Source of the DNA: an uncultured Flavobacteriaceae bacterium
GTDB lineage: Bacteria > Bacteroidota > Bacteroidia > Flavobacteriales > Flavobacteriaceae
Length of the DNA stretch: 64,000 bases
Direction of reading: 5' to 3'
Assembly: GCA_947497145.1 (NCBI GenBank)
Contig: CANMFQ010000007.1
Span: forward strand, 62,001 to 126,000
The notes under the pieces were generated by a model that saw only the letters and a list, made by a program, of their open reading frames with translations, was not told the origin of the DNA and did no database searches. Positions 1 to 64,000 of the stretch are shown one piece after another (position 1 is the first letter of the stretch; every line of letters begins with the position of its first letter). A program made the translations under genes and the position numbers.

Positions 1-13
1 ATTACCGTTTTCT

Positions 14-25
14 GTAGATGAATGG
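14..25. promoter_or_regulatory. single copy of the candidate LytTR-binding motif
   Basis: GTAGATGAATGG matches the motif that occurs as 21-bp-spaced pairs at 7501/7522, 9096/9117 and 15616/15637. The ten bases before it also resemble those before the 7501 copy (18 of 22 positions agree over 4-25 against 7491-7512). No convincing partner lies 21 bp downstream; an upstream partner would begin seven bases before the window. It lies about 85 bp upstream of the first gene, but its orientation matches sites in front of minus-strand genes, so it may serve a divergent gene to the left. Confidence 0.4.
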
Positions 26-109
26 TCATATAGTGATGTTTATTTGATATGTATAAGTTTTTTAAATAAGTCAAAATAATATTGTTATATTTTCCTACAT
101 TTATTGTTG

Positions 110-3100
110 ATGAAGAACACAAACACATTGTTAGTTTTAGCCCTATTTGTGGGGGTAGCGTTTCATGGATCTAGCATCTTTTTTACTTTAGAAACTACTT
201 ACGATGCCTTAATTCATCTATTTTTTGCCGATCATTATGCAAAAAGTTGGTTTGAACCATGGGATTATCGCTGGTATACGGGTTTTACCGTACAGGGATA
301 TCCTCCTTTGGTACATCAAAGTATAGGCATTTTATCATATATAGGAGGTTTAAAGTTTGGCCTATTTACCGTAGGGCTTTTTGCAATAATTCTATTCATT
401 ACAGGCACATATAGATTTGCATTATTGATGACAGCAAATAGAAAAATTGCTGGCTATACAGCTATATTGGCTGTTTTTTCTTCAACTTTTATTGAAACGC
501 TTCATGTATTTGGGCAATTGCCGAGTATTGTAGGGCTTTCAATACTGCTGCATTCTATGCCTGAAATATACCTATGGATTAAAACCGGTAACTACAGATA
601 TTTGGTAACTTCCTTGTCCTTAATAGCAGTTACCGTAACATCGCACCATGTCACACCAATTTTTGGGATGGTATTTTTTATTTTTCCTTTGATAGGTATG
701 GTTATTATGGATACCTCTATTGATAAAGTTCATGTCAATAGCGCGCTTACTTTTAAAGTGTTTTTGGCGTCCTTTAAAAAACTGTTTTGGCGTATTGTAA
801 GTTTTGGGTTTTCTTCTTTGTTTCTTATTGTGGTATGTATTTTACCCTATTGGATTAATACGAAGAAAAACCCCATTACGCAGGTACCTATTCCACATGG
901 TTCTCGCGATAACTTTTTAGAAGTAACCTCTTCGGGGCTTGTTTTTTTCGTCATTCCTTGGGGTTTACTTACGTTTTTAATGCCCTATATATTTTATCGT
1001 TTCTTTAGCAAGCGTTATCTGTTTTTTGGATTATCAATGGTTATTTTAACCATTTTAGGTACCGGTGGTACCACGCCCATACCCTTAATTGTATTGGGTA
1101 AAACTGCATTTAATATTTTAACGCTTGACCGTTTTACACTTTGGGCAACTATTATGGCATTGCCCATTTTTGGTGAATTCACGTATCGAATGGTGGCGGG
1201 CGATTTAAAGCAACAACTACAAAAACGTTTTGGCGGTATTTATCATCGACTTTTGGGTGGAGCCATAGCGGGAGGGGTATTGTTTATGGTTATGTTTACA
1301 ATGAGTTTGGGGTATTTTAGACCCTCGCAACCGCAAAAAATTAATATGTTGCCTATTGTTAATTTTTTAAGCCAAGACCAGCATGACCAATGGCGTTATC
1401 TACCGCTAGGTTTTGGAGATCAAATGGCATGGCTGTCGGCACAAACCAATGCAATGACTGTAGATGGTAATTATCACTCGGCAAGACGACTACCTGAGCT
1501 AACCACAAGAGCAATAGAACGTCTCGAAAATTCAAAATTTAGAGGTGTTGAAGGTATTGGATCATTACAACAGTTTTTAACGGTGCCCGAGAAGTATAAT
1601 TTGAAATATATTTTTAGTAATGATAAATTTTATGATCCTATTCTTTATTTCTGCGGATGGCAACGACTGCAACAACTAGAAAATGGAATAATGGTTTGGG
1701 AGCGGCTAAATGTTCCTCCAATGCCTAAAATACTGCCTAAAGAAGATGTTGCCCAATGGCTAAAAATCATGTGGGGTATTATACCCATATTAACCGTGCT
1801 CATTGCATTTTTTATTAATATTCAATTATTGTGGTATCGGGTATTGAAATACAAGAAGTTACATATGCCTGATTATATGAAGTATCCCCTTGATTTTCAT
1901 GATTTTCCTAGGCTAATGGTAAACATTAACCACATTTGGGCATTTTTAGTGCTTGCTTGCTTGGGCTTTGGCATTTATGAATTTTACCTATTTAACGCAA
2001 GTCAGCGTTCACCAGAAAATGTAATTAAAGCGTATTATGACGCATTGGATGTAAAAGAATTTCAAAAAGCACATTCCTTTTTGAATGACGAAAGAGAAGT
2101 GACTATTTCGCAGTTTATGCTAGAGGTATCGGTGACTGATGGTATTTTAAGTTCGTATGCAAAGCTCGACGCCATTGACATAAAGCTCAAAGATGTCACT
2201 GAAATTAGTGCCAAAGCCGAGGTTAGTGCAAATTGGATAACGCCTCTAGAAAAAGTGTATAAAACATACCAACATGATTTGGTAAAACGAAAAGGAAAAT
2301 GGTATATAGAGCCCTATTACTTAGACACGTATCTTCCTCCTGATCAATTGTTTAGTGATAACAATACCACTTTTTACAATCATGGGCGCCGTAGAATTAC
2401 TACCCAACAATCGAGTCATGAAGATGTGCTAAAACAACCAATTTTAGAAGTGCTTTCGGCAAAGTTGGTGAAGTTTAATGGAAGTTATTCGGTTATTGGT
2501 GAAATACAAAATGTAGATAATTTGCCCGCCGATGTTGTTATAAAGGCAACCCTGTATAACGATTCAAATAAAGAATTAGCAAATTACAACGCTAAATACC
2601 ATATGAAGCATAAATTAATGCCTATGGAAACCACATCGTACAAGATCAATTTTGAAGGTATAGCTTGGTCGCTTGCCAAAGATACTATTCCGCCAACGTT
2701 TAACCCCGATGAGTTTACACCCATTGCCCTAACAGAGCAGCCAACAAAATTTAATTTGCAAAGTGCAGGTAATGTTGCTAATACCGATTTATACAAAAGG
2801 GTATCCTTACAAGATGTACGGATATCACCTAAGACAATTACTGGAGAATTATTTAATTCAGGTATACAAGAAGTTACTATTCCGTTACTGTTGGTTAGTT
2901 ATTATGATGCCGATAAAAATTTGGTTTGGGTAGACCATAAATTTGTGAAAGATGGGGTGCGAGTACAGCGCAAACAACCATTTGAATATGAACTAATGGC
3001 TGTATCAGGAGTTCGGGTTATCAATAGTAGTCTTGATAACTGTTATGTCAATGGTTTACCCAATTCTAGTATAGCAAACCATGCTGTTCCCAATAGAAGA

Positions 3101-3190
3101 GATGGCCATGAGCAACTACAATCACTTTCGGGCGACGGGTTTGAATTTGTAAAAATTGAAATGAACAGTTACATAGGTAATCCCCGATAA
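110..3190 (+). CDS. large multi-pass membrane protein, PTPS-related/GT-C glycosyltransferase-like, with NTF2-like and FxLYD-like tail
   Basis: About 1026 residues. The first ~410 residues hold roughly ten hydrophobic segments and an early acidic loop (Thr-Tyr-Asp-Ala-Leu-Ile-His) followed by a Tyr-Pro-Pro-Leu motif, as in 6-pyruvoyl-tetrahydropterin-synthase-related GT-C-like membrane proteins. Two more TM segments lie near 555-580 and 615-635. The C-terminal third is soluble: an NTF2-like region (~635-745) and a beta-rich FxLYD-like region (~775-870). ATG at 110 is preferred over an in-frame TTG six bases upstream. It leads a three-gene operon (1 bp to the lipoprotein gene, which overlaps the GH5 gene). 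I infer lipid-linked sugar transfer or polymerisation in surface polysaccharide synthesis; the exact reaction is unknown. Confidence 0.6.
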   Translation: MKNTNTLLVLALFVGVAFHGSSIFFTLETTYDALIHLFFADHYAKSWFEPWDYRWYTGFTVQGYPPLVHQSIGILSYIGGLKFGLFTVGLFAIILFITGTYRFALLMTANRKIAGYTAILAVFSSTFIETLHVFGQLPSIVGLSILLHSMPEIYLWIKTGNYRYLVTSLSLIAVTVTSHHVTPIFGMVFFIFPLIGMVIMDTSIDKVHVNSALTFKVFLASFKKLFWRIVSFGFSSLFLIVVCILPYWINTKKNPITQVPIPHGSRDNFLEVTSSGLVFFVIPWGLLTFLMPYIFYRFFSKRYLFFGLSMVILTILGTGGTTPIPLIVLGKTAFNILTLDRFTLWATIMALPIFGEFTYRMVAGDLKQQLQKRFGGIYHRLLGGAIAGGVLFMVMFTMSLGYFRPSQPQKINMLPIVNFLSQDQHDQWRYLPLGFGDQMAWLSAQTNAMTVDGNYHSARRLPELTTRAIERLENSKFRGVEGIGSLQQFLTVPEKYNLKYIFSNDKFYDPILYFCGWQRLQQLENGIMVWERLNVPPMPKILPKEDVAQWLKIMWGIIPILTVLIAFFINIQLLWYRVLKYKKLHMPDYMKYPLDFHDFPRLMVNINHIWAFLVLACLGFGIYEFYLFNASQRSPENVIKAYYDALDVKEFQKAHSFLNDEREVTISQFMLEVSVTDGILSSYAKLDAIDIKLKDVTEISAKAEVSANWITPLEKVYKTYQHDLVKRKGKWYIEPYYLDTYLPPDQLFSDNNTTFYNHGRRRITTQQSSHEDVLKQPILEVLSAKLVKFNGSYSVIGEIQNVDNLPADVVIKATLYNDSNKELANYNAKYHMKHKLMPMETTSYKINFEGIAWSLAKDTIPPTFNPDEFTPIALTEQPTKFNLQSAGNVANTDLYKRVSLQDVRISPKTITGELFNSGIQEVTIPLLLVSYYDADKNLVWVDHKFVKDGVRVQRKQPFEYELMAVSGVRVINSSLDNCYVNGLPNSSIANHAVPNRRDGHEQLQSLSGDGFEFVKIEMNSYIGNPR

Positions 3191-3191
3191 T

Positions 3192-4421
3192 ATGAAGCTT
3201 TGTTGTTACATAGTTGTTTTTATGCTTTTCTTCGGATGTAAGGAAGAAGTAGTGGATACAAAAACAATTTCCAAGGCTATATTGATTTCTATTCCTGATG
3301 ATGGGGTAGTGGGGAATGCTATTGAATTTGAATTTTATGTAAAAGGAGATGGAATGCCTATTTTAAAATTGGAGAACAGTTTTGGCTCCATGTTTTTTCA
3401 ACCAAAAATAAAAAAGAGTACAGCGGTTTTTAATATACACAAAAAATACACCGAGCAATCGGGCATATATACATGGAAACTTTTTTCAAACAAAAAAATA
3501 CTACTTCAAAACAGCTTTTTCTTGGCGCCCAAAGATGAAGATACCCGAGAAATTGAAGTTTATTTTGGACCACGAAGTATTAAGGCTGGTGGTTATGATT
3601 TTTCAATGCTAACAATTTTACCTGCTGATGTATATGACAACCCGCTATCTGACGGTACGCCAATTGATATTTTTCAACAAATGAGCAATGAAAAACAAGA
3701 ATTTCAAAACCAACTGACAGATGGGTACACTTGGATTCGGTTATATAGTGATGATAATGCAGGGCGTATGCTGGTTAGCGGTATTGTAAATGAAATATAC
3801 TCTAAAGAACTCACCAGTATGATCTGGGCTTCAAATAGTGTCGATTTTACTATTGATTATTCTCGGGTACATAAGTTTGCCGATGCTAATCAGGTAATTA
3901 CATATACAACTTCTATCATTAAAGATAAATATGACAATGTTGTTGGTGATGGTACTTTTGTTCGTTTTATTGTTGAAAATCAAGCAGGAGGACGACTACA
4001 AGCTATAGGTACTACTATAGGGGGCATAGCTACGGGCAAATTATTACATCCTGCAGCACCAGACACATGGAAAGCGACAGCCTTTATATACGGAGAATCT
4101 CAAAGTAATACTATAGAAGTAAGTTTTGAAAGCGCCATAAAAGATTACAATCTGTCATTTTCACCTGATAATAGAACCATTACAGTAGGACCAATACTTA
4201 GTTTTATGGAGCAATTGGTACCCGATGGAATTGTAATAGATTTAGAAATTTATAAAGACAAAACCTTAATGGGTACGCAACAAACTAATTCTCGGTTGGG
4301 CAAGGGAGTATTTAACCTTGAAAAAGGGTTTTATCCACCTGGGGATTATGATATAAAGGTTATCGTAACAGGTATAACAAAAGAATTTAACCTCAAATTA
4401 ATGCCTTATGAAGTGGAATAG
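3192..4421 (+). CDS. putative lipoprotein with Ig-like/invasin-type repeats
   Basis: 409 residues. The N-terminus is a short lipoprotein signal with Cys at residue 16 (MLFFGC, then Lys-Glu-Glu), so it is probably tethered to an envelope membrane. The rest is beta-rich without catalytic motifs. Segments around residues 230-315, with VVGDGT followed by VRF and then GGIATGKL, resemble invasin/intimin bacterial Ig-like domains. It starts 1 bp after the upstream stop and overlaps the next start by 14 bp, so translation is probably coupled with the membrane GT-like and GH5-like genes. I infer an accessory scaffold of the polysaccharide machinery; no specific family is recognised. Confidence 0.5.
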   Translation: MKLCCYIVVFMLFFGCKEEVVDTKTISKAILISIPDDGVVGNAIEFEFYVKGDGMPILKLENSFGSMFFQPKIKKSTAVFNIHKKYTEQSGIYTWKLFSNKKILLQNSFFLAPKDEDTREIEVYFGPRSIKAGGYDFSMLTILPADVYDNPLSDGTPIDIFQQMSNEKQEFQNQLTDGYTWIRLYSDDNAGRMLVSGIVNEIYSKELTSMIWASNSVDFTIDYSRVHKFADANQVITYTTSIIKDKYDNVVGDGTFVRFIVENQAGGRLQAIGTTIGGIATGKLLHPAAPDTWKATAFIYGESQSNTIEVSFESAIKDYNLSFSPDNRTITVGPILSFMEQLVPDGIVIDLEIYKDKTLMGTQQTNSRLGKGVFNLEKGFYPPGDYDIKVIVTGITKEFNLKLMPYEVE

Positions 4422-5949
4422 ACACCTGCTGCGCATATTCCTTATCAGCACGTTTTTTGCTGTTAATGCGTTAATACTTTTTGGTATAAGTTCGGTATGG
4501 TCTTATTTAAATACTGGGGCAGATAGATCGAGTAGGTTGCATATAGGATTTACCCAAGAAGATTCTAATTTACCAACAATTGATTGGGATATTTCAAGTG
4601 TTGAAGGGCGTGTTATAGAAAACCAAACAGTAGCAGAAATAGAACGCGACTACCTTAAAGGATGGTTTGTTAAAAACACCGCCTTAGCTACCAATAATCG
4701 TTATGGTATTGATGATTATTTTACCGATAGTGCAAGAGTAAAACTGTTCAAAATTCTAAAACTGAATAAAGAGAACAACTATAAGATAGAGCAAACTACT
4801 TATGAGCATCACCCAAAAATAGATTTTTATAGTACTGACGGAACGCAGGTTGCTTTTACAGATACTGATGTTATTAGCTATCAAAAAGGGTATTTGAATG
4901 ACCAATCTATAGTTGAGCAAAAAGAGGTAGCCTCTTACAAAGTATTCATGCTTTTAGAAGATGGTTTTTGGCGTGTACGACACTTTGTAAAAAAAACGGC
5001 CACACCTTTTAAAGCACCTAAGCCGACTACATTGAAACCAAAAATGAAAGCGCGTTTACAGCAAATAAAAGGCCTCAATTATTACCCCAAAGATACACCG
5101 TGGGATACATTTGGAAAGCAGTTTGAAGACAGTATTATTAGTGCAGATTTTAAATTGATTAAAGCAATGTCGCTCAATACCATTCGTATTTTTATTGGGT
5201 ATGAAAAATTTGGAAAAACTAAAGTCTCAGAAGAAAAATTGATAAAACTTCGTACGCTTTTAGATCATGCGCAAAATAATGATTTACAAGTGGTTATCAC
5301 CTTGTTTGATTTTTATGGTAATTATCTAATTTCGGATTGGAACTTGAATCATAGGCATGCAGAAAGAATTGTGAAAACATTTAAAGATCATCCGGCGTTA
5401 TTAGCATGGGATTTAAAAAATGAACCTGATTTAGATTTTGAATCTCGTGGTAAAGAAAATGTTTTAGATTGGTTAAAAGAAATGACCTTACAAATAAAAC
5501 AATGGGACAGTATACACCCTATTACCGTCGGATGGTCTAGCGCAGAAGCTGCTGCCCATTTAACCAAAGAACTCGATTTTGTTTCGTTTCATTATTACAA
5601 GAAGCTTAAAGATTTTAAACAAGAATTGAACACCTTAAAAAAGGCCGTACCCGATGATAAACCTATTGTGCTTCAAGAGTACGGTGTTTCATCATATAGT
5701 GGTATGTGGAACACTTTTACAGGTTCGCAAGAAAAACAAGCTGCCTATTACGAAACAATGCAATCTTTTTTAGCAGAAGAAGATGTTCCTTTTTTATTTT
5801 GGACATTATATGATTTTGAAAGTATTCCAAAATCTGTAGTTGGTATATTACCATGGCGTAAGCTGCCACAAAAATATTATGGTTGTGTAGATAGTAATGG
5901 AGATAAGAAAAAGGCTTTCGAAATTTTAGCAGGAACTTCAAAGCAATAA
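4408..5949 (+). CDS. GH5-like (clan GH-A) glycoside hydrolase with N-terminal membrane anchor and NTF2-like domain
   Basis: 513 residues. One hydrophobic segment (~8-33) anchors it or acts as an uncleaved signal. Residues ~70-197 look NTF2-like (ending DGFWRVRHF), echoing the NTF2-like tail of the first operon gene. Residues ~218-510 form a TIM-barrel hydrolase of clan GH-A: Asn338-Glu339-Pro340 supplies the acid/base Glu and Glu424 in VLQEYG the nucleophile, with HYY at 395-397 and a late WTLYDF. By analogy with glycosidases in polysaccharide secretion operons (BcsZ, PgaB, AlgL) it may trim the nascent polymer, but the substrate cannot be read from sequence. A periplasmic nutrient glycanase is the alternative. 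Confidence 0.7.
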   Translation: MKWNRHLLRIFLISTFFAVNALILFGISSVWSYLNTGADRSSRLHIGFTQEDSNLPTIDWDISSVEGRVIENQTVAEIERDYLKGWFVKNTALATNNRYGIDDYFTDSARVKLFKILKLNKENNYKIEQTTYEHHPKIDFYSTDGTQVAFTDTDVISYQKGYLNDQSIVEQKEVASYKVFMLLEDGFWRVRHFVKKTATPFKAPKPTTLKPKMKARLQQIKGLNYYPKDTPWDTFGKQFEDSIISADFKLIKAMSLNTIRIFIGYEKFGKTKVSEEKLIKLRTLLDHAQNNDLQVVITLFDFYGNYLISDWNLNHRHAERIVKTFKDHPALLAWDLKNEPDLDFESRGKENVLDWLKEMTLQIKQWDSIHPITVGWSSAEAAAHLTKELDFVSFHYYKKLKDFKQELNTLKKAVPDDKPIVLQEYGVSSYSGMWNTFTGSQEKQAAYYETMQSFLAEEDVPFLFWTLYDFESIPKSVVGILPWRKLPQKYYGCVDSNGDKKKAFEILAGTSKQ

Positions 5950-6100
5950 ACGGGTCTTGATTTTTTATTTAGAAGCGAGAATTATGGCTTTTGTGCCGTA
6001 ATAAAGTTATTTTTCATCGCCAAGGAGCTCAAAAATGATAAAATGAAGGTAGAAAAAGCATAATTTAAAGAAAAAAGAGAAAGTCAAAATGAGTTCAATA

Positions 6101-6127
6101 AAAAGGAAGGTGATTAACCAGATCACC
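6101..6127 (-). terminator. possible intrinsic terminator of the GT4 gene
   Basis: GGTGAT and ATCACC form a 6-bp stem with a 7-nt loop (6109-6127). Read on the minus strand it is followed by a T-rich stretch. It lies between the converging GH5 and GT4 genes. The stem is short, so the call is tentative. Confidence 0.35.
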
Positions 6128-6167
6128 CCCCTTTTCGCACTTAACCTAATCTAATTAAATCTTATCG

Positions 6168-7400
6168 CTATCCTTCAACTAAGCTTATCGTTTTTGAAAG
6201 CTCAAGGGTCGCATTTTTATCAATTTTTGATCGTTTTATGGCTTTGAAATATTTTATATACATACCGGTAATCGTTGACATTGGTAGCGAACAAGCTGCT
6301 TTGTAATTTGCTTTGCCTAGTTCAATTCTATAAAGGTCATAGTTTAGTACGTTGCCTATGGCTTCACTCAACGATTCTACACTATTTGGGTCAAAAAATT
6401 CACCTCTGTAACCTTCTTCTTTCACAAGAATACTCAAGTCACCCAAATCAGGTAAAACAACTGCTTTCCCGTAACTACCAGCTTGATGTAATACCCCAGA
6501 ACTACCTGTTGTTGACGTATACGGAAATACAGCTACCGCACTTTCTTGAAAAATAGCAGGTACATCTTCCTCAGCAACATAGCCTGTAAACCGTATTTGG
6601 GGGATATGCTTATAGGCTTCCTTTACGCCAGCCAAATACCCAGGGGTATTTGGGCTATCAGTACCTGCAATTACAATTTCTATATCATGCGTTGTTTTTT
6701 CTCTAAGTAGCGCAACAGCTTCAATTAAAATTTCTACTTTTTTATAGGTGCCAAATTTACCAAAAGCCATTACTTGCTTAGGGCCTTCTGGTAAACTGTA
6801 ATCAGGTTCTGGCGGAATTTCAAAAGAGCCATGAGGCACTAAAGCCACGTTAGTAGCCTTGTATTTTTTTTCTAAAATTTGTACATATTTACTTATGGTT
6901 ACGGCAAGCACATCAGAAGCAAGAACGCAACGTGTCAACGTACTTCCAATAAAATTGTAAACTTTTTGTAGGAGGATATTTTTAGTAATTCCAGCATTTT
7001 TTAAATCTACTTGCTCCAAAATATTGTGTAGCAGTGAAATGGTAGGTACTCCTTTAAACTTGCAAAGCAATGGTAATAGCAAACCTAAAGCAGCAGGAAT
7101 TTTTTTATCACCAAATTTTAAAAACTGAAGGTTAAATAATACCGCATCTGGTTTTGTTTGCGATATGGTTTTGTTGATGTTAAAAAAGTTACTGTAACTA
7201 TTGAATTCCCAAGATTCTTTGACGGTTATTTTACAACCCGCTTCTTCAAAATCTAAATCTTTGGCTTCAGTTGTTTTGTCGGTGATTAAAATGATTTCAG
7301 TAACTTCTTCGTGCAGTCTAAAATGTTTTACCAAATGATACCCATACTCGGTTAAAGTTACCTTACTTGGTGGGTAGGCAGTTACAATAGCTAATTTCAT
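6168..7400 (-). CDS. GT4-family glycosyltransferase (GT-B fold)
   Basis: 410 residues. The N-terminal Rossmann half starts VTAYPP-S-KVTLTEYGYHL, typical of glycosyltransferases that open with a Gly/Ser-rich acceptor loop. The C-terminal half (~205-390) has the GT4 nucleotide-sugar domain: VMAFGKFGTYKKVEILIEA, then FTGYV, and VFPYTSTTGSSGVLHQAGSYG in place of the usual EX7E region. It probably adds a sugar to a lipid-linked or polysaccharide acceptor at the cytoplasmic face. It follows the flippase gene on the same strand after a 270-bp gap that contains a paired LytTR-like site (7501-7533), so it likely has its own regulated promoter. Confidence 0.75.
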   Translation of the reverse strand: MKLAIVTAYPPSKVTLTEYGYHLVKHFRLHEEVTEIILITDKTTEAKDLDFEEAGCKITVKESWEFNSYSNFFNINKTISQTKPDAVLFNLQFLKFGDKKIPAALGLLLPLLCKFKGVPTISLLHNILEQVDLKNAGITKNILLQKVYNFIGSTLTRCVLASDVLAVTISKYVQILEKKYKATNVALVPHGSFEIPPEPDYSLPEGPKQVMAFGKFGTYKKVEILIEAVALLREKTTHDIEIVIAGTDSPNTPGYLAGVKEAYKHIPQIRFTGYVAEEDVPAIFQESAVAVFPYTSTTGSSGVLHQAGSYGKAVVLPDLGDLSILVKEEGYRGEFFDPNSVESLSEAIGNVLNYDLYRIELGKANYKAACSLPMSTITGMYIKYFKAIKRSKIDKNATLELSKTISLVEG

Positions 7401-7500
7401 AATAGTAGGTTAAGGTTAAGATTTATGCTTAAAATCTAAAAACAAAGAACGAACTTAAGCCTGTAATAAAAGTCGGTTTGCTTGTCGCTGACCATTTTGT

Positions 7501-7533
7501 GTCGACGAATGGGCTGATTTCCTTGATGAATTG
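7501..7533. promoter_or_regulatory. candidate LytTR direct-repeat site upstream of the GT4 gene
   Basis: GTCGACGAATGG (7501-7512) and CTTGATGAATTG (7522-7533) are direct repeats with exactly 21-bp spacing, the geometry of LytTR-domain sites (about 9-bp repeats separated by 12-13 bp). The pair is 100-133 bp upstream of the minus-strand GT4 start at 7400. The same motif and spacing recur at 9096/9117 and 15616/15637. Confidence 0.5.
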
Positions 7534-7670
7534 CTTTTTGCAGCTTATTTTGTTTAGTGGTTTCAATTTGCGGTATTGACAGCTAATTTTCTTTTACGAG
7601 CTGATAAAGGAGCAATATATGTTATCATTTTTTTTTACTTACATATGTATATGGTATTTGATGCCCCCGT

Positions 7671-8906
7671 TTATTTTAGCATTTGCTTGAAAAAATAAAT
7701 TAATTGTGCTATTAATAAAGATACCATACCAATTATTTGTATTTGCACAACCATGGCAAGGCTTGAATGAAAACAAATGATTAGTATAATTTGTGCAACA
7801 CCTAAAATACCAGAGAATAGCACTGGCTTGTATTGATCTAGTGATAAAAAATAATAGGCAAAAATGTTTGATATAGCAAAAAGTGAAGTAGCTAGTGCAT
7901 ATTGCCAAAGTAAGCTCGACATGGCCAAATAGGCTTCACCAAACAAAAGTGTGATTATGAGGTCAGGAAATAGATAGCAAGCAACTACAATACTTGATGA
8001 CAAAAGGCTAATATAACTTACATACTTAGAAAGTACAGGTGCCGTTGCTTCACCATCTTTGTGTTTTTGAACTACAGTAGGTAATAGCAACATTACATAC
8101 ATCCAAGCAATGAAATAAACCACTCTACCAATAAGCGCTAAAGAGGCATATAAACCAGCATCTAAGGGGTTAAAGTAATGTTTTACTAAAAGAATGTCGC
8201 TGTTATTAATTAATATTTGTGTTAGTTCATAGGCCCCTGTTAGCCCTATAAATCGTACTATTTTTGTGGTTTGTTGTTTTGAAAGTTTGTTTTTTGAGAA
8301 TAACGTAATTCCTTTTAAATTAGAGGGTATTAAACCAAATACAAATGATATTCCAATACCTAGAGCAACTAAAAAGGAAGAATCGAGCGGTAGTAATAAA
8401 AGCAAAAGTATGGTAATCAGAAATCGACTCCACATTTCAGTTTGATAGGTCACTGCTAGTTGCTTAAAATTTTGAAACCCTTGAAATTTTCCACGATTTA
8501 TACTCATTACAAAATATAGAGGAATACCAATACCGAAGGTTATAAACATCCATGAGTTATGTGTTTTGAAAACAGCCTGTAATTGTGAAGAAAAAACGAT
8601 CACTAAAAGCCCCAAAAGAATACCTAAACCAAGGGCGTATGAATATAGGGTATTTTGAAAATGACCATAATCATCTTTTGAAAACAATACGGCAAACTTT
8701 GCTGTCACCAGCTGAAATGTCATTCCTACAAAAGATAAAACTAGTAAAAGGGTAATTAATAAAGCGGCATCAGCAAAGGCTTCTGGTCCAAGCATTCGCC
8801 CTAAAACCAAATTATACAAGTAATTTCCTCCATTCACTAGTAAAGAACTAATCATAAACAGCTTTTCTGGCGAAACCTTGCTAAAGCCTAATCTAAATAA
8901 TCTCAT
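7671..8906 (-). CDS. oligosaccharide flippase / polysaccharide biosynthesis membrane protein (MOP superfamily)
   Basis: 411 residues with about twelve hydrophobic segments. The N-terminal stretch NYLYNLVLGRMLGPEAFAD is the hallmark opening of Wzx/MATE-type polysaccharide exporters, and the length fits the family. It should move a lipid-linked oligosaccharide across the inner membrane. It starts divergently from the TPR-barrel gene with a 333-bp spacer, and the GT4 gene lies downstream on the same strand. With those neighbours and the GT-C-like and GH5-like genes it makes a plausible export route for a surface polysaccharide. The substrate is unknown. Confidence 0.8.
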   Translation of the reverse strand: MRLFRLGFSKVSPEKLFMISSLLVNGGNYLYNLVLGRMLGPEAFADAALLITLLLVLSFVGMTFQLVTAKFAVLFSKDDYGHFQNTLYSYALGLGILLGLLVIVFSSQLQAVFKTHNSWMFITFGIGIPLYFVMSINRGKFQGFQNFKQLAVTYQTEMWSRFLITILLLLLLPLDSSFLVALGIGISFVFGLIPSNLKGITLFSKNKLSKQQTTKIVRFIGLTGAYELTQILINNSDILLVKHYFNPLDAGLYASLALIGRVVYFIAWMYVMLLLPTVVQKHKDGEATAPVLSKYVSYISLLSSSIVVACYLFPDLIITLLFGEAYLAMSSLLWQYALATSLFAISNIFAYYFLSLDQYKPVLFSGILGVAQIILIICFHSSLAMVVQIQIIGMVSLLIAQLIYFFKQMLK

Positions 8907-9239
8907 AAAAATATTTTCTTTGTATGCGCTACAATTTGAACCTATGTTTGTTTACAGATTCTAATAATTTTGAAAATGGAAGCGAAATTGCTGATTTAAT
9001 GATATTTGCTAGAATTGAGACATATTAAAAAGCGTTGATTACTACTTCATTTATAAAACAAATATCTATACGATTGCCATCTTAAAATCGCTGCTGTAGA
9101 CCAATGACATATTTATGTCGACGAACTGCAAGTAAGTAACTTCTTACAAATTGATCTTCAGCGTAACTTTACCCTTGTAAAATCAATAGTATTTATGGCA
9201 TTCAAATTAACCAGTCAAAATACTACACAAACTTAACCT
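8907..9239. other. 333-bp divergent intergenic region
   Basis: Separates the flippase (minus) and the TPR-barrel gene (plus). It holds the paired LytTR-like repeats at 9096-9128. No RNA gene or terminator is evident. Confidence 0.5.
9096..9128. promoter_or_regulatory. candidate LytTR direct-repeat site between flippase and TPR-barrel genes
   Basis: GTAGACCAATGA (9096-9107) and GTCGACGAACTG (9117-9128) are direct repeats at exactly 21-bp spacing. The orientation relative to the minus-strand flippase is the same as at the 7501 and 15616 pairs relative to their minus-strand genes. The pair lies 190-222 bp from the flippase start and 112-144 bp from the TPR-barrel start, so either could be the target. 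Confidence 0.5.
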
Positions 9240-11303
9240 ATGCGTATTTTAGTAATAACCGCTATTTTGTTTGTTTCTACTTTTATAGTACACGGACAAA
9301 ATGCAATGCAAGAGGGGTTTACCTTTTTGGAGAATGGAGATTTTAGTAAAGCAGAAGTTTTTTTTAAAGCTTATTTAGAAAAGGAGCCTGCAAATAAGAC
9401 AGCAAATATCTGCTACGCCAGAGCCGTTGGTTTAAACGGAGCTCCAGAAAAGGCAAATACCTTATTTGGCAACTTATTAAAGGAGTATCCTAAAGATTTT
9501 GAAGTTGCTATCAATTACAATGAATCTTTTTTGTGGGCAAAGCAATACAAAAAGGCAAAACCTTTGTACGAAGATTTGATTGCTGAATATCCTGATAAGT
9601 TTGCTGCGGTATTGGGTTATGCAAATACCCTGAGTAATTTAAAAGAGTATCCAGAAGCATTAGTATGGATAAATAAGGCTTTAGCCCTTTCTCCTGATAA
9701 TCAAAGTGCAAAAATTTCAAAAAAATATATACGACTAGGGTATGCTAATGCTTATGTTAATGCGCAAGAGTATGAAAAAGGTGTGAAATTATTGCATGCT
9801 ATTTTTACCGATTTTCCTGGTGATAAGGATGCACTTTTAAATTTGGCTAATATCCATTTAATAACAAAAGATGTTACAAAAGCCAAAAATACGTATAAGA
9901 GTTATGCTACTTCTCCGCAAGATTCTATTACCGCATTGAATGGTATTGCTCTTGCCGAACATATAGATGAAAATGAGAAAGATGCATTAGAGATCGCTAC
10001 AATGGCGAGAAGAAGAGTTGCAAAATTTGATAATGTTGAATTAAAAAAACGTACCTATGAGCGCTATGTGCAAGCACTTATTTGGAATAGAAAATTTAGA
10101 ACAGCAAGAAAGCAGATAGACAGCCTTGAAACCACAAAAATTAATGGAAATTGGGTATTGGCTTTACGAGCTACTTTAGGTATGTATACAGGTAGTTTTA
10201 AAATCAGCCTAGCTAGTTATGATGCTATTCTTGCCAATGATAGTAAGTCTTTTGATGGTAATTTAGGGAAAGCTAATGCGCTTTTCGCTTCAGATAGAAT
10301 TATACCTGCTTATGCAGCAACTTATAAGACTTTAGAGGTGTTTAAAAATCAAAAAGATGCTGTGGGGCTTATAGAAAAGATGAATATTGTGCATACCCCA
10401 ACTATTGAAGAACATTTCGCATATACTTTTGATAATGGTAATAATGTGGCTGTTTCAAATACCTTGAATGCTTTTTTTCCTTTTTCCTCAAAATTTAAAA
10501 CAACACTTTCATATCAATTTAGAACTACTGAAAACACCATTAGCGGAAGTAAAGCTGATTCCCATGTTTTATTAGGAGGTATCGACTATAAGTTGATGCC
10601 ATTGGTAAATTTGAATACAGTTTTTGGTATCAATAATAGTCATTTTATTACTGATGCGTACACCTTACCTATATTTGATACCAAATTACTGATTAAGGCT
10701 TTTAAATTGCAGTTTTTGTCACTTGGTTATCAGCGCGAAGTACAAAATTTTAATGCAGATTTAATTGGTCGTAAAATTGTTATGAATCATTATAGCCTAA
10801 ATTATAATTTGGGAACGAATGTTAATTTAGGATGGTATACCCAAATTATGCGAACAGAACAAAGTGATGATAATAGTCGTAATTTACTGTTTACTTCGTT
10901 ATACTATACCGTACTGCAAAAGCCTGCCTTAAAATTTGGACTTAACTACCAGTACATATCATTTAGCGAACAATTACCTACCATATATTTTAGCCCAGAA
11001 ACGTATCAGGCAGGAGAGCTATTTGCAGACATACGTGGTAAGATATCAGAAAATACGACTTATATGGGGAGTTTTGCTACAGGACTTCAAAAGGTTGAAG
11101 AAGACCCTAAAACACCCATTTTTAGGGCTGAAGCAGCGATAAAACACCAATTTGGAAAACGACTTAGTGGAAATATTTACGGTAAATACAGTAATATAGC
11201 TTCTGCTACAGCTGCTGGTTTTCAATTTACCGAAATAGGTGCGAAAATAAAGTGGTTATTTACAAAAAAACCATGGATTCTTGACCTTAAAACAAAACAG
11301 TAA
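9240..11303 (+). CDS. TPR protein with C-terminal YaiO-like outer-membrane beta-barrel
   Basis: 687 residues. A Sec signal peptide (~1-19, ending VHGQ) is followed by tandem TPR-like helices over ~25-375, for example ENGDFSKAEVFF and EYPEALVWINKALALSP. Residues ~395-680 are alternating aromatic/polar beta-strands typical of a barrel of the YaiO type. TPR-plus-barrel proteins such as PgaA, BcsC and AlgK/AlgE carry polysaccharides across the outer membrane, which fits the adjacent flippase, glycosyltransferases and GH5-like protein. The barrel is short (~16 strands at most). The gene is divergent from the flippase and shares its regulatory spacer. Confidence 0.7.
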   Translation: MRILVITAILFVSTFIVHGQNAMQEGFTFLENGDFSKAEVFFKAYLEKEPANKTANICYARAVGLNGAPEKANTLFGNLLKEYPKDFEVAINYNESFLWAKQYKKAKPLYEDLIAEYPDKFAAVLGYANTLSNLKEYPEALVWINKALALSPDNQSAKISKKYIRLGYANAYVNAQEYEKGVKLLHAIFTDFPGDKDALLNLANIHLITKDVTKAKNTYKSYATSPQDSITALNGIALAEHIDENEKDALEIATMARRRVAKFDNVELKKRTYERYVQALIWNRKFRTARKQIDSLETTKINGNWVLALRATLGMYTGSFKISLASYDAILANDSKSFDGNLGKANALFASDRIIPAYAATYKTLEVFKNQKDAVGLIEKMNIVHTPTIEEHFAYTFDNGNNVAVSNTLNAFFPFSSKFKTTLSYQFRTTENTISGSKADSHVLLGGIDYKLMPLVNLNTVFGINNSHFITDAYTLPIFDTKLLIKAFKLQFLSLGYQREVQNFNADLIGRKIVMNHYSLNYNLGTNVNLGWYTQIMRTEQSDDNSRNLLFTSLYYTVLQKPALKFGLNYQYISFSEQLPTIYFSPETYQAGELFADIRGKISENTTYMGSFATGLQKVEEDPKTPIFRAEAAIKHQFGKRLSGNIYGKYSNIASATAAGFQFTEIGAKIKWLFTKKPWILDLKTKQ

Positions 11304-11364
11304 AATTACAGTATGTATTAAACTAGGGAAGGGGGCAATAAGAATTATGTGCTTGCCATCACTG

Positions 11365-11402
11365 TTTATCCTCCTACCATTGTAAAACGGCAGGAGGATA
11401 AA
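11365..11402. repeat. 11-bp-stem inverted repeat between converging genes
   Basis: TTTATCCTCCT (11365-11375) and AGGAGGATAAA (11392-11402) are perfect complements around a 16-nt loop. On the plus strand the stem is followed by TAAAAAAC rather than a T-run, so it is not a standard intrinsic terminator; it may stabilise the 3' end of the TPR-barrel transcript. Confidence 0.5.
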
Positions 11403-11536
11403 TAAAAAACGAAGTGCAGTAGCGGTTTTTAAATTAGTTATAAGGATCGCAACAGTTTAATTACACTAAGAAAGTGTTATGCAAAAGGCTATTTTTATAT
11501 ACTTCACTGATAATTTAACTAAATTGAAATATGATA

Positions 11537-12244
11537 TTATAACAGATTCAATCTTCGCATTAATTCTGGTCGGTTTGAACGACTTATAGGAATTACTTTC
11601 TTTTCAATTAATACACTGTTATCTTCAATATCAATAATTTTTGTAAAGTTGATGATATAAGAGCGATGTATTTGTAAAAATGTTTTAGCTGGTAGCTTTT
11701 CCTTTATTTTTTTTAGACTTGTATGTACATGGTACACCTCTTTTTCGGTTTTTATGTCTATATAATCACCTTTGGCTTCAATAACGAGTATTTCGTTAAG
11801 TTTTAGCTTAATTAATCGTCTGTCAATGTTTACATATAAATCACCTAAATCTGAATTTTCCCTTTTAACAGTATCGTTTGTTTGGGTTCGAGCTGTTATA
11901 TTTTTCAGTTTATGAATCGATTTTTGAAACCTTTCAATCGTAATGGGTTTTACCAAATAATCTACAATTGATTCATACTCATAAGCTTCAATAGCAAATT
12001 TGGTATTTGATGTGGTTAATATAATTTTAGGCGGATTTTTGAGTGTTTTAATAAAATCAATACCAGAAAAATTTGGCATGTGAATATCTAAAAAAACAAC
12101 ATCAATTTCATGTTGATTTAAAAATTTGAGCGCTTCAATGGCATTGTCAAATTTTTCAATAACATCTAAATCGGGTACTTGTAAACAGAGTTGACTGACT
12201 ATAGCTCTTGAAGTCGCTTCATCATCAATTATTATGCAGTTCAT
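11537..12244 (-). CDS. LytTR-family response regulator (output of the H-NOX phosphorelay)
   Basis: 235 residues. The N-terminal receiver has acidic residues at 7-8, phospho-acceptor Asp53 in VFLDIHMP and the conserved Lys in LVKPI. The C-terminal ~105 residues are a LytTR DNA-binding domain (IVIEAKGDYIDIKT, FLQIHRSYIINF, IPISRSNRPEL). LytTR regulators bind 9-bp direct repeats about 21 bp apart. It is the last gene of the H-NOX operon, 3 bp after the Hpt gene, so it is the likely terminal transcription factor of the relay. Repeats with the expected spacing lie upstream of this operon and of two polysaccharide genes. Confidence 0.9.
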   Translation of the reverse strand: MNCIIIDDEATSRAIVSQLCLQVPDLDVIEKFDNAIEALKFLNQHEIDVVFLDIHMPNFSGIDFIKTLKNPPKIILTTSNTKFAIEAYEYESIVDYLVKPITIERFQKSIHKLKNITARTQTNDTVKRENSDLGDLYVNIDRRLIKLKLNEILVIEAKGDYIDIKTEKEVYHVHTSLKKIKEKLPAKTFLQIHRSYIINFTKIIDIEDNSVLIEKKVIPISRSNRPELMRRLNLL

Positions 12245-12247
12245 GGC

Positions 12248-12568
12248 TTAAATAGTAGTTAAGTAGTTTGATATTATATCTAGTATAGTTCTGAACTCCT
12301 TGTCTAATTTCATACTATCTTCACGTAGTTGATCTTCATAAGCCAACGCAATTTCGTATGATTTTTCCATGCTAAGAATATTCAGTTTATGCTTTAGCTT
12401 ATGAACGATTTCTGCAGCTACTAATAATTGTTTATTTTCAATAGCGCTGTTGTAATCGATTACTTCATCAGGAAACTCAGTTTTGATGATTTCAATGAAT
12501 TGGTTTTCAAATGCAATGTCATCACCAGCTAGTTTTTTTATATATTCTAAATTAGGTTCTTCTGTCAT
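12248..12568 (-). CDS. free-standing Hpt (histidine phosphotransfer) protein
   Basis: 106 residues, the usual size of a single Hpt four-helix bundle. The site is His56 in EIVHKLKHKLNIL, which matches the HxLK(G/H) Hpt signature. It should pass phosphoryl groups between receiver domains, here from the CheY-like protein (start 15553) to the LytTR regulator, because the kinase in this operon has no receiver of its own. The start overlaps the kinase stop by 4 bp (ATGA) and the LytTR gene follows after 3 bp, so stoichiometric co-expression is likely. Confidence 0.85.
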   Translation of the reverse strand: MTEEPNLEYIKKLAGDDIAFENQFIEIIKTEFPDEVIDYNSAIENKQLLVAAEIVHKLKHKLNILSMEKSYEIALAYEDQLREDSMKLDKEFRTILDIISNYLTTI

Positions 12569-14556
12569 ATGTTTTTCTTTATTGTGAAATAAAAGGTTGT
12601 ACCCTTATCTTTTTCAGATTCTAACCATATATTGCCCCCGTACAAAGTGACAATTTTTTTTACTATTGATAATCCAATACCTGTAGAACGTTCTTCGTCT
12701 CCTATCGATTGGAATATTTCAAATATTTTTGCGTGATATTCTTTTGGAATACCTATACCATTATCAGAAACATTAAACTGCCAGTGTGTTTTGGTTTCTA
12801 CGCTCCCTACTGATACTATCCCTTCTTTTCGAGTAATATGCATCACGGCATTGGCAATTAAATTTTGAAATACTTGGTGTATTTTAGTCTTGTCGATATA
12901 AAGTGTTGGTAGTTTTTTTTCAGTTACCACCTTTACATGCTCAGGAATAAAAATGATTTCACTTATCTCGGTAATTACGCTGTTTAAATCGACAGGTTCG
13001 TTTAGTAACCGATCATTGCTAATACTAGAATATTTAAGAATACCATCAATTAATTTGTCCATGCTCTCTATTTTTTCTTGTATCATTTGAAGGTTATTGA
13101 CGCCATTTTCATCTAACACGTCTTTGTAATCTTCATTTAACCATGTAGATAAAGCACTTATGCTACGTAAGGGCGACTTTAAATCATGAGAAACAATATG
13201 AGCGTATTCTTGCAAGCCTTGATTGCTTGCTTCTAAATCTTTAAGTAATTTTTCTTTTTGTAGTTCGAGGTGTTTTTGTTCTGTAATATCTAGGTGAATG
13301 CCTATCGAACCCACTATTTCTCCGTCACTATTATACCGTGGTGCACCACTAATGAGCCAATACCTAGTCTCACCAGCTTTGTTAAGTATTTCAATTTCGT
13401 AAGAATCTGATTTGCCTTTTAATCGCTCTGTGTCTTTTAGGGTTATTAGGGCTACTTCTTGTACTTTTAAAATTTCTTTAGCTTTACGCCCAATTAGTTC
13501 TTTTTCTGAATACCCACTCATTTGACAAAAGCTCTTATTGGCAAATTGAATTTGATCTTTTAAATCAACTTCAATAAGACCTAAGTTCATATTAGCAATA
13601 ATATTGCTATATTTTTCGCGCTCTGCTTTTATTTGTTTTTCAGCCTTTTTCTTTTCGGTAATATCTTCTATAACAGCAACTTGAAATTCAACATCTCCCT
13701 TATCGTTTTTTACAGAGCTAACTGTAGTTTTCGCCAGTAGTTTTGTTCCATTTTTTCTAACGTATTGTTTTTCAACTGAAAAAGTGTCAATTATGCCAGC
13801 ATTTACTTTCTCCATCAACTGTAAAGAAGCTTCTGAAGTATCTTTAATAGACACATCTTTAACATGAAGTTGCTTAAGTTCGTTTTGTGAGTAGCCTAAA
13901 AGCTTAGCAAAACTGGGGTTTACTCTAATAAATTTTCCATTAATAGTTAAAACAATACCTAAAGGCGAATTTCGTACTATTACATCGAGTTGTTTGTTCT
14001 GTTTTTTTAGTTGTTCTTCTATTTCCGTTTCATGACCGATATCTCTGATAATACCTTGTACGCCAATAGGTTTTTTGTCTGAATCATAAACCAAGCTACA
14101 ATTTATTTGTACATGTTTTTTTACATTGTGTTTGAGTACTAGCTTAACACGATAGTTTTTTAGAATACCTAATTCTAGTAAAAAGCGGAACGATTTTATA
14201 CTATACTCCCGGTAATCTTCATGAACGAGTTTGGCAAAATTTATAGTTTCTTTGTTATGATCTAAACCCAAAAAATCCTTAGCAGAATCATTCATATTCT
14301 GAACTATAAAATCAAGACTAATCACCACATATGGGTCAATAATGTTTATGAAATCACCATCAAATGCAGCGTTTTTTTTAAGTAATAGGTTTTCTAATTT
14401 ACTGTTAGCTTGTTTTAAATGATGGGTAGCATCATTAAACTCTTGAGATTTTTTTTCAAGTAGTTTTTCTGCTTGGATACGCGCTTTTTTTTGGCGTTCC
14501 AATGTCTTTTTTAACAGTGCTATTTCAGTACTGCTATCCATTTTGTACGACATCAA
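12565..14556 (-). CDS. H-NOX-associated histidine kinase with three PAS domains
   Basis: 663 residues, no TM segment, so cytoplasmic. Residues ~11-60 form a coiled coil (ERQKKARIQAEKLLEKKSQE) of the type found on enzymes coupled to H-NOX proteins. Three PAS/PAC units follow (~65-176, 188-302, 312-426). The HisKA domain has phospho-acceptor His457 in VSHDLKSPLR. The ATPase has the N box (Asn565/Asn569), DNGIG (598-602) and GIGLSIV. It has no receiver or Hpt domain; separate proteins in the operon provide them. It overlaps the end of the H-NOX gene by 23 bp, which supports a direct sensor-kinase pair. Confidence 0.9.
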   Translation of the reverse strand: MMSYKMDSSTEIALLKKTLERQKKARIQAEKLLEKKSQEFNDATHHLKQANSKLENLLLKKNAAFDGDFINIIDPYVVISLDFIVQNMNDSAKDFLGLDHNKETINFAKLVHEDYREYSIKSFRFLLELGILKNYRVKLVLKHNVKKHVQINCSLVYDSDKKPIGVQGIIRDIGHETEIEEQLKKQNKQLDVIVRNSPLGIVLTINGKFIRVNPSFAKLLGYSQNELKQLHVKDVSIKDTSEASLQLMEKVNAGIIDTFSVEKQYVRKNGTKLLAKTTVSSVKNDKGDVEFQVAVIEDITEKKKAEKQIKAEREKYSNIIANMNLGLIEVDLKDQIQFANKSFCQMSGYSEKELIGRKAKEILKVQEVALITLKDTERLKGKSDSYEIEILNKAGETRYWLISGAPRYNSDGEIVGSIGIHLDITEQKHLELQKEKLLKDLEASNQGLQEYAHIVSHDLKSPLRSISALSTWLNEDYKDVLDENGVNNLQMIQEKIESMDKLIDGILKYSSISNDRLLNEPVDLNSVITEISEIIFIPEHVKVVTEKKLPTLYIDKTKIHQVFQNLIANAVMHITRKEGIVSVGSVETKTHWQFNVSDNGIGIPKEYHAKIFEIFQSIGDEERSTGIGLSIVKKIVTLYGGNIWLESEKDKGTTFYFTIKKNI

Positions 14557-15076
14557 ATTTCACCATCGTACCATCAGATTTTAATAGCTCGTATGAAACT
14601 GTAGCCGAACTGTTGTAGTGTTCGAAACATTTTTCAATTAAACCATGAGCCAACCTATATAATCCCCGAGATGAAGAATATATCATAGAGATTGAGGTAT
14701 CTGTTTTTTCTAGTATCTTAAAGGTGGGTAATTCGGCGTCAGGATATAATTTTTTAACATGAATATGTATGTGATCTTCTATAGAGTAAATAAGCGCAAG
14801 AGGATTGGTGTAATTTTGAATGACATCAGGGTGCGCTTTTCCTAAACTTGTAAACAAGTATTGACCAAAAGTATATATTAAAGTATCTACATCAATTTTT
14901 ACTTTAGCACTTAAGTTGGTTAAAAGGCTTACCATTTCATTAAAATCGTAAGTTCCTATAGACGTGTAAATACCTTCTGAGCTTAGTTGAGAATCTTCAA
15001 TAATTGCGTCAACAGTTTCTAAACCAAACTTTGATTCAACCATTTCCAAAAATTCAGTGAATACAATTCCTTTCAT
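14534..15076 (-). CDS. H-NOX heme nitric-oxide sensor protein
   Basis: 180 residues, full length for a stand-alone H-NOX domain, starting MKGIVF as the family does; an in-frame start at 15118 would add 14 atypical residues. The proximal heme ligand is most likely His104 in EDHIHIHVKKLYP, aligned with the His of the DxxHxH motif of soluble guanylate cyclase. The heme-propionate motif YxSxR is Tyr133-Ser135-Arg137. By spacing from this motif, the position of the O2-stabilising distal Tyr of Thermoanaerobacter H-NOX is Leu142, suggesting an NO-selective sensor. In this family NO binding usually inhibits the partner kinase. The gene is co-transcribed with that kinase. Confidence 0.9.
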   Translation of the reverse strand: MKGIVFTEFLEMVESKFGLETVDAIIEDSQLSSEGIYTSIGTYDFNEMVSLLTNLSAKVKIDVDTLIYTFGQYLFTSLGKAHPDVIQNYTNPLALIYSIEDHIHIHVKKLYPDAELPTFKILEKTDTSISMIYSSSRGLYRLAHGLIEKCFEHYNSSATVSYELLKSDGTMVKFDVVQNG

Positions 15077-15151
15077 ACATTTAAAAATTTTAATAAATGT
15101 AAGAAAATGACTACTCAAAAAAAAGAAAATGTTGTGAATCTTTGAATTCTG

Positions 15152-15553
15152 TTAGCCTTTAATTAGCTCATTTACATGCCAGTAATCAAAAACTTTCTTT
15201 ATTTTATCTTCGTAGTCTTCATATTTTAAAGGCTTTATCACGTATCCTGCTATGCCAATTTTATAACATTCTAATAAATCATTTCTATTTTGAGATGTTG
15301 TGAGAATGATTGCTGGCAAATAGCGATATTCGTCATGATCTTTAAGAATTCGCAGAAATTCAATGCCACTCATTCTAGGCATGTTAAGGTCAAGTAGTAT
15401 GATATCTGGAAGTTTAGCGTTACTTTTCAAGACCTCTAAAGCTTGCTCACCGTTTTTGGCTTCTGTTATTTGATGCTTTTGACTAAATTTTGAAACCGTT
15501 CTGTGAAGTTTCATTGTTTCTATTTTGTCGTCCTCTATAAATAATATGTCCAT
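15152..15553 (-). CDS. single-domain CheY-like response regulator
   Basis: 133 residues, receiver domain only: acidic pair Glu7-Asp8/Asp9, phospho-acceptor Asp55 in ILLDLNMPRMSG, Thr in ILTTS and Lys in VIKPL. The ATG at 15553 gives the canonical receiver start (MDILFIEDDK); a TTG start at 15592 would add 13 residues of no family likeness. First gene of the H-NOX operon, 75 bp ahead of the H-NOX gene. It is the natural intermediate receiver between the kinase and the Hpt protein. Confidence 0.85.
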   Translation of the reverse strand: MDILFIEDDKIETMKLHRTVSKFSQKHQITEAKNGEQALEVLKSNAKLPDIILLDLNMPRMSGIEFLRILKDHDEYRYLPAIILTTSQNRNDLLECYKIGIAGYVIKPLKYEDYEDKIKKVFDYWHVNELIKG

Positions 15554-15615
15554 GATTGTATCTAAATTATTAACACTACAAAGAACCAACAAAAGGAATC
15601 ATTTAATTTGCTTCC

Positions 15616-15648
15616 GTAGATGAATTCGACTTAAGTGAAGACGAATGG
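15616..15648. promoter_or_regulatory. candidate LytTR direct-repeat site upstream of the H-NOX operon
   Basis: GTAGATGAATTC (15616-15627) and GAAGACGAATGG (15637-15648) are direct repeats at 21-bp spacing, 63-95 bp upstream of the first start codon of the operon. If bound by the LytTR regulator encoded at 11537-12244, the circuit is autoregulated. Confidence 0.5.
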
Positions 15649-15774
15649 TAAATTACGAAAGATTAGTAGTAATTTGTAGTTGGCTGGTTTTTTTATGAAA
15701 ACACCTTGAATACCGTACACTAGGGTAACCTCAGTCTTTAATTAAATTATTCATAGGGCAATTCATCTGAAACT

Positions 15775-15812
15775 AAAAAAGCTCAGTTATCTTTTGATAA
15801 CTGAGCTTTTTT
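15775..15812 (-). terminator. intrinsic terminator downstream of the TlpA-like gene
   Basis: GCTCAGTTATC (15781-15791) and GATAACTGAGC (15796-15806) form a perfect 11-bp stem with a 4-nt loop, flanked by A6 and T6, so it can work in either direction. It ends the minus-strand TlpA-like transcript and insulates the H-NOX operon promoter. Confidence 0.85.
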
Positions 15813-15865
15813 AGTTGGTTTAGCGCCGTTTAGACGAAACCATTTGGGGTTATAGTGTTTTACTG

Positions 15866-16999
15866 CTACTTATCTAAAAGTGCGGCTATTTGCGTCTCTA
15901 ACGCAGGGCCTCTTAGGTTTTTGGCAATGATAATACCATTCTCATCTATTAAGAATGCTGCTGGTATGGCATCAACGTTGTAAAGCTTTGCAATGGGGTC
16001 ATTAAAATATTTAACATGTGACACATGTGACCAAGTTAAACCATCATCGGCAATAGCCTTTTTCCAATCATCTGCATTTCTATCTAGTGATACCCCTACA
16101 ATATTTAAACCTTTATCGTGGTATTTTTTGTAAACAGCTACTACGTTAGGGTTTTCAGCACGACAAGGTCTACACCAGGCTGCCCAAAAATCAATAAGAG
16201 TTACCTTACCCATCAAATCTTTAAGTGCTACTTCTTTTCCATTTACGTCAGGAGCGCTAAACTCTGGCGCTTTAGCACCTATTTCGGTACTTTTACTTTT
16301 TTCCGCCTTATCTTTTAATAAGGTTAGTTGATTAGCAATTCGCTGTGCAGCTTTTGTCTTTTTCAACTCAGGGCTAAAACTATCAAAGGCTAATTGCGCA
16401 TCAGCTAATTCAATCGTTCCGGTAGCAATACCTTTATCAAGTAATAATACCGAAATTAAAGCTGTAGGGTTTTCTTTGATAAAATCGATTTCAAAAGTTT
16501 TGTATTCTTCTTGAAAATCTTTCATTTCGTCTTGTAAAGACGACATGCTTACCTGATCTTGTTCATTACTGGCTTTTTGCATATCTGTATTAATAGCCAT
16601 GCCTTTTTTTGACATCGCTTGCGCTTTTTTAAGGTAGGCAGCAAACATATCATTTTGTGGTGTTCCGCTTATCTTTGCAAGACCAATGCTATCTTTTTGA
16701 GCGCTTAATTCAATTTCTCCATTTTCAACTACAACAGCGGTGTAGCCTTGAATCTCATCAACAAAAATATAATGTAGTTCTGGTAAATCTATAGCACCTG
16801 TAAATACAAACTTGCCATTTTCTATCGTTGTAGTATCTACTTCAACAGGTTGGTTATTTTCACCTTGTTTTCTTAAAAAAACTTTGGTGCCGTTTTCTAA
16901 CTCACCTCTTAAATTTCCTGTAATGGTATAGCCTTCAGGTTTTTGGTTGCATGCCACTACCGCAATAAGAACAGATAGGGATAATAATATTTTTTTCAT
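15866..16999 (-). CDS. TlpA-family thiol-disulfide oxidoreductase lipoprotein with DUF4369-like N-terminal domain
   Basis: 377 residues. Lipoprotein signal with Cys17 (IAVVAC). Residues ~22-115 form a beta-rich DUF4369-like domain, ~120-235 a helical linker and ~240-377 a TlpA/ResA thioredoxin domain with active site Trp275-Cys276-Arg-Pro-Cys279 and a cis-Pro loop (DAIPAAFLID). Such proteins act in the periplasm in disulfide reduction, for example in cytochrome c maturation. It is monocistronic, with a strong terminator downstream. A link to the c-type cytochromes of the denitrification operon is possible but not shown. Confidence 0.85.
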   Translation of the reverse strand: MKKILLSLSVLIAVVACNQKPEGYTITGNLRGELENGTKVFLRKQGENNQPVEVDTTTIENGKFVFTGAIDLPELHYIFVDEIQGYTAVVVENGEIELSAQKDSIGLAKISGTPQNDMFAAYLKKAQAMSKKGMAINTDMQKASNEQDQVSMSSLQDEMKDFQEEYKTFEIDFIKENPTALISVLLLDKGIATGTIELADAQLAFDSFSPELKKTKAAQRIANQLTLLKDKAEKSKSTEIGAKAPEFSAPDVNGKEVALKDLMGKVTLIDFWAAWCRPCRAENPNVVAVYKKYHDKGLNIVGVSLDRNADDWKKAIADDGLTWSHVSHVKYFNDPIAKLYNVDAIPAAFLIDENGIIIAKNLRGPALETQIAALLDK

Positions 17000-17372
17000 C
17001 TTTTGCTATGTATTTGTTTTTTAGCTGAGCAAATGTACTTATATATCAAGGATTAAAAAAACGCTTTCGATGCTAACTCATAAGAGGTGGACAAAGTGTT
17101 ATTGATTTTGTCTACAATAAGATAAAACTTCTAACTTTTACGGTAGCATGAAGTTATTTGAGTGATGATAGCGATTACTACTGCAAAATTAACCATTGCG
17201 TAACTGTTTTCTTGTAGTAGGGGTAGTATGTACTCGTCAACTAAATATGCTGCACTTACTTGTTTTATAGCCCCAAAAATGAAGCTTTGATACATTCACG
17301 GGTTTAATAGGGAATAAAAAAAGGCTATAGTGTAAACTACAGCCTGATAAAAATAGCAATTAATAGGGATAG
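17000..17372. other. 373-bp intergenic region
   Basis: Contains the terminator of the DoxX-like gene (17316-17344) and presumably the promoter of the TlpA-like gene. One weak match to the LytTR-like motif occurs at 17230-17241 on the minus strand but has no partner. No RNA gene seen. Confidence 0.4.
17316..17344 (-). terminator. intrinsic terminator of the DoxX-like gene
   Basis: A 9-bp stem with one mismatch (GGCTATAGT / ACTACAGCC) and a short loop; on the minus strand it is followed by seven T residues. It lies 29 bp past the stop of the DoxX-like gene. Confidence 0.75.
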
Positions 17373-17780
17373 TTAGCTTGTTACCATAGTACTGGTGTTT
17401 TTCATTTTTTCTACCGCTTCTCTTTCATACTTTCGCTCTTTATTCAAAGCGTAGGTGACAGATAGTAATATGATGCCAATTACGGCTCCTGCCCCGTTAC
17501 CTTTAGCAGTCATGTAATGCGCTATTACCGCAAACATTAAATTAAAAAAGAAGCCCGCATAAGCCCAATCAATCAAAAACTTGCCTTTATTGGCAATAAG
17601 GATAATAATACCCAATATTTGCGCTACAATGAGCGGATGGAGTAGGTGTGCCGGATAACCTAAGTTTTCGAAAGTAGCTAAAGCTGTTTCATAATGAAAG
17701 ACATAATTGTAAACGGAGCCTAGAATTAAGCAAGAAAATAACCCTAGAAATACCCAGTAAAGTGTAGTTTTTGTTTTCAT
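17373..17780 (-). CDS. DoxX-like small membrane protein
   Basis: 135 residues with four hydrophobic helices. The motif LGYPAHLLHPLIVAQILGIIILI resembles the DoxX-like family (GYP-xx-L...KxLGxxxLL). Function in this family is poorly defined; some members associate with quinones or redox stress. Monocistronic, with a clear terminator. No other evidence of role. Confidence 0.65.
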   Translation of the reverse strand: MKTKTTLYWVFLGLFSCLILGSVYNYVFHYETALATFENLGYPAHLLHPLIVAQILGIIILIANKGKFLIDWAYAGFFFNLMFAVIAHYMTAKGNGAGAVIGIILLSVTYALNKERKYEREAVEKMKNTSTMVTS

Positions 17781-18178
17781 ATTAATACTTTTTTATGATT
17801 AGTGTACGCAATATACTAAATTGTAAGAAAATTACTACCATATATTGTAAAGATTTTTGGTTTTTGTTACAGTTTGCTCAAAAGGTCAGTAGTTATTTAC
17901 TTTCTAGCCTTTTGAGGCTAAGCATTGTAATAATTTGAGAAGACTACTAAAAGTAGTATACTTTCTCGCATAGGTTGTGCAGTTATAGCATAGCAAATAC
18001 TAGATAATAAATAAGCACTATATTTTGTCACTGGCACAGCTGTTTTTTTACATAATTAATAGAAACAGGTATATTTTGTGACTTTCTTAAGTTCTTTGCT
18101 TCTCGTCATGTATTACAAAGTAGCGATTCTTATCTTTGCCCTTAAATCTATATGCGTGGTACACGTAATTAAATATTA
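17781..18178. other. 398-bp divergent intergenic region with a -7 element
   Basis: TATCTTTG at 18131-18138 matches the Bacteroidetes -7 consensus TANNTTTG and lies 40 bp before the FAD/Fe-S oxidoreductase start. A convincing -33 TTG is not at the right distance. Nothing else recognisable was found. Confidence 0.4.
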
Positions 18179-21097
18179 ATGAAATTGGACGAAATTTTGC
18201 TAGAAGCACTTAAGGAAAACCTTGATGGTGAGTTAAAAATAGACAACCTAAGTAAAACACTATACGCTACTGATGCTTCTGTATATCGAAAAATGCCTTT
18301 AGGGGTCGCTTTTCCGCGTACAATTGCTGATATAAAAAAGTTAATTCAATTTGCCACGAACCACAAAATAGGATTGATTCCAAGAACAGCTGGAACTTCT
18401 TTGGCGGGGCAATGTGTTGGAGATGGTATCGTTGTCGATGTTTCAAAACATTTTACCGCTATCGTTTCATTAAATGAAAAGGAGAAACAAGTTACTGTAC
18501 AACCAGGGGTTATAAGAGATGAGCTCAATCTTTATTTAAAGCCGTATGGATTATTTTTTGGTCCCAATACGTCTACTTCAAATAGGTGTATGATTGGAGG
18601 TATGGTGGGTAATAATTCTTCAGGTACAACTTCTATTCAATATGGTGTAACAAGGGATAAAGTTGTTGCAATGAAAACCATTCTGTCTGATGGTAGCGAA
18701 GCATTTTTTACAACGCTTTCTGAAAAGGAATTTAAAGAAAAACTGAGTGAAGGTACCTATGAGGCATCACTGTATAAAAACATCGACAAAGAACTAGCTA
18801 ACCCTGTTATAGCTAGTGAGATTAAAAAAGAATTTCCAAAAGAAAGTATTCATCGAAGAAATACGGGTTACGCTGTTGATGAACTGTTAAATACCACTAT
18901 TTACGGGAAAGAAGGTAATGATATCAACCTTTGCAAACTACTTGCGGGTAGTGAAGGTACCTTGGCTTTTACTACCGAAATTACGTTACAGTTAGACACT
19001 TTGCCTCCTGATTTATCGGCAATGGTGGTGACCCATTATAAAACATTAGAAGATTGTCTCAGTGATGTTGCGCCAACTATGCAACATAATTTACACACCT
19101 GTGAGATGATGGATAAGGTGATTTTAGACTGTACCAAAAATAATAAACAACAGTTAGCCAATAGGTTTTTTGTAGCCGGTGACCCTGCTGCGTTGCTCAT
19201 GTTAGAAGTACGAGCAACAAATCAAGAAGATTTAGAAAAACAATTAGCACAGCTGCAAACAACAATTAAGCAATCTGGTTTGAGTTATGCAAGTCCAATA
19301 CTCTATGGTGCAGATATCAAAAAGGCATTAGAACTCAGAAAAGCTGGTTTGGGTTTGTTGGGTAATATGGTTGGTGACCGTAAAGCAGTAGCCTGTATTG
19401 AAGATACGGCAGTAGCGTTAGAAGATTTAAAAGATTTCATTTCAGAGTTTAGTGAAATCATGAAAGGCTATAACCAAAAGGCCGTTTACTATGCTCATGC
19501 AGGTGCAGGGGAGTTGCATTTACGTCCCATTTTAAACCTTAAAAAGGGCGAAGATGTTTCCTTATTTAGAGCCATTACTACTGATGTAGCAAAATTGACT
19601 AAAAAATATAAAGGCTCTTTTAGTGGCGAGCATGGTGACGGTATTGTGCGAGCAGAATTTATTCCCCTCATGATTGGGGACAAAAATTATGAATTACTAA
19701 GGCGTATTAAAAGCTATTTTGATCCAAATAATATTTTTAACCCTGGTAAGATAGTAGATGCTTACCCTATGGATGAATCTTTACGCTACGAAGTGGACAG
19801 AAATGAACCACAGCTAGAAACCTTACTCGATTTTTCAGATAGTGAAGGTATTTTAAAAGCCGCTGAAAAATGTAACGGAAGTGGTGACTGTCGCAAAACG
19901 CATCTAATGGCGGGGGCAATGTGTCCCAGTTATCATGCAACAAAAAACGAGCAAGATACCACCAGAGGACGAGCCAATACTTTACGCGAAATATTAACCA
20001 CATCTCAAGAGAAGAATCGTTTTAATAGCCCTGCGCTTAAAGAAGTTTTTGATTTGTGTTTGAGTTGTAAAGCTTGTTCAAGCGAGTGCCCAAGTAATGT
20101 TGATGTAGCAAGCCTAAAAGCAGAATTTTTATATCAATATCAAGAAGAAAATGGCTATGCGCTACGCAGTAAGTTATTTGCTTATAATACTAAATTAAAC
20201 CATTTAGGAAGTAAAATGGCAGGCTTAACAAATGCCGTTTATGATTCTAGTATTTTAAGTGGTTTATTAAAAAAATCTGTAGGTGTTGCCAAAGAAAGAA
20301 GTTTACCTAAAGTATATAATGTTGATTTTGATGCCTACCTGCAAAAGGTTGAAAAACCGAGTCTTTTACAAAACAAAAAAGTGGTTTTGTATATTGATGA
20401 ATTTACGCATTATTTAGATGTTGAACTGGGTAAAGATGGCATTGAGGTATTAACTAGACTAGGCTATGAGGTCACCTTGTTTTATGCCGAAAGCGGACGT
20501 ACATATTTATCAAAAGGCTTTTTAAAACAAGCCAAAAAACTGGCGCTTGAGAATATCCCTCAATTGAAGGATTTTGCTGACAAAAACTTACCTGTTATAG
20601 GTTTAGAGCCTTCAGCAATCTTAAGCTTTAGAGATGAATACAAGCGTTTTTATAAGAATGAAAAAGTTACCAACGCTATTGCAAAAAATACCTTTTTGTT
20701 TGAAGAATTTTTGGCTAAGGAAATTGAGAACGGAACAATTACCAAAGCCCAATTTACTACAGCAGCTAAGACAATTAAAATACATGGCCATTGCCATCAA
20801 AAAGCATTAAGTAACCAAAAAGTAACTTTTGATGTTTTAAACCTGCCAGAGAACTACAAGGTATCTATCATTAGTTCTGGTTGCTGCGGAATGGCGGGTT
20901 CTTTTGGTTATGAAAAAGAGCATTATGATGTAAGTATGAAAATAGGGGAATTAAAATTATTTCCATCCATTCGAAAATCAGAAGAAGATGTAATTATTTC
21001 GGCAAATGGTACTAGTTGTAGACATCAAATTTATGATGGCACACAAAGAAAAGCACTACACCCCGTTACGATTATAAAACAAGCGCTACTCAAATGA
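18179..21097 (+). CDS. FAD-binding and Fe-S-binding oxidoreductase (D-lactate dehydrogenase / GlcD-GlpC fusion type)
   Basis: 972 residues, typical for this fused family. The FAD_binding_4 domain is at ~35-270 (GTSLAGQ, GGMVGNNSSGT), and the FAD-oxidase C-terminal domain at ~280-530, with HAGAGELHLRP and GEHGDG. Fe-S cysteines follow near 563-580 and 623-640 (CLSCKACSSECP). A CCG-type heterodisulfide-reductase-like domain ends the protein (GHCHQ ~868, SSGCCGMAGSFGYE ~900). It probably oxidises D-lactate, glycolate or a similar 2-hydroxyacid and passes electrons to quinone; the substrate is uncertain. Its last 12 bp overlap the convergent LpxH-like gene. A -7 element lies at 18131. Confidence 0.85.
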   Translation: MKLDEILLEALKENLDGELKIDNLSKTLYATDASVYRKMPLGVAFPRTIADIKKLIQFATNHKIGLIPRTAGTSLAGQCVGDGIVVDVSKHFTAIVSLNEKEKQVTVQPGVIRDELNLYLKPYGLFFGPNTSTSNRCMIGGMVGNNSSGTTSIQYGVTRDKVVAMKTILSDGSEAFFTTLSEKEFKEKLSEGTYEASLYKNIDKELANPVIASEIKKEFPKESIHRRNTGYAVDELLNTTIYGKEGNDINLCKLLAGSEGTLAFTTEITLQLDTLPPDLSAMVVTHYKTLEDCLSDVAPTMQHNLHTCEMMDKVILDCTKNNKQQLANRFFVAGDPAALLMLEVRATNQEDLEKQLAQLQTTIKQSGLSYASPILYGADIKKALELRKAGLGLLGNMVGDRKAVACIEDTAVALEDLKDFISEFSEIMKGYNQKAVYYAHAGAGELHLRPILNLKKGEDVSLFRAITTDVAKLTKKYKGSFSGEHGDGIVRAEFIPLMIGDKNYELLRRIKSYFDPNNIFNPGKIVDAYPMDESLRYEVDRNEPQLETLLDFSDSEGILKAAEKCNGSGDCRKTHLMAGAMCPSYHATKNEQDTTRGRANTLREILTTSQEKNRFNSPALKEVFDLCLSCKACSSECPSNVDVASLKAEFLYQYQEENGYALRSKLFAYNTKLNHLGSKMAGLTNAVYDSSILSGLLKKSVGVAKERSLPKVYNVDFDAYLQKVEKPSLLQNKKVVLYIDEFTHYLDVELGKDGIEVLTRLGYEVTLFYAESGRTYLSKGFLKQAKKLALENIPQLKDFADKNLPVIGLEPSAILSFRDEYKRFYKNEKVTNAIAKNTFLFEEFLAKEIENGTITKAQFTTAAKTIKIHGHCHQKALSNQKVTFDVLNLPENYKVSIISSGCCGMAGSFGYEKEHYDVSMKIGELKLFPSIRKSEEDVIISANGTSCRHQIYDGTQRKALHPVTIIKQALLK

Positions 21098-21946
21098 TGC
21101 CTCGCCTTCCTTTTCTTTATGTTCTTTTAGAGCAGTAATTGAAGAGACTAGTTCATTCATGTCTAATTCCATGAGTTCGTCATCAGCATAAAAAGGCAAC
21201 AGTTTATCTTGCTTATATTGGTAAATTTTCCAGCGTTTAAAAACATATTCTAAGGCTGTTAGGTTTTCTATCCAATCGCCAGAATTTAAGTATGTTGCCC
21301 GCCCCTTTGCGGTAGTGATAATTTCTTTTTTTGGCTGATGGGTATGACCACAAACAACATAATCATATCCATGTTCAATAGCGATGTCTATGATAGATTT
21401 TTCAAAATTTTGAATATACTCAATAACGGCTTTGGTACGCGTCGTTATTTTTTTTGATAAAAAAGATTTTTTATGTCCTGTTTTCTTTGACAGCCAAGTG
21501 AAGCATCGATGTAGAAAAATAAGAAAATTACAGCTGTATCTCCCAAGTTTCACAAGCCATTTGGTATAACTAATTGAGGAATCAAAGATATTTCCATTAA
21601 AAAACCAAACCTTTTTATCGTCTAAAGTTAAGATAAGTTTGTTAGTGAAGTGAAGGTTTCCTAAGGTGCTTCCATCAAATTTGCGAAGCATTTCATCACG
21701 ATTGTCGGTAATATAAAAAACCTCAGTGCCTTTTTCAGCCATACGCAGTATTTTGCGAATTAATTTCAAATGCGTAGCAGGAAAATACTTGTTATCCAAG
21801 TGGTTACTATTGATGATATTTCCGTTCAAAATTAATTTTGAAGGTTGTATGCTGTTGAGGTAAGTTATAAGGGCATCGGCTTTGCAATTATAGGTGCCCA
21901 AATGCACATCTGAAATTACAACCACATCGATTCTACGTCTTTTCAA
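21086..21946 (-). CDS. LpxH-like calcineurin phosphoesterase with degenerate metal site (probable pseudoenzyme)
   Basis: 286 residues, collinear with UDP-2,3-diacylglucosamine hydrolases. The first motif Ser12-Asp13-Val-His15 and the late GHTH (200-203) are intact. The others are broken: the usual GDxxD is Gly42-Asn43-Ile-Ile-Asn46, the usual GNHDE is Asp81-Asn82-Arg83-Asp84-Glu85, and the usual HGDxFD is Asn117-Gly118-Asn119-Ile-Phe-Asp. Thus the bridging Asp, the catalytic His and a metal-ligand His are replaced, while the fold and the tail (YLNSGDWIENLTALEY) are conserved. A non-catalytic or altered role is likely. Its 3' end overlaps the FAD/Fe-S gene by 12 bp. Confidence 0.8.
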   Translation of the reverse strand: MKRRRIDVVVISDVHLGTYNCKADALITYLNSIQPSKLILNGNIINSNHLDNKYFPATHLKLIRKILRMAEKGTEVFYITDNRDEMLRKFDGSTLGNLHFTNKLILTLDDKKVWFFNGNIFDSSISYTKWLVKLGRYSCNFLIFLHRCFTWLSKKTGHKKSFLSKKITTRTKAVIEYIQNFEKSIIDIAIEHGYDYVVCGHTHQPKKEIITTAKGRATYLNSGDWIENLTALEYVFKRWKIYQYKQDKLLPFYADDELMELDMNELVSSITALKEHKEKEGEASFE

Positions 21947-22321
21947 GGCTTAAATTATTTTTATCAAATTAAACTCTTCAATATGAATTAATTGTAAAGT
22001 GAATGTCAATTGTCTATGGTTTTTGAGTTAAGTTAACATTAAGTCCCTTCATGATTTTTTAATCGGAGTACTCGTTTTATTACAACCTGCTTGTCATGGC
22101 TTTAATTTCACAGCTACTAAACAAAAATGCTTTGTCTTAATTGAGGGTATGTAGTTTGTACAGCGTATCATAATGAAAGTGCGTAAAGAGCGTCCTAGTT
22201 TTGGTAAGGTGTGATTTAACAATTATCTTTGATGGCTTAGACAAATACAAAAAAAACAAGGTGGTTATGATGGGTATGAATACATCCTAATGCACCAATT
22301 TTAATTTTATAACTTCAACCA
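21947..22321. other. 375-bp divergent intergenic region
   Basis: Carries the aroC promoter (22200-22231) and the upstream region of the LpxH-like gene. No RNA gene, repeat or terminator seen. Confidence 0.4.
22200..22231 (+). promoter_or_regulatory. Bacteroidetes-type promoter of aroC
   Basis: TTTG at 22200-22203, a 20-bp spacer and TATCTTTG at 22224-22231 match the -33/-7 consensus (TTTG, 17-23 bp, TANNTTTG). The predicted leader is about 85 nt. Confidence 0.55.
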
Positions 22322-23386
22322 ATGGCAGGAAATACTTTCGGAAATTTATTCAAATTAACAAGTTTTGGAGAATCACATGGTGTAGCCATTGGGGGCGTTT
22401 TAGATGGATGTCCTGCGGGAATTGAGCTAGATGTAGAAGCTATTCAGAAAGAGTTGGATAGAAGAAAGCCAGGGCAATCTGCTATTGTAACACAACGGAA
22501 AGAGCCCGATACAGTAAGCTTTTATTCAGGTGTGTTTGAAGGAAAAACTACGGGTACACCTATTGGTTTTGCGATTCATAATACCAATCAAAAATCACAC
22601 GATTATACGCATATTAAAGAGTCTTATAGGCCTTCTCATGCTGATTATGTGTATGATAAAAAATATGGCTTTCGTGATTATAGAGGTGGCGGTCGCAGTT
22701 CTGCCCGAGAAACAGCTAGTAGGGTAGTGGCAGGGGCTATTGCAAAGCAGTTTTTGTCAAACATAAAAATTAATGCATACGTATCTCAAGTAGGTGATAT
22801 GCGCTTAGATAAACCCTATCAAGAGTTAGATTTAGGCTTAACAGAATCTAATGCTGTTCGTTGCCCCGATCTTGATATGGCTGCCAAAATGGAGACGTAT
22901 ATCAAAGAAATACGAAAAGAAGGCGATACCATTGGTGGGATTGTTAGTTGTGTTATTCAAAATGTTCCTGTTGGTTTGGGAGAACCTGTATTTGATAAAT
23001 TACATGCAGCCTTGGGTATGGCTATGCTTTCCATAAATGCCGTTAAAGGTTTTGAATATGGTAGTGGTTTTGAAGGGGTGAAAATGAAAGGGAGCGAGCA
23101 TAATGACCAGTATAATTCAGATGGTTCTACCAAAACCAATTATAGTGGCGGCATACAGGGTGGAATAAGCAACGGAATGGATATTTATTTTAATGTTGCC
23201 TTTAAGCCGGTTGCAACTGTTATTCAAGGGTATGAAACTATTGATAAACAAGGTAATATGGTGAAAACTCAGGGAAAAGGAAGACACGACCCCTGTGTAG
23301 TACCCCGCGCCGTACCTATTGTAGAAGCGATGGCTGCGCTAGTATTGGCAGACTATACCTTGTTGAACAGAACTATAAAATTATAG
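22322..23386 (+). CDS. aroC: chorismate synthase
   Basis: 354 residues, full length. It converts 5-enolpyruvylshikimate-3-phosphate to chorismate using reduced FMN. Visible signatures are [10 protein letters not shown] near the start, [20 protein letters not shown] with [11 protein letters not shown] (~102-135), and the C-terminal [17 protein letters not shown]. It feeds aromatic amino acids and menaquinone; menB lies about 6 kb downstream. The symporter gene follows after 58 bp, so read-through is possible. Confidence 0.97.
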
Positions 23387-23444
23387 TTTTTTAGCCATTT
23401 TCCATTCAAAATAGTATCTTACTACCCTAAAATTTTTAAAAGGT

Positions 23445-24752
23445 ATGAAGAAGCTTGCATTGCATTGGCAAATTTTAATGGGAATGGCCTTAGGTATCCT
23501 TTTTGCATTGGGCATGGTTCAACTGGAAAGTGGACCAAAATTAATTGCTGATTGGATAAAGCCATTTGGAACCATCTTCATCAATTCTTTAAAACTTATT
23601 GCCATACCACTTATTTTGGCTGCTTTGATAAAGGGCATATCAGATTTAAGAGATATTTCTAGTTTGTCAAAAATGGGTTTTAGAACGATTATAACCTATA
23701 TAATAACCACAATTGTAGCCGTTTCTATTGGTTTGGCTGTGGTCAGTATGATAAAACCAGGCGGATCTATTTCTGAGAATACCCGCGATGAATTGGTTGA
23801 AGCCTATGGAGGTGATGCTGAAATGAAGCGTCAAGATGCTGAAAAACAAAAAGCTACAGGTCCCTTGCAGGCATTAATTGATATTGTACCGAGTAATATT
23901 TTTAGTGCTGCTTCAAGTAATAGAAATATGTTGCAAGTGATATTTTTTGCGGTCTTTTTTGGTATCGCACTAATTCTTATTCCTGAAGAAAAATCGAGTA
24001 CAGTAAAAAAATTCTTTGATGGCTTTAATGAGGTCATCTTAAAAATGGTTGACCTTATAATGTTGGCGGCCCCCTACGGTGTTTTTGCGTTAATGGCGGC
24101 ACTAGTGGTAGAGGCCCCAAGTGCCGATCTGTTTGCGGCTTTGGGTATGTATGCTTTTTGTGTAGTTTTTGGTTTGGCTTTAATGGTTGTTTTTTATGTT
24201 ATGCTGGTTAGGGTGTTTACCAAAAAATCGCCAAAATTTTTCTTAAACGGTATTGCTCCTGCACAACTTTTGGCATTTTCTACTAGTTCTAGTGCAGCCA
24301 CGCTTCCCGTTACTATGGAGCGCGTTACAGAACATTTAGGGGTTGAAGAAGAAGTTTCTAGTTTTGTACTGCCTATTGGAGCAACCATAAATATGGATGG
24401 TACAAGCCTTTATCAAGCGGTTGCCGCTGTTTTTATAGCACAAGCATTTGGTATCGATTTAACCTTTGGTACACAAATGGGTATCATTGCTACTGCAACC
24501 ATGGCATCTATTGGTTCGGCTGCTGTACCTGGCGCAGGTATGGTTATGCTTGTTGGCGTGTTGGGTTATGCAGGGATACCAGAAGCGGGACTTGCCTTAA
24601 TTTTTGCTGTCGATAGACCATTAGATATGTGTAGAACCATAATCAATGTTACTGGAGATGCTACGGTTTCGATGTTGGTGGCAAAATCACAAAATAAATT
24701 AGGAGACCCAAAGCCAAAAAATTGGGATGATCATTATAACGAAGTAAAGTAG
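23445..24752 (+). CDS. dicarboxylate/amino acid:cation symporter (DAACS family)
   Basis: 435 residues with about eight TM segments and two re-entrant loops. The serine-rich hairpin FSTSSSAATLPVT (~284-296) and NMDGTSLYQAVAAVF (~318-332) are the GltPh/DctA substrate and Na+ site motifs; a late GDATVSMLVAK is also conserved. Likely substrates are glutamate, aspartate or C4-dicarboxylates. A charged insertion (~125-142) precedes TM4. The ATP-grasp gene starts 19 bp downstream, so transport and the ATP-grasp/FGase/QEGLA module are probably one operon. Confidence 0.9.
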   Translation: MKKLALHWQILMGMALGILFALGMVQLESGPKLIADWIKPFGTIFINSLKLIAIPLILAALIKGISDLRDISSLSKMGFRTIITYIITTIVAVSIGLAVVSMIKPGGSISENTRDELVEAYGGDAEMKRQDAEKQKATGPLQALIDIVPSNIFSAASSNRNMLQVIFFAVFFGIALILIPEEKSSTVKKFFDGFNEVILKMVDLIMLAAPYGVFALMAALVVEAPSADLFAALGMYAFCVVFGLALMVVFYVMLVRVFTKKSPKFFLNGIAPAQLLAFSTSSSAATLPVTMERVTEHLGVEEEVSSFVLPIGATINMDGTSLYQAVAAVFIAQAFGIDLTFGTQMGIIATATMASIGSAAVPGAGMVMLVGVLGYAGIPEAGLALIFAVDRPLDMCRTIINVTGDATVSMLVAKSQNKLGDPKPKNWDDHYNEVK

Positions 24753-24771
24753 AACCTTAAAATGATACAGC

Positions 24772-25803
24772 ATGAATATCTGTTTTTTAATGTACCCCTG
24801 GGAAGATATTGACCCTGAAACCGATACAAGTTTAGCACTATTACATGAATGTGCCCGTCGTGGGCATGGTGTTGCCTTGTGCTCACCAGCAAACTTAACC
24901 ATACGCAATAGTGTTACTAACGCATTTTGTACGGTAATAAATCGTACGGCTAAGGTTTCTAGCAACCAAAAATCATTTTATAAACAGGCAAGTCTGCGAG
25001 AAGAAATGCTGCCTTTGGCGGGTTTTGATGTGATTTTTATGCGAGCAAATCCGCCTTTAGATCCTATAATGCTGAATTTTTTAGACTCTGTAAAAGATGA
25101 TGTGTTCATTATGAATTCACTACAAGGTATACGTGAGGCTAATAATAAATTGTATACGGCTGCTTTTGGTGATTCCCATAGTAATATCATACCAGCAACG
25201 CATGTGTCTAAAAACAAGAAGCATCTCATACGACAAATTAAAGAATCGAAAGCCGAAAAAATGATTCTAAAGCCATTAAATGGTTATGGAGGTTCAGGCG
25301 TAATTTTGATTGAAAAATCAGCAATGACCAGTATTCAATCACTACTTGATTTTTATATCACCAATCCTGATGGTTCATCAAACTATGTAATTTTGCAAGA
25401 GTATATAGAAGGTGCAGACCAAGGTGATGTACGCATACTGTTACTCAATGGTCAACCTATTGGGGCAATGAAACGAGTACCTGGTACTGACGATCACCGC
25501 TCAAATGTATCTGCAGGGGGTTCAGTAGCAAAGCATATTATGACCAAAGAAGAAAAAGCATTGTGCAAGCAAATAGGGCCTAAATTGGTGAAAGATGGAT
25601 TGTTTTTTGTTGGTATTGATGTTATTGGCGGAAAATTAGTTGAGGTAAATGTAATGTCACCAGGCGGTATCACCTATATGAATAAGGTGTATAAGACTAA
25701 AATTCAGTCAAAAGTTATTGATTTTTTAGAGAGTAAAGTTTTAGATAAATTACAGGCCTTTGACCGTCGCTCAAGGCTTCGCAATGAGGTAGAAAATGCG
25801 TAG
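24772..25803 (+). CDS. GshB-like ATP-grasp ligase
   Basis: 343 residues. It has the glutathione-synthetase-like layout: FMRANPPLDP (~84-93), ATP-grasp Lys and glycine loop KPLNGYGGSGVILIE (~165-179), QEYI, then GDVRILLLNGQPIGAM, a basic/AGG segment and the metal-binding GIDVIGGKLVEVNVMSPGG (~285-303). It should form an amide bond from a carboxylate via acyl-phosphate. No gshA is nearby and it is translationally linked (8-bp overlap) to an N-formylglutamate amidohydrolase homologue, so glutathione synthesis is doubtful. The product is unknown. Confidence 0.8.
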   Translation: MNICFLMYPWEDIDPETDTSLALLHECARRGHGVALCSPANLTIRNSVTNAFCTVINRTAKVSSNQKSFYKQASLREEMLPLAGFDVIFMRANPPLDPIMLNFLDSVKDDVFIMNSLQGIREANNKLYTAAFGDSHSNIIPATHVSKNKKHLIRQIKESKAEKMILKPLNGYGGSGVILIEKSAMTSIQSLLDFYITNPDGSSNYVILQEYIEGADQGDVRILLLNGQPIGAMKRVPGTDDHRSNVSAGGSVAKHIMTKEEKALCKQIGPKLVKDGLFFVGIDVIGGKLVEVNVMSPGGITYMNKVYKTKIQSKVIDFLESKVLDKLQAFDRRSRLRNEVENA

Positions 25804-26620
25804 GCTTTCGGTAGCAGAAATTATTGAGCACATACGCTCAGAAATTCCCTTTGAGGCTGTTGCGACTGATTATTCATTTACAATTAAAATAGAAGCCTAT
25901 GCGCCCTATATCTGTGGCGCCGTGCATGATGGGCATCAATTTCGTAAATCACTCTGGGAAAATTGTTTACATACGGCATACGAGCGCTGGTATGAAGAAG
26001 ACCCCTGCACCAAAGAAATGGTGCAATCACACCCCATTGTAATTGCTGGATGCGATAGCCGTTTTGAGTACGACTTAAATCGCGCACCAAGTACTGCAAT
26101 TTATGAAGACGCCTGGGGAAAGCAGTTATGGAAATTACCATTACCTAAAGCCGAACACGAGCACAGCTTAGAAAAACATACCAATTTTTATAAGGTAGTA
26201 CATGCTCTTGTTCATCAAATAGAAGCTAAATACGGAAAAGCTTTAGTTTTTGATATGCATAGCTATAATGGCAAGCGATGGGATAGAGAAGTGCCTACAT
26301 GGAATTTAGGAACCGCGAATATTGATGAAAATCGGTTTGGAGAAATCGCAGCTGCTTGGAGTGCGAAATTGGGCAGTATGCAGCTCCCAAATGGGATTAT
26401 ATCAACCTCAAAAATAAATGATACCTTTCAAGGAAACGGGTATTTTTTAAAGTATATCACCAATAACTTTAGTAATACGCTCGTTTTAGCCACAGAAATA
26501 GCTAAAGTGTACTGCGATGAGTATAGTGGTATCATTTATCCAGAAGTAGTGCGTGCTGTTGAAGAACAACTGAAAGATTTGATACCTTTGCAATTGAAGG
26601 AATTTCAAGAACAACTATGA
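25796..26620 (+). CDS. N-formylglutamate amidohydrolase family protein
   Basis: 274 residues. Candidate metal and catalytic residues of the family (aminoacylase/carboxypeptidase-like fold) are seen in GAVHDGHQFR (~37-46), CDSRFEYDLNR (~85-95), VFDMHSYNGKR (~152-162) and EIAK near the end. The family hydrolyses N-formyl-glutamate and related amides. No histidine-utilisation genes are nearby; it overlaps the ATP-grasp gene by 8 bp and the QEGLA gene by 4 bp. An amidase acting on the ATP-grasp product or on a glutamyl conjugate fits the context. Confidence 0.75.
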   Translation: MRRLSVAEIIEHIRSEIPFEAVATDYSFTIKIEAYAPYICGAVHDGHQFRKSLWENCLHTAYERWYEEDPCTKEMVQSHPIVIAGCDSRFEYDLNRAPSTAIYEDAWGKQLWKLPLPKAEHEHSLEKHTNFYKVVHALVHQIEAKYGKALVFDMHSYNGKRWDREVPTWNLGTANIDENRFGEIAAAWSAKLGSMQLPNGIISTSKINDTFQGNGYFLKYITNNFSNTLVLATEIAKVYCDEYSGIIYPEVVRAVEEQLKDLIPLQLKEFQEQL

Positions 26621-27789
26621 TTCAACATCAAGAACTGACACAATTACAGCAGCAATACGCCAATATATTTGAAATAGATGCTAACCTAGACCGCTTAGTA
26701 AAAAAAATTGAGTTATTAAGTTATGTGAATCCGTTGAATATAGAGAAGGAGAAACATCAGTTTTTTGCTTCGAAATATACGGCAAATCCTGTTTTTCGAT
26801 ATCCGAAATTAAAATTCAATCCCTATAAAATACATCGCCTTTTCTTTTCGCAACGTTTAGAGCGAATTGAAGATGCTGATATTCGTAGTATGTACAAAGA
26901 AATCATTTACTATTACTCTAATATGGTTCAGTGTATTGAGTCAATAGGAGAGCAAAAACGATTTCATTACAATTCACTACGTGTTTACGGGTCTCCTACT
27001 GAAAAGGACGTAGAAAATGCACGGTTTATTCTTCATTTTGCGAATGAACCAACTACAGCTGATATGGAAAAAGTATATACTGCTGACCAAGCTAAAGCCT
27101 ACTTTGAAGATTTTTCAGGGCAGTATGATTTTCCGCTCAATATAAAATTCTCTACGCATATAGCCGCCGAAGCGATGGTGAGCAATGCTACGCAATCGCT
27201 CCTCATTAAGCGGAATACTAAATTTAGTAAAAATCAACTGTTGACCTTGGCTAATCATGAAATAGGAGTGCATTTAGTTACCACCTATAATGCGATGAAA
27301 CAGCCGTTAAAAATATTTTCAAACGGATTTCCAAAAAATGTAGAAACACAAGAAGGGCTCGCGGTTTTTAGTGAATATATGTGTGGAGCACTGACCTTAA
27401 AGCGCTTAAAAGAATTAGCTTATAGGGTTTTAGCCTCTGATAGCTTGATAAAAGGCTATACCTTTTCTGATACCTTTGACCTCATTCATAACCAATATAA
27501 ACTCAATCGTAATGATGCGTTTTCCATAACGCTGAGAGCACATAGAGGAGGTGGTTTTACCAAAGACCGTTTGTATCTTAGTGGACTGCGAAAAATATAT
27601 AAACGCTACCAAAAAGAAGAATCGATGGAGCCTTTGCTTTCTGGAAAAGTATCGCTCGACTACGAGCAAGGAATTCATAAATTATATAGCTTGGGGCTTG
27701 CCCAAAAAAATACCCACACCAACCTTGCTTATAAGCAAAACTTAAATACGAATAAGACGCTAGATTTTATATTGAACAATTTGAAGTAG
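26617..27789 (+). CDS. DUF1704 / QEGLA-motif metallopeptidase-like protein (MATCAP-like)
   Basis: 390 residues. The zinc motif HExxxH is His214-Glu215-Ile-Gly-Val-His219 in NHEIGVHL, followed by the name-giving Gln245-Glu246-Gly-Leu-Ala249, whose Glu is the third ligand. Bacterial members are annotated as flavohemoglobin-expression-modulating QEGLA proteins; the eukaryotic relatives MATCAP1/2 are tubulin tyrosine carboxypeptidases. It overlaps the amidohydrolase by 4 bp and ends the operon. I infer it removes a C-terminal residue from a protein or peptide. The old flavohemoglobin name rests on weak ground, and no flavohemoglobin gene is present in the window. Confidence 0.8.
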   Translation: MIQHQELTQLQQQYANIFEIDANLDRLVKKIELLSYVNPLNIEKEKHQFFASKYTANPVFRYPKLKFNPYKIHRLFFSQRLERIEDADIRSMYKEIIYYYSNMVQCIESIGEQKRFHYNSLRVYGSPTEKDVENARFILHFANEPTTADMEKVYTADQAKAYFEDFSGQYDFPLNIKFSTHIAAEAMVSNATQSLLIKRNTKFSKNQLLTLANHEIGVHLVTTYNAMKQPLKIFSNGFPKNVETQEGLAVFSEYMCGALTLKRLKELAYRVLASDSLIKGYTFSDTFDLIHNQYKLNRNDAFSITLRAHRGGGFTKDRLYLSGLRKIYKRYQKEESMEPLLSGKVSLDYEQGIHKLYSLGLAQKNTHTNLAYKQNLNTNKTLDFILNNLK

Positions 27790-27839
27790 GTTGTTTCTGA
27801 ATTCATAATTTGGTCTCAGGCTTATGTGTAGGTATTATG

Positions 27840-27873
27840 TTTGTCAGTAAACCATAGTTACCTTATAATTTTG
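27840..27873 (+). promoter_or_regulatory. candidate promoter of the GT-B glycosyltransferase gene
   Basis: TTTG at 27840-27843, a 22-bp spacer and TAATTTTG at 27866-27873 fit the -33/-7 consensus. The leader is about 35 nt. Confidence 0.4.
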
Positions 27874-27912
27874 GTTAATTTTAGCCAAACTAATTTTTCT
27901 TAAAAAGAACCG

Positions 27913-29157
27913 ATGCGCTTCAAGAAAGTATTAATCATAGCTTTTGTTTGGCCTGAACCTAATGCAACAGCTGCGGGTAGCCGTATGTTACAGCTTATTC
28001 ATTTTTTTTGCGCTCATAATTGTGACATTACTATGGCGAGTACGGCTGGTAGTTCTGAGCGGTCGGCTAACCTCAATGAATTGGGTGTCAAACAAGTATC
28101 AATAACCTTAAATGATGCTAGTTTTGATGAATTTATTCAAGATTTACAGCCGGAAATAGTGCTTTTTGACCGTTTTTTAACCGAGGAACAATTTGGTTGG
28201 CGTGTGGCTGAGTTTGCCCCAAAAGCTATACGTATTTTAGATACCGAAGATTTACATTCGTTACGGTTTTCTAGAGAAAAATTGTTGAAGCAATCCAAGA
28301 CGCATATGTCACATGATTGGTTGGGTCATGATATAACCAAACGTGAAATAGCCAGTATATATCGCTCAGACCTTTCTTTGATTATTTCTAGTTATGAGAT
28401 GCAGTTATTGATAAAGGAGTTGGCTATTGATTTGGCTATATGCATGCATTTGCCATTTATGTTAGCTAGTATTAGTGCCGAGCAAGCAACACTATGGAAG
28501 TCTTTTGAAGTGCGAAAAGATTTTATGTGTATTGGTAACGGAAAGCATGCGCCAAACAGAGATGCCATTGTTTATTTGAAAAAAGAAATTTGGCCCTTGA
28601 TTAGAAAACAACTTCCTGAGGCTAATGTACATATTTATGGGGCTTATTTGCCGGAGTATATACTTCAAATGCACCACCCCAAAACCGGATTTTTAGTACA
28701 CGGTTGGGTAGCGAATAAAGAAATGGCTTTTGAAAATTCTCGTGTAAATCTGGCTCCCTTGCGTTTTGGAGCGGGCATTAAAGGAAAACTTATTGATGCC
28801 ATGCAAACAGGTACACCTAGTGTTACCACAACAATAGGAGCAGAGGGCATGCATGATCAATTGCCATGGGCAGGAACAGTAGCAGAAAACCCTGAAGATT
28901 TTGCACAAGCAGCCATTGATTTATATACCAATTCGGCAGCATGGGCGCAAGCACAAAAGAATGGTGTTGCTATAGTAAATCAATTGTATGACAATCAAAT
29001 ACTCAGTGAGCGATTAAAAAATAAAATAAAGGAAATTGACCAAAGTTTAGATTCGCATAGGTGCAGAAATTTTATTGGCGCAATGTTGCAACACCAAACA
29101 ATGGCAAGCACAAAGTATATGGCCAAATGGATAGCTGAAAAAAACCGAGAATCCTAG
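27913..29157 (+). CDS. glycosyltransferase (GT-B fold, GT4-like)
   Basis: 414 residues. The N-terminus VWPEPNATAAGSRMLQLIHFF has the small-residue acceptor loop of GT4 enzymes. The C-terminal half has a nucleotide-sugar-binding layout: CIGNGKHAPNRDA, VHIYGAYLPEYI, HGWV, then NLAPLRFGAGIKGKLIDAMQTGTPSVTT, where the Gly-x-Lys-x-Lys segment replaces EX7E, as in several GT4-like enzymes. The acceptor is unknown. It has its own candidate promoter and lies between the QEGLA operon and menB. Confidence 0.7.
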   Translation: MRFKKVLIIAFVWPEPNATAAGSRMLQLIHFFCAHNCDITMASTAGSSERSANLNELGVKQVSITLNDASFDEFIQDLQPEIVLFDRFLTEEQFGWRVAEFAPKAIRILDTEDLHSLRFSREKLLKQSKTHMSHDWLGHDITKREIASIYRSDLSLIISSYEMQLLIKELAIDLAICMHLPFMLASISAEQATLWKSFEVRKDFMCIGNGKHAPNRDAIVYLKKEIWPLIRKQLPEANVHIYGAYLPEYILQMHHPKTGFLVHGWVANKEMAFENSRVNLAPLRFGAGIKGKLIDAMQTGTPSVTTTIGAEGMHDQLPWAGTVAENPEDFAQAAIDLYTNSAAWAQAQKNGVAIVNQLYDNQILSERLKNKIKEIDQSLDSHRCRNFIGAMLQHQTMASTKYMAKWIAEKNRES

Positions 29158-29197
29158 TGCAATTATGTATCTTTAGCCCTTAAAAAAATATACTGAA

Positions 29198-30040
29198 ATG
29201 AAATCTCCAAACTGGAAAGTAGCAAAAGAATTTGAAGATATCACCTATATGAAATGTGATGGGGTGGCACGTATAGCTTTTAATAGGCCAAACGTAAGAA
29301 ATGCTTTTAGACCCAAAACGACAAGCGAATTATACCAAGCTTTTTATGACGCACAAGAAGACACCTCTATTGGCGTGGTGTTACTTTCGGCTGAAGGACC
29401 ATCAACCAAAGACGGAGTGTATTCTTTTTGTAGTGGAGGAGACCAAAAGGCTAGGGGAGAACAAGGATATGTTGGGGAAGATGGTATGCATCGCTTAAAT
29501 ATTCTTGAAGTACAACGGCAAATACGTTTTATGCCAAAAGTGGTCATTGCAGTAGTGCCTGGTTGGGCCGTTGGTGGGGGGCATAGCCTTCATGTGGTTT
29601 GTGATCTTACCTTAGCCAGTAAAGAACACGCTATTTTTAAACAAACAGACGCCGATGTAACAAGCTTTGATGCGGGTTATGGCTCTGCTTATTTAGCCAA
29701 AATGGTGGGGCAAAAAAAAGCCCGAGAGATTTTCTTTTTGGGTAGAAACTATTCTGCTCAAGACGCTTATGAAATGGGAATGGTAAATGCGGTTGTAGCG
29801 CATGAAGAGCTCGAAGATACAGCCTATGCGTGGGCGCAAGAAATATTAGAAAAATCACCTACTTCAATAAAAATGCTAAAATTTGCTATGAATCTTACTG
29901 ATGATGGAATGGTAGGGCAGCAGGTATTTGCAGGCGAGGCTACACGTTTGGCATATGGCACTGAAGAAGCGAAGGAAGGTAGAAATGCTTTTTTAGAAAA
30001 GCGTAAGCCAGATTTTGGCAAAAACAAGTGGATTCCTTAA
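29198..30040 (+). CDS. menB: 1,4-dihydroxy-2-naphthoyl-CoA synthase
   Basis: 280 residues, normal length. Crotonase fold; MenB signatures are RPNVRNAFRPKT, FCSGGDQKARG, PGWAVGGGHSLHVVCDLTLAS and DAGYGSAYLAKMVGQKKAREIFF. It catalyses the ring closure of o-succinylbenzoyl-CoA in menaquinone synthesis. No other men gene is adjacent. A bidirectional terminator follows. Menaquinone is the main respiratory quinone in this group. Confidence 0.95.
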   Translation: MKSPNWKVAKEFEDITYMKCDGVARIAFNRPNVRNAFRPKTTSELYQAFYDAQEDTSIGVVLLSAEGPSTKDGVYSFCSGGDQKARGEQGYVGEDGMHRLNILEVQRQIRFMPKVVIAVVPGWAVGGGHSLHVVCDLTLASKEHAIFKQTDADVTSFDAGYGSAYLAKMVGQKKAREIFFLGRNYSAQDAYEMGMVNAVVAHEELEDTAYAWAQEILEKSPTSIKMLKFAMNLTDDGMVGQQVFAGEATRLAYGTEEAKEGRNAFLEKRKPDFGKNKWIP

Positions 30041-30070
30041 AAAAAGATAACAAACGTAAGCAAGGAGTAT

Positions 30071-30104
30071 AAAAAAACCGATAATCACATGATTATCGGT
30101 TTTT
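30071..30104. terminator. bidirectional intrinsic terminator between menB and the second LytTR gene
   Basis: CCGATAATC (30078-30086) pairs perfectly with GATTATCGG (30091-30099) around a 4-nt loop, flanked by A7 and T5, serving both converging genes. Confidence 0.85.
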
Positions 30105-30132
30105 GCACTAAAACTGTAATATGATAAAAAAT

Positions 30133-30825
30133 TTAGACATTATTTAGCGCTTCGGCTAGTTCGGTCTTTTTATTTCTACTTAATGGAATAGATCTTCCAC
30201 TAACTTCAACATTTTTACTATTGAATTTCTCTACTTTTTCTAAATTCACGATGTACGATTTGTGAATTCTTAAAAATTTATCTTCTGGCAATTGTTGCTC
30301 AAAAGATTTCATTGTAGATAAAATCACGATATTGGCTTCATCAGTAACTAGTTTTATATAGTCACCAAGTGCTTCTATCCATTTAATATCATTTAAAATA
30401 ACCTTTCGTTTCTTGAGGTTGCTTTTAACAAAAATATGTTCTTCATCTTCAACTACACGGTTTGCCTGTTCATATTTGGCTACGGCTCTACGTACAGATG
30501 CATCAAAACGAGCCATGGTAATAGGCTTGTGCAAATAATCTGTTACATCATAGTCAAATGCCTTTAAGGCGTAATCTGGTTTACCGGTAATTAAGATTAC
30601 CTGAGGACTGTTTTCTAGAGATTCGAGTAGGTCAAATCCGTTAATAATGGGCATTTCAACATCTAAAAAGATTAAATCAATTTCGTTGTTTTTAATGCCA
30701 TTTTTGGCCTCAATTGCGTTGCTGTATTCGGCCACCATAGCTAAATTGGGATGGTTGTTAACCAATTTTGATACTGCCATCCTTTGCATAGATGAATCGT
30801 CTACGATAATACTTCGTAATTTCAT
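30133..30825 (-). CDS. LytTR-family response regulator (orphan)
   Basis: 230 residues. The receiver has Asp9-Asp10, phospho-acceptor Asp55 (IFLDVEMPIING) and a Lys in LHKPI; the LytTR domain covers ~125-230 (WIEALGDYIKLVT, FLRIHKSYIVNL, IPLSRNKKTEL). No histidine kinase or LytS-like sensor is adjacent; the partner must be elsewhere. It is a paralogue of the H-NOX-operon regulator but lacks its companions. A perfect 18-bp inverted repeat lies 58-75 bp upstream of the start. Confidence 0.88.
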   Translation of the reverse strand: MKLRSIIVDDSSMQRMAVSKLVNNHPNLAMVAEYSNAIEAKNGIKNNEIDLIFLDVEMPIINGFDLLESLENSPQVILITGKPDYALKAFDYDVTDYLHKPITMARFDASVRRAVAKYEQANRVVEDEEHIFVKSNLKKRKVILNDIKWIEALGDYIKLVTDEANIVILSTMKSFEQQLPEDKFLRIHKSYIVNLEKVEKFNSKNVEVSGRSIPLSRNKKTELAEALNNV

Positions 30826-30882
30826 AAATGGGTTGATTTGTGGGGTTAAGTCATAAACAAATTACTGAAAAAACCTAATGAA

Positions 30883-30900
30883 TTACAACAAAAGTTGTAA
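30883..30900. promoter_or_regulatory. perfect inverted repeat upstream of the orphan LytTR gene
   Basis: TTACAAC-AAAA-GTTGTAA (7-4-7) in the non-coding region between the orphan LytTR gene and rpsF. It could be an operator; no binding family can be assigned. Confidence 0.4.
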
Positions 30901-31034
30901 ACATCGTTTCGTTTTGTGTGTAAAAGGTCAATGATCATGGGTTAAGATTTAGGTTATTGGGGGTTATATTTTCGTTTTTGTTTTTTTCATATTTAGAACT
31001 TTGATGTATCTATAACGAAGATTTTTTCGTTTTC

Positions 31035-31065
31035 TTGTGAAGTGTGGTAAATATTATTACTTTTG
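31035..31065 (+). promoter_or_regulatory. promoter of the rpsF-rpsR-rplI operon
   Basis: TTG at 31035-31037, a 20-bp spacer and TACTTTTG at 31058-31065 match the Bacteroidetes -33/-7 consensus. The start codon at 31089 leaves a leader of about 20 nt. Confidence 0.65.
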
Positions 31066-31088
31066 CCCACCTTAAAATAAATATAATT

Positions 31089-31430
31089 ATGAACCATTAC
31101 GAAACTGTTTTCATTTTGAATCCCGTTCTATCTGATACTCAGATAGAGGAAACAGTTAAGAAATTCGAGGATTTCTTAATTAAGAATGGCGCCAAAATGG
31201 TGGCCAAAGAAAATTGGGGGCTAAAAAAATTAGCCTATGCCATACAACACAAGAAAAGTGGTTTTTATCACTTGTTCGAATTTACCGCTCCTGGCGAAAT
31301 TCTTACTCCTTATGAGCAAGAGTTTACCAGAGACGAACGCGTTATGCGCTTTCTGACGGTAAAATTAGATAAACATGCAATTGCATGGGCAGAAAAAAGA
31401 AGAACAAGATTAAAAACAGCTAAAGCGTAA
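31089..31430 (+). CDS. rpsF: 30S ribosomal protein S6
   Basis: 113 residues. [16 protein letters not shown] and a [17 protein letters not shown] segment are S6 signatures. The ATG at 31089 is chosen; an in-frame GTG at 31044 would place the -7 element inside the gene. S6 binds 16S rRNA together with S18, whose gene follows after 5 bp. Confidence 0.97.
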
Positions 31431-31435
31431 GTACT

Positions 31436-31732
31436 ATGGCATCAATAGAACAACAAGCAAAAGGTAAGAAAGACGGAGAAATCAGATATCTTACCCCATT
31501 AAACATCGAAACCAATTCTAAAAAGAAGTATTGTCGTTTCAAAAAGAACGGTATCAAATACATTGATTATAAAGATGCTGATTTTTTAATGATGTTAGTT
31601 AACGAACAAGGTAAATTACTTCCAAGAAGGCTTACAGGTACTTCTTTGAAATACCAGAGAAAGGTGGCTCAAGCGGTAAAACGTGCGCGTCATATTGCAT
31701 TAATGCCTTATGTAGGTGATTTATTAAAATAA
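31436..31732 (+). CDS. rpsR: 30S ribosomal protein S18
   Basis: 98 residues. The core [50 protein letters not shown] is S18; the N-terminal ~20 residues ([17 protein letters not shown]) are the extension usual in Bacteroidetes. Middle gene of the rpsF operon; no Cys4 zinc cluster is present. Confidence 0.97.
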
Positions 31733-31746
31733 AAAAAAACGAAACC

Positions 31747-32196
31747 ATGGAACTTATATTAAAAGCAGACGTCGAAAACCTAGGGTTTAAAGACGATTTG
31801 GTTAACGTTAAGAACGGATACGGTAGAAATTACCTTATTCCTCAAGGTCTTGCTACTATGGCTACATCTTCTGCAAAGAAAGTACTAGCCGAGAACCTTA
31901 AACAAAAAGCACACAAAGAGAAAAAGATTGTTGATGCTGCTAATAAAACTGCTGAGGCTTTAAAAACCTTAGAGATTAAAATAGCTGCTAAAACTGGGGC
32001 TGGCGATAAATTGTTTGGCTCGGTTACTTCAATTGATTTGGCTGCTGCTTTGGCAAAAGACGGTCATGAAATTGATAAGAAATATATCAATATTAGTGGT
32101 GGAACGGTTAAAAGAACTGGCGTTGCAAATGCTCAAGTACGTTTGCATAGAGATGTTGTTGTTGACCTTTCTTTTGAAGTAGTTGCTGCTAAATAA
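31747..32196 (+). CDS. rplI: 50S ribosomal protein L9
   Basis: 149 residues. The N-terminal domain MELILKADVENLGFKDDLV with KNGYGRNYLIPQGLA is the L9 signature; a long charged helix (~45-75) links to the C-terminal rRNA-binding domain. Last gene of the operon, followed by a strong terminator. Confidence 0.97.
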   Translation: MELILKADVENLGFKDDLVNVKNGYGRNYLIPQGLATMATSSAKKVLAENLKQKAHKEKKIVDAANKTAEALKTLEIKIAAKTGAGDKLFGSVTSIDLAAALAKDGHEIDKKYINISGGTVKRTGVANAQVRLHRDVVVDLSFEVVAAK

Positions 32197-32218
32197 TTTT
32201 TCAGCAAAATAGTATATC

Positions 32219-32254
32219 AACCGTTTCTTGGGCTACCTAAGAAACGGTTTTTTT
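32219..32254 (+). terminator. intrinsic terminator of the ribosomal protein operon
   Basis: AACCGTTTCTT (32219-32229) pairs with AAGAAACGGTT (32239-32249) and is followed by T5. Confidence 0.9.
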
Positions 32255-32317
32255 GTTATACTCTCGCTGGGGTTTGTAAAGAGAAGCGTATTTATAATTT
32301 TAATGCATTAGTATATT

Positions 32318-32794
32318 TTGAAATATAGAAGATTAACAAAACAACAATTAGATGAATTGCAGCCAGAGTTTATTAACTTTTTGGCAACGCAATCTATTAC
32401 TGGCGAAGAATGGAAAAACTTAAAAGAAGAAAAACCTACCGTTGCCGAAGAAGAAATTGATGTTTTTAGCGATTTAATTTGGGAAGGTGTGTTAACCAAG
32501 GTTAGTTATCTTGAAAATATCTCTGCCCAGCATATGCATTTATTTCATTGTGCAGAAAAAGAAATGAAATTGATTTCGGTAAAGGTGATGAATCCTGAAA
32601 TTGATTTAACAACAGCTATTGGATTTAACTGGTTTAAGAAAAATTGGCAATCAGATTTTGTTGAGTATCTCACAGCTGCAAAAGTATACACTCAAGATAA
32701 AAATGTTGACAAGTTTAAACTCATAGAGCAAGGAGCTGTTATCACAAAAGGAGATTTGTATAAATGGTTTGAATCAATGATGGAGGTGAAGTAA
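32318..32794 (+). CDS. DUF6495 family protein
   Basis: 158 residues, function unknown. The start is TTG at 32318: the only nearby ATG (32303) is in-frame with an immediate stop, and the resulting MKYRRLTKQQLDELQPEFINF opening matches family members. Acidic, with no TM or signal, so cytoplasmic. Features include WKNLKEEKP, VFSDLIWEGVL and a YKWFESM tail. It sits between the ribosomal operon and hisS. Confidence 0.75.
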   Translation: MKYRRLTKQQLDELQPEFINFLATQSITGEEWKNLKEEKPTVAEEEIDVFSDLIWEGVLTKVSYLENISAQHMHLFHCAEKEMKLISVKVMNPEIDLTTAIGFNWFKKNWQSDFVEYLTAAKVYTQDKNVDKFKLIEQGAVITKGDLYKWFESMMEVK

Positions 32795-32867
32795 GCTATT
32801 ACTTTGCTTCACTATTCATGGTTACCCTCTTCTAAAGAATTATATTTGTTTTTTTGTAATAATTGAC

Positions 32868-32888
32868 TTTTTTAGCTGAGCTAAAAAA
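32868..32888. repeat. 21-bp palindrome immediately upstream of hisS
   Basis: TTTTTTAGCT-G-AGCTAAAAAA is a perfect inverted repeat with a 1-nt centre, ending 15 bp before the hisS ATG and 74 bp after the DUF6495 stop. Its symmetry suits a protein-binding site better than an RNA hairpin with such a small loop, but a weak terminator for the DUF6495 gene is possible. Confidence 0.45.
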
Positions 32889-32903
32889 GAACTAAAATAA
32901 GAT

Positions 32904-34283
32904 ATGGCGCAAAAACCTAGCATACCCAAAGGAACTCGCGATTTTTCTCCTTCTGAGGTTATCAAGCGAAATTATATAATTGATATTGTAAAAACACATT
33001 TTCAAACTTTTGGTTTTCAACCAATAGAGACCCCTTCTTTTGAAAATTCAGATACCCTATTGGGTAAATATGGAGAAGAAGGCGATCGCTTGATTTTTAA
33101 GATATTAAATTCTGGTGATTTTTTACGTAAAGTTGATGATGTTACCTATAGTGCTAAAAATGCCAATACAATTGCAGCTAAAATTTCAGAGAAAGCATTG
33201 CGCTATGACCTTACCGTGCCCTTTGCACGTTATGTTGTAATGCATCAAAATGAGATAGATTTTCCTTTTAAACGTTGTCAAATACAACCTGTTTGGCGTG
33301 CAGATAGGCCGCAAAAGGGGCGTTTTAGAGAGTTTTATCAGTGTGATGCCGATGTGGTTGGTGCAAATTCACTTTTGCAAGAGGTTGAGTTTATACAATT
33401 GTATGATGCCGTATTTACCAATTTAAAGTTAGAAGGGGTTACCATCAAACTTAACAATAGAAAAATATTAGCTGGAATAGCAGAAGTTATTGGCGCTGAA
33501 AATAACCTTATTAATTTTACAGTAGCTTTAGATAAGCTTGATAAAATTGGTGAAGAAGGCGTAAAAAAGGAAATGCTTGAAAAGGGCATTTCTCAAGTGT
33601 CCATTGATAAGGCTAGCCCTTTGTTTTCCTTGTCAGGAAGTAATATAGAGCAATTAGATGCCTTGCAGCAGCTTTTGGCTTCATCGGAAATAGGAAGCAA
33701 GGGGGTTGAAGAACTCCGTTTTATTTTTGAAGCTGTAGCAGCAGTAGGTTTGCAATCGGCTCAGTTGGCTATTGATGTAACACTAGCAAGGGGGCTCAAT
33801 TACTATACGGGTGCTATTTTTGAAGTAGCTGCACCAGAGGGCGTTAAAATGGGTTCTATTGGCGGCGGTGGTCGTTATGATGACCTTACAGGAATTTTCG
33901 GACTGAAGGACGTTAGCGGTGTTGGTATTTCATTTGGACTAGATCGTATTTATTTGGTGCTTGAGGAGTTAAACCTTTTTCCGCCGGCTATAGACCAGTC
34001 GTTGGAAGTACTTTGTGTGAATTTTGGTAGTAAAGAAGCACTGGCAGCTTTACAATTAGTTACTAAGCTACGTAAATCTGGGGTAAAGGCAGATTTGTAT
34101 CCTTCGGCGGCAAAGATGCAAAAACAGATGAAGTATGCTAATAATAGAAACGTACCTTACGTTATTTTAATTGGTGAAAAAGAATTGGAAAATGCTTCTT
34201 TTGTTGTAAAAAATATGAAAGAAGGCACTCAAAAAGAATACAACTTACAGCAACCAGAAGATTTTATCGCAAGTTTAAAGTAA
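32904..34283 (+). CDS. hisS: histidyl-tRNA synthetase
   Basis: 459 residues. Class II catalytic core: KGTRDFSP at the start, motif 2 QPVWRADRPQKGRFREFYQCDADVVG (the Arg contacts ATP), the His-specific ARGLNYYTGAIFEV and motif 3 GGGGRYDDL with GVGISFGLDRI. The C-terminal anticodon-binding domain covers ~360-459. Slightly longer than E. coli HisS (424), as is usual in Bacteroidetes. Confidence 0.97.
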   Translation: MAQKPSIPKGTRDFSPSEVIKRNYIIDIVKTHFQTFGFQPIETPSFENSDTLLGKYGEEGDRLIFKILNSGDFLRKVDDVTYSAKNANTIAAKISEKALRYDLTVPFARYVVMHQNEIDFPFKRCQIQPVWRADRPQKGRFREFYQCDADVVGANSLLQEVEFIQLYDAVFTNLKLEGVTIKLNNRKILAGIAEVIGAENNLINFTVALDKLDKIGEEGVKKEMLEKGISQVSIDKASPLFSLSGSNIEQLDALQQLLASSEIGSKGVEELRFIFEAVAAVGLQSAQLAIDVTLARGLNYYTGAIFEVAAPEGVKMGSIGGGGRYDDLTGIFGLKDVSGVGISFGLDRIYLVLEELNLFPPAIDQSLEVLCVNFGSKEALAALQLVTKLRKSGVKADLYPSAAKMQKQMKYANNRNVPYVILIGEKELENASFVVKNMKEGTQKEYNLQQPEDFIASLK

Positions 34284-34360
34284 GCTGAGTACGATTTTAA
34301 TCAGTTACAACTCAATCTAAGTGCTACCTGCTTAAAGCGAAGCGTTTCTGTTTCATTGTC

Positions 34361-34420
34361 TAGTAGCGTAGCGGTCTCTATTCTTGGTGGTAGCAGCACA
34401 GCGGTCTCTATTCTTTTTTT
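34361..34420. repeat. 30-bp imperfect tandem duplication
   Basis: Copies at 34361-34390 and 34391-34420 share the 16-mer AGCGGTCTCTATTCTT. The second copy runs into the 3' end of the Nudix gene. Confidence 0.6.
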
Positions 34421-34956
34421 TGAATATGGCTCACAATGGTTTGGTAATAAGAAGGCTCATACGGAACATAGTTTTGAAGATTTGCCATGCCCCAAGTTTC
34501 TTCTGCAAATTTGCGTAGCGAGACTAAAGCTAAGGCATCAACTTCGCTTTCTTGTTTTTTTAAGCTTTTAAGCGGTACTTTTAATTCAGCCAAAAAAGTA
34601 TGGTGATATTCACAATCTATTAAGTTGTCGTTGTGCTTTTGTACGTATTTAAAAACGCCTATTTTTTCTAGATCGGCAGGAGATACCGTCAATCCTATTT
34701 CTTCTTTTATTTCTCGTACGGCACCCAATTCTGGCGTTTCACCAGCACCTATATGTCCCGCAACCGAAACATCCCAAAGTAGGGGATGGGTATCTTTGTT
34801 TTTACCGCGTTGTTGTAGCAGTACTTTACCATCGGTGGTATAAAACCAGATATGCACGGTAGGGTGAAACCAGCCGTTTTTATGGGCTACAGATTTCATG
34901 GCGGTTTTTCCTGTGTAATGGCCATTTGCATCAAGTATATCAAGTAATTCATCCAT
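34408..34956 (-). CDS. Nudix hydrolase, IPP isomerase-like (YfcD type)
   Basis: 182 residues from the ATG at 34956 (a TTG at 34968 is less likely). The Nudix box is GAGETPELGAVREIKEEIGL, preceded by HPTVHIWFYTTDGKVLLQQRGKNKDTHP, the isopentenyl-diphosphate-isomerase-like arrangement, with HAGH-like DVSVAGHIGAG. Substrate unknown; a nucleotide- or isoprenoid-diphosphate hydrolase is likely. A terminator separates it from the M42 peptidase gene upstream, so it has its own promoter or depends on read-through. Confidence 0.8.
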   Translation of the reverse strand: MDELLDILDANGHYTGKTAMKSVAHKNGWFHPTVHIWFYTTDGKVLLQQRGKNKDTHPLLWDVSVAGHIGAGETPELGAVREIKEEIGLTVSPADLEKIGVFKYVQKHNDNLIDCEYHHTFLAELKVPLKSLKKQESEVDALALVSLRKFAEETWGMANLQNYVPYEPSYYQTIVSHIQKKE

Positions 34957-34960
34957 AGTA

Positions 34961-34992
34961 AAAAACAAAAAAGCCTCCTTTTAAGGAGGCCA
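34961..34992 (-). terminator. intrinsic terminator of the M42 peptidase gene
   Basis: On the minus strand GCCTCC and GGAGGC form a stem with an AT-rich loop followed by T6, 6 bp past the peptidase stop. It ends only 5 bp before the Nudix start codon. Confidence 0.8.
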
Positions 34993-34997
34993 ATAAG

Positions 34998-36086
34998 CTA
35001 TTCAAAGTAACTAAAAGTTTCGCCTTCTTTTATGTTAAGTAATGTTTCGTAAATTAATTTAATCACGTTTTCTACATCTTCTCTATGTACGGTTTCAACA
35101 GTAGTATGCATATAACGAAGCGGCAATGAAATCAAAGCAGACGCAACACCACCATTGCTATATGCAAAAGCATCGGTATCAGTACCTGTAAACCTTGATG
35201 CCGCCATACGCTGAAATGGAATATCATGCGCGGTAGCTGTTTCAATGATACGTTCACGCAATTTGTTTTGCACCGCTGGAGCATAAGAAATAACAGGACC
35301 TGCACCAATTTCGGTATGTCCTTGTGTTTTCTTTTCAATCATTGGTGTGGTTGTATCGTGACATACATCGGTTACAATGGCAACATTAGGTTTAATGGTT
35401 TGCGTAATCATTTCTGCACCACGTAAGCCAACTTCTTCTTGCACGGCATTGGTAATGTATAAACCAAAAGGAAGTTCCTTTTTATTTTCATGCAAGAGCC
35501 TAGCCACTTCTGCAATCATAAATCCGCCAGCTCTATTATCAATAGCACGACAAACAAATTTGTTCTTATTCAAAACCTGAAATTTGTCGGGGTAGGTAAT
35601 TACACAGCCCACATGAACGCCCATTGCTTCAACTTCGGCTTTGTCTTTTGCGCCTATATCAATAAAAATATTATCTAGTTTTGGCGGCTTTTCATTGGCT
35701 CTATTTCTTGTATGTATTGCAGGCCAGCCAAATACACCTTTTACAAAGCCGTTTTTGGTGTGAATATTTACCCATTTTGAGGGTGCAATTTGATGGTCAC
35801 TACCACCATTACGTATTACATAAAGTAAACCATTATCGGAAATATAATTTACATACCACGAAATTTCATCAGAATGCCCTTCAATAACTACTTTGTATTT
35901 AGCATCAGGGTTTATTACCCCAACCGCAGTACCGTAGGTGTCCGTAATAAAAGTATCCACGTAGGGTTTTAAATAATCCATCCATAGTTTTTGACCTTCC
36001 CATTCGTAACCCGTTGGAGCTGCATTGTTTAGGTATTTTTCAAAAAAATCTAATGATTTCTTGGTAAGAATTGTATTGCTTGCCAT
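34998..36086 (-). CDS. M42-family metallo-aminopeptidase
   Basis: 362 residues, cytoplasmic. Metal-ligand and catalytic motifs of the family are GHSDEISWYV (~70-79), CRAIDNRAGG (~178-187), QEEVGLRGA (~213-221) and the C-terminal H-bearing RYMHTTVETVH. Forms TET-like oligomers that trim peptides in other organisms; some members were mis-named endoglucanases. Monocistronic, with a terminator. Confidence 0.9.
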   Translation of the reverse strand: MASNTILTKKSLDFFEKYLNNAAPTGYEWEGQKLWMDYLKPYVDTFITDTYGTAVGVINPDAKYKVVIEGHSDEISWYVNYISDNGLLYVIRNGGSDHQIAPSKWVNIHTKNGFVKGVFGWPAIHTRNRANEKPPKLDNIFIDIGAKDKAEVEAMGVHVGCVITYPDKFQVLNKNKFVCRAIDNRAGGFMIAEVARLLHENKKELPFGLYITNAVQEEVGLRGAEMITQTIKPNVAIVTDVCHDTTTPMIEKKTQGHTEIGAGPVISYAPAVQNKLRERIIETATAHDIPFQRMAASRFTGTDTDAFAYSNGGVASALISLPLRYMHTTVETVHREDVENVIKLIYETLLNIKEGETFSYFE

Positions 36087-36190
36087 ATGTTATGTATTTA
36101 GTCAACGAAGTTAATAATATTAGTAATTAATTAATAATATGCACTCGCTTTTATCGTTAATTTTGCGAGGCTTTTATATTAATTGCAGCT

Positions 36191-36880
36191 ATGAAGAAGA
36201 TTATACTTTTGGGTTTATGTTTGGTAATGTCGTTTTTTGGACGCTCGCAGGTGAAAGAGATGCCCTTAGATTCTATTGCTGAAAAGATGATTATTATTGA
36301 AGGCGATTCTATCGTACACAATGCTATAGACCTTGACGAGGTGTATCTTTTTGGCAAGCTTAAATTTTCTGATTACAAATCGAAACTCAAGTACTATATT
36401 TTAAGACGAAAAACAATAAAAGTATATCCCTACGCTAAATTGGCAGCAGAACGCTTGGTGGAGTTAAATGATAGTATTTCAAAAATTAAGCGAAAATCGA
36501 AAAGAAAGCGCTACACAAAAAAAATACAGAAATATATTGAAGAAGAGTTTTCAGAAGAGCTTAAAAAATTAACCCGTACCGAAGGTCAAATTTTAGTGAA
36601 GTTAATTTACCGTCAAACAGGTTCTACTGCTTTTGATTTAGTTAAGGAACTACGAAGTGGTTGGCGTGCATTTTGGTACAATACCACAGCAAAAATGTTT
36701 AAAATAAGCCTAAAGGAAACCTTTGACCCCGAAGCGGTACATGAAGATTATCTTATTGAAGACATCTTGCAACGTGCTTTTTCTGCTTACCGACTGGAAA
36801 GGCAAAAGTCTGTGCTTGACTTTGACTATGCTACCCTAAACAATAAATGGGGTAATGTTGATAAGCCTGCGAAAGAGTAG
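36191..36880 (+). CDS. DUF4294 domain protein
   Basis: 229 residues with a short signal peptide (cleavage after FGRSQ). The DUF4294 core runs from DEVYLFGKLKFSDYKSKLKYYILRRKTIKVYPYA to FWYNTTAKMFKISLKETFDPEA, a Bacteroidetes-restricted family of unknown function, exported. A -7-like element TAATTTTG (36158-36165) lies upstream but lacks a clear -33. Confidence 0.8.
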   Translation: MKKIILLGLCLVMSFFGRSQVKEMPLDSIAEKMIIIEGDSIVHNAIDLDEVYLFGKLKFSDYKSKLKYYILRRKTIKVYPYAKLAAERLVELNDSISKIKRKSKRKRYTKKIQKYIEEEFSEELKKLTRTEGQILVKLIYRQTGSTAFDLVKELRSGWRAFWYNTTAKMFKISLKETFDPEAVHEDYLIEDILQRAFSAYRLERQKSVLDFDYATLNNKWGNVDKPAKE

Positions 36881-37338
36881 CATAGCGGTCTTTTCTTGTA
36901 TTAGGCAAAAGCAAAACTACCTACAGCTCTCATTACCCATCCATTTCCATAGCTACTTTCCAAGCCTCAAATTCCATTTTAATCGTGTCATCAGTTAAGG
37001 GGTAGAGGCCAACAATTGTTTTCAACCTTTTCTATTACAAACACATAAAACGGGAATACGAAAGCATATAAAAGAGAAAAGAGGGCGTTTGCCCTCTTTT
37101 CATTGAAATTCGTGTCCCTCCGAATTTCACCTATTCAACCAAATTAAACCTCATATGACGAAAGTGCCGCCATAAGTGTTTATAACCAAAGTTCAAATTT
37201 AAGAATATTCTTACTTAAAAACAAATATTTTTAAAGAAAATTCTGACTTAATTTGATTCTACTTACAAGTTATATGTAAATGAGAAGTTTCTGAAGGGTG
37301 TAATTCGATGATAATTACAATCATTTATTGTTGTGTAA
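36881..37338. other. 458-bp intergenic region between converging genes, with two hairpins
   Basis: Holds the terminator at 37076-37101 and, right after it, a second hairpin with an 8-bp perfect stem (GAAATTCG 37105-37112, CGAATTTC 37121-37128). No coding region is convincing. Confidence 0.45.
37076..37101. terminator. bidirectional intrinsic terminator
   Basis: GAAAAGAGGGC and GCCCTCTTTTC form an 11-bp perfect stem with a 4-nt loop between DUF4294 (plus) and the denitrification operon end (minus). T-rich on both strands. Confidence 0.7.
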
Positions 37339-37572
37339 TTAGATTAAAATCAATGCTATAACTGTAAATAGAAACAAGTATATGAGGATTGCAATTTTCC
37401 AAAAAACATGTGCTTTTTTCATTTCCATAAAGTAGCAAGAAATACCCACAAATTTACACGCAGATACTATCAAAATACCTGCGGCTGTATAAACCCCAGC
37501 TGTTGTTGAAATATAGGCAGCAATTAAAGTAAGTAAAATTAAAGCGAGTAGGGTATATGTTGTTTGTTTCAT
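37339..37572 (-). CDS. norF: cytochrome c oxidase subunit IV-like / NorF-like protein
   Basis: 77 residues with three hydrophobic helices; the signature CKFVGISCYFMEMKKAHVFWK matches the COX4_pro/NorF family. NorF is needed for full nitric oxide reductase activity in some denitrifiers. Last gene of the minus-strand operon, 138 bp after the norE-like gene. The symbol rests on small size and context more than on residues. Confidence 0.6.
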   Translation of the reverse strand: MKQTTYTLLALILLTLIAAYISTTAGVYTAAGILIVSACKFVGISCYFMEMKKAHVFWKIAILIYLFLFTVIALILI

Positions 37573-37710
37573 ACGAATTTTTATGTGAGATGAGATAGAA
37601 GAGATGAAATAAGAGACAAAGATTAAAACGTTTTATACTTGCTATAGTGCTTTCTTTTTGTTGTTTCATAGTCAATGTAAAACCTTGTACATATTCTTAC
37701 TAAGACTACC

Positions 37711-38292
37711 TTAAAGTAGCAGATAGACTACAGGAAATACCAATATCCATATTAAATCACACATGTGCCAAAATGCAGCGCATGACGCTATGTTTTCTGT
37801 ACTGGTTTCTAGTTTTGTTTTATTTAAGGTAAGTTGTAGTGAACATAAAACCACCAAACCAACAAGTACATGTATGACATGAAATAGGGTGAGCATCCAA
37901 TAAAAGGAGAAAAAAGTATTGTAGCCGATGGTGTAGCCCAGTGCTATTTTATCTGCATATTCATAGCCTTTTAATCCTAAAAATAAAAGTCCACCAAGTA
38001 TTGTTAATTTTAAATATAGGTTTGTTTTTTTTAGGTTTTTTAGTTTAAAATACGTGACTGATTGCGCCATACAAAAACCACTACTTATTAAAAATACGGT
38101 ATTTATGGCGCCAATAGTACTGTTTAAAAGCAGTCTGGAATTATGAAAAGATTCGGGTTCTTCACGGCTTGAATAAACCATGGCAAGTAAGGCGATGCCA
38201 AAAGTTATAAGCTCTAAAAAAATAATAAGCCAGAGAAGAATACCCCCAGGAGGATAGTAAATATTCTTATAATCTATAGTTGTTTTTGTCAT
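37711..38292 (-). CDS. norE: cytochrome c oxidase subunit III-like / NorE-like protein
   Basis: 193 residues, five hydrophobic segments, heme-copper oxidase subunit III family (LITFGIALLAMVYSSREEPE, GLKGYEYADKIALG, FHVIHVLVGL, CAAFWHMCDLIWILVFPVVYLL). The WHMCDLIW motif is typical. In nor clusters this is NorE, an accessory for cNOR assembly or function. 15 bp after norD. Confidence 0.8.
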   Translation of the reverse strand: MTKTTIDYKNIYYPPGGILLWLIIFLELITFGIALLAMVYSSREEPESFHNSRLLLNSTIGAINTVFLISSGFCMAQSVTYFKLKNLKKTNLYLKLTILGGLLFLGLKGYEYADKIALGYTIGYNTFFSFYWMLTLFHVIHVLVGLVVLCSLQLTLNKTKLETSTENIASCAAFWHMCDLIWILVFPVVYLLL

Positions 38293-38307
38293 CTGAAATA
38301 GTCAATT

Positions 38308-40083
38308 TTAGGATTGGTGTTTGATTTTTTCATACAGTTTTACCAATGATTGTAAGAGCTCAATTGGCGTGGTTAAAATTTGGTAATGATTTTGACCAAA
38401 CATTTGTGGTAAATAGTATTTGGCCTGTGCCTCTATAGCTAATGCATAGGAGTTTATTTGCCGTCCATTTAACTCACTCAAGGCCTGCTTTACATCATGT
38501 ATACCATATTTACCTTCATATTTGTCATAATCATTTGGTTTGCCATCAGAAATTAAAATAACCCATTTGTTCTTTGCATTCCGTTGATCTAACAAAGCGC
38601 CCGAATGCCGTAAAGCAGCGCCAATTCTGGTATAGCCACTAGGTTCTAGACCACCAACACGTTGTTTGGCAATATTCCAATCTTCGTCAAAACCTTTTAA
38701 GGTAACGTAGGCGGTATGATTTCTTGTTTTTGAACAAAAACCATGTATTGAAAAATCAATATGAAATTCATTTAAAATTTCACCAAACAAAATGGAGACT
38801 TGTTTTTCAACATCAATAACCCTATTGCCGTCTGCATAACCATCACTTGAAAGGCTGCTATCTAAAAGCAGTAAAATGGAAATGTCTTTTTCCTTTTTCC
38901 GTTTTGCTATATAAATATTTTCTGAAGGGGTGTGTTTGGATTTAACATCAATAAATAAATCAGTAATGGCATCGATATCAAATTCATCGCCCTGCGGTTG
39001 CCTTTTTAGCTGTTGGTATCTGTTGTTTACAGAGGTTAACATTTTTCGAAGGCCTAATAGGGTAGAACGGTGCGTTTTAAGTGTATTTTTATAGTAAGTA
39101 CTATCGGTTTTTAATTGGGTTTTTGGGTAAACTTTACAAAAGTCGGGCTGGTATTTTCTTTGTGTATACGACCATTCATCGTAAACGAAATGAAAGCTAT
39201 GGGGGTCACTTTCTGCACTTTCTGCAATGGTGGTATTTTCTATAAAATCTGCTTGATATACTGAATGTGCAGTGTCATCTACCCGTACTGTATATTTCAT
39301 ATTCACTTCGTCTAAAGCGTTTGAATGATCATCTAAATCGTCATCACCATCCATATCTCTAAAATTACCACCAAATTCCTCAGCGGTTTCTACCTTTTCA
39401 AACTGATGTTGTAATACGGCATCTTGTTGTTGTTTTTGGTCTATTTGTACTGAAATAATTTCTTCTACAGCCTTAGCCTTTAGTATCGTTTTTACGTCAT
39501 CATCCTGTGCTTTTTTTACTTTGTCTGAAAAATTTTCTAACAATTTTGAGGTATCATTATGCGCCGTATTTCGCATCCATTTTCCATAGATAAAAGAAAA
39601 GTCGGGTGTTTCTTTTTTGGAGGCTTTATTGGTATAAAAATTAATAAACTTTTGATGGTATGATGCCGTTACAGGAAACTGTTTAAATAAATTAGTTAAT
39701 ACCTGCGATGCCGTAGCTGCTGCTTTTTCTTGTGATGAAATGGTACTGTGTTCAGCATTATCTTGCCAATTTAAGTGTAGTTGTTTTTGAATCGTGAGAT
39801 ACAAAACACGAAACAAATAAAAGGCGCTATTTTCTTCGGTTGTAGGGAAGTCATGAAAGCTAGAGGGTAAGAAAAAATTAGTATTCCTATAACCACCTTC
39901 CCGTTCTGCTTCATATATTTCAATAGACTCACCCGTGATGGCTCTTGCAATAATGGTCAATCGCGATTTTATATCCTTTAAATGAACGGCATGAGAACGT
40001 TTGGCTTCTTTTGCTTTTCTACGTTTCTTAAAAAAGAAAGCAAATTTGGTAAAAATATACTCATCGGGTTCAAACTCAAACAT
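38308..40083 (-). CDS. norD: nitric oxide reductase activation protein NorD (VWA domain)
   Basis: 591 residues. The C-terminal von Willebrand A domain (~400-590) has the complete MIDAS DxSxS (Asp408-Ser410-Ser412), a Thr in GYTRIGAALRHSGA and the Asp in ISDGKPNDYD. The N-terminal ~380 residues are a charged NorD-type region with an acidic patch (~243-252, DMDGDDDLDD). With the AAA+ partner NorQ it inserts the FeB metal of NorB. Twelve bp after norQ. Confidence 0.9.
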   Translation of the reverse strand: MFEFEPDEYIFTKFAFFFKKRRKAKEAKRSHAVHLKDIKSRLTIIARAITGESIEIYEAEREGGYRNTNFFLPSSFHDFPTTEENSAFYLFRVLYLTIQKQLHLNWQDNAEHSTISSQEKAAATASQVLTNLFKQFPVTASYHQKFINFYTNKASKKETPDFSFIYGKWMRNTAHNDTSKLLENFSDKVKKAQDDDVKTILKAKAVEEIISVQIDQKQQQDAVLQHQFEKVETAEEFGGNFRDMDGDDDLDDHSNALDEVNMKYTVRVDDTAHSVYQADFIENTTIAESAESDPHSFHFVYDEWSYTQRKYQPDFCKVYPKTQLKTDSTYYKNTLKTHRSTLLGLRKMLTSVNNRYQQLKRQPQGDEFDIDAITDLFIDVKSKHTPSENIYIAKRKKEKDISILLLLDSSLSSDGYADGNRVIDVEKQVSILFGEILNEFHIDFSIHGFCSKTRNHTAYVTLKGFDEDWNIAKQRVGGLEPSGYTRIGAALRHSGALLDQRNAKNKWVILISDGKPNDYDKYEGKYGIHDVKQALSELNGRQINSYALAIEAQAKYYLPQMFGQNHYQILTTPIELLQSLVKLYEKIKHQS

Positions 40084-40095
40084 AGGCTAGCATCG

Positions 40096-40869
40096 CTAAA
40101 TCATTAAATCGCTCAAATCTTTAAGAGCTTGTACTATTTCAAGGTCATCAGATAAAGGCTCAACAACAGCAACATGAACTGCAAGACGCTTGGGCAATCC
40201 AACTTTTATGAGTTTAGCAGCGTCTACCAACAGCCTTGTAGAAACAGTTTCTGTAAGTCCTAATTCTGTTAAGTTTCTAATTTTTGTGGCGATATTGACT
40301 AGTTTTTTTGCCACATCTTTGTCTATATCTGCTTCTGATGCTACAATGTCAGTTTCAATTTTGGCAGTAGGGTAGTCAAAGGAAATAGCAACAAAACGTT
40401 GTCTGGTTGAAGGTTTTAGTTCTTTAAAGCCTCTTTGATAGCCTGGATTAAATGAGGCAACCAGCATAAAATCTTTATGCGCTTTTATGGTAGTACCTAA
40501 TTTATCAATAAATAATTCACGTCGGTGATCAGTGAGAGAATGGATGGCAACAATTACATCTGGCCGGGCTTCAGCTATTTCATCTAAGTATAAGATATGC
40601 CCTTCTTTTACCGCCGTAGTTAAAGGGCCATCTAACCAAATGGTTTCGGCGCCTTTAATTATAAAACGACCAATTAAATCAGTAGAAGAGGTTTCTTCAT
40701 GGCATGAAATGGTAATTAATTGGCTTTTTAAAGTATGTGCCATATAGGCTATAAATCTTGATTTGCCAGTGCCTGTCGGTCCTTTTAAAAGAAAGGGTAG
40801 CTTACAGGTATAGGCATGCTCAAAAACTTGTATTTCTTTATCAATTGCATGATAATAGGGTGTACTCAT
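40096..40869 (-). CDS. norQ: MoxR-type AAA+ ATPase NorQ
   Basis: 257 residues. Walker A GPTGTGKS (30-37), Walker B LYLDE (Asp96-Glu97), sensor 1 in VASFNPGYQ, Arg finger region STRQRFV. Belongs to the CbbQ/NirQ/NorQ/GpvN group of MoxR ATPases. It remodels NorB with NorD to allow metallation. Separated from norB by 148 bp containing a terminator-like hairpin, so its expression may be lower than that of norCB. Confidence 0.92.
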   Translation of the reverse strand: MSTPYYHAIDKEIQVFEHAYTCKLPFLLKGPTGTGKSRFIAYMAHTLKSQLITISCHEETSSTDLIGRFIIKGAETIWLDGPLTTAVKEGHILYLDEIAEARPDVIVAIHSLTDHRRELFIDKLGTTIKAHKDFMLVASFNPGYQRGFKELKPSTRQRFVAISFDYPTAKIETDIVASEADIDKDVAKKLVNIATKIRNLTELGLTETVSTRLLVDAAKLIKVGLPKRLAVHVAVVEPLSDDLEIVQALKDLSDLMI

Positions 40870-40892
40870 GATTATAATATTAAAAAGGCTCA

Positions 40893-40937
40893 GAAAAAAA
40901 CCAGCGCTTAGCTTCGTTAAAGTTTCAACACTGGTTT
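40893..40937 (-). terminator. terminator-like hairpin between norB and norQ (possible attenuator)
   Basis: On the minus strand AAACCAG and CTGGTTT arms (40898-40904, 40931-40937) enclose a partly paired loop and are followed by a run of seven T. It could cut transcription after norB so that less norQDEF message is made. Confidence 0.55.
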
Positions 40938-41017
40938 GTTTTTAAATTTAAGGATACTAGATGTACAAAGGGATCGTATGCCAGTAGCCTGCTAAAGGTT
41001 TACTTTGTAGCTGAAAC

Positions 41018-42361
41018 TTAGTCATCAGAAACTGATTCTAGGGCTTCATCATTGGGTCTGCCGTGTTTATAAAAATCAATCATATAAAGAATAATTCCTG
41101 TGGTAAACAATGTTGCACATACAAGCAGTACCATAAAATGAACTTCAATCTCCTTTTGTACAACCATAAAATCCATTTTCAGTTTCCGTTCTAAATATAC
41201 TTGAACAACCCCAGCGACACCAAAGGCAACGGTCATACCTATGATACCAATATTTGACATCCAAAAGGCCATTCTTCCTAGCGTACTTTCATATAATTTT
41301 CTGCCGGTCATATTGGGTAAACTGTAACTAATAATGGCTAGTACAATCATAGCATAAGCCCCCCAAAAGGCAAGGTGTCCGTGCATGGCGGTAACTAGGG
41401 TGCCGTGTGTGTACAAATTAGTTTGGGGTAGGGTATGGGCAAATCCAAGTAATCCTGCGCCAACAAATGATACTATGGAAGCACCCAAGGTCCAATACAA
41501 GGCTAATTTATTTGGATGTTTTTTTTCTCCTTTACGGTACATATTCACCGCAAATAAAGCCATTGCTAAAAAGGCCAAAGGTTCGAGGGCAGAGAAAATA
41601 CCACCGACAATTAACCAGATTTTGTTAACACCAATATAGTAGTAGTGATGCCCGGTTCCTAACACCCCAGATAAGAAGGTTAAGCCCACAATTACATAAA
41701 GCCATTTTTCAATAACCTCTCTATCAACACCTGTTAGTTTTATAAGTAAAAACGATAGAATACCACCCATGATAAGTTCCCAAACACCCTCTACCCATAG
41801 GTGAACAACCCACCAACGAAAGAAAGAATCTTTTACTTGGCTATCAAAAGGGAGCATCCCTGGGAGGTACAATAAGGCAGCAAAAAGCAAGCCCATTGAA
41901 AGCACTAAGGCCGTTGTTGTTCTGCGTTTTCCTTTAAATAAAGTGACTAAAATTAAGCCCAAAAATAGCAATACATTTATAACGACTAAATAGTCTAAAG
42001 GTCGGGGTATTTCTAAAAATTTTCGCCCTTCCCAATAGTTAAAATGATAGCCTACAATAGCAACCACCCCAACGAGGGCTAAACTAATGAGTTGTACGTA
42101 GGCAAGTTTTACATTAACCAGTTCGCGTTGAGCTTCTTCAGGAATAATATAATAAGCCGCCCCCATAAAACCTGATAATAACCAAACGACCAATAAGTTG
42201 GTGTGTACCGCCCTAGCGGTGTTAAAAGGAATAACTTCGTGTAAGTTGTCAAAACCTGCATGGGCAAATCCCATGATAAAACCATAGACTATTTGCAGAC
42301 CAAACAACAACATGGAAAGTGCAAAAAACCAATACGCTACTTTTTGTGATTTATATTTCAT
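41018..42361 (-). CDS. norB: nitric oxide reductase large subunit (cNOR)
   Basis: 447 residues, twelve TM helices, heme-copper oxidase superfamily. Heme and FeB ligands are visible: His53 (ARAVHTN), His and Glu in VVHLWVEGVWE (~185-193), the His pair in GTGHHYYYIG (~238) and MHGHLAF (~327-329). Length and the separate cytochrome gene show the cytochrome-dependent type, not the ~760-residue quinol type. It reduces 2 NO to N2O. Twenty bp after norC. Confidence 0.95.
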   Translation of the reverse strand: MKYKSQKVAYWFFALSMLLFGLQIVYGFIMGFAHAGFDNLHEVIPFNTARAVHTNLLVVWLLSGFMGAAYYIIPEEAQRELVNVKLAYVQLISLALVGVVAIVGYHFNYWEGRKFLEIPRPLDYLVVINVLLFLGLILVTLFKGKRRTTTALVLSMGLLFAALLYLPGMLPFDSQVKDSFFRWWVVHLWVEGVWELIMGGILSFLLIKLTGVDREVIEKWLYVIVGLTFLSGVLGTGHHYYYIGVNKIWLIVGGIFSALEPLAFLAMALFAVNMYRKGEKKHPNKLALYWTLGASIVSFVGAGLLGFAHTLPQTNLYTHGTLVTAMHGHLAFWGAYAMIVLAIISYSLPNMTGRKLYESTLGRMAFWMSNIGIIGMTVAFGVAGVVQVYLERKLKMDFMVVQKEIEVHFMVLLVCATLFTTGIILYMIDFYKHGRPNDEALESVSDD

Positions 42362-42381
42362 ATTATTTTTTTTTGGTTGGG

Positions 42382-42816
42382 TTAGTTATCTTCTTTGGCT
42401 AATGGTGAAACCACTGTATCAAATCCGTTTAGGTCTACTTCACCAATCCATTCAAAAAAGGCAATAAGATCTTTGGTTTCTTCTTCGGAGAAGCCATAAG
42501 CCACCATTTTTCTGCCGTGAGGTGCCCAAGAAACAGGCTGCCGTAGTACAGCATTGATATAAGCAGGGCCTCTACGTTCAATAACCTTAGTTAATTCAGG
42601 GGCATAATAGGCGCCTTCGCCTAAAATGGTATGGCAGCCCATACAGTTATTTGCTTCCCATAAATCTTTACCTCTTACGACAGCTTCTGTAATGTTTTCA
42701 TCATTGGTTTGATCTTGCGTTTTACTAAACGAAAAAATGGTAAGACCAATAAATGCAAGAAAAGTAACTAAAGTGCCTCCTAAAAAGAAGTTACGTGCTT
42801 GTTGTTTTGATAACAT
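42382..42816 (-). CDS. norC: nitric oxide reductase cytochrome c subunit
   Basis: 144 residues. An N-terminal TM anchor (~10-30) and one c-type heme site Cys58-Met-Gly-Cys61-His62, with Met104 as likely axial ligand. GEGAYYAPELTKV and the RQPVSWAPHGRKM segment are NorC hallmarks. It delivers electrons to NorB from periplasmic donors. Confidence 0.95.
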   Translation of the reverse strand: MLSKQQARNFFLGGTLVTFLAFIGLTIFSFSKTQDQTNDENITEAVVRGKDLWEANNCMGCHTILGEGAYYAPELTKVIERRGPAYINAVLRQPVSWAPHGRKMVAYGFSEEETKDLIAFFEWIGEVDLNGFDTVVSPLAKEDN

Positions 42817-42844
42817 ATTATGTTGTTTTGGTTCTTAAATTATT

Positions 42845-43564
42845 TTAATGCGTTATTTTGAGAATAGCTTGTATAGTTTCTTTATTATCAACACCTAAGC
42901 CTTCTTGCTGATGTGCTAATTCGCCTCCACTATTAAAAACACTTATAATGTTTGAGTGCGAAAAGTCTATAGGTGAAATTTGTTTGTATTTTACAGCAAG
43001 TACATTTGCAAATTCTCTAACAGAATTTTTAGATCCTTGTAAAAAAGTCCAATGTTCACCATCGATTAAATTTTCTTTGGCAAAAGCTTTTAACTTTTCG
43101 GGGGTATCTTTTTCGGGGTCTATACTTACCAATACAAACTGCAAATTTTTAAGCTTTTCGCTAGGTATTTGGGCTTCAATGTTACGCATATCAGCAACCA
43201 AGCGGGGGCAAGCGGCCTTACAAGTGGTATAAATCATCACCATGACCAAGGTTTTTCCTTTCAGGTCTTTTAATTGAATAGTCTTATTTTCTTCAGTATG
43301 CCATTCGCTGGTTAAATTGAAGATAGATTCATCAGAAATTTCAGCAACTCCTAAGGTCGTAGTATTTGGTGTTTCAACAAGAGCCAAATCCATTTTACAA
43401 ACAGCGCAATTCCCTGGTTGATGGAAGGTTTTATCACCTTCACATTTCATAGGACATTGATAAATAGCTAGGTCATCTGTTGCTGTTTTTTTGGCATTCG
43501 AATTACATGAAGCAAGTGATAGAATCACTACTAAGAGCAGTAAAATTGATTTTATATTTTTCAT
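42845..43564 (-). CDS. SCO1/SenC-family lipoprotein with N-terminal heavy-metal-binding domain
   Basis: 239 residues from the ATG at 43564 (a TTG at 43585 is less likely); lipobox Cys20. Residues ~33-63 are a YHS-like heavy-metal-binding module (CPMKCEGDKTFHQPGNCAVC). The SCO domain has the copper motif Cys115-xxx-Cys119 and a later His in DFSHSNI. SCO proteins load copper centres; here the obvious client is NirK. Its start overlaps the nirV-like stop by 4 bp, and norC follows after 28 bp. Confidence 0.85.
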   Translation of the reverse strand: MKNIKSILLLLVVILSLASCNSNAKKTATDDLAIYQCPMKCEGDKTFHQPGNCAVCKMDLALVETPNTTTLGVAEISDESIFNLTSEWHTEENKTIQLKDLKGKTLVMVMIYTTCKAACPRLVADMRNIEAQIPSEKLKNLQFVLVSIDPEKDTPEKLKAFAKENLIDGEHWTFLQGSKNSVREFANVLAVKYKQISPIDFSHSNIISVFNSGGELAHQQEGLGVDNKETIQAILKITH

Positions 43565-44334
43565 TTTAGGATATCTTTTACACAACGAAAGCCTAAATTT
43601 TTCATCGTGTATTTTGCTTTTAAACTACCTCGTGTTGCATACCGCATAAAAGCAGCATAATTCATTAAGTCACTAGCACCAATGGCTGCGCTACCGCAAA
43701 AGAGATTGCTATCATTATCAACATCTTTTCTTGATTCACCTGAAATGAGTACAGAATTAAAGTCCGAAGTCCACTCCCATACTAATCCATGCAAGTCATA
43801 AACATTCCAATAGTTTTTAAACGTAGACCCAATTTCATTGTTGAATGTTTTGGGTTTTTCGTACCAGCTTAAAATATATTCGTTGTAGTCTTTTAATGTT
43901 CGCGCATCGGCCAAATCTTCATTTGCCATAGCCACATATTCCCATTCATCTACTGTTGGTAAGCGTTTGCCTTGACATTCACAATAACTGCTAGCAGCAA
44001 ACCAAGAAACATTGGTAACAGGCGCTTTTAATGGTTGCGAAGCACCAAGTACAGTATCTGATACCCATTCTCTTAAATAACTACCATCTGCAAAGAGTTT
44101 TTTTACTTTTGATCGTTGCCATTGGTCATTTTCTTTAACAAATTTTAAATAATCTTCATTGGTAACCGGATAAACATCCATTTGAAAATCATTAATAGGC
44201 ACTTGCAAAGAATCTCTACCATAGAGTGGGGTATAGGTGCCTCCTTTTATAAAAACCATTTGAGACTGGCCATAGGTCATTGTGACAATAAATAGCAGTA
44301 CAACGTTTATAATCAGTCTCAAAAAAGTTCTCAT
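43561..44334 (-). CDS. nirV: NirV-like protein (FGE-sulfatase/SUMF1 fold)
   Basis: 257 residues with a signal peptide (~1-22, cleaved after TYGQ). SUMF1 fold: VTNEDYLKFV, VSWFAASSYCECQGKRLPTVDEWEY (~108-133), HGLVWEWTSDF and NLGFRCV at the end. Only Cys213 lies in the catalytic region; the second active-site Cys of formylglycine-generating enzymes (SYC motif) is Ala227/Ala228 here, so sulfatase maturation is unlikely. A SUMF1-like gene next to nirK is called nirV in proteobacteria, role unknown. 22 bp after nirK. Confidence 0.75.
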   Translation of the reverse strand: MRTFLRLIINVVLLFIVTMTYGQSQMVFIKGGTYTPLYGRDSLQVPINDFQMDVYPVTNEDYLKFVKENDQWQRSKVKKLFADGSYLREWVSDTVLGASQPLKAPVTNVSWFAASSYCECQGKRLPTVDEWEYVAMANEDLADARTLKDYNEYILSWYEKPKTFNNEIGSTFKNYWNVYDLHGLVWEWTSDFNSVLISGESRKDVDNDSNLFCGSAAIGASDLMNYAAFMRYATRGSLKAKYTMKNLGFRCVKDILK

Positions 44335-44356
44335 CGTAATATATATTTGACCTTAT

Positions 44357-45808
44357 TTAGTGTCCGTTTTTAACGGCGTCTACTTGACTTTTGGTAACAT
44401 TGGTTTTATTATTTCCCCAAGAATTGTACACGTAGGTAAGTACATCAGCAATTTCATCATTGCTAATTGCTTGTCTGGTCATAACACTATTATATTTTTT
44501 ACCGTTTACCGTTATTTCACCTGTTTTTCCTTTTAGAATAATACTGATAGCACGATTTACGTCGGCATTTAAGTAGTCAGAATTAGCTAGAGGAGGAAAG
44601 GCATTTGGAATACCTTGCCCTTCTGCTTGGTGACAAGCAAAGCACGTTTGCATATAAATTTGTTTTCCAGATTCCATTTTTTGAGCCAAAGTTTTGTCTG
44701 AACTAGCCATTTTTGCTGGTGCATTTTCGTCTTCCGGCATTTCTTGAATACCACCACCTTCAGGCTGATAGATACCTTCTTGTTTTACACCAGAATAAAC
44801 TGTTTTGTTTTCTTCACCTTCTACTTTTAACATGCCTAAAGCACCTTTGTTAAAGGCTCTAAATATAGAGTGATCTACAAGAATAAATGTGCCCGGAACA
44901 TCTACTCTAAACTCTACAATAGCAGCACCACCAGCAGGTACTAATGTAGTTTGAACGTTTTCGTTGATTGAAGATCCACCTTCAACATGTACTTTGTCAA
45001 AAATTTCACCAATAACATGAAAAGAGGAAACAAGATTTGGCCCTCCGTTACCAACAAATAAACGAACAGTTTCGCCCACATTGGCGGTAATTGCATTATC
45101 ACCAGTTAATGAACCTACACTACCATTGAAAACAACATAGTCAGCATCTTCATCGACAGCTTTTTGCATATCAAAAGCTTGTAAGCCTGGAGCACCATTT
45201 TCACCTTTGGTGTAAAAATCACCTTGCATGATATAGTATTCTTTATCAACAGGTGGTAATCCTCCTTCAGGCTCAACCAAGATTAAACCATACATACCAT
45301 TTGCTACGTGCATACCTACAGGAGCTGTAGCACAGTGGTATACATATAAGCCTGGGTTTAATGTTTCGAAGCTGAATTTTTTCTCATGTCCAGGAGCAAC
45401 AAATGACGATGTTGCACCTCCACCAGGGCCGGTTACTGCGTGTAAATCAATATTGTGAGGTAACTTGTTATCTGGGTGGTTTGATAATGTGAACTCTACT
45501 TCATCACCAACACGTGTACGGATAAAGCTACCGGGTACAGTACCGCCAAAAGTCCAATAGTTATATGTAGTACCATCGGTCATGGTGCCTTCTTTTTCAA
45601 GAATTTCCATATTGACTAAAAGTTTTTTGGGCTTACGTTTACCAACAGGTACAGGTACATTTGGTGGCGATGTTAATTCTGCAACCATTTCTTTGTTTGG
45701 GGAATCACTTGCAGTACTATGGTCGGTTTTTTTGCCGTCGGAGCATGCCATAAAAAGCAATGAAGATAAAGCTATTGCAGCTAGCGGTTTGGAGTGTTTA
45801 ATTTTCAT
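44357..45808 (-). CDS. nirK: copper nitrite reductase fused to a C-terminal cytochrome c domain
   Basis: 483 residues, lipoprotein signal with Cys22. The two cupredoxin domains have type 1 copper ligands His118, Cys159, His167, Met172 and type 2 ligands His123, His158, His313; Asp121 and His264 are the catalytic proton residues. A linker (~335-375) leads to a cytochrome c domain with Cys389-x-x-Cys392-His393 and likely Met443. It reduces nitrite to NO in the periplasm; the fused heme probably donates electrons directly. First gene of the denitrification operon; possible operator sites lie at 45845-45913. Confidence 0.95.
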   Translation of the reverse strand: MKIKHSKPLAAIALSSLLFMACSDGKKTDHSTASDSPNKEMVAELTSPPNVPVPVGKRKPKKLLVNMEILEKEGTMTDGTTYNYWTFGGTVPGSFIRTRVGDEVEFTLSNHPDNKLPHNIDLHAVTGPGGGATSSFVAPGHEKKFSFETLNPGLYVYHCATAPVGMHVANGMYGLILVEPEGGLPPVDKEYYIMQGDFYTKGENGAPGLQAFDMQKAVDEDADYVVFNGSVGSLTGDNAITANVGETVRLFVGNGGPNLVSSFHVIGEIFDKVHVEGGSSINENVQTTLVPAGGAAIVEFRVDVPGTFILVDHSIFRAFNKGALGMLKVEGEENKTVYSGVKQEGIYQPEGGGIQEMPEDENAPAKMASSDKTLAQKMESGKQIYMQTCFACHQAEGQGIPNAFPPLANSDYLNADVNRAISIILKGKTGEITVNGKKYNSVMTRQAISNDEIADVLTYVYNSWGNNKTNVTKSQVDAVKNGH

Positions 45809-45844
45809 GGGAATTGAATTAAGTTAGTCATAAATAAATAAAAG

Positions 45845-45913
45845 ATTAAAAGGTCTTTTAATTTTAAGTCAAAAATAGCTTTTTATCTTTAATTATAATA
45901 TGATTTTTGTCAG
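45845..45913 (-). promoter_or_regulatory. nirK promoter region: palindrome, -7 element and Crp/Fnr-like box
   Basis: Reading toward nirK: an imperfect Crp/Fnr-type box TGAT-TTTT-GTCA (45901-45912), then TATTTTTG (45877-45870, minus strand) matching TANNTTTG, then a perfect 8-2-8 palindrome ATTAAAAG-GT-CTTTTAAT (45845-45862) just after the expected start site. The Fnr-like box is centred about 40 bp upstream of that start site, an activating position. No -33 element is apparent, which fits activator dependence. Confidence 0.45.
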
Positions 45914-46222
45914 TTCTTATAATATACGGTTTGTATAGGTAGTTTTTGTGACAATTAATTTTTGTATTTTGTTGTAAATGTGCTTGTTATGACATTTGTG
46001 GCTATGTGAATTTGTATGGTATAGTAGTCTTATATTTTTGTAAACTGCACTATAAGGGGGTAGGAGACATGATTTTGAGGGGTGATTTTAGGTGACTTGC
46101 CTAGGAGAAGTTCTTTTTTATATTAGGAATGCATTTCAATCGTGTCTGTTTAAAGTCATACATAATCTACCCAAGATTGATGGGGAGTTGTTACTCATAA
46201 AATAATTATTTTTGGTTTGGGG
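45914..46222. other. intergenic remainder upstream of nirK
   Basis: AT-rich non-coding DNA between the nirK control region and the acetyltransferase gene; several TTTTTGT runs but no gene, terminator or clear repeat. Confidence 0.35.
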
Positions 46223-46648
46223 TTAATCCAAAATTTGAGTTAAATCCATTTGTAGTATTACATAGTGTATATTGGCTTTTTTAAATTTTTTATCGGTGGT
46301 AATCAGTCCAAATTTTTTGTAGAAACTGGTTTTTTCAATTCTTGCATTGCACCACAGGGTATGTATGTTTTGCTCTCGTGCATATGTGATAAGGTGAGTT
46401 AGTAGTTTTGAACCATAGCCTTTACCCTGTTCTTCGGTTTTAGTAGCTAGTTTTCTGAACTGAGCAACACCGTCTTCATGTATGAAAATAGAAACTACGC
46501 TTATTAGTTCCGTTCCGCTATAAAGTCCAAAATGTTTTCCCTTTGCATCTTCAGGAAGTTTTACAAAATCTAAGGGCTTTGTTGGCCACATCACTTGATG
46601 ACGAAGCGACCATGTTGCTTGTGCAGATATTGATTTAATCACTATCAT
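46223..46648 (-). CDS. GNAT-family N-acetyltransferase
   Basis: 141 residues from the ATG at 46648; an upstream in-frame start at 46696 would overlap the previous gene by 62 bp. Acetyl-CoA motif A is LATKTEEQGKGYGSKLLTHLITYA (Q/RxxGxG/A type), followed by LWCNAR and SFYKKFGL. Substrate unknown. It overlaps the lysoplasmalogenase gene by 14 bp, so co-translation is likely. Confidence 0.8.
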   Translation of the reverse strand: MIVIKSISAQATWSLRHQVMWPTKPLDFVKLPEDAKGKHFGLYSGTELISVVSIFIHEDGVAQFRKLATKTEEQGKGYGSKLLTHLITYAREQNIHTLWCNARIEKTSFYKKFGLITTDKKFKKANIHYVILQMDLTQILD

Positions 46649-47315
46649 ATTCTTGATGTAACATGCCTTCAACAATAAAAAACTGCGCCATGGCATAGGT
46701 TCCCATAATTAAAATATGTGATAAGATGACAGGTGTAATAAACTTGTCAATGGCAAGTATACTATCAGAAATAATAAAAAGTAATGCACCAATACTTACC
46801 GAATTAAAACTAGCGGGCGGTACCATTCCTTTTCTTCGGTAAGCGCTTATGCCCATACATAAAATACCTGTAATATATATGGCAACAGGTATTTTGAGAC
46901 CACCTAGATTTGGTTTTAGTATAAAAAAGAGTCCAATGCCATAAAACAGTAGTAATACCGTGATGATGTTGAAATTAGAGGGTGTTTTCTTGTTCCATTT
47001 TTTTAAAAAAGACCATGTAAATAATAGATGAGCCAGTAAAAAAGAAGCTAAACCTAAGGTGAAATATAAGTTAGCGTTATTTTCAAAAAGGAGAAAAATA
47101 TCTCCTAAAAGGGAGCAACTTAAAGCACTGAATGTGATATAAAAAGAAGCACTGTTATAGGTTTTTGTTTTGTAGGTGAAATAAATGAGCAAGGCGACTA
47201 ATAACAATGGCTTGCTGATAATTCGGTAGGGAGATAAAACATCAAAACCACAGGCAAGATCGAAAAGTAAAAGCAATACATAAAACCTTAGGAAGTGAGT
47301 TCTTAGTAAAGACAT
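46635..47315 (-). CDS. lysoplasmalogenase family (YhhN) membrane protein
   Basis: 226 residues with about eight TM helices; LLGDIFLLF, GLASFLLAHLLFTWSF, and FIISDSILAIDKF are the conserved acidic sites of the TMEM86/YhhN lysoplasmalogenase family. It may hydrolyse vinyl-ether lysophospholipids, or another lipid in organisms lacking plasmalogens. Ends 14 bp inside the acetyltransferase gene. Confidence 0.8.
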   Translation of the reverse strand: MSLLRTHFLRFYVLLLLFDLACGFDVLSPYRIISKPLLLVALLIYFTYKTKTYNSASFYITFSALSCSLLGDIFLLFENNANLYFTLGLASFLLAHLLFTWSFLKKWNKKTPSNFNIITVLLLFYGIGLFFILKPNLGGLKIPVAIYITGILCMGISAYRRKGMVPPASFNSVSIGALLFIISDSILAIDKFITPVILSHILIMGTYAMAQFFIVEGMLHQEYDSD

Positions 47316-47677
47316 TAGTATCTTTTAGAATTTAATTTACTTTGGTTGTTTTTAGTTAGAGCCTCTACCTTATAGTTAAGATAGGGTATTCGTTAGCTTT
47401 AAAGATTACTTTTTCTAGAGCCAAGAATCAAGAATCAGGAATTGTGAATGTCACTGATTATAGTTGACCGTTTTTAGTTAGTAGTTTCATTGTTAAAAAT
47501 AGTACTAATTGGCTTGTTTCTCATAGGTATTGATTTCCAATAGTACACAGCTCACTATTCACATCTCTCTGAAATAGTCCTGTTTCATGATTCTTGTTTC
47601 TTTTCTGCCTTCTCTCTTTTGTTCACCACTCCACTTTTAGTCCGAGTCTGTCATGGTAAAATAACTTTCAATGTCGA
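47316..47677. other. 362-bp intergenic region
   Basis: No gene, terminator with T-run, or repeat of note; a short AAGAATCAAGAATCAGGAA near 47423 is only local simple repetition. Confidence 0.35.
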
Positions 47678-49108
47678 TTATATTCCTTTTAGTGGAGGCG
47701 GTCCTTCAGGAATAATTGGTTTATAAACCTCCTTACCTTTTCGTTGTAAAAATTCGGCTTTCATTTTAGCAACAGCTTTAGGGTCTTCAAATAAGTCAAC
47801 GGCTGTAAAAGCTAAGGCCTTTGCGGCATGTATCATTCCTTTGTGGCCAATACTCATACCGCCACAAGCCACTACCGCCCAAGAATGAAAAGGAGCGTCC
47901 TTGGGGGCAACCGTCATTCCCATATTTATGTTAGGCACATTCCAGCTCACATCACCAACATCGGTTGATGCGCCACCGGGGTGTTCTTTTGTTTCTTGTA
48001 AGGGGAGTATGTTACTGTCCATTCCTACTTGTGGTTTTCCTACACCTTTTTGAATATTTTTTGCAAATTCAGTTTCTTCGGCAGTATAACGTATTGGGCC
48101 TAGTAACTCAAGGTTTTGCTGCATAATTTCTTCACCTGTACGGTTTACTAAGATTTCATAGATACCTGATATTAATGAAATTTTGTAATCTACATTGGCC
48201 ATAATGGCAGCGCCTTCAGCCATTTTTTGTACGTGTTCATAAACAGGCATCATACCACTTCGTTTGGTATCGCGAACACGAACCCAAATTCTTGAATAAT
48301 CAGGTACCACATTCACCACTTCGCCTGCATTTTGAATATGGTAATGAATACGAACCGTTGGTTTTATATGTTCTCTATAATAATTAATGCCTGTAGTGTA
48401 TAATTCTAGGGCATCTGAAGCGCTACGTCCATTCCAAGGATCGGCAGAGGCATGCGAGGTTTGCCCAAAAAATTCGACCTTAAAATCTACTAGTGCCAAT
48501 GAACTTTGCGCATCAGCCATAGTGGTTGTTGAAGGATGCCAGCTTAAATTAACATCAACATCATTCCATAAACCAGCTCGAACCATCCATATTTTTCCAA
48601 AATATTTTTCTTCAGAAGGAGTGCCCAAAAACTTAATGGTTCCTTTTATTTTTCCTGCTGCTATCAGCTCTTTTACAGCAATTGCAGACCCTAAGCTAGC
48701 TGCGCCAAATAAGTTATGCCCACAACCGTGACCCGCACCATCTTTTCTATAGGCTTCTTTGGTGGCTTGCGCTTTTTGTGAAAGACCAGGTAAGGCATCA
48801 AATTCTCCCAAAACGCTTATAACAGGTTTTCCTGATCCGTAGGTAGCGGTAAAAGCTGTAGGAATATCGGCAACACCTCTTTCTACGGTAAATCCATTTT
48901 TTTCGGCATAATCGGCCAGTAATTTTGAAGATTCGTTTTCTTCAAAAGCAGTTTCGGCAGCAGCCCATATCGCATCGCTGATTTTTATCAGTTCGGCTTC
49001 ATGTTTTTCTACAGAAGCCAAGAGGGCTTTTTTATTTTTTGTGAGTTTTTGGGCTGCAGCTGAAAGGCAAAACACCATCAGTATACCCAGAAGCGGTAGT
49101 TTTTTCAT
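47678..49108 (-). CDS. exported M20-family amidohydrolase (AbgB-like)
   Basis: 476 residues. A signal peptide (~1-19, AAAQ) implies a periplasmic enzyme. Family signatures are SVLGEFDALPGL, GAGHGCGHNLFGA (~124-136), GTPSEEKYFGK and SHASADPWNGRSASDALEL. AbgB-type enzymes cleave p-aminobenzoyl-glutamate and similar N-acyl amino acids. Monocistronic by spacing. Confidence 0.88.
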   Translation of the reverse strand: MKKLPLLGILMVFCLSAAAQKLTKNKKALLASVEKHEAELIKISDAIWAAAETAFEENESSKLLADYAEKNGFTVERGVADIPTAFTATYGSGKPVISVLGEFDALPGLSQKAQATKEAYRKDGAGHGCGHNLFGAASLGSAIAVKELIAAGKIKGTIKFLGTPSEEKYFGKIWMVRAGLWNDVDVNLSWHPSTTTMADAQSSLALVDFKVEFFGQTSHASADPWNGRSASDALELYTTGINYYREHIKPTVRIHYHIQNAGEVVNVVPDYSRIWVRVRDTKRSGMMPVYEHVQKMAEGAAIMANVDYKISLISGIYEILVNRTGEEIMQQNLELLGPIRYTAEETEFAKNIQKGVGKPQVGMDSNILPLQETKEHPGGASTDVGDVSWNVPNINMGMTVAPKDAPFHSWAVVACGGMSIGHKGMIHAAKALAFTAVDLFEDPKAVAKMKAEFLQRKGKEVYKPIIPEGPPPLKGI

Positions 49109-49181
49109 TTTGCGTGGAATAAGTTATTTAGTGTTAAAAAAACGAAGTTTCTTTGGTTGCACTAAATATAAGCAAAGAAAA

Positions 49182-50489
49182 TTAAGCTAGTGCTTCTTTA
49201 TATACTTTTAAGCAACGTTCGCGAGCCATTTTATGATCAACCATCATACTAGGGTAGGTGAGTTCTTGTAAATCAGGCACCCATTTTTTAATGTATGCTT
49301 TTTGCTTATCAAACTTTTCTACCTGGGTAATAGGGTTGAAAATTCTAAAATATGGAGCAGCATCAACACCAGACCCAGCTGCCCATTGCCAGTTACCTAC
49401 ATTGGCACTAAGGTCATAATCAAGTAGTTTTTCAGCAAAATAGGTTTCGCCCCAACGCCAATCTATTAGTAAATGTTTGCACAAAAAACTAGCAACCAAC
49501 ATACGTACGCGATTATGCATATAGCCAGTAGTGTTTAATTCACGCATACCGGCATCTACGAGTGCATATCCTGTTTGGCCGTTTTTCCACTTTTCAAATT
49601 CCTGTTCATTATTACGCCATTCAATACGGTCATATTTTGGGCGGAATGATTGCTTTGTAGTATGTGGAAAGTGCCATAGAATTTGCATAAAAAATTCACG
49701 CCATATAAGTTCACTCCAAAATACTTCGTTTTTTTTAGCGATTGCTTTTTGCATCATTTGCCTAACGGATACCGTGCCAAAGCGTAGATGTGGCCCTAAA
49801 CGAGAGGTGCCATTAGTAATAGCCGGATAGTTGCGTGTAGCCTCATAATTGTTAATTAGCTCTGGGTTAACCGTAAAATGAGGCACTTTAATAGTGGCAG
49901 TTTCAAAACCCATTTCTGTCAATGTTATATCAGGTAAGTTGACGTCTTGAATGAGGTTTTTTAGAAAAGGGCGGGTGTTATTTTCCGCTATGTGGTTTGC
50001 ATTAAAACGTGTTTTCCATTTATTTTTATAGGGTGTGTATACCACATAAGGCTTGCCATCATCTTTAACAATATCATCTTTTTCAAAAATGACCTGATCT
50101 TTATAACTATGAAACGGAATATTTTTTTCTGATAAAATTTTTGCTATTGCAGTATCTCTTTTTATAGCATACGGCTCATAATCGGTATTGGTGTACACCG
50201 CTTGTAAATCGTACGTAGTCATTAGGTTTTTGAAAACAGCCTCTGGATTGTCATAAAGTAATGCTACAGCACTACCGTAAGATTGTTGCAATTCTTTACG
50301 TATTTTTTGAAGTGATTCAAAAATAAAAGAAACACGGGCATCATTTTTTGGAAGTTTGTCTAAAATTTCTTTATCAAAAATAAAAATTGGTAGCACTCTA
50401 AAATCTCCCTGTAAGGCATGAAGAAAACCGCTGTTGTCGTCCAGCCTTAAATCACGTCTAAACCAAAATATAGCCACTTTTTCACGCAT
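49182..50489 (-). CDS. phrB: deoxyribodipyrimidine photolyase (class I)
   Basis: 435 residues. The N-terminal antenna domain starts WFRRDLRLDDNSGFLHAL; the FAD domain includes GTSRLGPHLRFGTVS, WREFFMQILW, DAGMRELNTTGYMHNRVRM and the Trp-rich NVGNWQWAAGSG. Uses blue light to split cyclobutane dimers. It begins directly after the SDR stop (no gap), forming an operon with SDR and SRPBCC genes, a combination common in light-induced operons. Confidence 0.93.
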   Translation of the reverse strand: MREKVAIFWFRRDLRLDDNSGFLHALQGDFRVLPIFIFDKEILDKLPKNDARVSFIFESLQKIRKELQQSYGSAVALLYDNPEAVFKNLMTTYDLQAVYTNTDYEPYAIKRDTAIAKILSEKNIPFHSYKDQVIFEKDDIVKDDGKPYVVYTPYKNKWKTRFNANHIAENNTRPFLKNLIQDVNLPDITLTEMGFETATIKVPHFTVNPELINNYEATRNYPAITNGTSRLGPHLRFGTVSVRQMMQKAIAKKNEVFWSELIWREFFMQILWHFPHTTKQSFRPKYDRIEWRNNEQEFEKWKNGQTGYALVDAGMRELNTTGYMHNRVRMLVASFLCKHLLIDWRWGETYFAEKLLDYDLSANVGNWQWAAGSGVDAAPYFRIFNPITQVEKFDKQKAYIKKWVPDLQELTYPSMMVDHKMARERCLKVYKEALA

Positions 50490-51182
50490 CTATTGTATAT
50501 TTAAGGTTGACATTCCTCCATCTACGCCAACAACTTGTCCGGTCATCCAAGTACTTTTTTCGCTAAGTAAAAATACAGCAATATTGGCTATATCGCCAAC
50601 ATTACCCACACGTTTGAGCGGATGCCTTTCGGCCATCATTTCCTTTTTACGATCATTGCTTAAAAGACGTACTGCCAATGGCGTATCTACCAAAGAAGGT
50701 GCAATCACATTTACGCGAATTTTGGGTGCGTATTCTGCTGCCATGGCCTTTGCAAAGCCTTCAATGGCTCCCTTAGCTGCGGCTACGCTAGTATGAAATG
50801 GCATTCCTGTTTGAACCGCTACGGTGCTGAAAAAAACCATACTGCTGCCTTCTTCCATTCGCGGTATTATTTCGGAGACAATTTTTACAAGACCAAAGAA
50901 ATTGATTTCCATATCTTTTTTAAACGTATCCAGTTTTATCATTTTAAATGGCTTTAAATTGATACTTCCCGGGCAATATACAAAACCATGAATTTTATCG
51001 GGTAGGGTAGCGGTGTTAAAGGTGTCTGTACTCACATCAAATTTTTGATATATCACATCAAGACCATCTAAATTGTCATTTGTTCTTGAGGCTACATATA
51101 CCTGGTAGTCTTTATGTAATTGTTGTACAATAGCGAGTCCAATACCATGTGACCCGCCAATTAAGAGGATATTTTTTTTCAT
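50490..51182 (-). CDS. SDR-family protein lacking the catalytic tyrosine
   Basis: 230 residues. Cofactor motif GGSHGIG (9-15), Asn93 and Ser119 are conserved, and Lys137 of YxxxK is present, but the Tyr position is Val133 (SVAAAK). The C-terminal IAPSLVDTPLA and GQVVGVDGG are SDR-like. Activity is therefore doubtful or altered. It is sandwiched between the SRPBCC gene (1 bp) and phrB (0 bp), and homologous SDRs accompany photolyases in light-regulated operons. Confidence 0.82.
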   Translation of the reverse strand: MKKNILLIGGSHGIGLAIVQQLHKDYQVYVASRTNDNLDGLDVIYQKFDVSTDTFNTATLPDKIHGFVYCPGSINLKPFKMIKLDTFKKDMEINFFGLVKIVSEIIPRMEEGSSMVFFSTVAVQTGMPFHTSVAAAKGAIEGFAKAMAAEYAPKIRVNVIAPSLVDTPLAVRLLSNDRKKEMMAERHPLKRVGNVGDIANIAVFLLSEKSTWMTGQVVGVDGGMSTLNIQ

Positions 51183-51183
51183 A

Positions 51184-51681
51184 TCAAAAGCTTTTTAAAT
51201 GAAGTTCATTGGGTTTATTTTCAAGGGAGCCAAAACGTTCTGTTAATGCATGTTCACGGTACTTGAAAATTTCTTTCAACTTATTTTTTACGAACAAGGA
51301 ATGCGCCATTTGACCCATTATGCCAAACGGGATTTTATAATCGATAATATCTTCAAGCATAACCCCACCTTCAATTGGTGTAATAAAATGTTTGTGATGC
51401 CACAAGGCATAGGGGCCAAAGCGCTGTTCATCAACAAAATATTCTCCTTCCTTTACATGTGTTATTTCGGTGACCCATTTGGTTGAATAACCAGGCATGG
51501 GAGAAACCTTGTATTGTATAATCTGTCCGGCAAACATGAGGCGGTCTGCCCCTGAAAGAATATGAAAACCCATATGATCTGGGGTGATTGTTTTTAAGTT
51601 GGCAGGATTTGATAAAAAATCCCAAGCTTCTTGCTGTGTGATTGGGGTTGCTTGTTTTGAATGTAATTGATAGAGTTTCAT
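51184..51681 (-). CDS. SRPBCC-family (cyclase/dehydrase-like) protein
   Basis: 165 residues, START/Bet v1-like fold. The opening QAWDFLSNPANLKTITPDHMGF and later VDEQRFGPYALWHHKHFITP are typical of the polyketide-cyclase-like family linked with photolyase. It may bind a hydrophobic ligand. First gene of the phrB operon; a 32-bp inverted repeat lies upstream. Confidence 0.8.
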   Translation of the reverse strand: MKLYQLHSKQATPITQQEAWDFLSNPANLKTITPDHMGFHILSGADRLMFAGQIIQYKVSPMPGYSTKWVTEITHVKEGEYFVDEQRFGPYALWHHKHFITPIEGGVMLEDIIDYKIPFGIMGQMAHSLFVKNKLKEIFKYREHALTERFGSLENKPNELHLKSF

Positions 51682-51782
51682 ACCTTTTTATTAAGCGATT
51701 TGCTGTTGTAAACAGCAGTTTTTTTTCTAACTAGACACTAGCTAAGATGATTAGAAAATTATACACGGTAAAGATACTAATT

Positions 51783-51814
51783 TTGTTTAATATTTTTTAA
51801 AAAAGACTAAACAA
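51783..51814. promoter_or_regulatory. 32-bp inverted repeat upstream of the photolyase operon
   Basis: Arms of 16 bp (51783-51798 and 51799-51814) built on TTGTTTA...TAAACAA with a T6A6 centre and two mismatches. It lies between the SRPBCC gene (minus, start 51681) and the divergent repeat-protein gene (plus). It could bind a dimeric regulator such as a MerR/LitR-type light sensor; none is encoded in the window. Confidence 0.4.
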
Positions 51815-51929
51815 TTTAAATATTGTATCATCTGATATTTTAGTAAAACATGGTATAAATACGTCTTTTAACTAACAAATGACTTGTTAGCGTGGCAATT
51901 TTGTACATTGTGCCAAGAAGTAATATAGT

Positions 51930-53279
51930 GTGGTTTTGAAATCATTTTTTTTGATCTTATTTTTAGCTGCGAGCACCTTGTATTCTCAAGAGAATATTGA
52001 GACGCTTGCTAGTTTGCCTACTTCTGTGTCAGAAACATCAGGACTCATTTTTTTTAATGATAAGTTAATAACGCATAATGATTCAGGTAATACCGCTCAA
52101 CTTTTTGAGATTGATACCGTTTCTTATGAAATAGTAAGAAGTGTTACTATTTCAAATGCTGAAAATATTGATTGGGAAGACATAGACCAAGATGAAGACT
52201 ATATTTACATAGGAGATTTTGGAAACAATTTGGGTACGCGAAGAGATTTGAGTATTTTAAAAATAAGAAAGGACGATTATGTAGCGTCTGATAGTGTGAT
52301 TGCAGAACAAATTAATTTTGTTTACGAAGATCAAACAGATTTTTCTAACAATGGTAATAGCGATTGGGATGCAGAAGCTTTTTTTGTGTTCAACGATCAA
52401 TTAATACTACTTACAAAACAGTGGCAAAGTGAGGGAACTGTTGCTTATCGTATACCGAAAGATCCAGGAAACCATATTGCTAGCAGAATTGATTCGTACC
52501 CGATCAACGGCTTAGTTACCTCAGCAACATATAATACAACAACGGGAGCATTATTTATTGTTGGGTATTCGTCTATTTTATCTCCCTTTGTAGCAAGGGT
52601 AGAGGGGGTATCAGAGACGGCTATTTTTGATGATACTGTAACACGATCAAATTTGAATACAGGTTTTGCTCAAATAGAAGGTATTACGTATAGTCACAAT
52701 AATACGTATTTTTTGTCTTCTGAATCTTTTAGGTATCCAAATACCCCAATAACTTTTGATTCTAAATTATTTCGATTTGTTACAGAAGAGTCAGAACCAG
52801 AACCAGGGCCAGAACCAGGGCCAGAACCGGGACCAGAGCCGGGGCCTGAGCCAGGACCAGAACCGGGACCTGAGCCAGGACCAGAACCGGGGCCTGAGCC
52901 AGGACCAGAACCGGGGCCTGAGCCAGGACCAGAGCCGGGACCAGAACCGGGACCAGAACCGGGGCCTGAGCCAGGACCAGAACCGGGGCCTGAGCCAGGA
53001 CCAGAACCAGGGCCTGAGCCAGGACCAGAACCAGATCAGCATGCGGAAATTTTTCTCTACCAACGTATAGGGCATGATTTAGTTGAATATCGATTGAATA
53101 CAGAAAAAGCTCTTTTGGGTAGGGCTGTTCATGATATTACGGGAAGACAAGTGCAATATATTCATGGCAGTAGTATACAAGAACATAGTATTGACGTGTC
53201 AACCTTACAAAATACCCTGTACTATGTAACTTTTTATTTCGATAATCGAATTGTTTCTTTGCCTTTTTTCAAAAGATAA
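51930..53279 (+). CDS. secreted protein with Pro-Glu-Pro-Gly repeat and T9SS-like C-terminal domain
   Basis: Up to 449 residues. No ATG is available: GTG at 51930 or TTG at 51936, the latter giving a typical signal peptide ending LYSQ. Residues ~25-285 look like a beta-propeller (DFGNNLGTR, DAEAFFVFNDQLILLTK). A (Glu-Pro-Gly-Pro) repeat of 80 residues (52794-53033) acts as a stiff linker to a ~75-residue beta-sandwich end resembling type A type IX secretion sorting domains (GRAVHDITGRQV, LYYVTFYFDNRI). Export by T9SS is inferred. Confidence 0.6.
   Translation: MVLKSFFLILFLAASTLYSQENIETLASLPTSVSETSGLIFFNDKLITHNDSGNTAQLFEIDTVSYEIVRSVTISNAENIDWEDIDQDEDYIYIGDFGNNLGTRRDLSILKIRKDDYVASDSVIAEQINFVYEDQTDFSNNGNSDWDAEAFFVFNDQLILLTKQWQSEGTVAYRIPKDPGNHIASRIDSYPINGLVTSATYNTTTGALFIVGYSSILSPFVARVEGVSETAIFDDTVTRSNLNTGFAQIEGITYSHNNTYFLSSESFRYPNTPITFDSKLFRFVTEESEPEPGPEPGPEPGPEPGPEPGPEPGPEPGPEPGPEPGPEPGPEPGPEPGPEPGPEPGPEPGPEPGPEPGPEPGPEPGPEPDQHAEIFLYQRIGHDLVEYRLNTEKALLGRAVHDITGRQVQYIHGSSIQEHSIDVSTLQNTLYYVTFYFDNRIVSLPFFKR
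52794..53033 (+). repeat. 12-bp coding tandem repeat (about 20 units)
   Basis: 240 bp of units close to GAACCAGGACCA / GAACCGGGGCCT, much more GC-rich than the surroundings, with a partial 24-bp higher-order period. It encodes the Pro-Glu-Pro-Gly spacer and keeps all units in frame. Length is likely to vary between strains. Confidence 0.95.
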
Positions 53280-53364
53280 AGCACTTACTTTATTTAAGAT
53301 TTTATTAACAAATATAGCAATGCTTTATGTATAGTTTTGTGCTACATAAAAAACAACTTTAATC

Positions 53365-54210
53365 ATGAAAAAAATCACATTATTTTTATCTATTGTTTTG
53401 GTTTCCTTTGCTTTAGAAGCGCAGATCAAAACGCCAGCACCAAGCCCTGCATCAAAATTGATGCAAACAGTAGGTCTCACGGATGTTACCATTGATTATT
53501 CCAGACCATCAATGCGTGGAAGAACTATTTTTGGAGATTTGGTTCCTTACAATAAATTATGGAGAACTGGAGCTAATGGGTATACCTTGGCTACTTTTAG
53601 TACCGATGTTAAAATTGGAGGAAAAGATGTTAAGGCAGGTACATATTCAGTATTTACTAAGCCAAGTGCTACTTCTTGGGAAGTTTATTTTTATACTGAT
53701 ACACAAGGTGGAGGAACACCAAAAAACTGGGATGTTTCAAAAATTGTTGCAAAAACTACAGCTAAAGTAGAGAAGATGCCTATGCCTATTGAAACATTTA
53801 CAATTAGTATTGACAATGTAAAAAGTAATGGAGCTGATTTAGGGTTTTTATGGGAAAACACCTATGTAGGAGTTCATTTTGATGTACCAACAGATGCTGC
53901 AGTTGAAGCAAATATCAATACTGTTTTAAATGGGCCAAGTGCCAATGATTACTATGCTGCCGCAACGTACTATTCAAGTGCGGGGAAAGATATTAATCAA
54001 GCAAAAAAATGGATGGATAAGGCTATGTCAATGATGAAAGAGCCTCAATTTTGGCAATTACGTCAGCAATCATTAATTCAAGCAAAAGCTGGCGATAAAA
54101 AAGGAGCTATTGCAACAGCTAAAAAATCATTAGCAGGGGCTAAAGCTGCTGGTAATGATGATTATATCAAGATGAATATGGACGCTATAAAAGAGTGGGG
54201 AGGTATGTAA
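53365..54210 (+). CDS. DUF2911 domain protein
   Basis: 281 residues, signal peptide (~1-19, LEAQ). The DUF2911 core (~25-165) begins SPASKLMQTVGLTDVTIDYSRP and continues with the RTIFGDLVPYNKLWRTGAN segment, followed by TPR-like helices (~190-281). Function unknown; exported. A -7-like TAGTTTTG (53332-53339) is upstream. Confidence 0.85.
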   Translation: MKKITLFLSIVLVSFALEAQIKTPAPSPASKLMQTVGLTDVTIDYSRPSMRGRTIFGDLVPYNKLWRTGANGYTLATFSTDVKIGGKDVKAGTYSVFTKPSATSWEVYFYTDTQGGGTPKNWDVSKIVAKTTAKVEKMPMPIETFTISIDNVKSNGADLGFLWENTYVGVHFDVPTDAAVEANINTVLNGPSANDYYAAATYYSSAGKDINQAKKWMDKAMSMMKEPQFWQLRQQSLIQAKAGDKKGAIATAKKSLAGAKAAGNDDYIKMNMDAIKEWGGM

Positions 54211-54244
54211 TTAATACCACCAAGTATTCTGATAAATATTTTTT

Positions 54245-54305
54245 AATCATCCTCAAATCGCTTTGAGCCTAGTTGCAAGAAGAGTGATTTGAGGATTTTT
54301 TTTAT
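54245..54305 (+). terminator. intrinsic terminator of the DUF2911 gene
   Basis: AATCATCCTCAAATC and GATTTGAGGATT arms followed by T7, 35 bp past the stop. Confidence 0.8.
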
Positions 54306-54483
54306 ACCCGAGAAGTAACGTATAAATAAACTTAGTAGGGTACAATTAAAAATGTCTTTTAGTTGTATGCATACTCATGATATAGTTACTATGGCATTAC
54401 GATTATAAAATTGAGGCTATCACCATTAAATTATCCATTCATCTTGTCATTCTAATGAGATAAGGATATCAAATTTCTTACGT

Positions 54484-56130
54484 TCACTTTGAGCCTGTTG
54501 CTTTTTTCTCCACATATGAATTTGGAGCGTAATAAATTCCTTTTTGTTCCCATCGCTTTTGTAACTGTTTTAAAGCCGTTTTAAACGAATTAAAATTTTT
54601 ATTCTTTTTTGCTGTCCATCCAACTTCGGCATATGCCGCTATTCTTGGAAATACTAGAAAATGCATTTCACCATCGGTAGGAATCCATTCTCCCCACATT
54701 TGACAACCTGTACCTAATACTTTGTTATGATATTTGGCGTCTAATTTTTCAGGAATAGGGTCAAAGCTATACGCCTTAGATAGGGGGATACTGTTGTAAT
54801 CATAATCGAGATAGGTATTAGAGTGAATTGAATTTACAATATTATAACCGTTTTTTACAGCATGCGTTGCTAGTTCTAAATCTCCTTTCCAAAAATGTAC
54901 AACAGTTGTTTTTGCTAATTTTTGGTTGCTTTTAGTATCTGCCTCATCTTGATATTCATGAAGGTTATGGCCCATTATTTCATTCCATCCCATCATTCGT
55001 CGGTTTTTACTTTGTAGATATTGTGAAATGCTATTGGTGAAAAATACTTGTAATTCGGCAGGGGTGGTCAAACCTTTTTCTTTCATATAGCGTTGCACAG
55101 TTTTTGATGATTTCCAGTGATTGTACTTCACCTCGTCACCACCAATATGTATGACTTTAGAGGGGAATAAATCCATTACTTCATCAAGTACATCGGTAAG
55201 AAACTCAATCACCTTTGGGTCACTCACATCATATACATCTTTACCAACACCAAATTTTATGGGCATCTCAATTTTCTTTTTAGCAGTTCCTAGCCAGGGG
55301 TACGATGCAATGGCCGCACTTGAGTGTCCGGGCATTTCAATTTCTGGAACAACGGTAATATGTCTTTCTGCGGCATATTTTAGTATCTCCTTAATTTCTT
55401 CCTGCGTATAAAATCCTTCATGCGGCTCTGCAGATTGAATAGGACTATTCCATTTTAACGGTCCCACTTGACTGCTTTTTCTTTTAGACCCAATTTGTGT
55501 AAGCCGCGGGTATTTTTTAATTTCAATTCTCCATCCTTGATCATCAACCAAATGCCAATGAAAAACGTTCATCTTTAAATGCGCCATTTCATCTAATAAC
55601 ATTTTTACCTGCTTACTCCCTTTAAAAAAACGCCCTTCATCTAACATAAAAGCCCTCCAAGAAAATCTAGGAGCATCCTTTATGATTACTGCTGGTATTT
55701 GGAAGGCAGTCGCTTTTTTTTCGACATCTGTAAATTGCGGAAACAATTGCATTAAACTCTGCACGCCATAAAACCACCCTGCATTGTTTGATGCACTAAT
55801 TTCTATTCCTGAATTTGAAACAATTAAATTGTACGCCTCTTTTCCTAATTTTTTGTCTAATAGAAATTGGATAGCCTTGGTATTCGGTTTTTTAATGGGA
55901 ATAATTTCAATTGCATAGCCCGCTATTTTTTTAATATCGCTTTGTAGGCGCTGTGCCGTAGCTTTACTTTCAGCAGAAGATACAATACCAATTTGCGGAT
56001 TTAGCGTAAAAAAGCCTTGTCCAATTGACACCTCCTGCGGGCGAGGTATAATATTAATGTCTTGAGCTTTGAGTGTTGTACTACTTATTAGCGCTAAGGC
56101 TACAATCAAAAGTGATATTTTTTTCTGCAT
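54484..56130 (-). CDS. GH20 beta-N-acetylhexosaminidase
   Basis: 548 residues with a signal peptide (~1-22). A GH20b-type N-domain (~25-150) precedes the TIM barrel (~155-530). The catalytic pair Asp332-Glu333 lies in HIGGDEVKYNHW; HWHLVDDQGWRIEI (~191-204) and PEIEMPGHSSAA are also diagnostic. It releases terminal GlcNAc/GalNAc from chitin, peptidoglycan or glycans in the periplasm or on the surface. No SusCD pair is adjacent. Confidence 0.93.
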   Translation of the reverse strand: MQKKISLLIVALALISSTTLKAQDINIIPRPQEVSIGQGFFTLNPQIGIVSSAESKATAQRLQSDIKKIAGYAIEIIPIKKPNTKAIQFLLDKKLGKEAYNLIVSNSGIEISASNNAGWFYGVQSLMQLFPQFTDVEKKATAFQIPAVIIKDAPRFSWRAFMLDEGRFFKGSKQVKMLLDEMAHLKMNVFHWHLVDDQGWRIEIKKYPRLTQIGSKRKSSQVGPLKWNSPIQSAEPHEGFYTQEEIKEILKYAAERHITVVPEIEMPGHSSAAIASYPWLGTAKKKIEMPIKFGVGKDVYDVSDPKVIEFLTDVLDEVMDLFPSKVIHIGGDEVKYNHWKSSKTVQRYMKEKGLTTPAELQVFFTNSISQYLQSKNRRMMGWNEIMGHNLHEYQDEADTKSNQKLAKTTVVHFWKGDLELATHAVKNGYNIVNSIHSNTYLDYDYNSIPLSKAYSFDPIPEKLDAKYHNKVLGTGCQMWGEWIPTDGEMHFLVFPRIAAYAEVGWTAKKNKNFNSFKTALKQLQKRWEQKGIYYAPNSYVEKKATGSK

Positions 56131-56365
56131 TTGGTTGGTTTAAGGATAATGATACAATTCCTCTGGTGTAAATAAGGTTTTGTTAGGGTGACCGAAAGTT
56201 TTACGTACTAAATGTAGTAAAAGCAAATCAAACGCAAAAGCAGTTTTAAAAGTTGAGAGCATAGCTATAACCAGACAGCTGTTAGCCGTAAATAGCAGGT
56301 TATTAGTTTTATATAGGGTGATTGCTACAGGTTGTGTTGACTTTTATTCTATGAAAAACAAGCGA

Positions 56366-56767
56366 TTAAAATTCAATTTTTCGAATTTTTGTGTCTAAAA
56401 TTTCAATTCTAACTTTATGCGCGTCTTCAGGAAGAAAAGAGGGTATTTTTTCGGGCCATTCAATAAATACCCAAACATCTTCATTCAAATAATCTTCAAA
56501 ACCCAAGTCTAAAGCTTCGTTTTCATCATTCAGTCTGTAAAAATCAAAATGATACCCCAAGAGGCTTCCATCTGTTTTATGGTATTCATTGACAATTCCG
56601 AAGGTGGGGCTGTTTGCGGTATCAGCACCATCCAATACTTGTACCAATGCTTTTATTAGTGTTGTTTTGCCAGCACCCATATCACCATAAAAACATAGTG
56701 TTTTTGACTTGGCATTTTGAATTAAGCTTTTAGCTACTGCTGTAATTTCATCTTCTTTGTAAATCAT
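56366..56767 (-). CDS. tsaE: tRNA threonylcarbamoyladenosine biosynthesis ATPase TsaE
   Basis: 133 residues from the ATG at 56767 (TTG at 56773 less likely). Walker A GDMGAGKTT (28-36), then NSPTFGIVNEY and HFDFYRL, and WVFIEWPEK: TsaE signatures. It works with TsaB/TsaD/TsaC in t6A37 modification. The leader holds nested inverted repeats (56793-56838). Confidence 0.95.
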   Translation of the reverse strand: MIYKEDEITAVAKSLIQNAKSKTLCFYGDMGAGKTTLIKALVQVLDGADTANSPTFGIVNEYHKTDGSLLGYHFDFYRLNDENEALDLGFEDYLNEDVWVFIEWPEKIPSFLPEDAHKVRIEILDTKIRKIEF

Positions 56768-57017
56768 AAGCAAAATAATAATAGCGACATTAAAACCTAG
56801 GGTTTACAAACCTTCTTGTAAAACGATGCGCTAGGTTTGGCGACCTTATAAATTGAAACTTTCTATAAAAAAATCAACCTAACAAAATTAGCTGTTTTAT
56901 TACTTTTAACATAGCCTTCTTAAACGATATTAAAAGCCTAGTGAACCAGTTAATCTTAAGATAATTTACAATAGTATATATTCGTTACGCATGAGGCAAG
57001 TTCATTTTGAAACGAAT

Positions 57018-58562
57018 TTATCTCGGTTCTAAGACGACAAACGGAATAATCATTTCTTCCAAAGAAACACCCCCATGTTGATAGCTGTTTCTATAGTAAC
57101 TTACATAATGATTATAGTTGTTTGGGTACGCAAAAAAGAGATCATTTTTGGCGAAAATATACGAGCTACTCATATTAATACTGGGTAAATGTATGCTTCT
57201 TGGGTCTTTGGCTTCAAGCACATCTTTTTTTTCATAAGAGAGGCTTCTACCCGTTTTGTAGCGTAAATTTAAACTAGTTTCTTTATCTCCAATGACCTTA
57301 GAAGGTTGTTTTACGTTGATAGTGCCATGGTCGGTAGTAATAATCAATTTAAGTCCCATTTGTTGGGCTTGCTGAATAATTTCTAATAAAGGCGAATTTT
57401 TAAACCAGCTTTTAGTTAATGACCGGTAGGCTTTGTCATTAGAAGCAAGCTCTTTAATAACTTCCATTTCTGTTTTAGAATGCGACAGCATATCTACAAA
57501 ATTATATACAATTACCGTGAGGTCATTGTCTTTTTGAGATCTAAAATTATGTGATAAATGTTTTCCTTGTTTAAGGCTGCTAATTTTGTGGTATTCCCAT
57601 TTTAAATTGAGTCCAAGACGCTTAATTTGCTCACCTAAAAATTTATCTTCAAATAGGTTTTTACCTCCTTCATCGGTATCGTTTTTCCACCATTCAGGAT
57701 ACTTTTTTTCCATGGCTAATGGGGTTAGACCAGAGAAAATAGCGTTACGGGCATATTGGGTTGCAGTAGGTAGAATGCTAAAGTAGGACTCCTCCTTGGT
57801 TTTTTTGAAAAATGAATTTACCGTATCTTCAAAAGCAAACCATTGGTCGTAACGCAAATTATCAACCACAACAAGTAAGGTAGGGGTATTGATTATTTCT
57901 GGCTGAATCCACTCTTTAAATAAGGTATGCGACATTACAGGGCTGTTTATATCGCTAAACCAATCTTCGTAATTGTTTTCTACAAACTTGCTAAACTGCT
58001 GGTTGGCCTCTATTTTTTGCGACTCTAGTATTTCAAACATTCCGGTGTCTTCAATATCTTCGAGTTGCATTTCCCAATAAATCAATTTTTTATAGAGCTC
58101 TGACCATTCTTCATAGCTATTTACCATCGATAAATCCATGGCTATTTTTCTAAACTCTTGTTGGTAATTGGAGGTTGTTTTTTCAGAAACAAGACGCGAG
58201 TGGTCTAAATTCTTTTTTAAGGATAGTAAAATTTGATTCGGATTAACAGGTTTTATCAAATAATCTGCGATTTGCGAACCAATTGCCTCTTCCATAATAA
58301 ACTCTTCCTCACTTTTGGTTATCATTACTACTGGCAGTGTAGCTTTCATAACTTTAATCTCGTGCAAGGTTTCCAAACCAGAAATACCGGGCATATTCTC
58401 ATCTAAGAAGACGATGTCAACTTGCGAATTTGATAGCTCATCCAGCGCTTCTTGCCCACTTCTACAAGTGATTACGTCATAATTTTTGTTTTGAAGAAAA
58501 ATAATATGAGGTTTTAATAAATCGATCTCATCGTCTACCCAAAGTATTGTTATTTTATTCAT
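57018..58562 (-). CDS. porX: PorX-type response regulator with PglZ domain (T9SS regulator)
   Basis: 514 residues. Receiver domain with Asp10-Asp11, phospho-acceptor Asp54 (VFLDENMPGISG) and Lys in YLIKPV; a helical linker (~120-220); then a PglZ/alkaline-phosphatase-like domain with metal residues Asp234, Asp357, His361, Asp411-His412 and His496, all present. PorX with PorY controls type IX secretion genes in Porphyromonas and hydrolyses cyclic oligonucleotides or phosphodiesters. Divergent from the HD gene, monocistronic. Confidence 0.93.
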   Translation of the reverse strand: MNKITILWVDDEIDLLKPHIIFLQNKNYDVITCRSGQEALDELSNSQVDIVFLDENMPGISGLETLHEIKVMKATLPVVMITKSEEEFIMEEAIGSQIADYLIKPVNPNQILLSLKKNLDHSRLVSEKTTSNYQQEFRKIAMDLSMVNSYEEWSELYKKLIYWEMQLEDIEDTGMFEILESQKIEANQQFSKFVENNYEDWFSDINSPVMSHTLFKEWIQPEIINTPTLLVVVDNLRYDQWFAFEDTVNSFFKKTKEESYFSILPTATQYARNAIFSGLTPLAMEKKYPEWWKNDTDEGGKNLFEDKFLGEQIKRLGLNLKWEYHKISSLKQGKHLSHNFRSQKDNDLTVIVYNFVDMLSHSKTEMEVIKELASNDKAYRSLTKSWFKNSPLLEIIQQAQQMGLKLIITTDHGTINVKQPSKVIGDKETSLNLRYKTGRSLSYEKKDVLEAKDPRSIHLPSINMSSSYIFAKNDLFFAYPNNYNHYVSYYRNSYQHGGVSLEEMIIPFVVLEPR

Positions 58563-58681
58563 TTAATTGCCCTGCTTTTTTAAAAGTCCGTAAAGTGTTA
58601 TCATTCTATTGAAGTTACCGCTCATTTAGCATGCCAAGTTTTGTTATGTTTCCATAACTTTGGCTTTTAATTCTACTAGTT

Positions 58682-59911
58682 TTGGCAAAATCAAATAAAC
58701 TTAAAATATTAAACGATCCAATTTACGGATTTATTAGAATTCCCAACACTTTGATTTTTGATTTGTTGGCAGACTCATACTTTCAAAGATTACGAAGAAT
58801 AGCCCAAATGGGACTTTCTTATTTGGTATACCCAGGAGCGCATCATACGCGTTTTCACCATGCCTTAGGGAGTATGCATTTAATGCAGCAAGCGATACAA
58901 GTGCTTCGTTTTAAAGGGGTTGAAATAACAAAGGAAGAGGAGCAAGGCTTATTGTGCGCTATTTTACTTCATGATATTGGTCACGGACCTTTCTCACATG
59001 CTATGGAAAATAGTATTGTTGAAGGGGTGCATCATGAGCATATTTCGTTGTTATTTATGGAGGAATTGAATAACAGGTTTAACGGAAGTTTAACGGTTGC
59101 AATAGCTATTTTTAAAGGAAATCATCCAAAGAAGTTTCTAAATCAATTAGTATCTAGTCAATTGGACATGGATCGGATGGACTACCTCAAGCGCGATAGT
59201 TTTTATACAGGTGTGGCCGAAGGGAATATTAATTCAGAACGCTTGCTAACCATGCTTACCGTGGTAGATGGGGAGTTGATGGTTGAGGAAAAAGGAACGT
59301 ATTCTGTAGAGAAGTTTTTAATGGCACGCCGTTTTATGTATTGGCAAGTATATCTTCATAAGACAGGTATAGTGGCCGAACAGCTTTTGATACGCATACT
59401 TAAACGCGCTAAAGAATTATTAAAAAAGGGAGAGCCAATGCACTGTACCGAAGCCCTTCTCTTCTTTATGACGAATAAAATTAGCAAAGAAAACTTTGAT
59501 GCATCAGTTTTAGAACGTTTTTCAAAATTAGATGATACCGATATTCTTGCTGCTATAAAGTTATGGCAAGATCATGATGATTTTGTGCTCTCAACCCTAT
59601 GTCAAATGGTTATTCACAGGCGATTATTGAAAATAAAACTCAAGAAAAAACCAATTGATACCGTTACTGTAGAAAAACACTTAAATTATTTTAAAACGGA
59701 ATATGGTATTTCTGATTACGAAGCTACCTACTTTGTGTTTACAGGCAAGATTGAAAATACAGCTTATCACACCGAAAAACAAAATATAAATATTATTCGT
59801 AAAAGCGGAAAAATTATTGACGTAGCAAAGGCATCAGATCATTTAAATTTGAAGACCTTATCAAAAAAGGTGACAAAATATTATATGTGCTACCCTAAAC
59901 TGTTGGTGTAA
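58682..59911 (+). CDS. HD-domain phosphohydrolase (SAMHD1/dGTPase-like)
   Basis: 409 residues. The start is TTG at 58682, which gives the family-typical MAKSNKLKILNDPIYGFI; a -7 element TAACTTTG (58655-58662) lies just upstream. HD ligands: HTRFHHALGSMHLM, LLHDIGHGPFSHAME and QLDMDRMDYLKRDSF. Related proteins hydrolyse dNTPs or nucleotides; substrate unknown. Divergent from porX. Confidence 0.85.
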   Translation: MAKSNKLKILNDPIYGFIRIPNTLIFDLLADSYFQRLRRIAQMGLSYLVYPGAHHTRFHHALGSMHLMQQAIQVLRFKGVEITKEEEQGLLCAILLHDIGHGPFSHAMENSIVEGVHHEHISLLFMEELNNRFNGSLTVAIAIFKGNHPKKFLNQLVSSQLDMDRMDYLKRDSFYTGVAEGNINSERLLTMLTVVDGELMVEEKGTYSVEKFLMARRFMYWQVYLHKTGIVAEQLLIRILKRAKELLKKGEPMHCTEALLFFMTNKISKENFDASVLERFSKLDDTDILAAIKLWQDHDDFVLSTLCQMVIHRRLLKIKLKKKPIDTVTVEKHLNYFKTEYGISDYEATYFVFTGKIENTAYHTEKQNINIIRKSGKIIDVAKASDHLNLKTLSKKVTKYYMCYPKLLV

Positions 59912-60077
59912 ATTTATATCTTTAGGCTAAAACCCCATGGAAAATGACATTATAATACCTTTGTGTTATAAGAACGAAGGTGCTTTGTCTAAATTAATCA
60001 ACGAGATGGCGATTTTTTTTTGGGGTTTAGGGTACGTCTATGATTTCGGTTGAACTATTTTTCTTATTTTTGTGTTC

Positions 60078-61100
60078 ATGGTTTTTACAGCAAGTCAAAT
60101 TGCGGGTATTTTAGAAGGAGAGATTGAAGGAAATCCAGAAATATCCGTTCATAAACTGGCCAAAATCGAAGAGGGCGAGAAGGGTTCATTGACTTTTTTA
60201 GCGAACCCCAAGTACACGCCGTTTATCTATACTACCAAAGCTTCAATAACGATAGTAAATAAAGATTTTACGCCTGAACAACATTTAAATACGACACTCA
60301 TAAAAGTGGAAGATGCTTACGCTTCTTTTACAAAACTATTGGAGTATTATGATCAAGTGAAAAATGTAAAAACGGGTATAGAATCACCTGTTTTTCTTTC
60401 AGAATCATCAACTTATGGAACAGGTTTTTATTTAGGTGCTTTTGCATACATTGGAGAAAATGTGCGTATAGGTGATAATGTAAAAATATATCCTAATGCA
60501 TATATAGGTGATAATGTAACCCTTGGCAATAATGTAACGGTGTTTTCGGGGGTTAAGATTTACTCTGAAACTAGCATTGGTAATAATTGTGTTATTCAAA
60601 GTGGTGCTATTGTGGGTGCAGATGGTTTTGGTTTTGCCCCAAATAAAGATGGTTCATTTAAAAAAATACCACAAACAGGCAATGTTATTATTGAAGATAA
60701 TGTAGATGTTGGCGCAGGTACCACAATAGATAGAGCTACTATGGGGTCTACAATATTACGCAAAGGGGTAAAGTTAGATAACCAAATACAAATTGCTCAT
60801 AATGTTGAAATTGGTGAGCATACGGTAATAGCTGCTCAAACGGGCGTTGCTGGTTCTACCAAAATAGGGAGGCATTGTATGATTGGAGGCCAAGTGGGTA
60901 TTGTAGGGCATATCACTATTGGTAATAATGTGCGTATTCAAGCACAATCAGGTATTGGCCGCAATATTAAAGATGATGAAGTTTTACAAGGGTCTCCAGC
61001 TTTAAACTATGGAGATTATAATAAGTCTTACGTACATTTTAAAAACTTACCTAAAATAGTAAATCAAATAAAACAACTCGACAAAAAAAATAATAAGTGA
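60078..61100 (+). CDS. lpxD: UDP-3-O-acylglucosamine N-acyltransferase
   Basis: 340 residues from the ATG at 60078 (GTG at 60072 is part of a TATTTTTG -7-like element). N-terminal uridine-binding domain (~1-100), then a left-handed beta-helix of hexapeptides ([20 protein letters not shown]); catalytic His in [11 protein letters not shown]. Adds the 3-hydroxyacyl chain at N2 in lipid A synthesis. It overlaps lpxC-fabZ by 4 bp. Confidence 0.93.
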
Positions 61101-62503
61101 CTGTAACTGAGAATAAACAAAGAACAATAGCGAAAGAGGTCATTCTTAAAGGAGTTGGCCTTCATACAGGTGAAAATGTAACGATGAAATTCGTTCCAGC
61201 ACCCGTTAATCATGGTTATGCTTTCAAAAGAGTCGATTTGGAGGGAGCGCCAATTATTGAAGCTGATGCAAATTACGTTGTGAATACACAACGGGGAACA
61301 AATTTAGAAAAGCACGGCGTAAAGATTCAAACATCAGAGCATGTGCTTGCTGCTTTGGTAGGTATGGAAATAGACAATATTCTTATTGAATTGGATGCTC
61401 CAGAACCCCCTATTATGGATGGATCTTCAAAATATTTTGTTGAAGCTTTAGAAATTGTAGGTGCGGTTGAGCAAGATGCTTACAGAGAAGAATATGTTAT
61501 AAGAGATGTTATTTCTTATAAAGATGAAGCTACGGGAAGTGAAATAATGGTTGTTCCTGCTGACTCTTATCAAGTAACTACTATGGTAGATTTTGGTACT
61601 AAAGTGTTAGGCACGCAAAATGCAACCTTAGAAAAGATAGCTGATTTTAAAAAGGAAATTGCTGATGCACGTACCTTTAGTTTTTTACATGAATTGGAAG
61701 CCTTATTAGAAAACGGACTCATAAAAGGTGGTGATTTGAATAATGCCATCGTTTATGTTGATAAGGAAATTTCTGAAGAAACCATGAAAAAGCTTGAAAA
61801 AGCTTTCAATAAAAAGAAACTCAGTGTAAAGCCTAATGGCATTTTAGATAATCTTACCTTACATCAGCCTAATGAAGCTGCTCGGCATAAGTTACTAGAT
61901 GTTATTGGTGATTTGGCATTGGCGCGCACCAGAATACGAGGTAAGGTAATTGCTAATAAGCCAGGCCATTTTGTAAATACGCAGTTTGCAAAAAAAATAG
62001 CCAAAATTATTAAAACAGAGAAAAGAAACAATGTTCCTAAGGTGGATTTAAATAAGCCACCTTTGATGGATATAACTAAAATTATGTCCCAGTTGCCACA
62101 TAGACCACCGTTTTTATTGGTAGATAAAATTTTGGAGCTTTCAGATACGCACGTTGTCGGGCTTAAAAACGTGACAATGAATGAGCCATTTTTTGTTGGT
62201 CATTTTCCTGGTGCACCAGTAATGCCTGGAGTTTTGCAATTAGAGGCAATGGCTCAAACAGGTGGTATTTTGGTGTTGAACACCGTTCCAGACCCTGAAA
62301 ATTATTTAACCTATTTACTTAAGATAGATAATGTAAGGTACAAGCAACAAGTTGTTCCTGGAGATACGCTTATTTTTAAATTAGATTTAATGTCTCCTAT
62401 TAGAAGGGGTATTTGCCAAATGCATGCAAAGGCATATGCAAATGGAAAACTTGTTTCTGAAGCTGAAATAATGGCTCAGATTATTAAAGTAAAAGGAAAT
62501 TAA
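61097..62503 (+). CDS. lpxC/fabZ: bifunctional LpxC deacetylase / FabZ dehydratase
   Basis: 468 residues, GTG start overlapping the lpxD stop. LpxC part (~1-320): [10 protein letters not shown], zinc motif [22 protein letters not shown] and [12 protein letters not shown]. FabZ part (~328-468): [13 protein letters not shown] with catalytic His, and [20 protein letters not shown] with Glu. The fusion is usual in Bacteroidetes and couples lipid A commitment with fatty-acid chain supply. Confidence 0.96.
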
Positions 62504-62505
62504 AT

Positions 62506-63288
62506 ATGAATCAACCCCTTGCTTATATACATCCTGGAGCTAAAATAGCGAAGAATGTAGTTGTTGAACCCTTTACTACCATCCACAATAACGTTACTAT
62601 TGGCGATGGTACTTGGATAGGTTCGAATGTAACCATTATGGAAGGAGCTAGAATTGGTAAAAATTGTAATATTTTTCCAGGAGCTGTCATTTCTGCACCG
62701 CCACAAGATTTAAAATATAAAGGAGAAGAAACTACGGTGAACATTGGTAATGGAACAACCATTCGCGAATGTGCTACAATTCACAAAGGTACTTCGGATA
62801 GAAATAAAACCGTCATTGGTAAAAATTGCCTTATCATGGCGTATTGCCACGTGGCTCATGATTGTTTGGTTGGTGATAATTGTATTTTTTCAAACAATTC
62901 AACCCTCGCTGGGCATGTTACTGTTGGTGATAACGTAATATTGGCAGGTTTGGTAGCCGTGCATCAATTTGTTTCTGTTGGGCAGCATGCTTTTGTTACA
63001 GGCGGTTCGCTTGTGCGTAAAGATGTACCACCTTTTGTGAAAGCTGCTAGAGAACCGCTATCCTATGTAGGTATAAATTCCGTAGGTTTGCGAAGAAGAG
63101 GTTTTGAATCAGAAAAAATACGTGAGATACAGAATATTTATAGAATACTGTATCAAAAAAATTACAATAATACCCAAGCCGTTCAGATTATAGAGGCAGA
63201 AATGGAAGCTACACCAGAACGCGATGAAATTCTACAGTTTATTAGAGATTCACAACGTGGCATAATGAAGGGGTATTTTAGCAACTAA
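62506..63288 (+). CDS. lpxA: UDP-N-acetylglucosamine acyltransferase
   Basis: 260 residues. Hexapeptide beta-helix with the LpxA catalytic His in AYCHVAHDCLVGDN, the AVHQFVSVGQHAFVTGGS strand and a helical C-terminus (RRGFESEKIREIQNIYRILY). First acylation of UDP-GlcNAc in lipid A synthesis. Starts 2 bp after lpxC-fabZ. Confidence 0.97.
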   Translation: MNQPLAYIHPGAKIAKNVVVEPFTTIHNNVTIGDGTWIGSNVTIMEGARIGKNCNIFPGAVISAPPQDLKYKGEETTVNIGNGTTIRECATIHKGTSDRNKTVIGKNCLIMAYCHVAHDCLVGDNCIFSNNSTLAGHVTVGDNVILAGLVAVHQFVSVGQHAFVTGGSLVRKDVPPFVKAAREPLSYVGINSVGLRRRGFESEKIREIQNIYRILYQKNYNNTQAVQIIEAEMEATPERDEILQFIRDSQRGIMKGYFSN

Positions 63289-63357
63289 TACGAGATTAGT
63301 ACAACAGCTTCAATTTGTAAATTCAAAGATTAACTATTAACGAACAACGATTAAAAA

Positions 63358-63924
63358 ATGGCAACAACATCAGATATTAGAAAAGGATTATGTATTCGAT
63401 ACAATCATGATATTTTCAAAATTATTGAGTTTCTGCATGTAAAACCAGGTAAAGGTCCCGCATTTGTACGAACCAAATTAAAAAGTGTTACTTCAGGAAA
63501 AGTAATTGATAATACCTTTTCAGCAGGGCATAAGATTGAAGATGTACGTGTAGAAACACGCTCATATCAATATTTATATGCCGAAGGTGATACTTATCAT
63601 TTCATGAATACCGATGACTATAATCAAATTACATTACAAGAAAGTAGTTTAGATGCACCGGGCTTACTTAAAGAAGGTCAGGTAGTTACTATTTTGTTTA
63701 ATACTGAAGATAGCATGCCATTATCGGTAGATATGCCTGCTAGTGTTGTTTTAGAGGTTACCTATACAGAACCTGGTGTAAAAGGCAATACAGCAACCAA
63801 TGCGACCAAGCCTGCAAAAGTAGAAACAGGAGCAGAGGTAAACGTACCACTTTTTATTAATGAAGGTGATAAGATTAAAGTAGATACGGCTAACGGTAAC
63901 TACATGGAACGTGTAAAGGAATAA
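63358..63924 (+). CDS. efp: elongation factor P
   Basis: 188 residues, three beta-barrel domains. The modifiable loop is Lys32 in HVKPGKGPAFVRTK; no epmA/B gene is in the window. EF-P rescues ribosomes at polyproline stretches, which is relevant to the proline-rich repeat protein at 51930. Efp follows lpxA by 69 bp, as commonly seen in Flavobacteriaceae. Confidence 0.97.
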   Translation: MATTSDIRKGLCIRYNHDIFKIIEFLHVKPGKGPAFVRTKLKSVTSGKVIDNTFSAGHKIEDVRVETRSYQYLYAEGDTYHFMNTDDYNQITLQESSLDAPGLLKEGQVVTILFNTEDSMPLSVDMPASVVLEVTYTEPGVKGNTATNATKPAKVETGAEVNVPLFINEGDKIKVDTANGNYMERVKE

Positions 63925-63943
63925 TTAAATTAATAAGATTTAG

Positions 63944-64000
63944 GTGAGGTTTCCTATAGCATATACGTTAAAACAAATAGCAAAAATCATTGGTTCTGAA
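63944..64000 (+). CDS. partial gene, N-terminus of a second LpxD-like acyltransferase
   Basis: Only 19 codons are in the window, from a GTG at 63944 (19 bp after efp) to the edge: MRFPIAYTLKQIAKIIGSE. This resembles the N-terminus of LpxD-type acyltransferases, often found after efp in this group. Too short for more than a tentative call. Confidence 0.45.
   Translation, partial: MRFPIAYTLKQIAKIIGSE

Follow-up and report, generated by a model that had tools for sequence, protein, structure and literature searches.

The described systems that lie closest to the locus examined here include the haem-domain protein RcoM and a phosphorelay ending in the NtrC-type activator SypG. As set out in the parts of the cited papers drawn on here, LytTR operators consist of direct repeats separated by 10-13 bp and lie, for the most part, upstream of the -35 box (PMC11347149, PMC6193735), with three direct repeats in those of RcoM and CoxC (PMC11347149); the LytTR-family response regulator AlgR of Pseudomonas aeruginosa acts on the alginate gene algD (PMC4064291), and an HnoX-HahK-SypF-SypG pathway controls the syp polysaccharide of Vibrio fischeri (PMC12369376). 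A literature search found no published circuit leading from H-NOX through LytTR to polysaccharide.

In the window, the whole 64-kb stretch of DNA that was analysed, direct repeats with a 21-bp period are very probably operators of the LytTR protein encoded at 11537-12244, predicted to serve four promoters through which NO, by way of a phosphorelay, would activate polysaccharide genes. An initial annotation had proposed such a LytTR regulon, and this reading is supported with corrections: specificity, conservation and tracking of LytTR bear it out, while the operator becomes one of three repeats, one site is reassigned to its flippase side and a receiver-GT2 gene is added as the fourth target. 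What the computations themselves show is how the operators are built, how they sit relative to the promoters, that they are confined to this cluster within the genome, that they are conserved and that they track this LytTR.

Three same-strand pairs of a 12-mer, at 7501/7522, 9096/9117 and 15616/15637, each with a spacing of exactly 21 bp and each intergenic relative to the main open frames, were located where the initial annotation had reported them. The word that it gave, GTMGAYGAAYKG, holds as a consensus; as an exact word it is matched by only one of the six paired copies, that at 7501, the five others differing at 1-2 positions, and a further exact copy at 43942 on the minus strand is intragenic. 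Lone 12-mers with up to 2 mismatches number 33 in the window (20.3 expected; maximum of 31 in 100 shuffles), which is moderately above chance and weak evidence; 12-mer counts were replaced by pairs and then by a profile. The pairs themselves are far beyond chance: GTMGAYGAAYKG-N9-GTMGAYGAAYKG with up to 3 mismatches matches four times in the 5.1 Mb genome, three of these being the window pairs, and a backward-pattern control gave zero matches in the same genome. Across 80 named loci, fetched via the LytTR protein and hence independently of the motif, this pair rule finds 88 matches in 64 loci at 21-bp spacing and 0-3 matches for any one of the remaining spacings between 14 and 35 (mean 0.21 and maximum 23 with 200 shuffled motifs), so that 21 bp is the sole enriched spacing in that range, as expected from the period of about 21-22 bp that had been ascribed to LytTR binding.

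The full operator comprises three direct repeats 21 bp apart (R3-R2-R1), of which 7501/7522 represent R2/R3, and 9096/9117 and 15616/15637 represent R1/R2. A Bacteroidota-type -7 box stands exactly 50 bp from R2 in 69 of 119 sites (1.84 expected) across five promoter classes; the box played no part in choosing these sites, although those within one class are homologous rather than independent and the site stacks contain the window's own sites. The end of R1 lies about 30 bp before the -7 box, which fits repeats placed immediately ahead of the upstream promoter box. Operator orientation equals the direction of lytTR throughout three site sets (103/103, 177/177 and 50/50), and the predicted targets are therefore the sensor operon, the flippase, the GT4 gene and the receiver-GT2 gene. 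The copy at position 14, formerly read as single, is present and is R2 of a fourth operator that crosses the window start. The operators are as follows.

7440..7533, minus strand: operator A, R2 7501-7512, R3 7522-7533, degenerate R1 7480-7491; genome-wide profile E=3.3e-4; predicted promoter for the GT4 gene
7450-7443, minus strand: operator A -7-like box, GTTCTTTG, two mismatches to TAnnTTTG
9056..9145, minus strand: operator B, R1 9096-9107, R2 9117-9128; genome-wide profile E=3.2e-7; predicted promoter for the flippase
9066-9059, minus strand: operator B -7-like box, GATATTTG
15576..15670, minus strand: operator C, R1 15616-15627, R2 15637-15648; genome-wide profile E=2.5e-8; predicted promoter for the RR-H-NOX-HK-Hpt-LytTR operon
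15586-15579, minus strand: operator C -7-like box, GTTCTTTG, two mismatches to TAnnTTTG
1..44, minus strand: operator D, part in window, R2 14-25; whole module L005:11958-12044 (G000:C7:61958-62044), spanning the window start; genome-wide profile E=6.6e-8; -7-like TATATTTA at offset 49; promoter facing out of the window towards the receiver-GT2 gene

The pair at 9096/9117 does lie between the flippase and TPR genes, as first described. Its assignment to the TPR gene, suggested by a less variable TPR distance, was rejected on the offset-50 -7 box, which in 17 of 22 sites faces the flippase. In 11 of the 22 operator-B-class sites a box resembling TAnnTTTG also stands on the TPR side, 35 bp past R2, which leaves the TPR gene as a possible second target. 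The genes concerned are listed below.

L005:10739-11899, just outside the window, minus strand: receiver-GT2 glycosyltransferase fusion gene, predicted operator D target
104..3190, plus strand: conserved 1028-aa protein, no Pfam family, 65-80% identity across 19 aligned relatives; divergent from operator D
3192..4421, plus strand: 409-aa lipoprotein-like protein, cluster-conserved, no Pfam family above cut-off
4408..5949, plus strand: glycoside-hydrolase-2-like TIM-barrel protein (Pfam PF02836)
6168..7400, minus strand: GT4-type glycosyltransferase (Pfam PF13692/PF00534), predicted operator A target
7671..8906, minus strand: polysaccharide flippase, Polysacc_synt (Pfam PF13440), predicted operator B target
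9240..11303, plus strand: TPR protein, export-porin-like (Pfam TPR), divergent from operator B
11537..12244, minus strand: LytTR response regulator, REC + LytTR (Pfam PF00072, PF04397; the latter E=1.2e-19, 70.8 bits against a cut-off of 22.6)
12248..12568, minus strand: Hpt-like phosphotransfer protein (Pfam Hpt E=0.014, below cut-off; HKLKHK sequence)
12565..14556, minus strand: PAS-rich histidine kinase with no receiver domain (Pfam PAS, HisKA, HATPase_c), its gene overlapping that of H-NOX in the same operon
14534..15118, minus strand: H-NOX haem sensor (Pfam HNOB E=2.2e-38), likely start 15076
15152..15553, minus strand: single-domain receiver, RR (Pfam PF00072), opening the operon, with its ATG read from the sequence at 15553

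The nearest solved chains to the H-NOX protein are 6bde/6bdd (E=4.3e-61), and its sequence contains YSSSR, an instance of the YxSxR haem motif of H-NOX proteins. Assignment of the cluster to PNAG or cellulose export was rejected, the TPR protein scoring 44.7 bits with the PgaA model against a cut-off of 366.65 and 13.2 with that of BcsC against 858 (NCBIfam). A FIST-domain protein was not found in the window cluster. One group of sites lies beyond the 3' end of lytTR, not upstream of it. Sites that belong to none of the four main classes fill 41 rows, and in 16 of these the frame that comes next in the promoter direction encodes 813-868 aa; these frames form two sequence groups (L081 and L093 being an identical stretch), and the sole one scanned, from L132, carries a type IX secretion tail. 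No such frame was found in the other 25 of the 41 rows or at the corresponding place in the window.

Genome-wide specificity was assessed with a profile trained exclusively on genomes other than that of the window (70 of 115 operators, limited per class, with a -7-like element of up to 2 mismatches at offsets 49-51); given this filter the profile is no independent proof of the -7 box, which the offset count in the 119 sites does provide. Among the best 150 of 2678 candidates in the 5.1 Mb genome, four operators score E 2.5e-8 to 3.3e-4 and the next-best match E=0.53; all four, namely the three noted pairs and the one over the window start, fall within the polysaccharide/H-NOX cluster, in line with the regulon first proposed.

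The motif follows the LytTR orthologue across genomes. In a survey of 249 family genomes, in which at most 11 candidates were scored and misses are possible, 67 have both motif and orthologue, 4 the motif only, 30 LytTR only and 148 neither (p=8.8e-32), the orthologue thus accompanying the motif in 67 of 71 cases. The refined family pattern used there gives 121 matches against 1 for the backward control, and lacks a match in 30 of the 97 LytTR-bearing genomes at the chosen threshold. It was used solely for family statistics: in the window's genome (G000) it gives 0 matches, missing all window operators, which are weak family members. That genome holds 26 other LytTR-like matches, and the motif tracks the operon LytTR rather than those.

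With the best 70 candidates per genome, the profile finds matches in 19 of 20 LytTR-bearing genomes among 59 relatives, compared with 3 of the 39 others, and in 8 of the 9 LytTR-bearing genomes outside the training set (G000, G015, G018, G021, G022, G023, G032, G262 and G283). Within the genus the pair rule is noisy, matching in 7 of 8 LytTR-bearing genomes (none in G001) and 3 of 6 without (G002, G004 and G007), with one backward-control match; the profile (best 70 candidates per genome) separates these as 8/8 and 1/6, seven of the eight having supplied training sequences, among them G001, with five profile matches. Conservation of the operators in relatives sharing the operon, named in advance as a check, was found in the 64 of 80 named loci with pairs and, by profile, in 59 of the 61 searched, which were chosen by omitting loci recognised as previously used or short. 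Relatives with the LytTR locus include Maribacter, Arenibacter, Zobellia, Cellulophaga and Winogradskyella; congener regions had been fetched by pair matches, 20 other regions by H-NOX and the 80 by LytTR.

A circuit in which the operators belong to LytTR but NO is not the driver, the kinase and Hpt protein carrying another signal and H-NOX being an accessory freely lost or gained, is rather unlikely, given that H-NOX is matched in 87 of the 97 genomes with LytTR, that 24 of the 41 examined H-NOX loci also encode a FIST protein, of the family to which the NO sensor NosP belongs, with a second kinase next in line in the sole such locus annotated, and that LytTR adjoins a nitrite-reductase operon in L088. 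Its appeal lies in the 10 of 97 LytTR-bearing genomes without H-NOX, five of which keep the refined pattern and by which NO need not be the signal, in the RR-HK-Hpt-LytTR arrangement of L143, complete except for H-NOX, and in three genomes with lytTR outside the H-NOX cluster; on account of these absences and separate lytTR loci the NO link is one that we infer. The three genomes with a separate lytTR bear equally on whether a different regulator, merely travelling with the cluster, binds the repeats, since nine profile matches surround lytTR there (three of them training sequences) and the H-NOX cluster has no profile match at E<=1, with a concordant pair scan. Contact between LytTR and operator is predicted, and five genomes carry the motif with no orthologue (G062, G118, G119 and G170 by refined pattern; G004 with a strong operator), yet the 21-bp period and the position upstream of the promoter suit LytTR proteins, Pfam finds no DNA-binding domain other than LytTR in the window's operon, and a separate regulator is highly improbable. 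That the repeats are non-regulatory, arising by chance, from mobile elements or as a DNA-processing signal, as strand-locking and the merely moderate excess of lone 12-mers might hint, is scarcely credible beside their promoter-locked position across five gene classes, their restriction to four matches in the genome (best 150 of 2678 candidates) and their conservation in many genera.

For the favoured NO-responsive LytTR circuit, the sequence evidence suggests that LytTR would dock on triple repeats, two helical turns apart, upstream of a Bacteroidota promoter, a placement that matches the usual LytTR activator geometry, and would activate rather than repress, autoregulation of the RR-H-NOX-HK-Hpt-LytTR operon included. 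NO, as the presumed input, would bind H-NOX, which would alter how active its partner kinase is; phosphate would probably pass from the kinase to the single-domain RR, to Hpt and to LytTR, with the receiver of the GT2 fusion perhaps also an acceptor, and phospho-LytTR would switch on the four promoters, leading to assembly of a putative surface or biofilm polysaccharide. A marine bacterium may in this manner adjust its surface polysaccharide via a gas-sensing pathway. More tentatively, and with slightly less than even confidence, a self-contained Flavobacteriaceae module may be envisaged, in which one or two haem NO sensors (H-NOX, with FIST/NosP in relatives) feed one Hpt and LytTR, only same-facing genes of the own cluster are activated, through triple operators at a set distance from the -7 box and with the sensor operon among them, the GT2 receiver may act on synthesis directly, and regulator and operators could together sit at a different locus (a nitrite-reductase neighbour in the one annotated case). 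For one Bacteroidota LytTR regulator the DNA code, the layout of its promoters and the set of its targets are thereby predicted, gas sensor and polysaccharide genes are united in one conserved marine-bacterial cluster, and NO control of polysaccharide production in such bacteria becomes testable.

Compared with known systems, H-NOX/HnoK and NosP signalling shares the pairing of H-NOX with a neighbouring kinase and FIST genes in H-NOX neighbourhoods, the outputs described in the parts of the review drawn on here being c-di-GMP enzymes, quorum sensing and iron uptake; the word LytTR is absent from its main text (PMC8738867). The half-site CCATTCGTC is identical to AlgR CCGTTCGTC at 8 of 9 positions in a by-eye comparison; the AlgR sites at algD are single, at -470, -394 and -45, whereas those of the window are repeats, and the text of that paper drawn on here makes no mention of an H-NOX operon, the likeness compared here being one of half-site and family (PMC4064291). 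RcoM and CoxC share the LytTR domain and three promoter repeats about two helical turns apart, and activators of the RcoM type occupy positions upstream of the -35 box, as is predicted here, but their half-site is TTCNNGCA rather than CCATTCGTC (PMC11347149). CoxC is a repressor with a membrane domain of its own that detects CO (PMC11347149), whereas the window's LytTR is a proposed activator and a response regulator encoded together with a kinase and an Hpt protein. The syp pathway is alike in outline, with H-NOX and a partner kinase, an Hpt-step phosphorelay and a polysaccharide cluster whose transcription is controlled directly (PMC12369376). Control of the syp type was nevertheless rejected for the window, whose regulator is REC-LytTR and not of the SypG type, SypG not being a LytTR protein; and, in distinction to syp, the genes for regulator, sensor and polysaccharide are grouped in a single cluster here, where the sensor operon too has an operator.

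The initial annotation described three pairs of a 12-mer at 21-bp spacing, and these are present before the GT4 gene (7501/7522), between the flippase and TPR genes (9096/9117) and before the H-NOX operon (15616/15637), on one strand and intergenic, with a single copy at 14; the 12-mer given for them holds as the consensus of the paired copies, although only one of the six matches it exactly (7501). The genes around these repeat modules, termed operators here, are:

L005:10739-11899 (in the locus spanning the window start), immediately ahead of the window, receiver-GT2 glycosyltransferase fusion
104-3190, conserved 1028-aa protein, no Pfam family
rest of 104-5949, lipoprotein-like protein and glycoside-hydrolase-like protein
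6168-7400, GT4 enzyme (Pfam)
7671-8906, flippase (Pfam)
9240-11303, TPR protein (Pfam)
11537-12244, REC-LytTR regulator, hereafter the LytTR (Pfam)
12248-12568, Hpt-like protein, 106 aa (below the Pfam cut-off)
12565-14556, PAS kinase (Pfam)
14534-15118, H-NOX (Pfam)
15152-15592, lone receiver, frame (Pfam)

For the lone receiver, translation probably begins at the ATG at 15553, since a predicted promoter overlies the longer frame. Across the 19 relatives aligned, counterparts of the 1028-aa protein are 65-80% identical to it. Of the first 20 regions retrieved, 11 carry a receiver-GT2-like gene, and several of the 20 stop short of that place; such a fusion might allow direct control of the enzyme by the phosphorelay.

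A motif-pair search of the window's whole 5.1-Mb genome, allowing three mismatches, returned these three pairs and one other place, and a backward motif used as a control gave no match under the same rule. An exact copy of the 12-mer at 43942-43953, within a gene, probably reflects chance. The top four matches of a sequence-only profile, built from 70 operators of other genomes, are the four operators of this genome (C7, the window's contig):

Operator C, before the H-NOX operon, C7:77577-77665, E 2.5e-8
Operator D, before the receiver-GT2 gene, C7:61958-62044, E 6.6e-8
Operator B, before the flippase, C7:71056-71146, E 3.2e-7
Operator A, before GT4, C7:69440-69531, E 3.3e-4

The next-best match has an E value of 0.53, in a search that scored 150 of 2678 first-look candidates. 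At 30142-30816 the window encodes another LytTR-like regulator, 36% identical to the LytTR; neither pair nor profile searches found an operator near it.

The expected conservation of the pairs in relatives was borne out: half-sites in 27 loci where cluster genes were recognised show pairing offsets of -21 (25) and +21 (18) against 0.2 expected per offset, a count that includes congener loci fetched because of pair matches, and the backward motif has no offset peak in the same loci. Across 80 named loci retrieved with the LytTR protein, partly from genomes already included in other counts, the pair rule gives 88 matches at 21 bp, distributed over 64 loci, and every one of them lies on the strand opposite lytTR; other spacings from 14 to 35 give 0-3 pair matches each, the backward motif none, and 200 shuffled motifs a mean of 0.21 (maximum 23). 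The profile, applied to 61 of these loci, has 177 matches in 59, with 50 more in 13 further loci, every one reading in the lytTR direction (177/177 and 50/50).

Orthologues of the LytTR are distinct from its paralogues, with a match of at least 69% identity in 13 of 16 genomes searched and the remaining matches at 40% or below among those listed; the family-wide threshold was E<=1e-60, with identities down to 52%. Such orthologues occur in 97 of 249 family genomes, and a refined pattern has 121 matches in 71 of the 249, versus one backward-control match. Pattern and LytTR co-occur (both in 67 genomes, pattern only in 4, LytTR only in 30, neither in 148; Fisher p=8.8e-32); a lytTR or H-NOX gene is found no more than 25 kb from 105 of the 121 matches, and the 103 that are this close to lytTR itself all occupy the strand opposite to it. 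Among 59 relatives, profile matches are found in 19/20 LytTR-bearing genomes versus 3/39 others (p=2e-11), two of those three being marginal; 11 of the 20 supplied training sequences, and eight of the other nine have matches. The pair rule discriminates less cleanly within the genus, with matches in 7/8 genomes with the LytTR and 3/6 without. The best LytTR match reaches 36-42% in the exceptions (G062, G118, G119, G170 and G004), some of whose assemblies are fragmented; the FIST match of G062 ends after residue 130, and Hpt and LytTR were not found in its fetched stretch. The frame of one LytTR orthologue close to H-NOX is broken, giving two matches that differ in reading frame (G192:C49:157786-158556).

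In three genomes (G024, G239 and G184; one event or three) lytTR lies at another genomic place. Nine profile matches, three of them training sequences, lie around lytTR at this other place, and the H-NOX clusters of these genomes have no profile match at E<=1; a pair scan run before the profile existed gave the same distribution. Neighbours of the LytTR in the G024 locus (L088) include a nitrite reductase, a Rieske protein and a PilJ-type kinase, and frames of similar size were seen in L089 and L090.

H-NOX-operon genes and several polysaccharide-cluster genes occur together in 18 of 20 regions around the best H-NOX matches in other genomes, the exceptions being L064, with the TPR gene just beyond the region, and the short L069. 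Some relatives differ in gene order (L057 is without GT4, and L066 and L068 have the flippase at another position in the cluster), and the TPR gene is present in 15 of 20 further regions, picked by motif match or the LytTR. The LytTR orthologue is mostly restricted to Flavobacteriaceae, as a sample of 295 genomes of the class has it in 5, four of the five within the family.

H-NOX matches (E<=0.001) occur in 94 of the 249 genomes. The proposed link between NO and polysaccharide control would fit the presence of H-NOX in 87 of the 97 LytTR-bearing genomes, but the association is not fixed: ten have the LytTR without an H-NOX match, five of them retaining the pattern. A FIST protein, the type to which the NO sensor NosP belongs (PMC8738867), is encoded in 24 of 41 H-NOX loci examined; in L132 (4434-6631) it sits between the first kinase and Hpt, and a second histidine kinase comes after it. 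None was found in the window cluster. NO is therefore a likely input to the circuit, though not an obligatory one.

The best site of each class in each locus was stacked (n=119, five classes): 42 sites before the lone receiver (RR) gene, 27 before GT4, 22 in the flippase/TPR gap, 10 in the gap between the receiver-GT2 and 104-type genes, and 18 beyond the lytTR stop. The stack has a strong central repeat, R2 (GTAGACGAATGG; CCATTCGTCTAC in gene sense), with weaker R1 and R3 at -21 and +21. TAnnTTTG is the Bacteroidota -7 consensus; with up to one mismatch it lies most often 50 bp from R2, in the lytTR direction, in each class (RR 14/42, GT4 19/27, flippase/TPR 17/22, receiver-GT2/104-type 8/10, beyond the lytTR stop 11/18), altogether in 69/119 sites versus a summed mean per offset of 1.84. 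Since the sites within a class are homologous, it is the classes that count as independent cases. A further peak in the RR class lies one repeat on, at 70-71 (7 and 4 sites). The -7-like boxes of the four operators, read by eye, are:

Operator A, 7450-7443, GTTCTTTG, offset 50, two mismatches to the consensus
Operator B, 9066-9059, GATATTTG, offset 50
Operator C, 15586-15579, GTTCTTTG, offset 50, two mismatches to the consensus
Operator D, before the window start, TATATTTA, offset 49

Among 41 rows of sites outside the four main classes, 16 have an 813-868-aa protein encoded after the operator, for example L132:7761-10349, which has a type IX secretion tail; the window has no such gene at the corresponding place.

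LytTR proteins are described as binding direct repeats separated by 10-13 bp, for the most part upstream of -35 as activators (PMC11347149, PMC6193735), and triple LytTR sites are reported for RcoM and CoxC (PMC11347149); the operator geometry fits activation. As the kinase has no receiver domain by Pfam scan, the simplest relay order would run from kinase to lone receiver, Hpt and LytTR. No H-NOX-LytTR polysaccharide circuit was found in the published literature at the level of titles and abstract openings, most subscription papers lying outside the search. In Vibrio fischeri the kinase HahK, inhibited by HnoX, promotes polysaccharide genes via SypF and SypG (PMC12369376); the window's proposed circuit is alike in outline, with a different kind of regulator.
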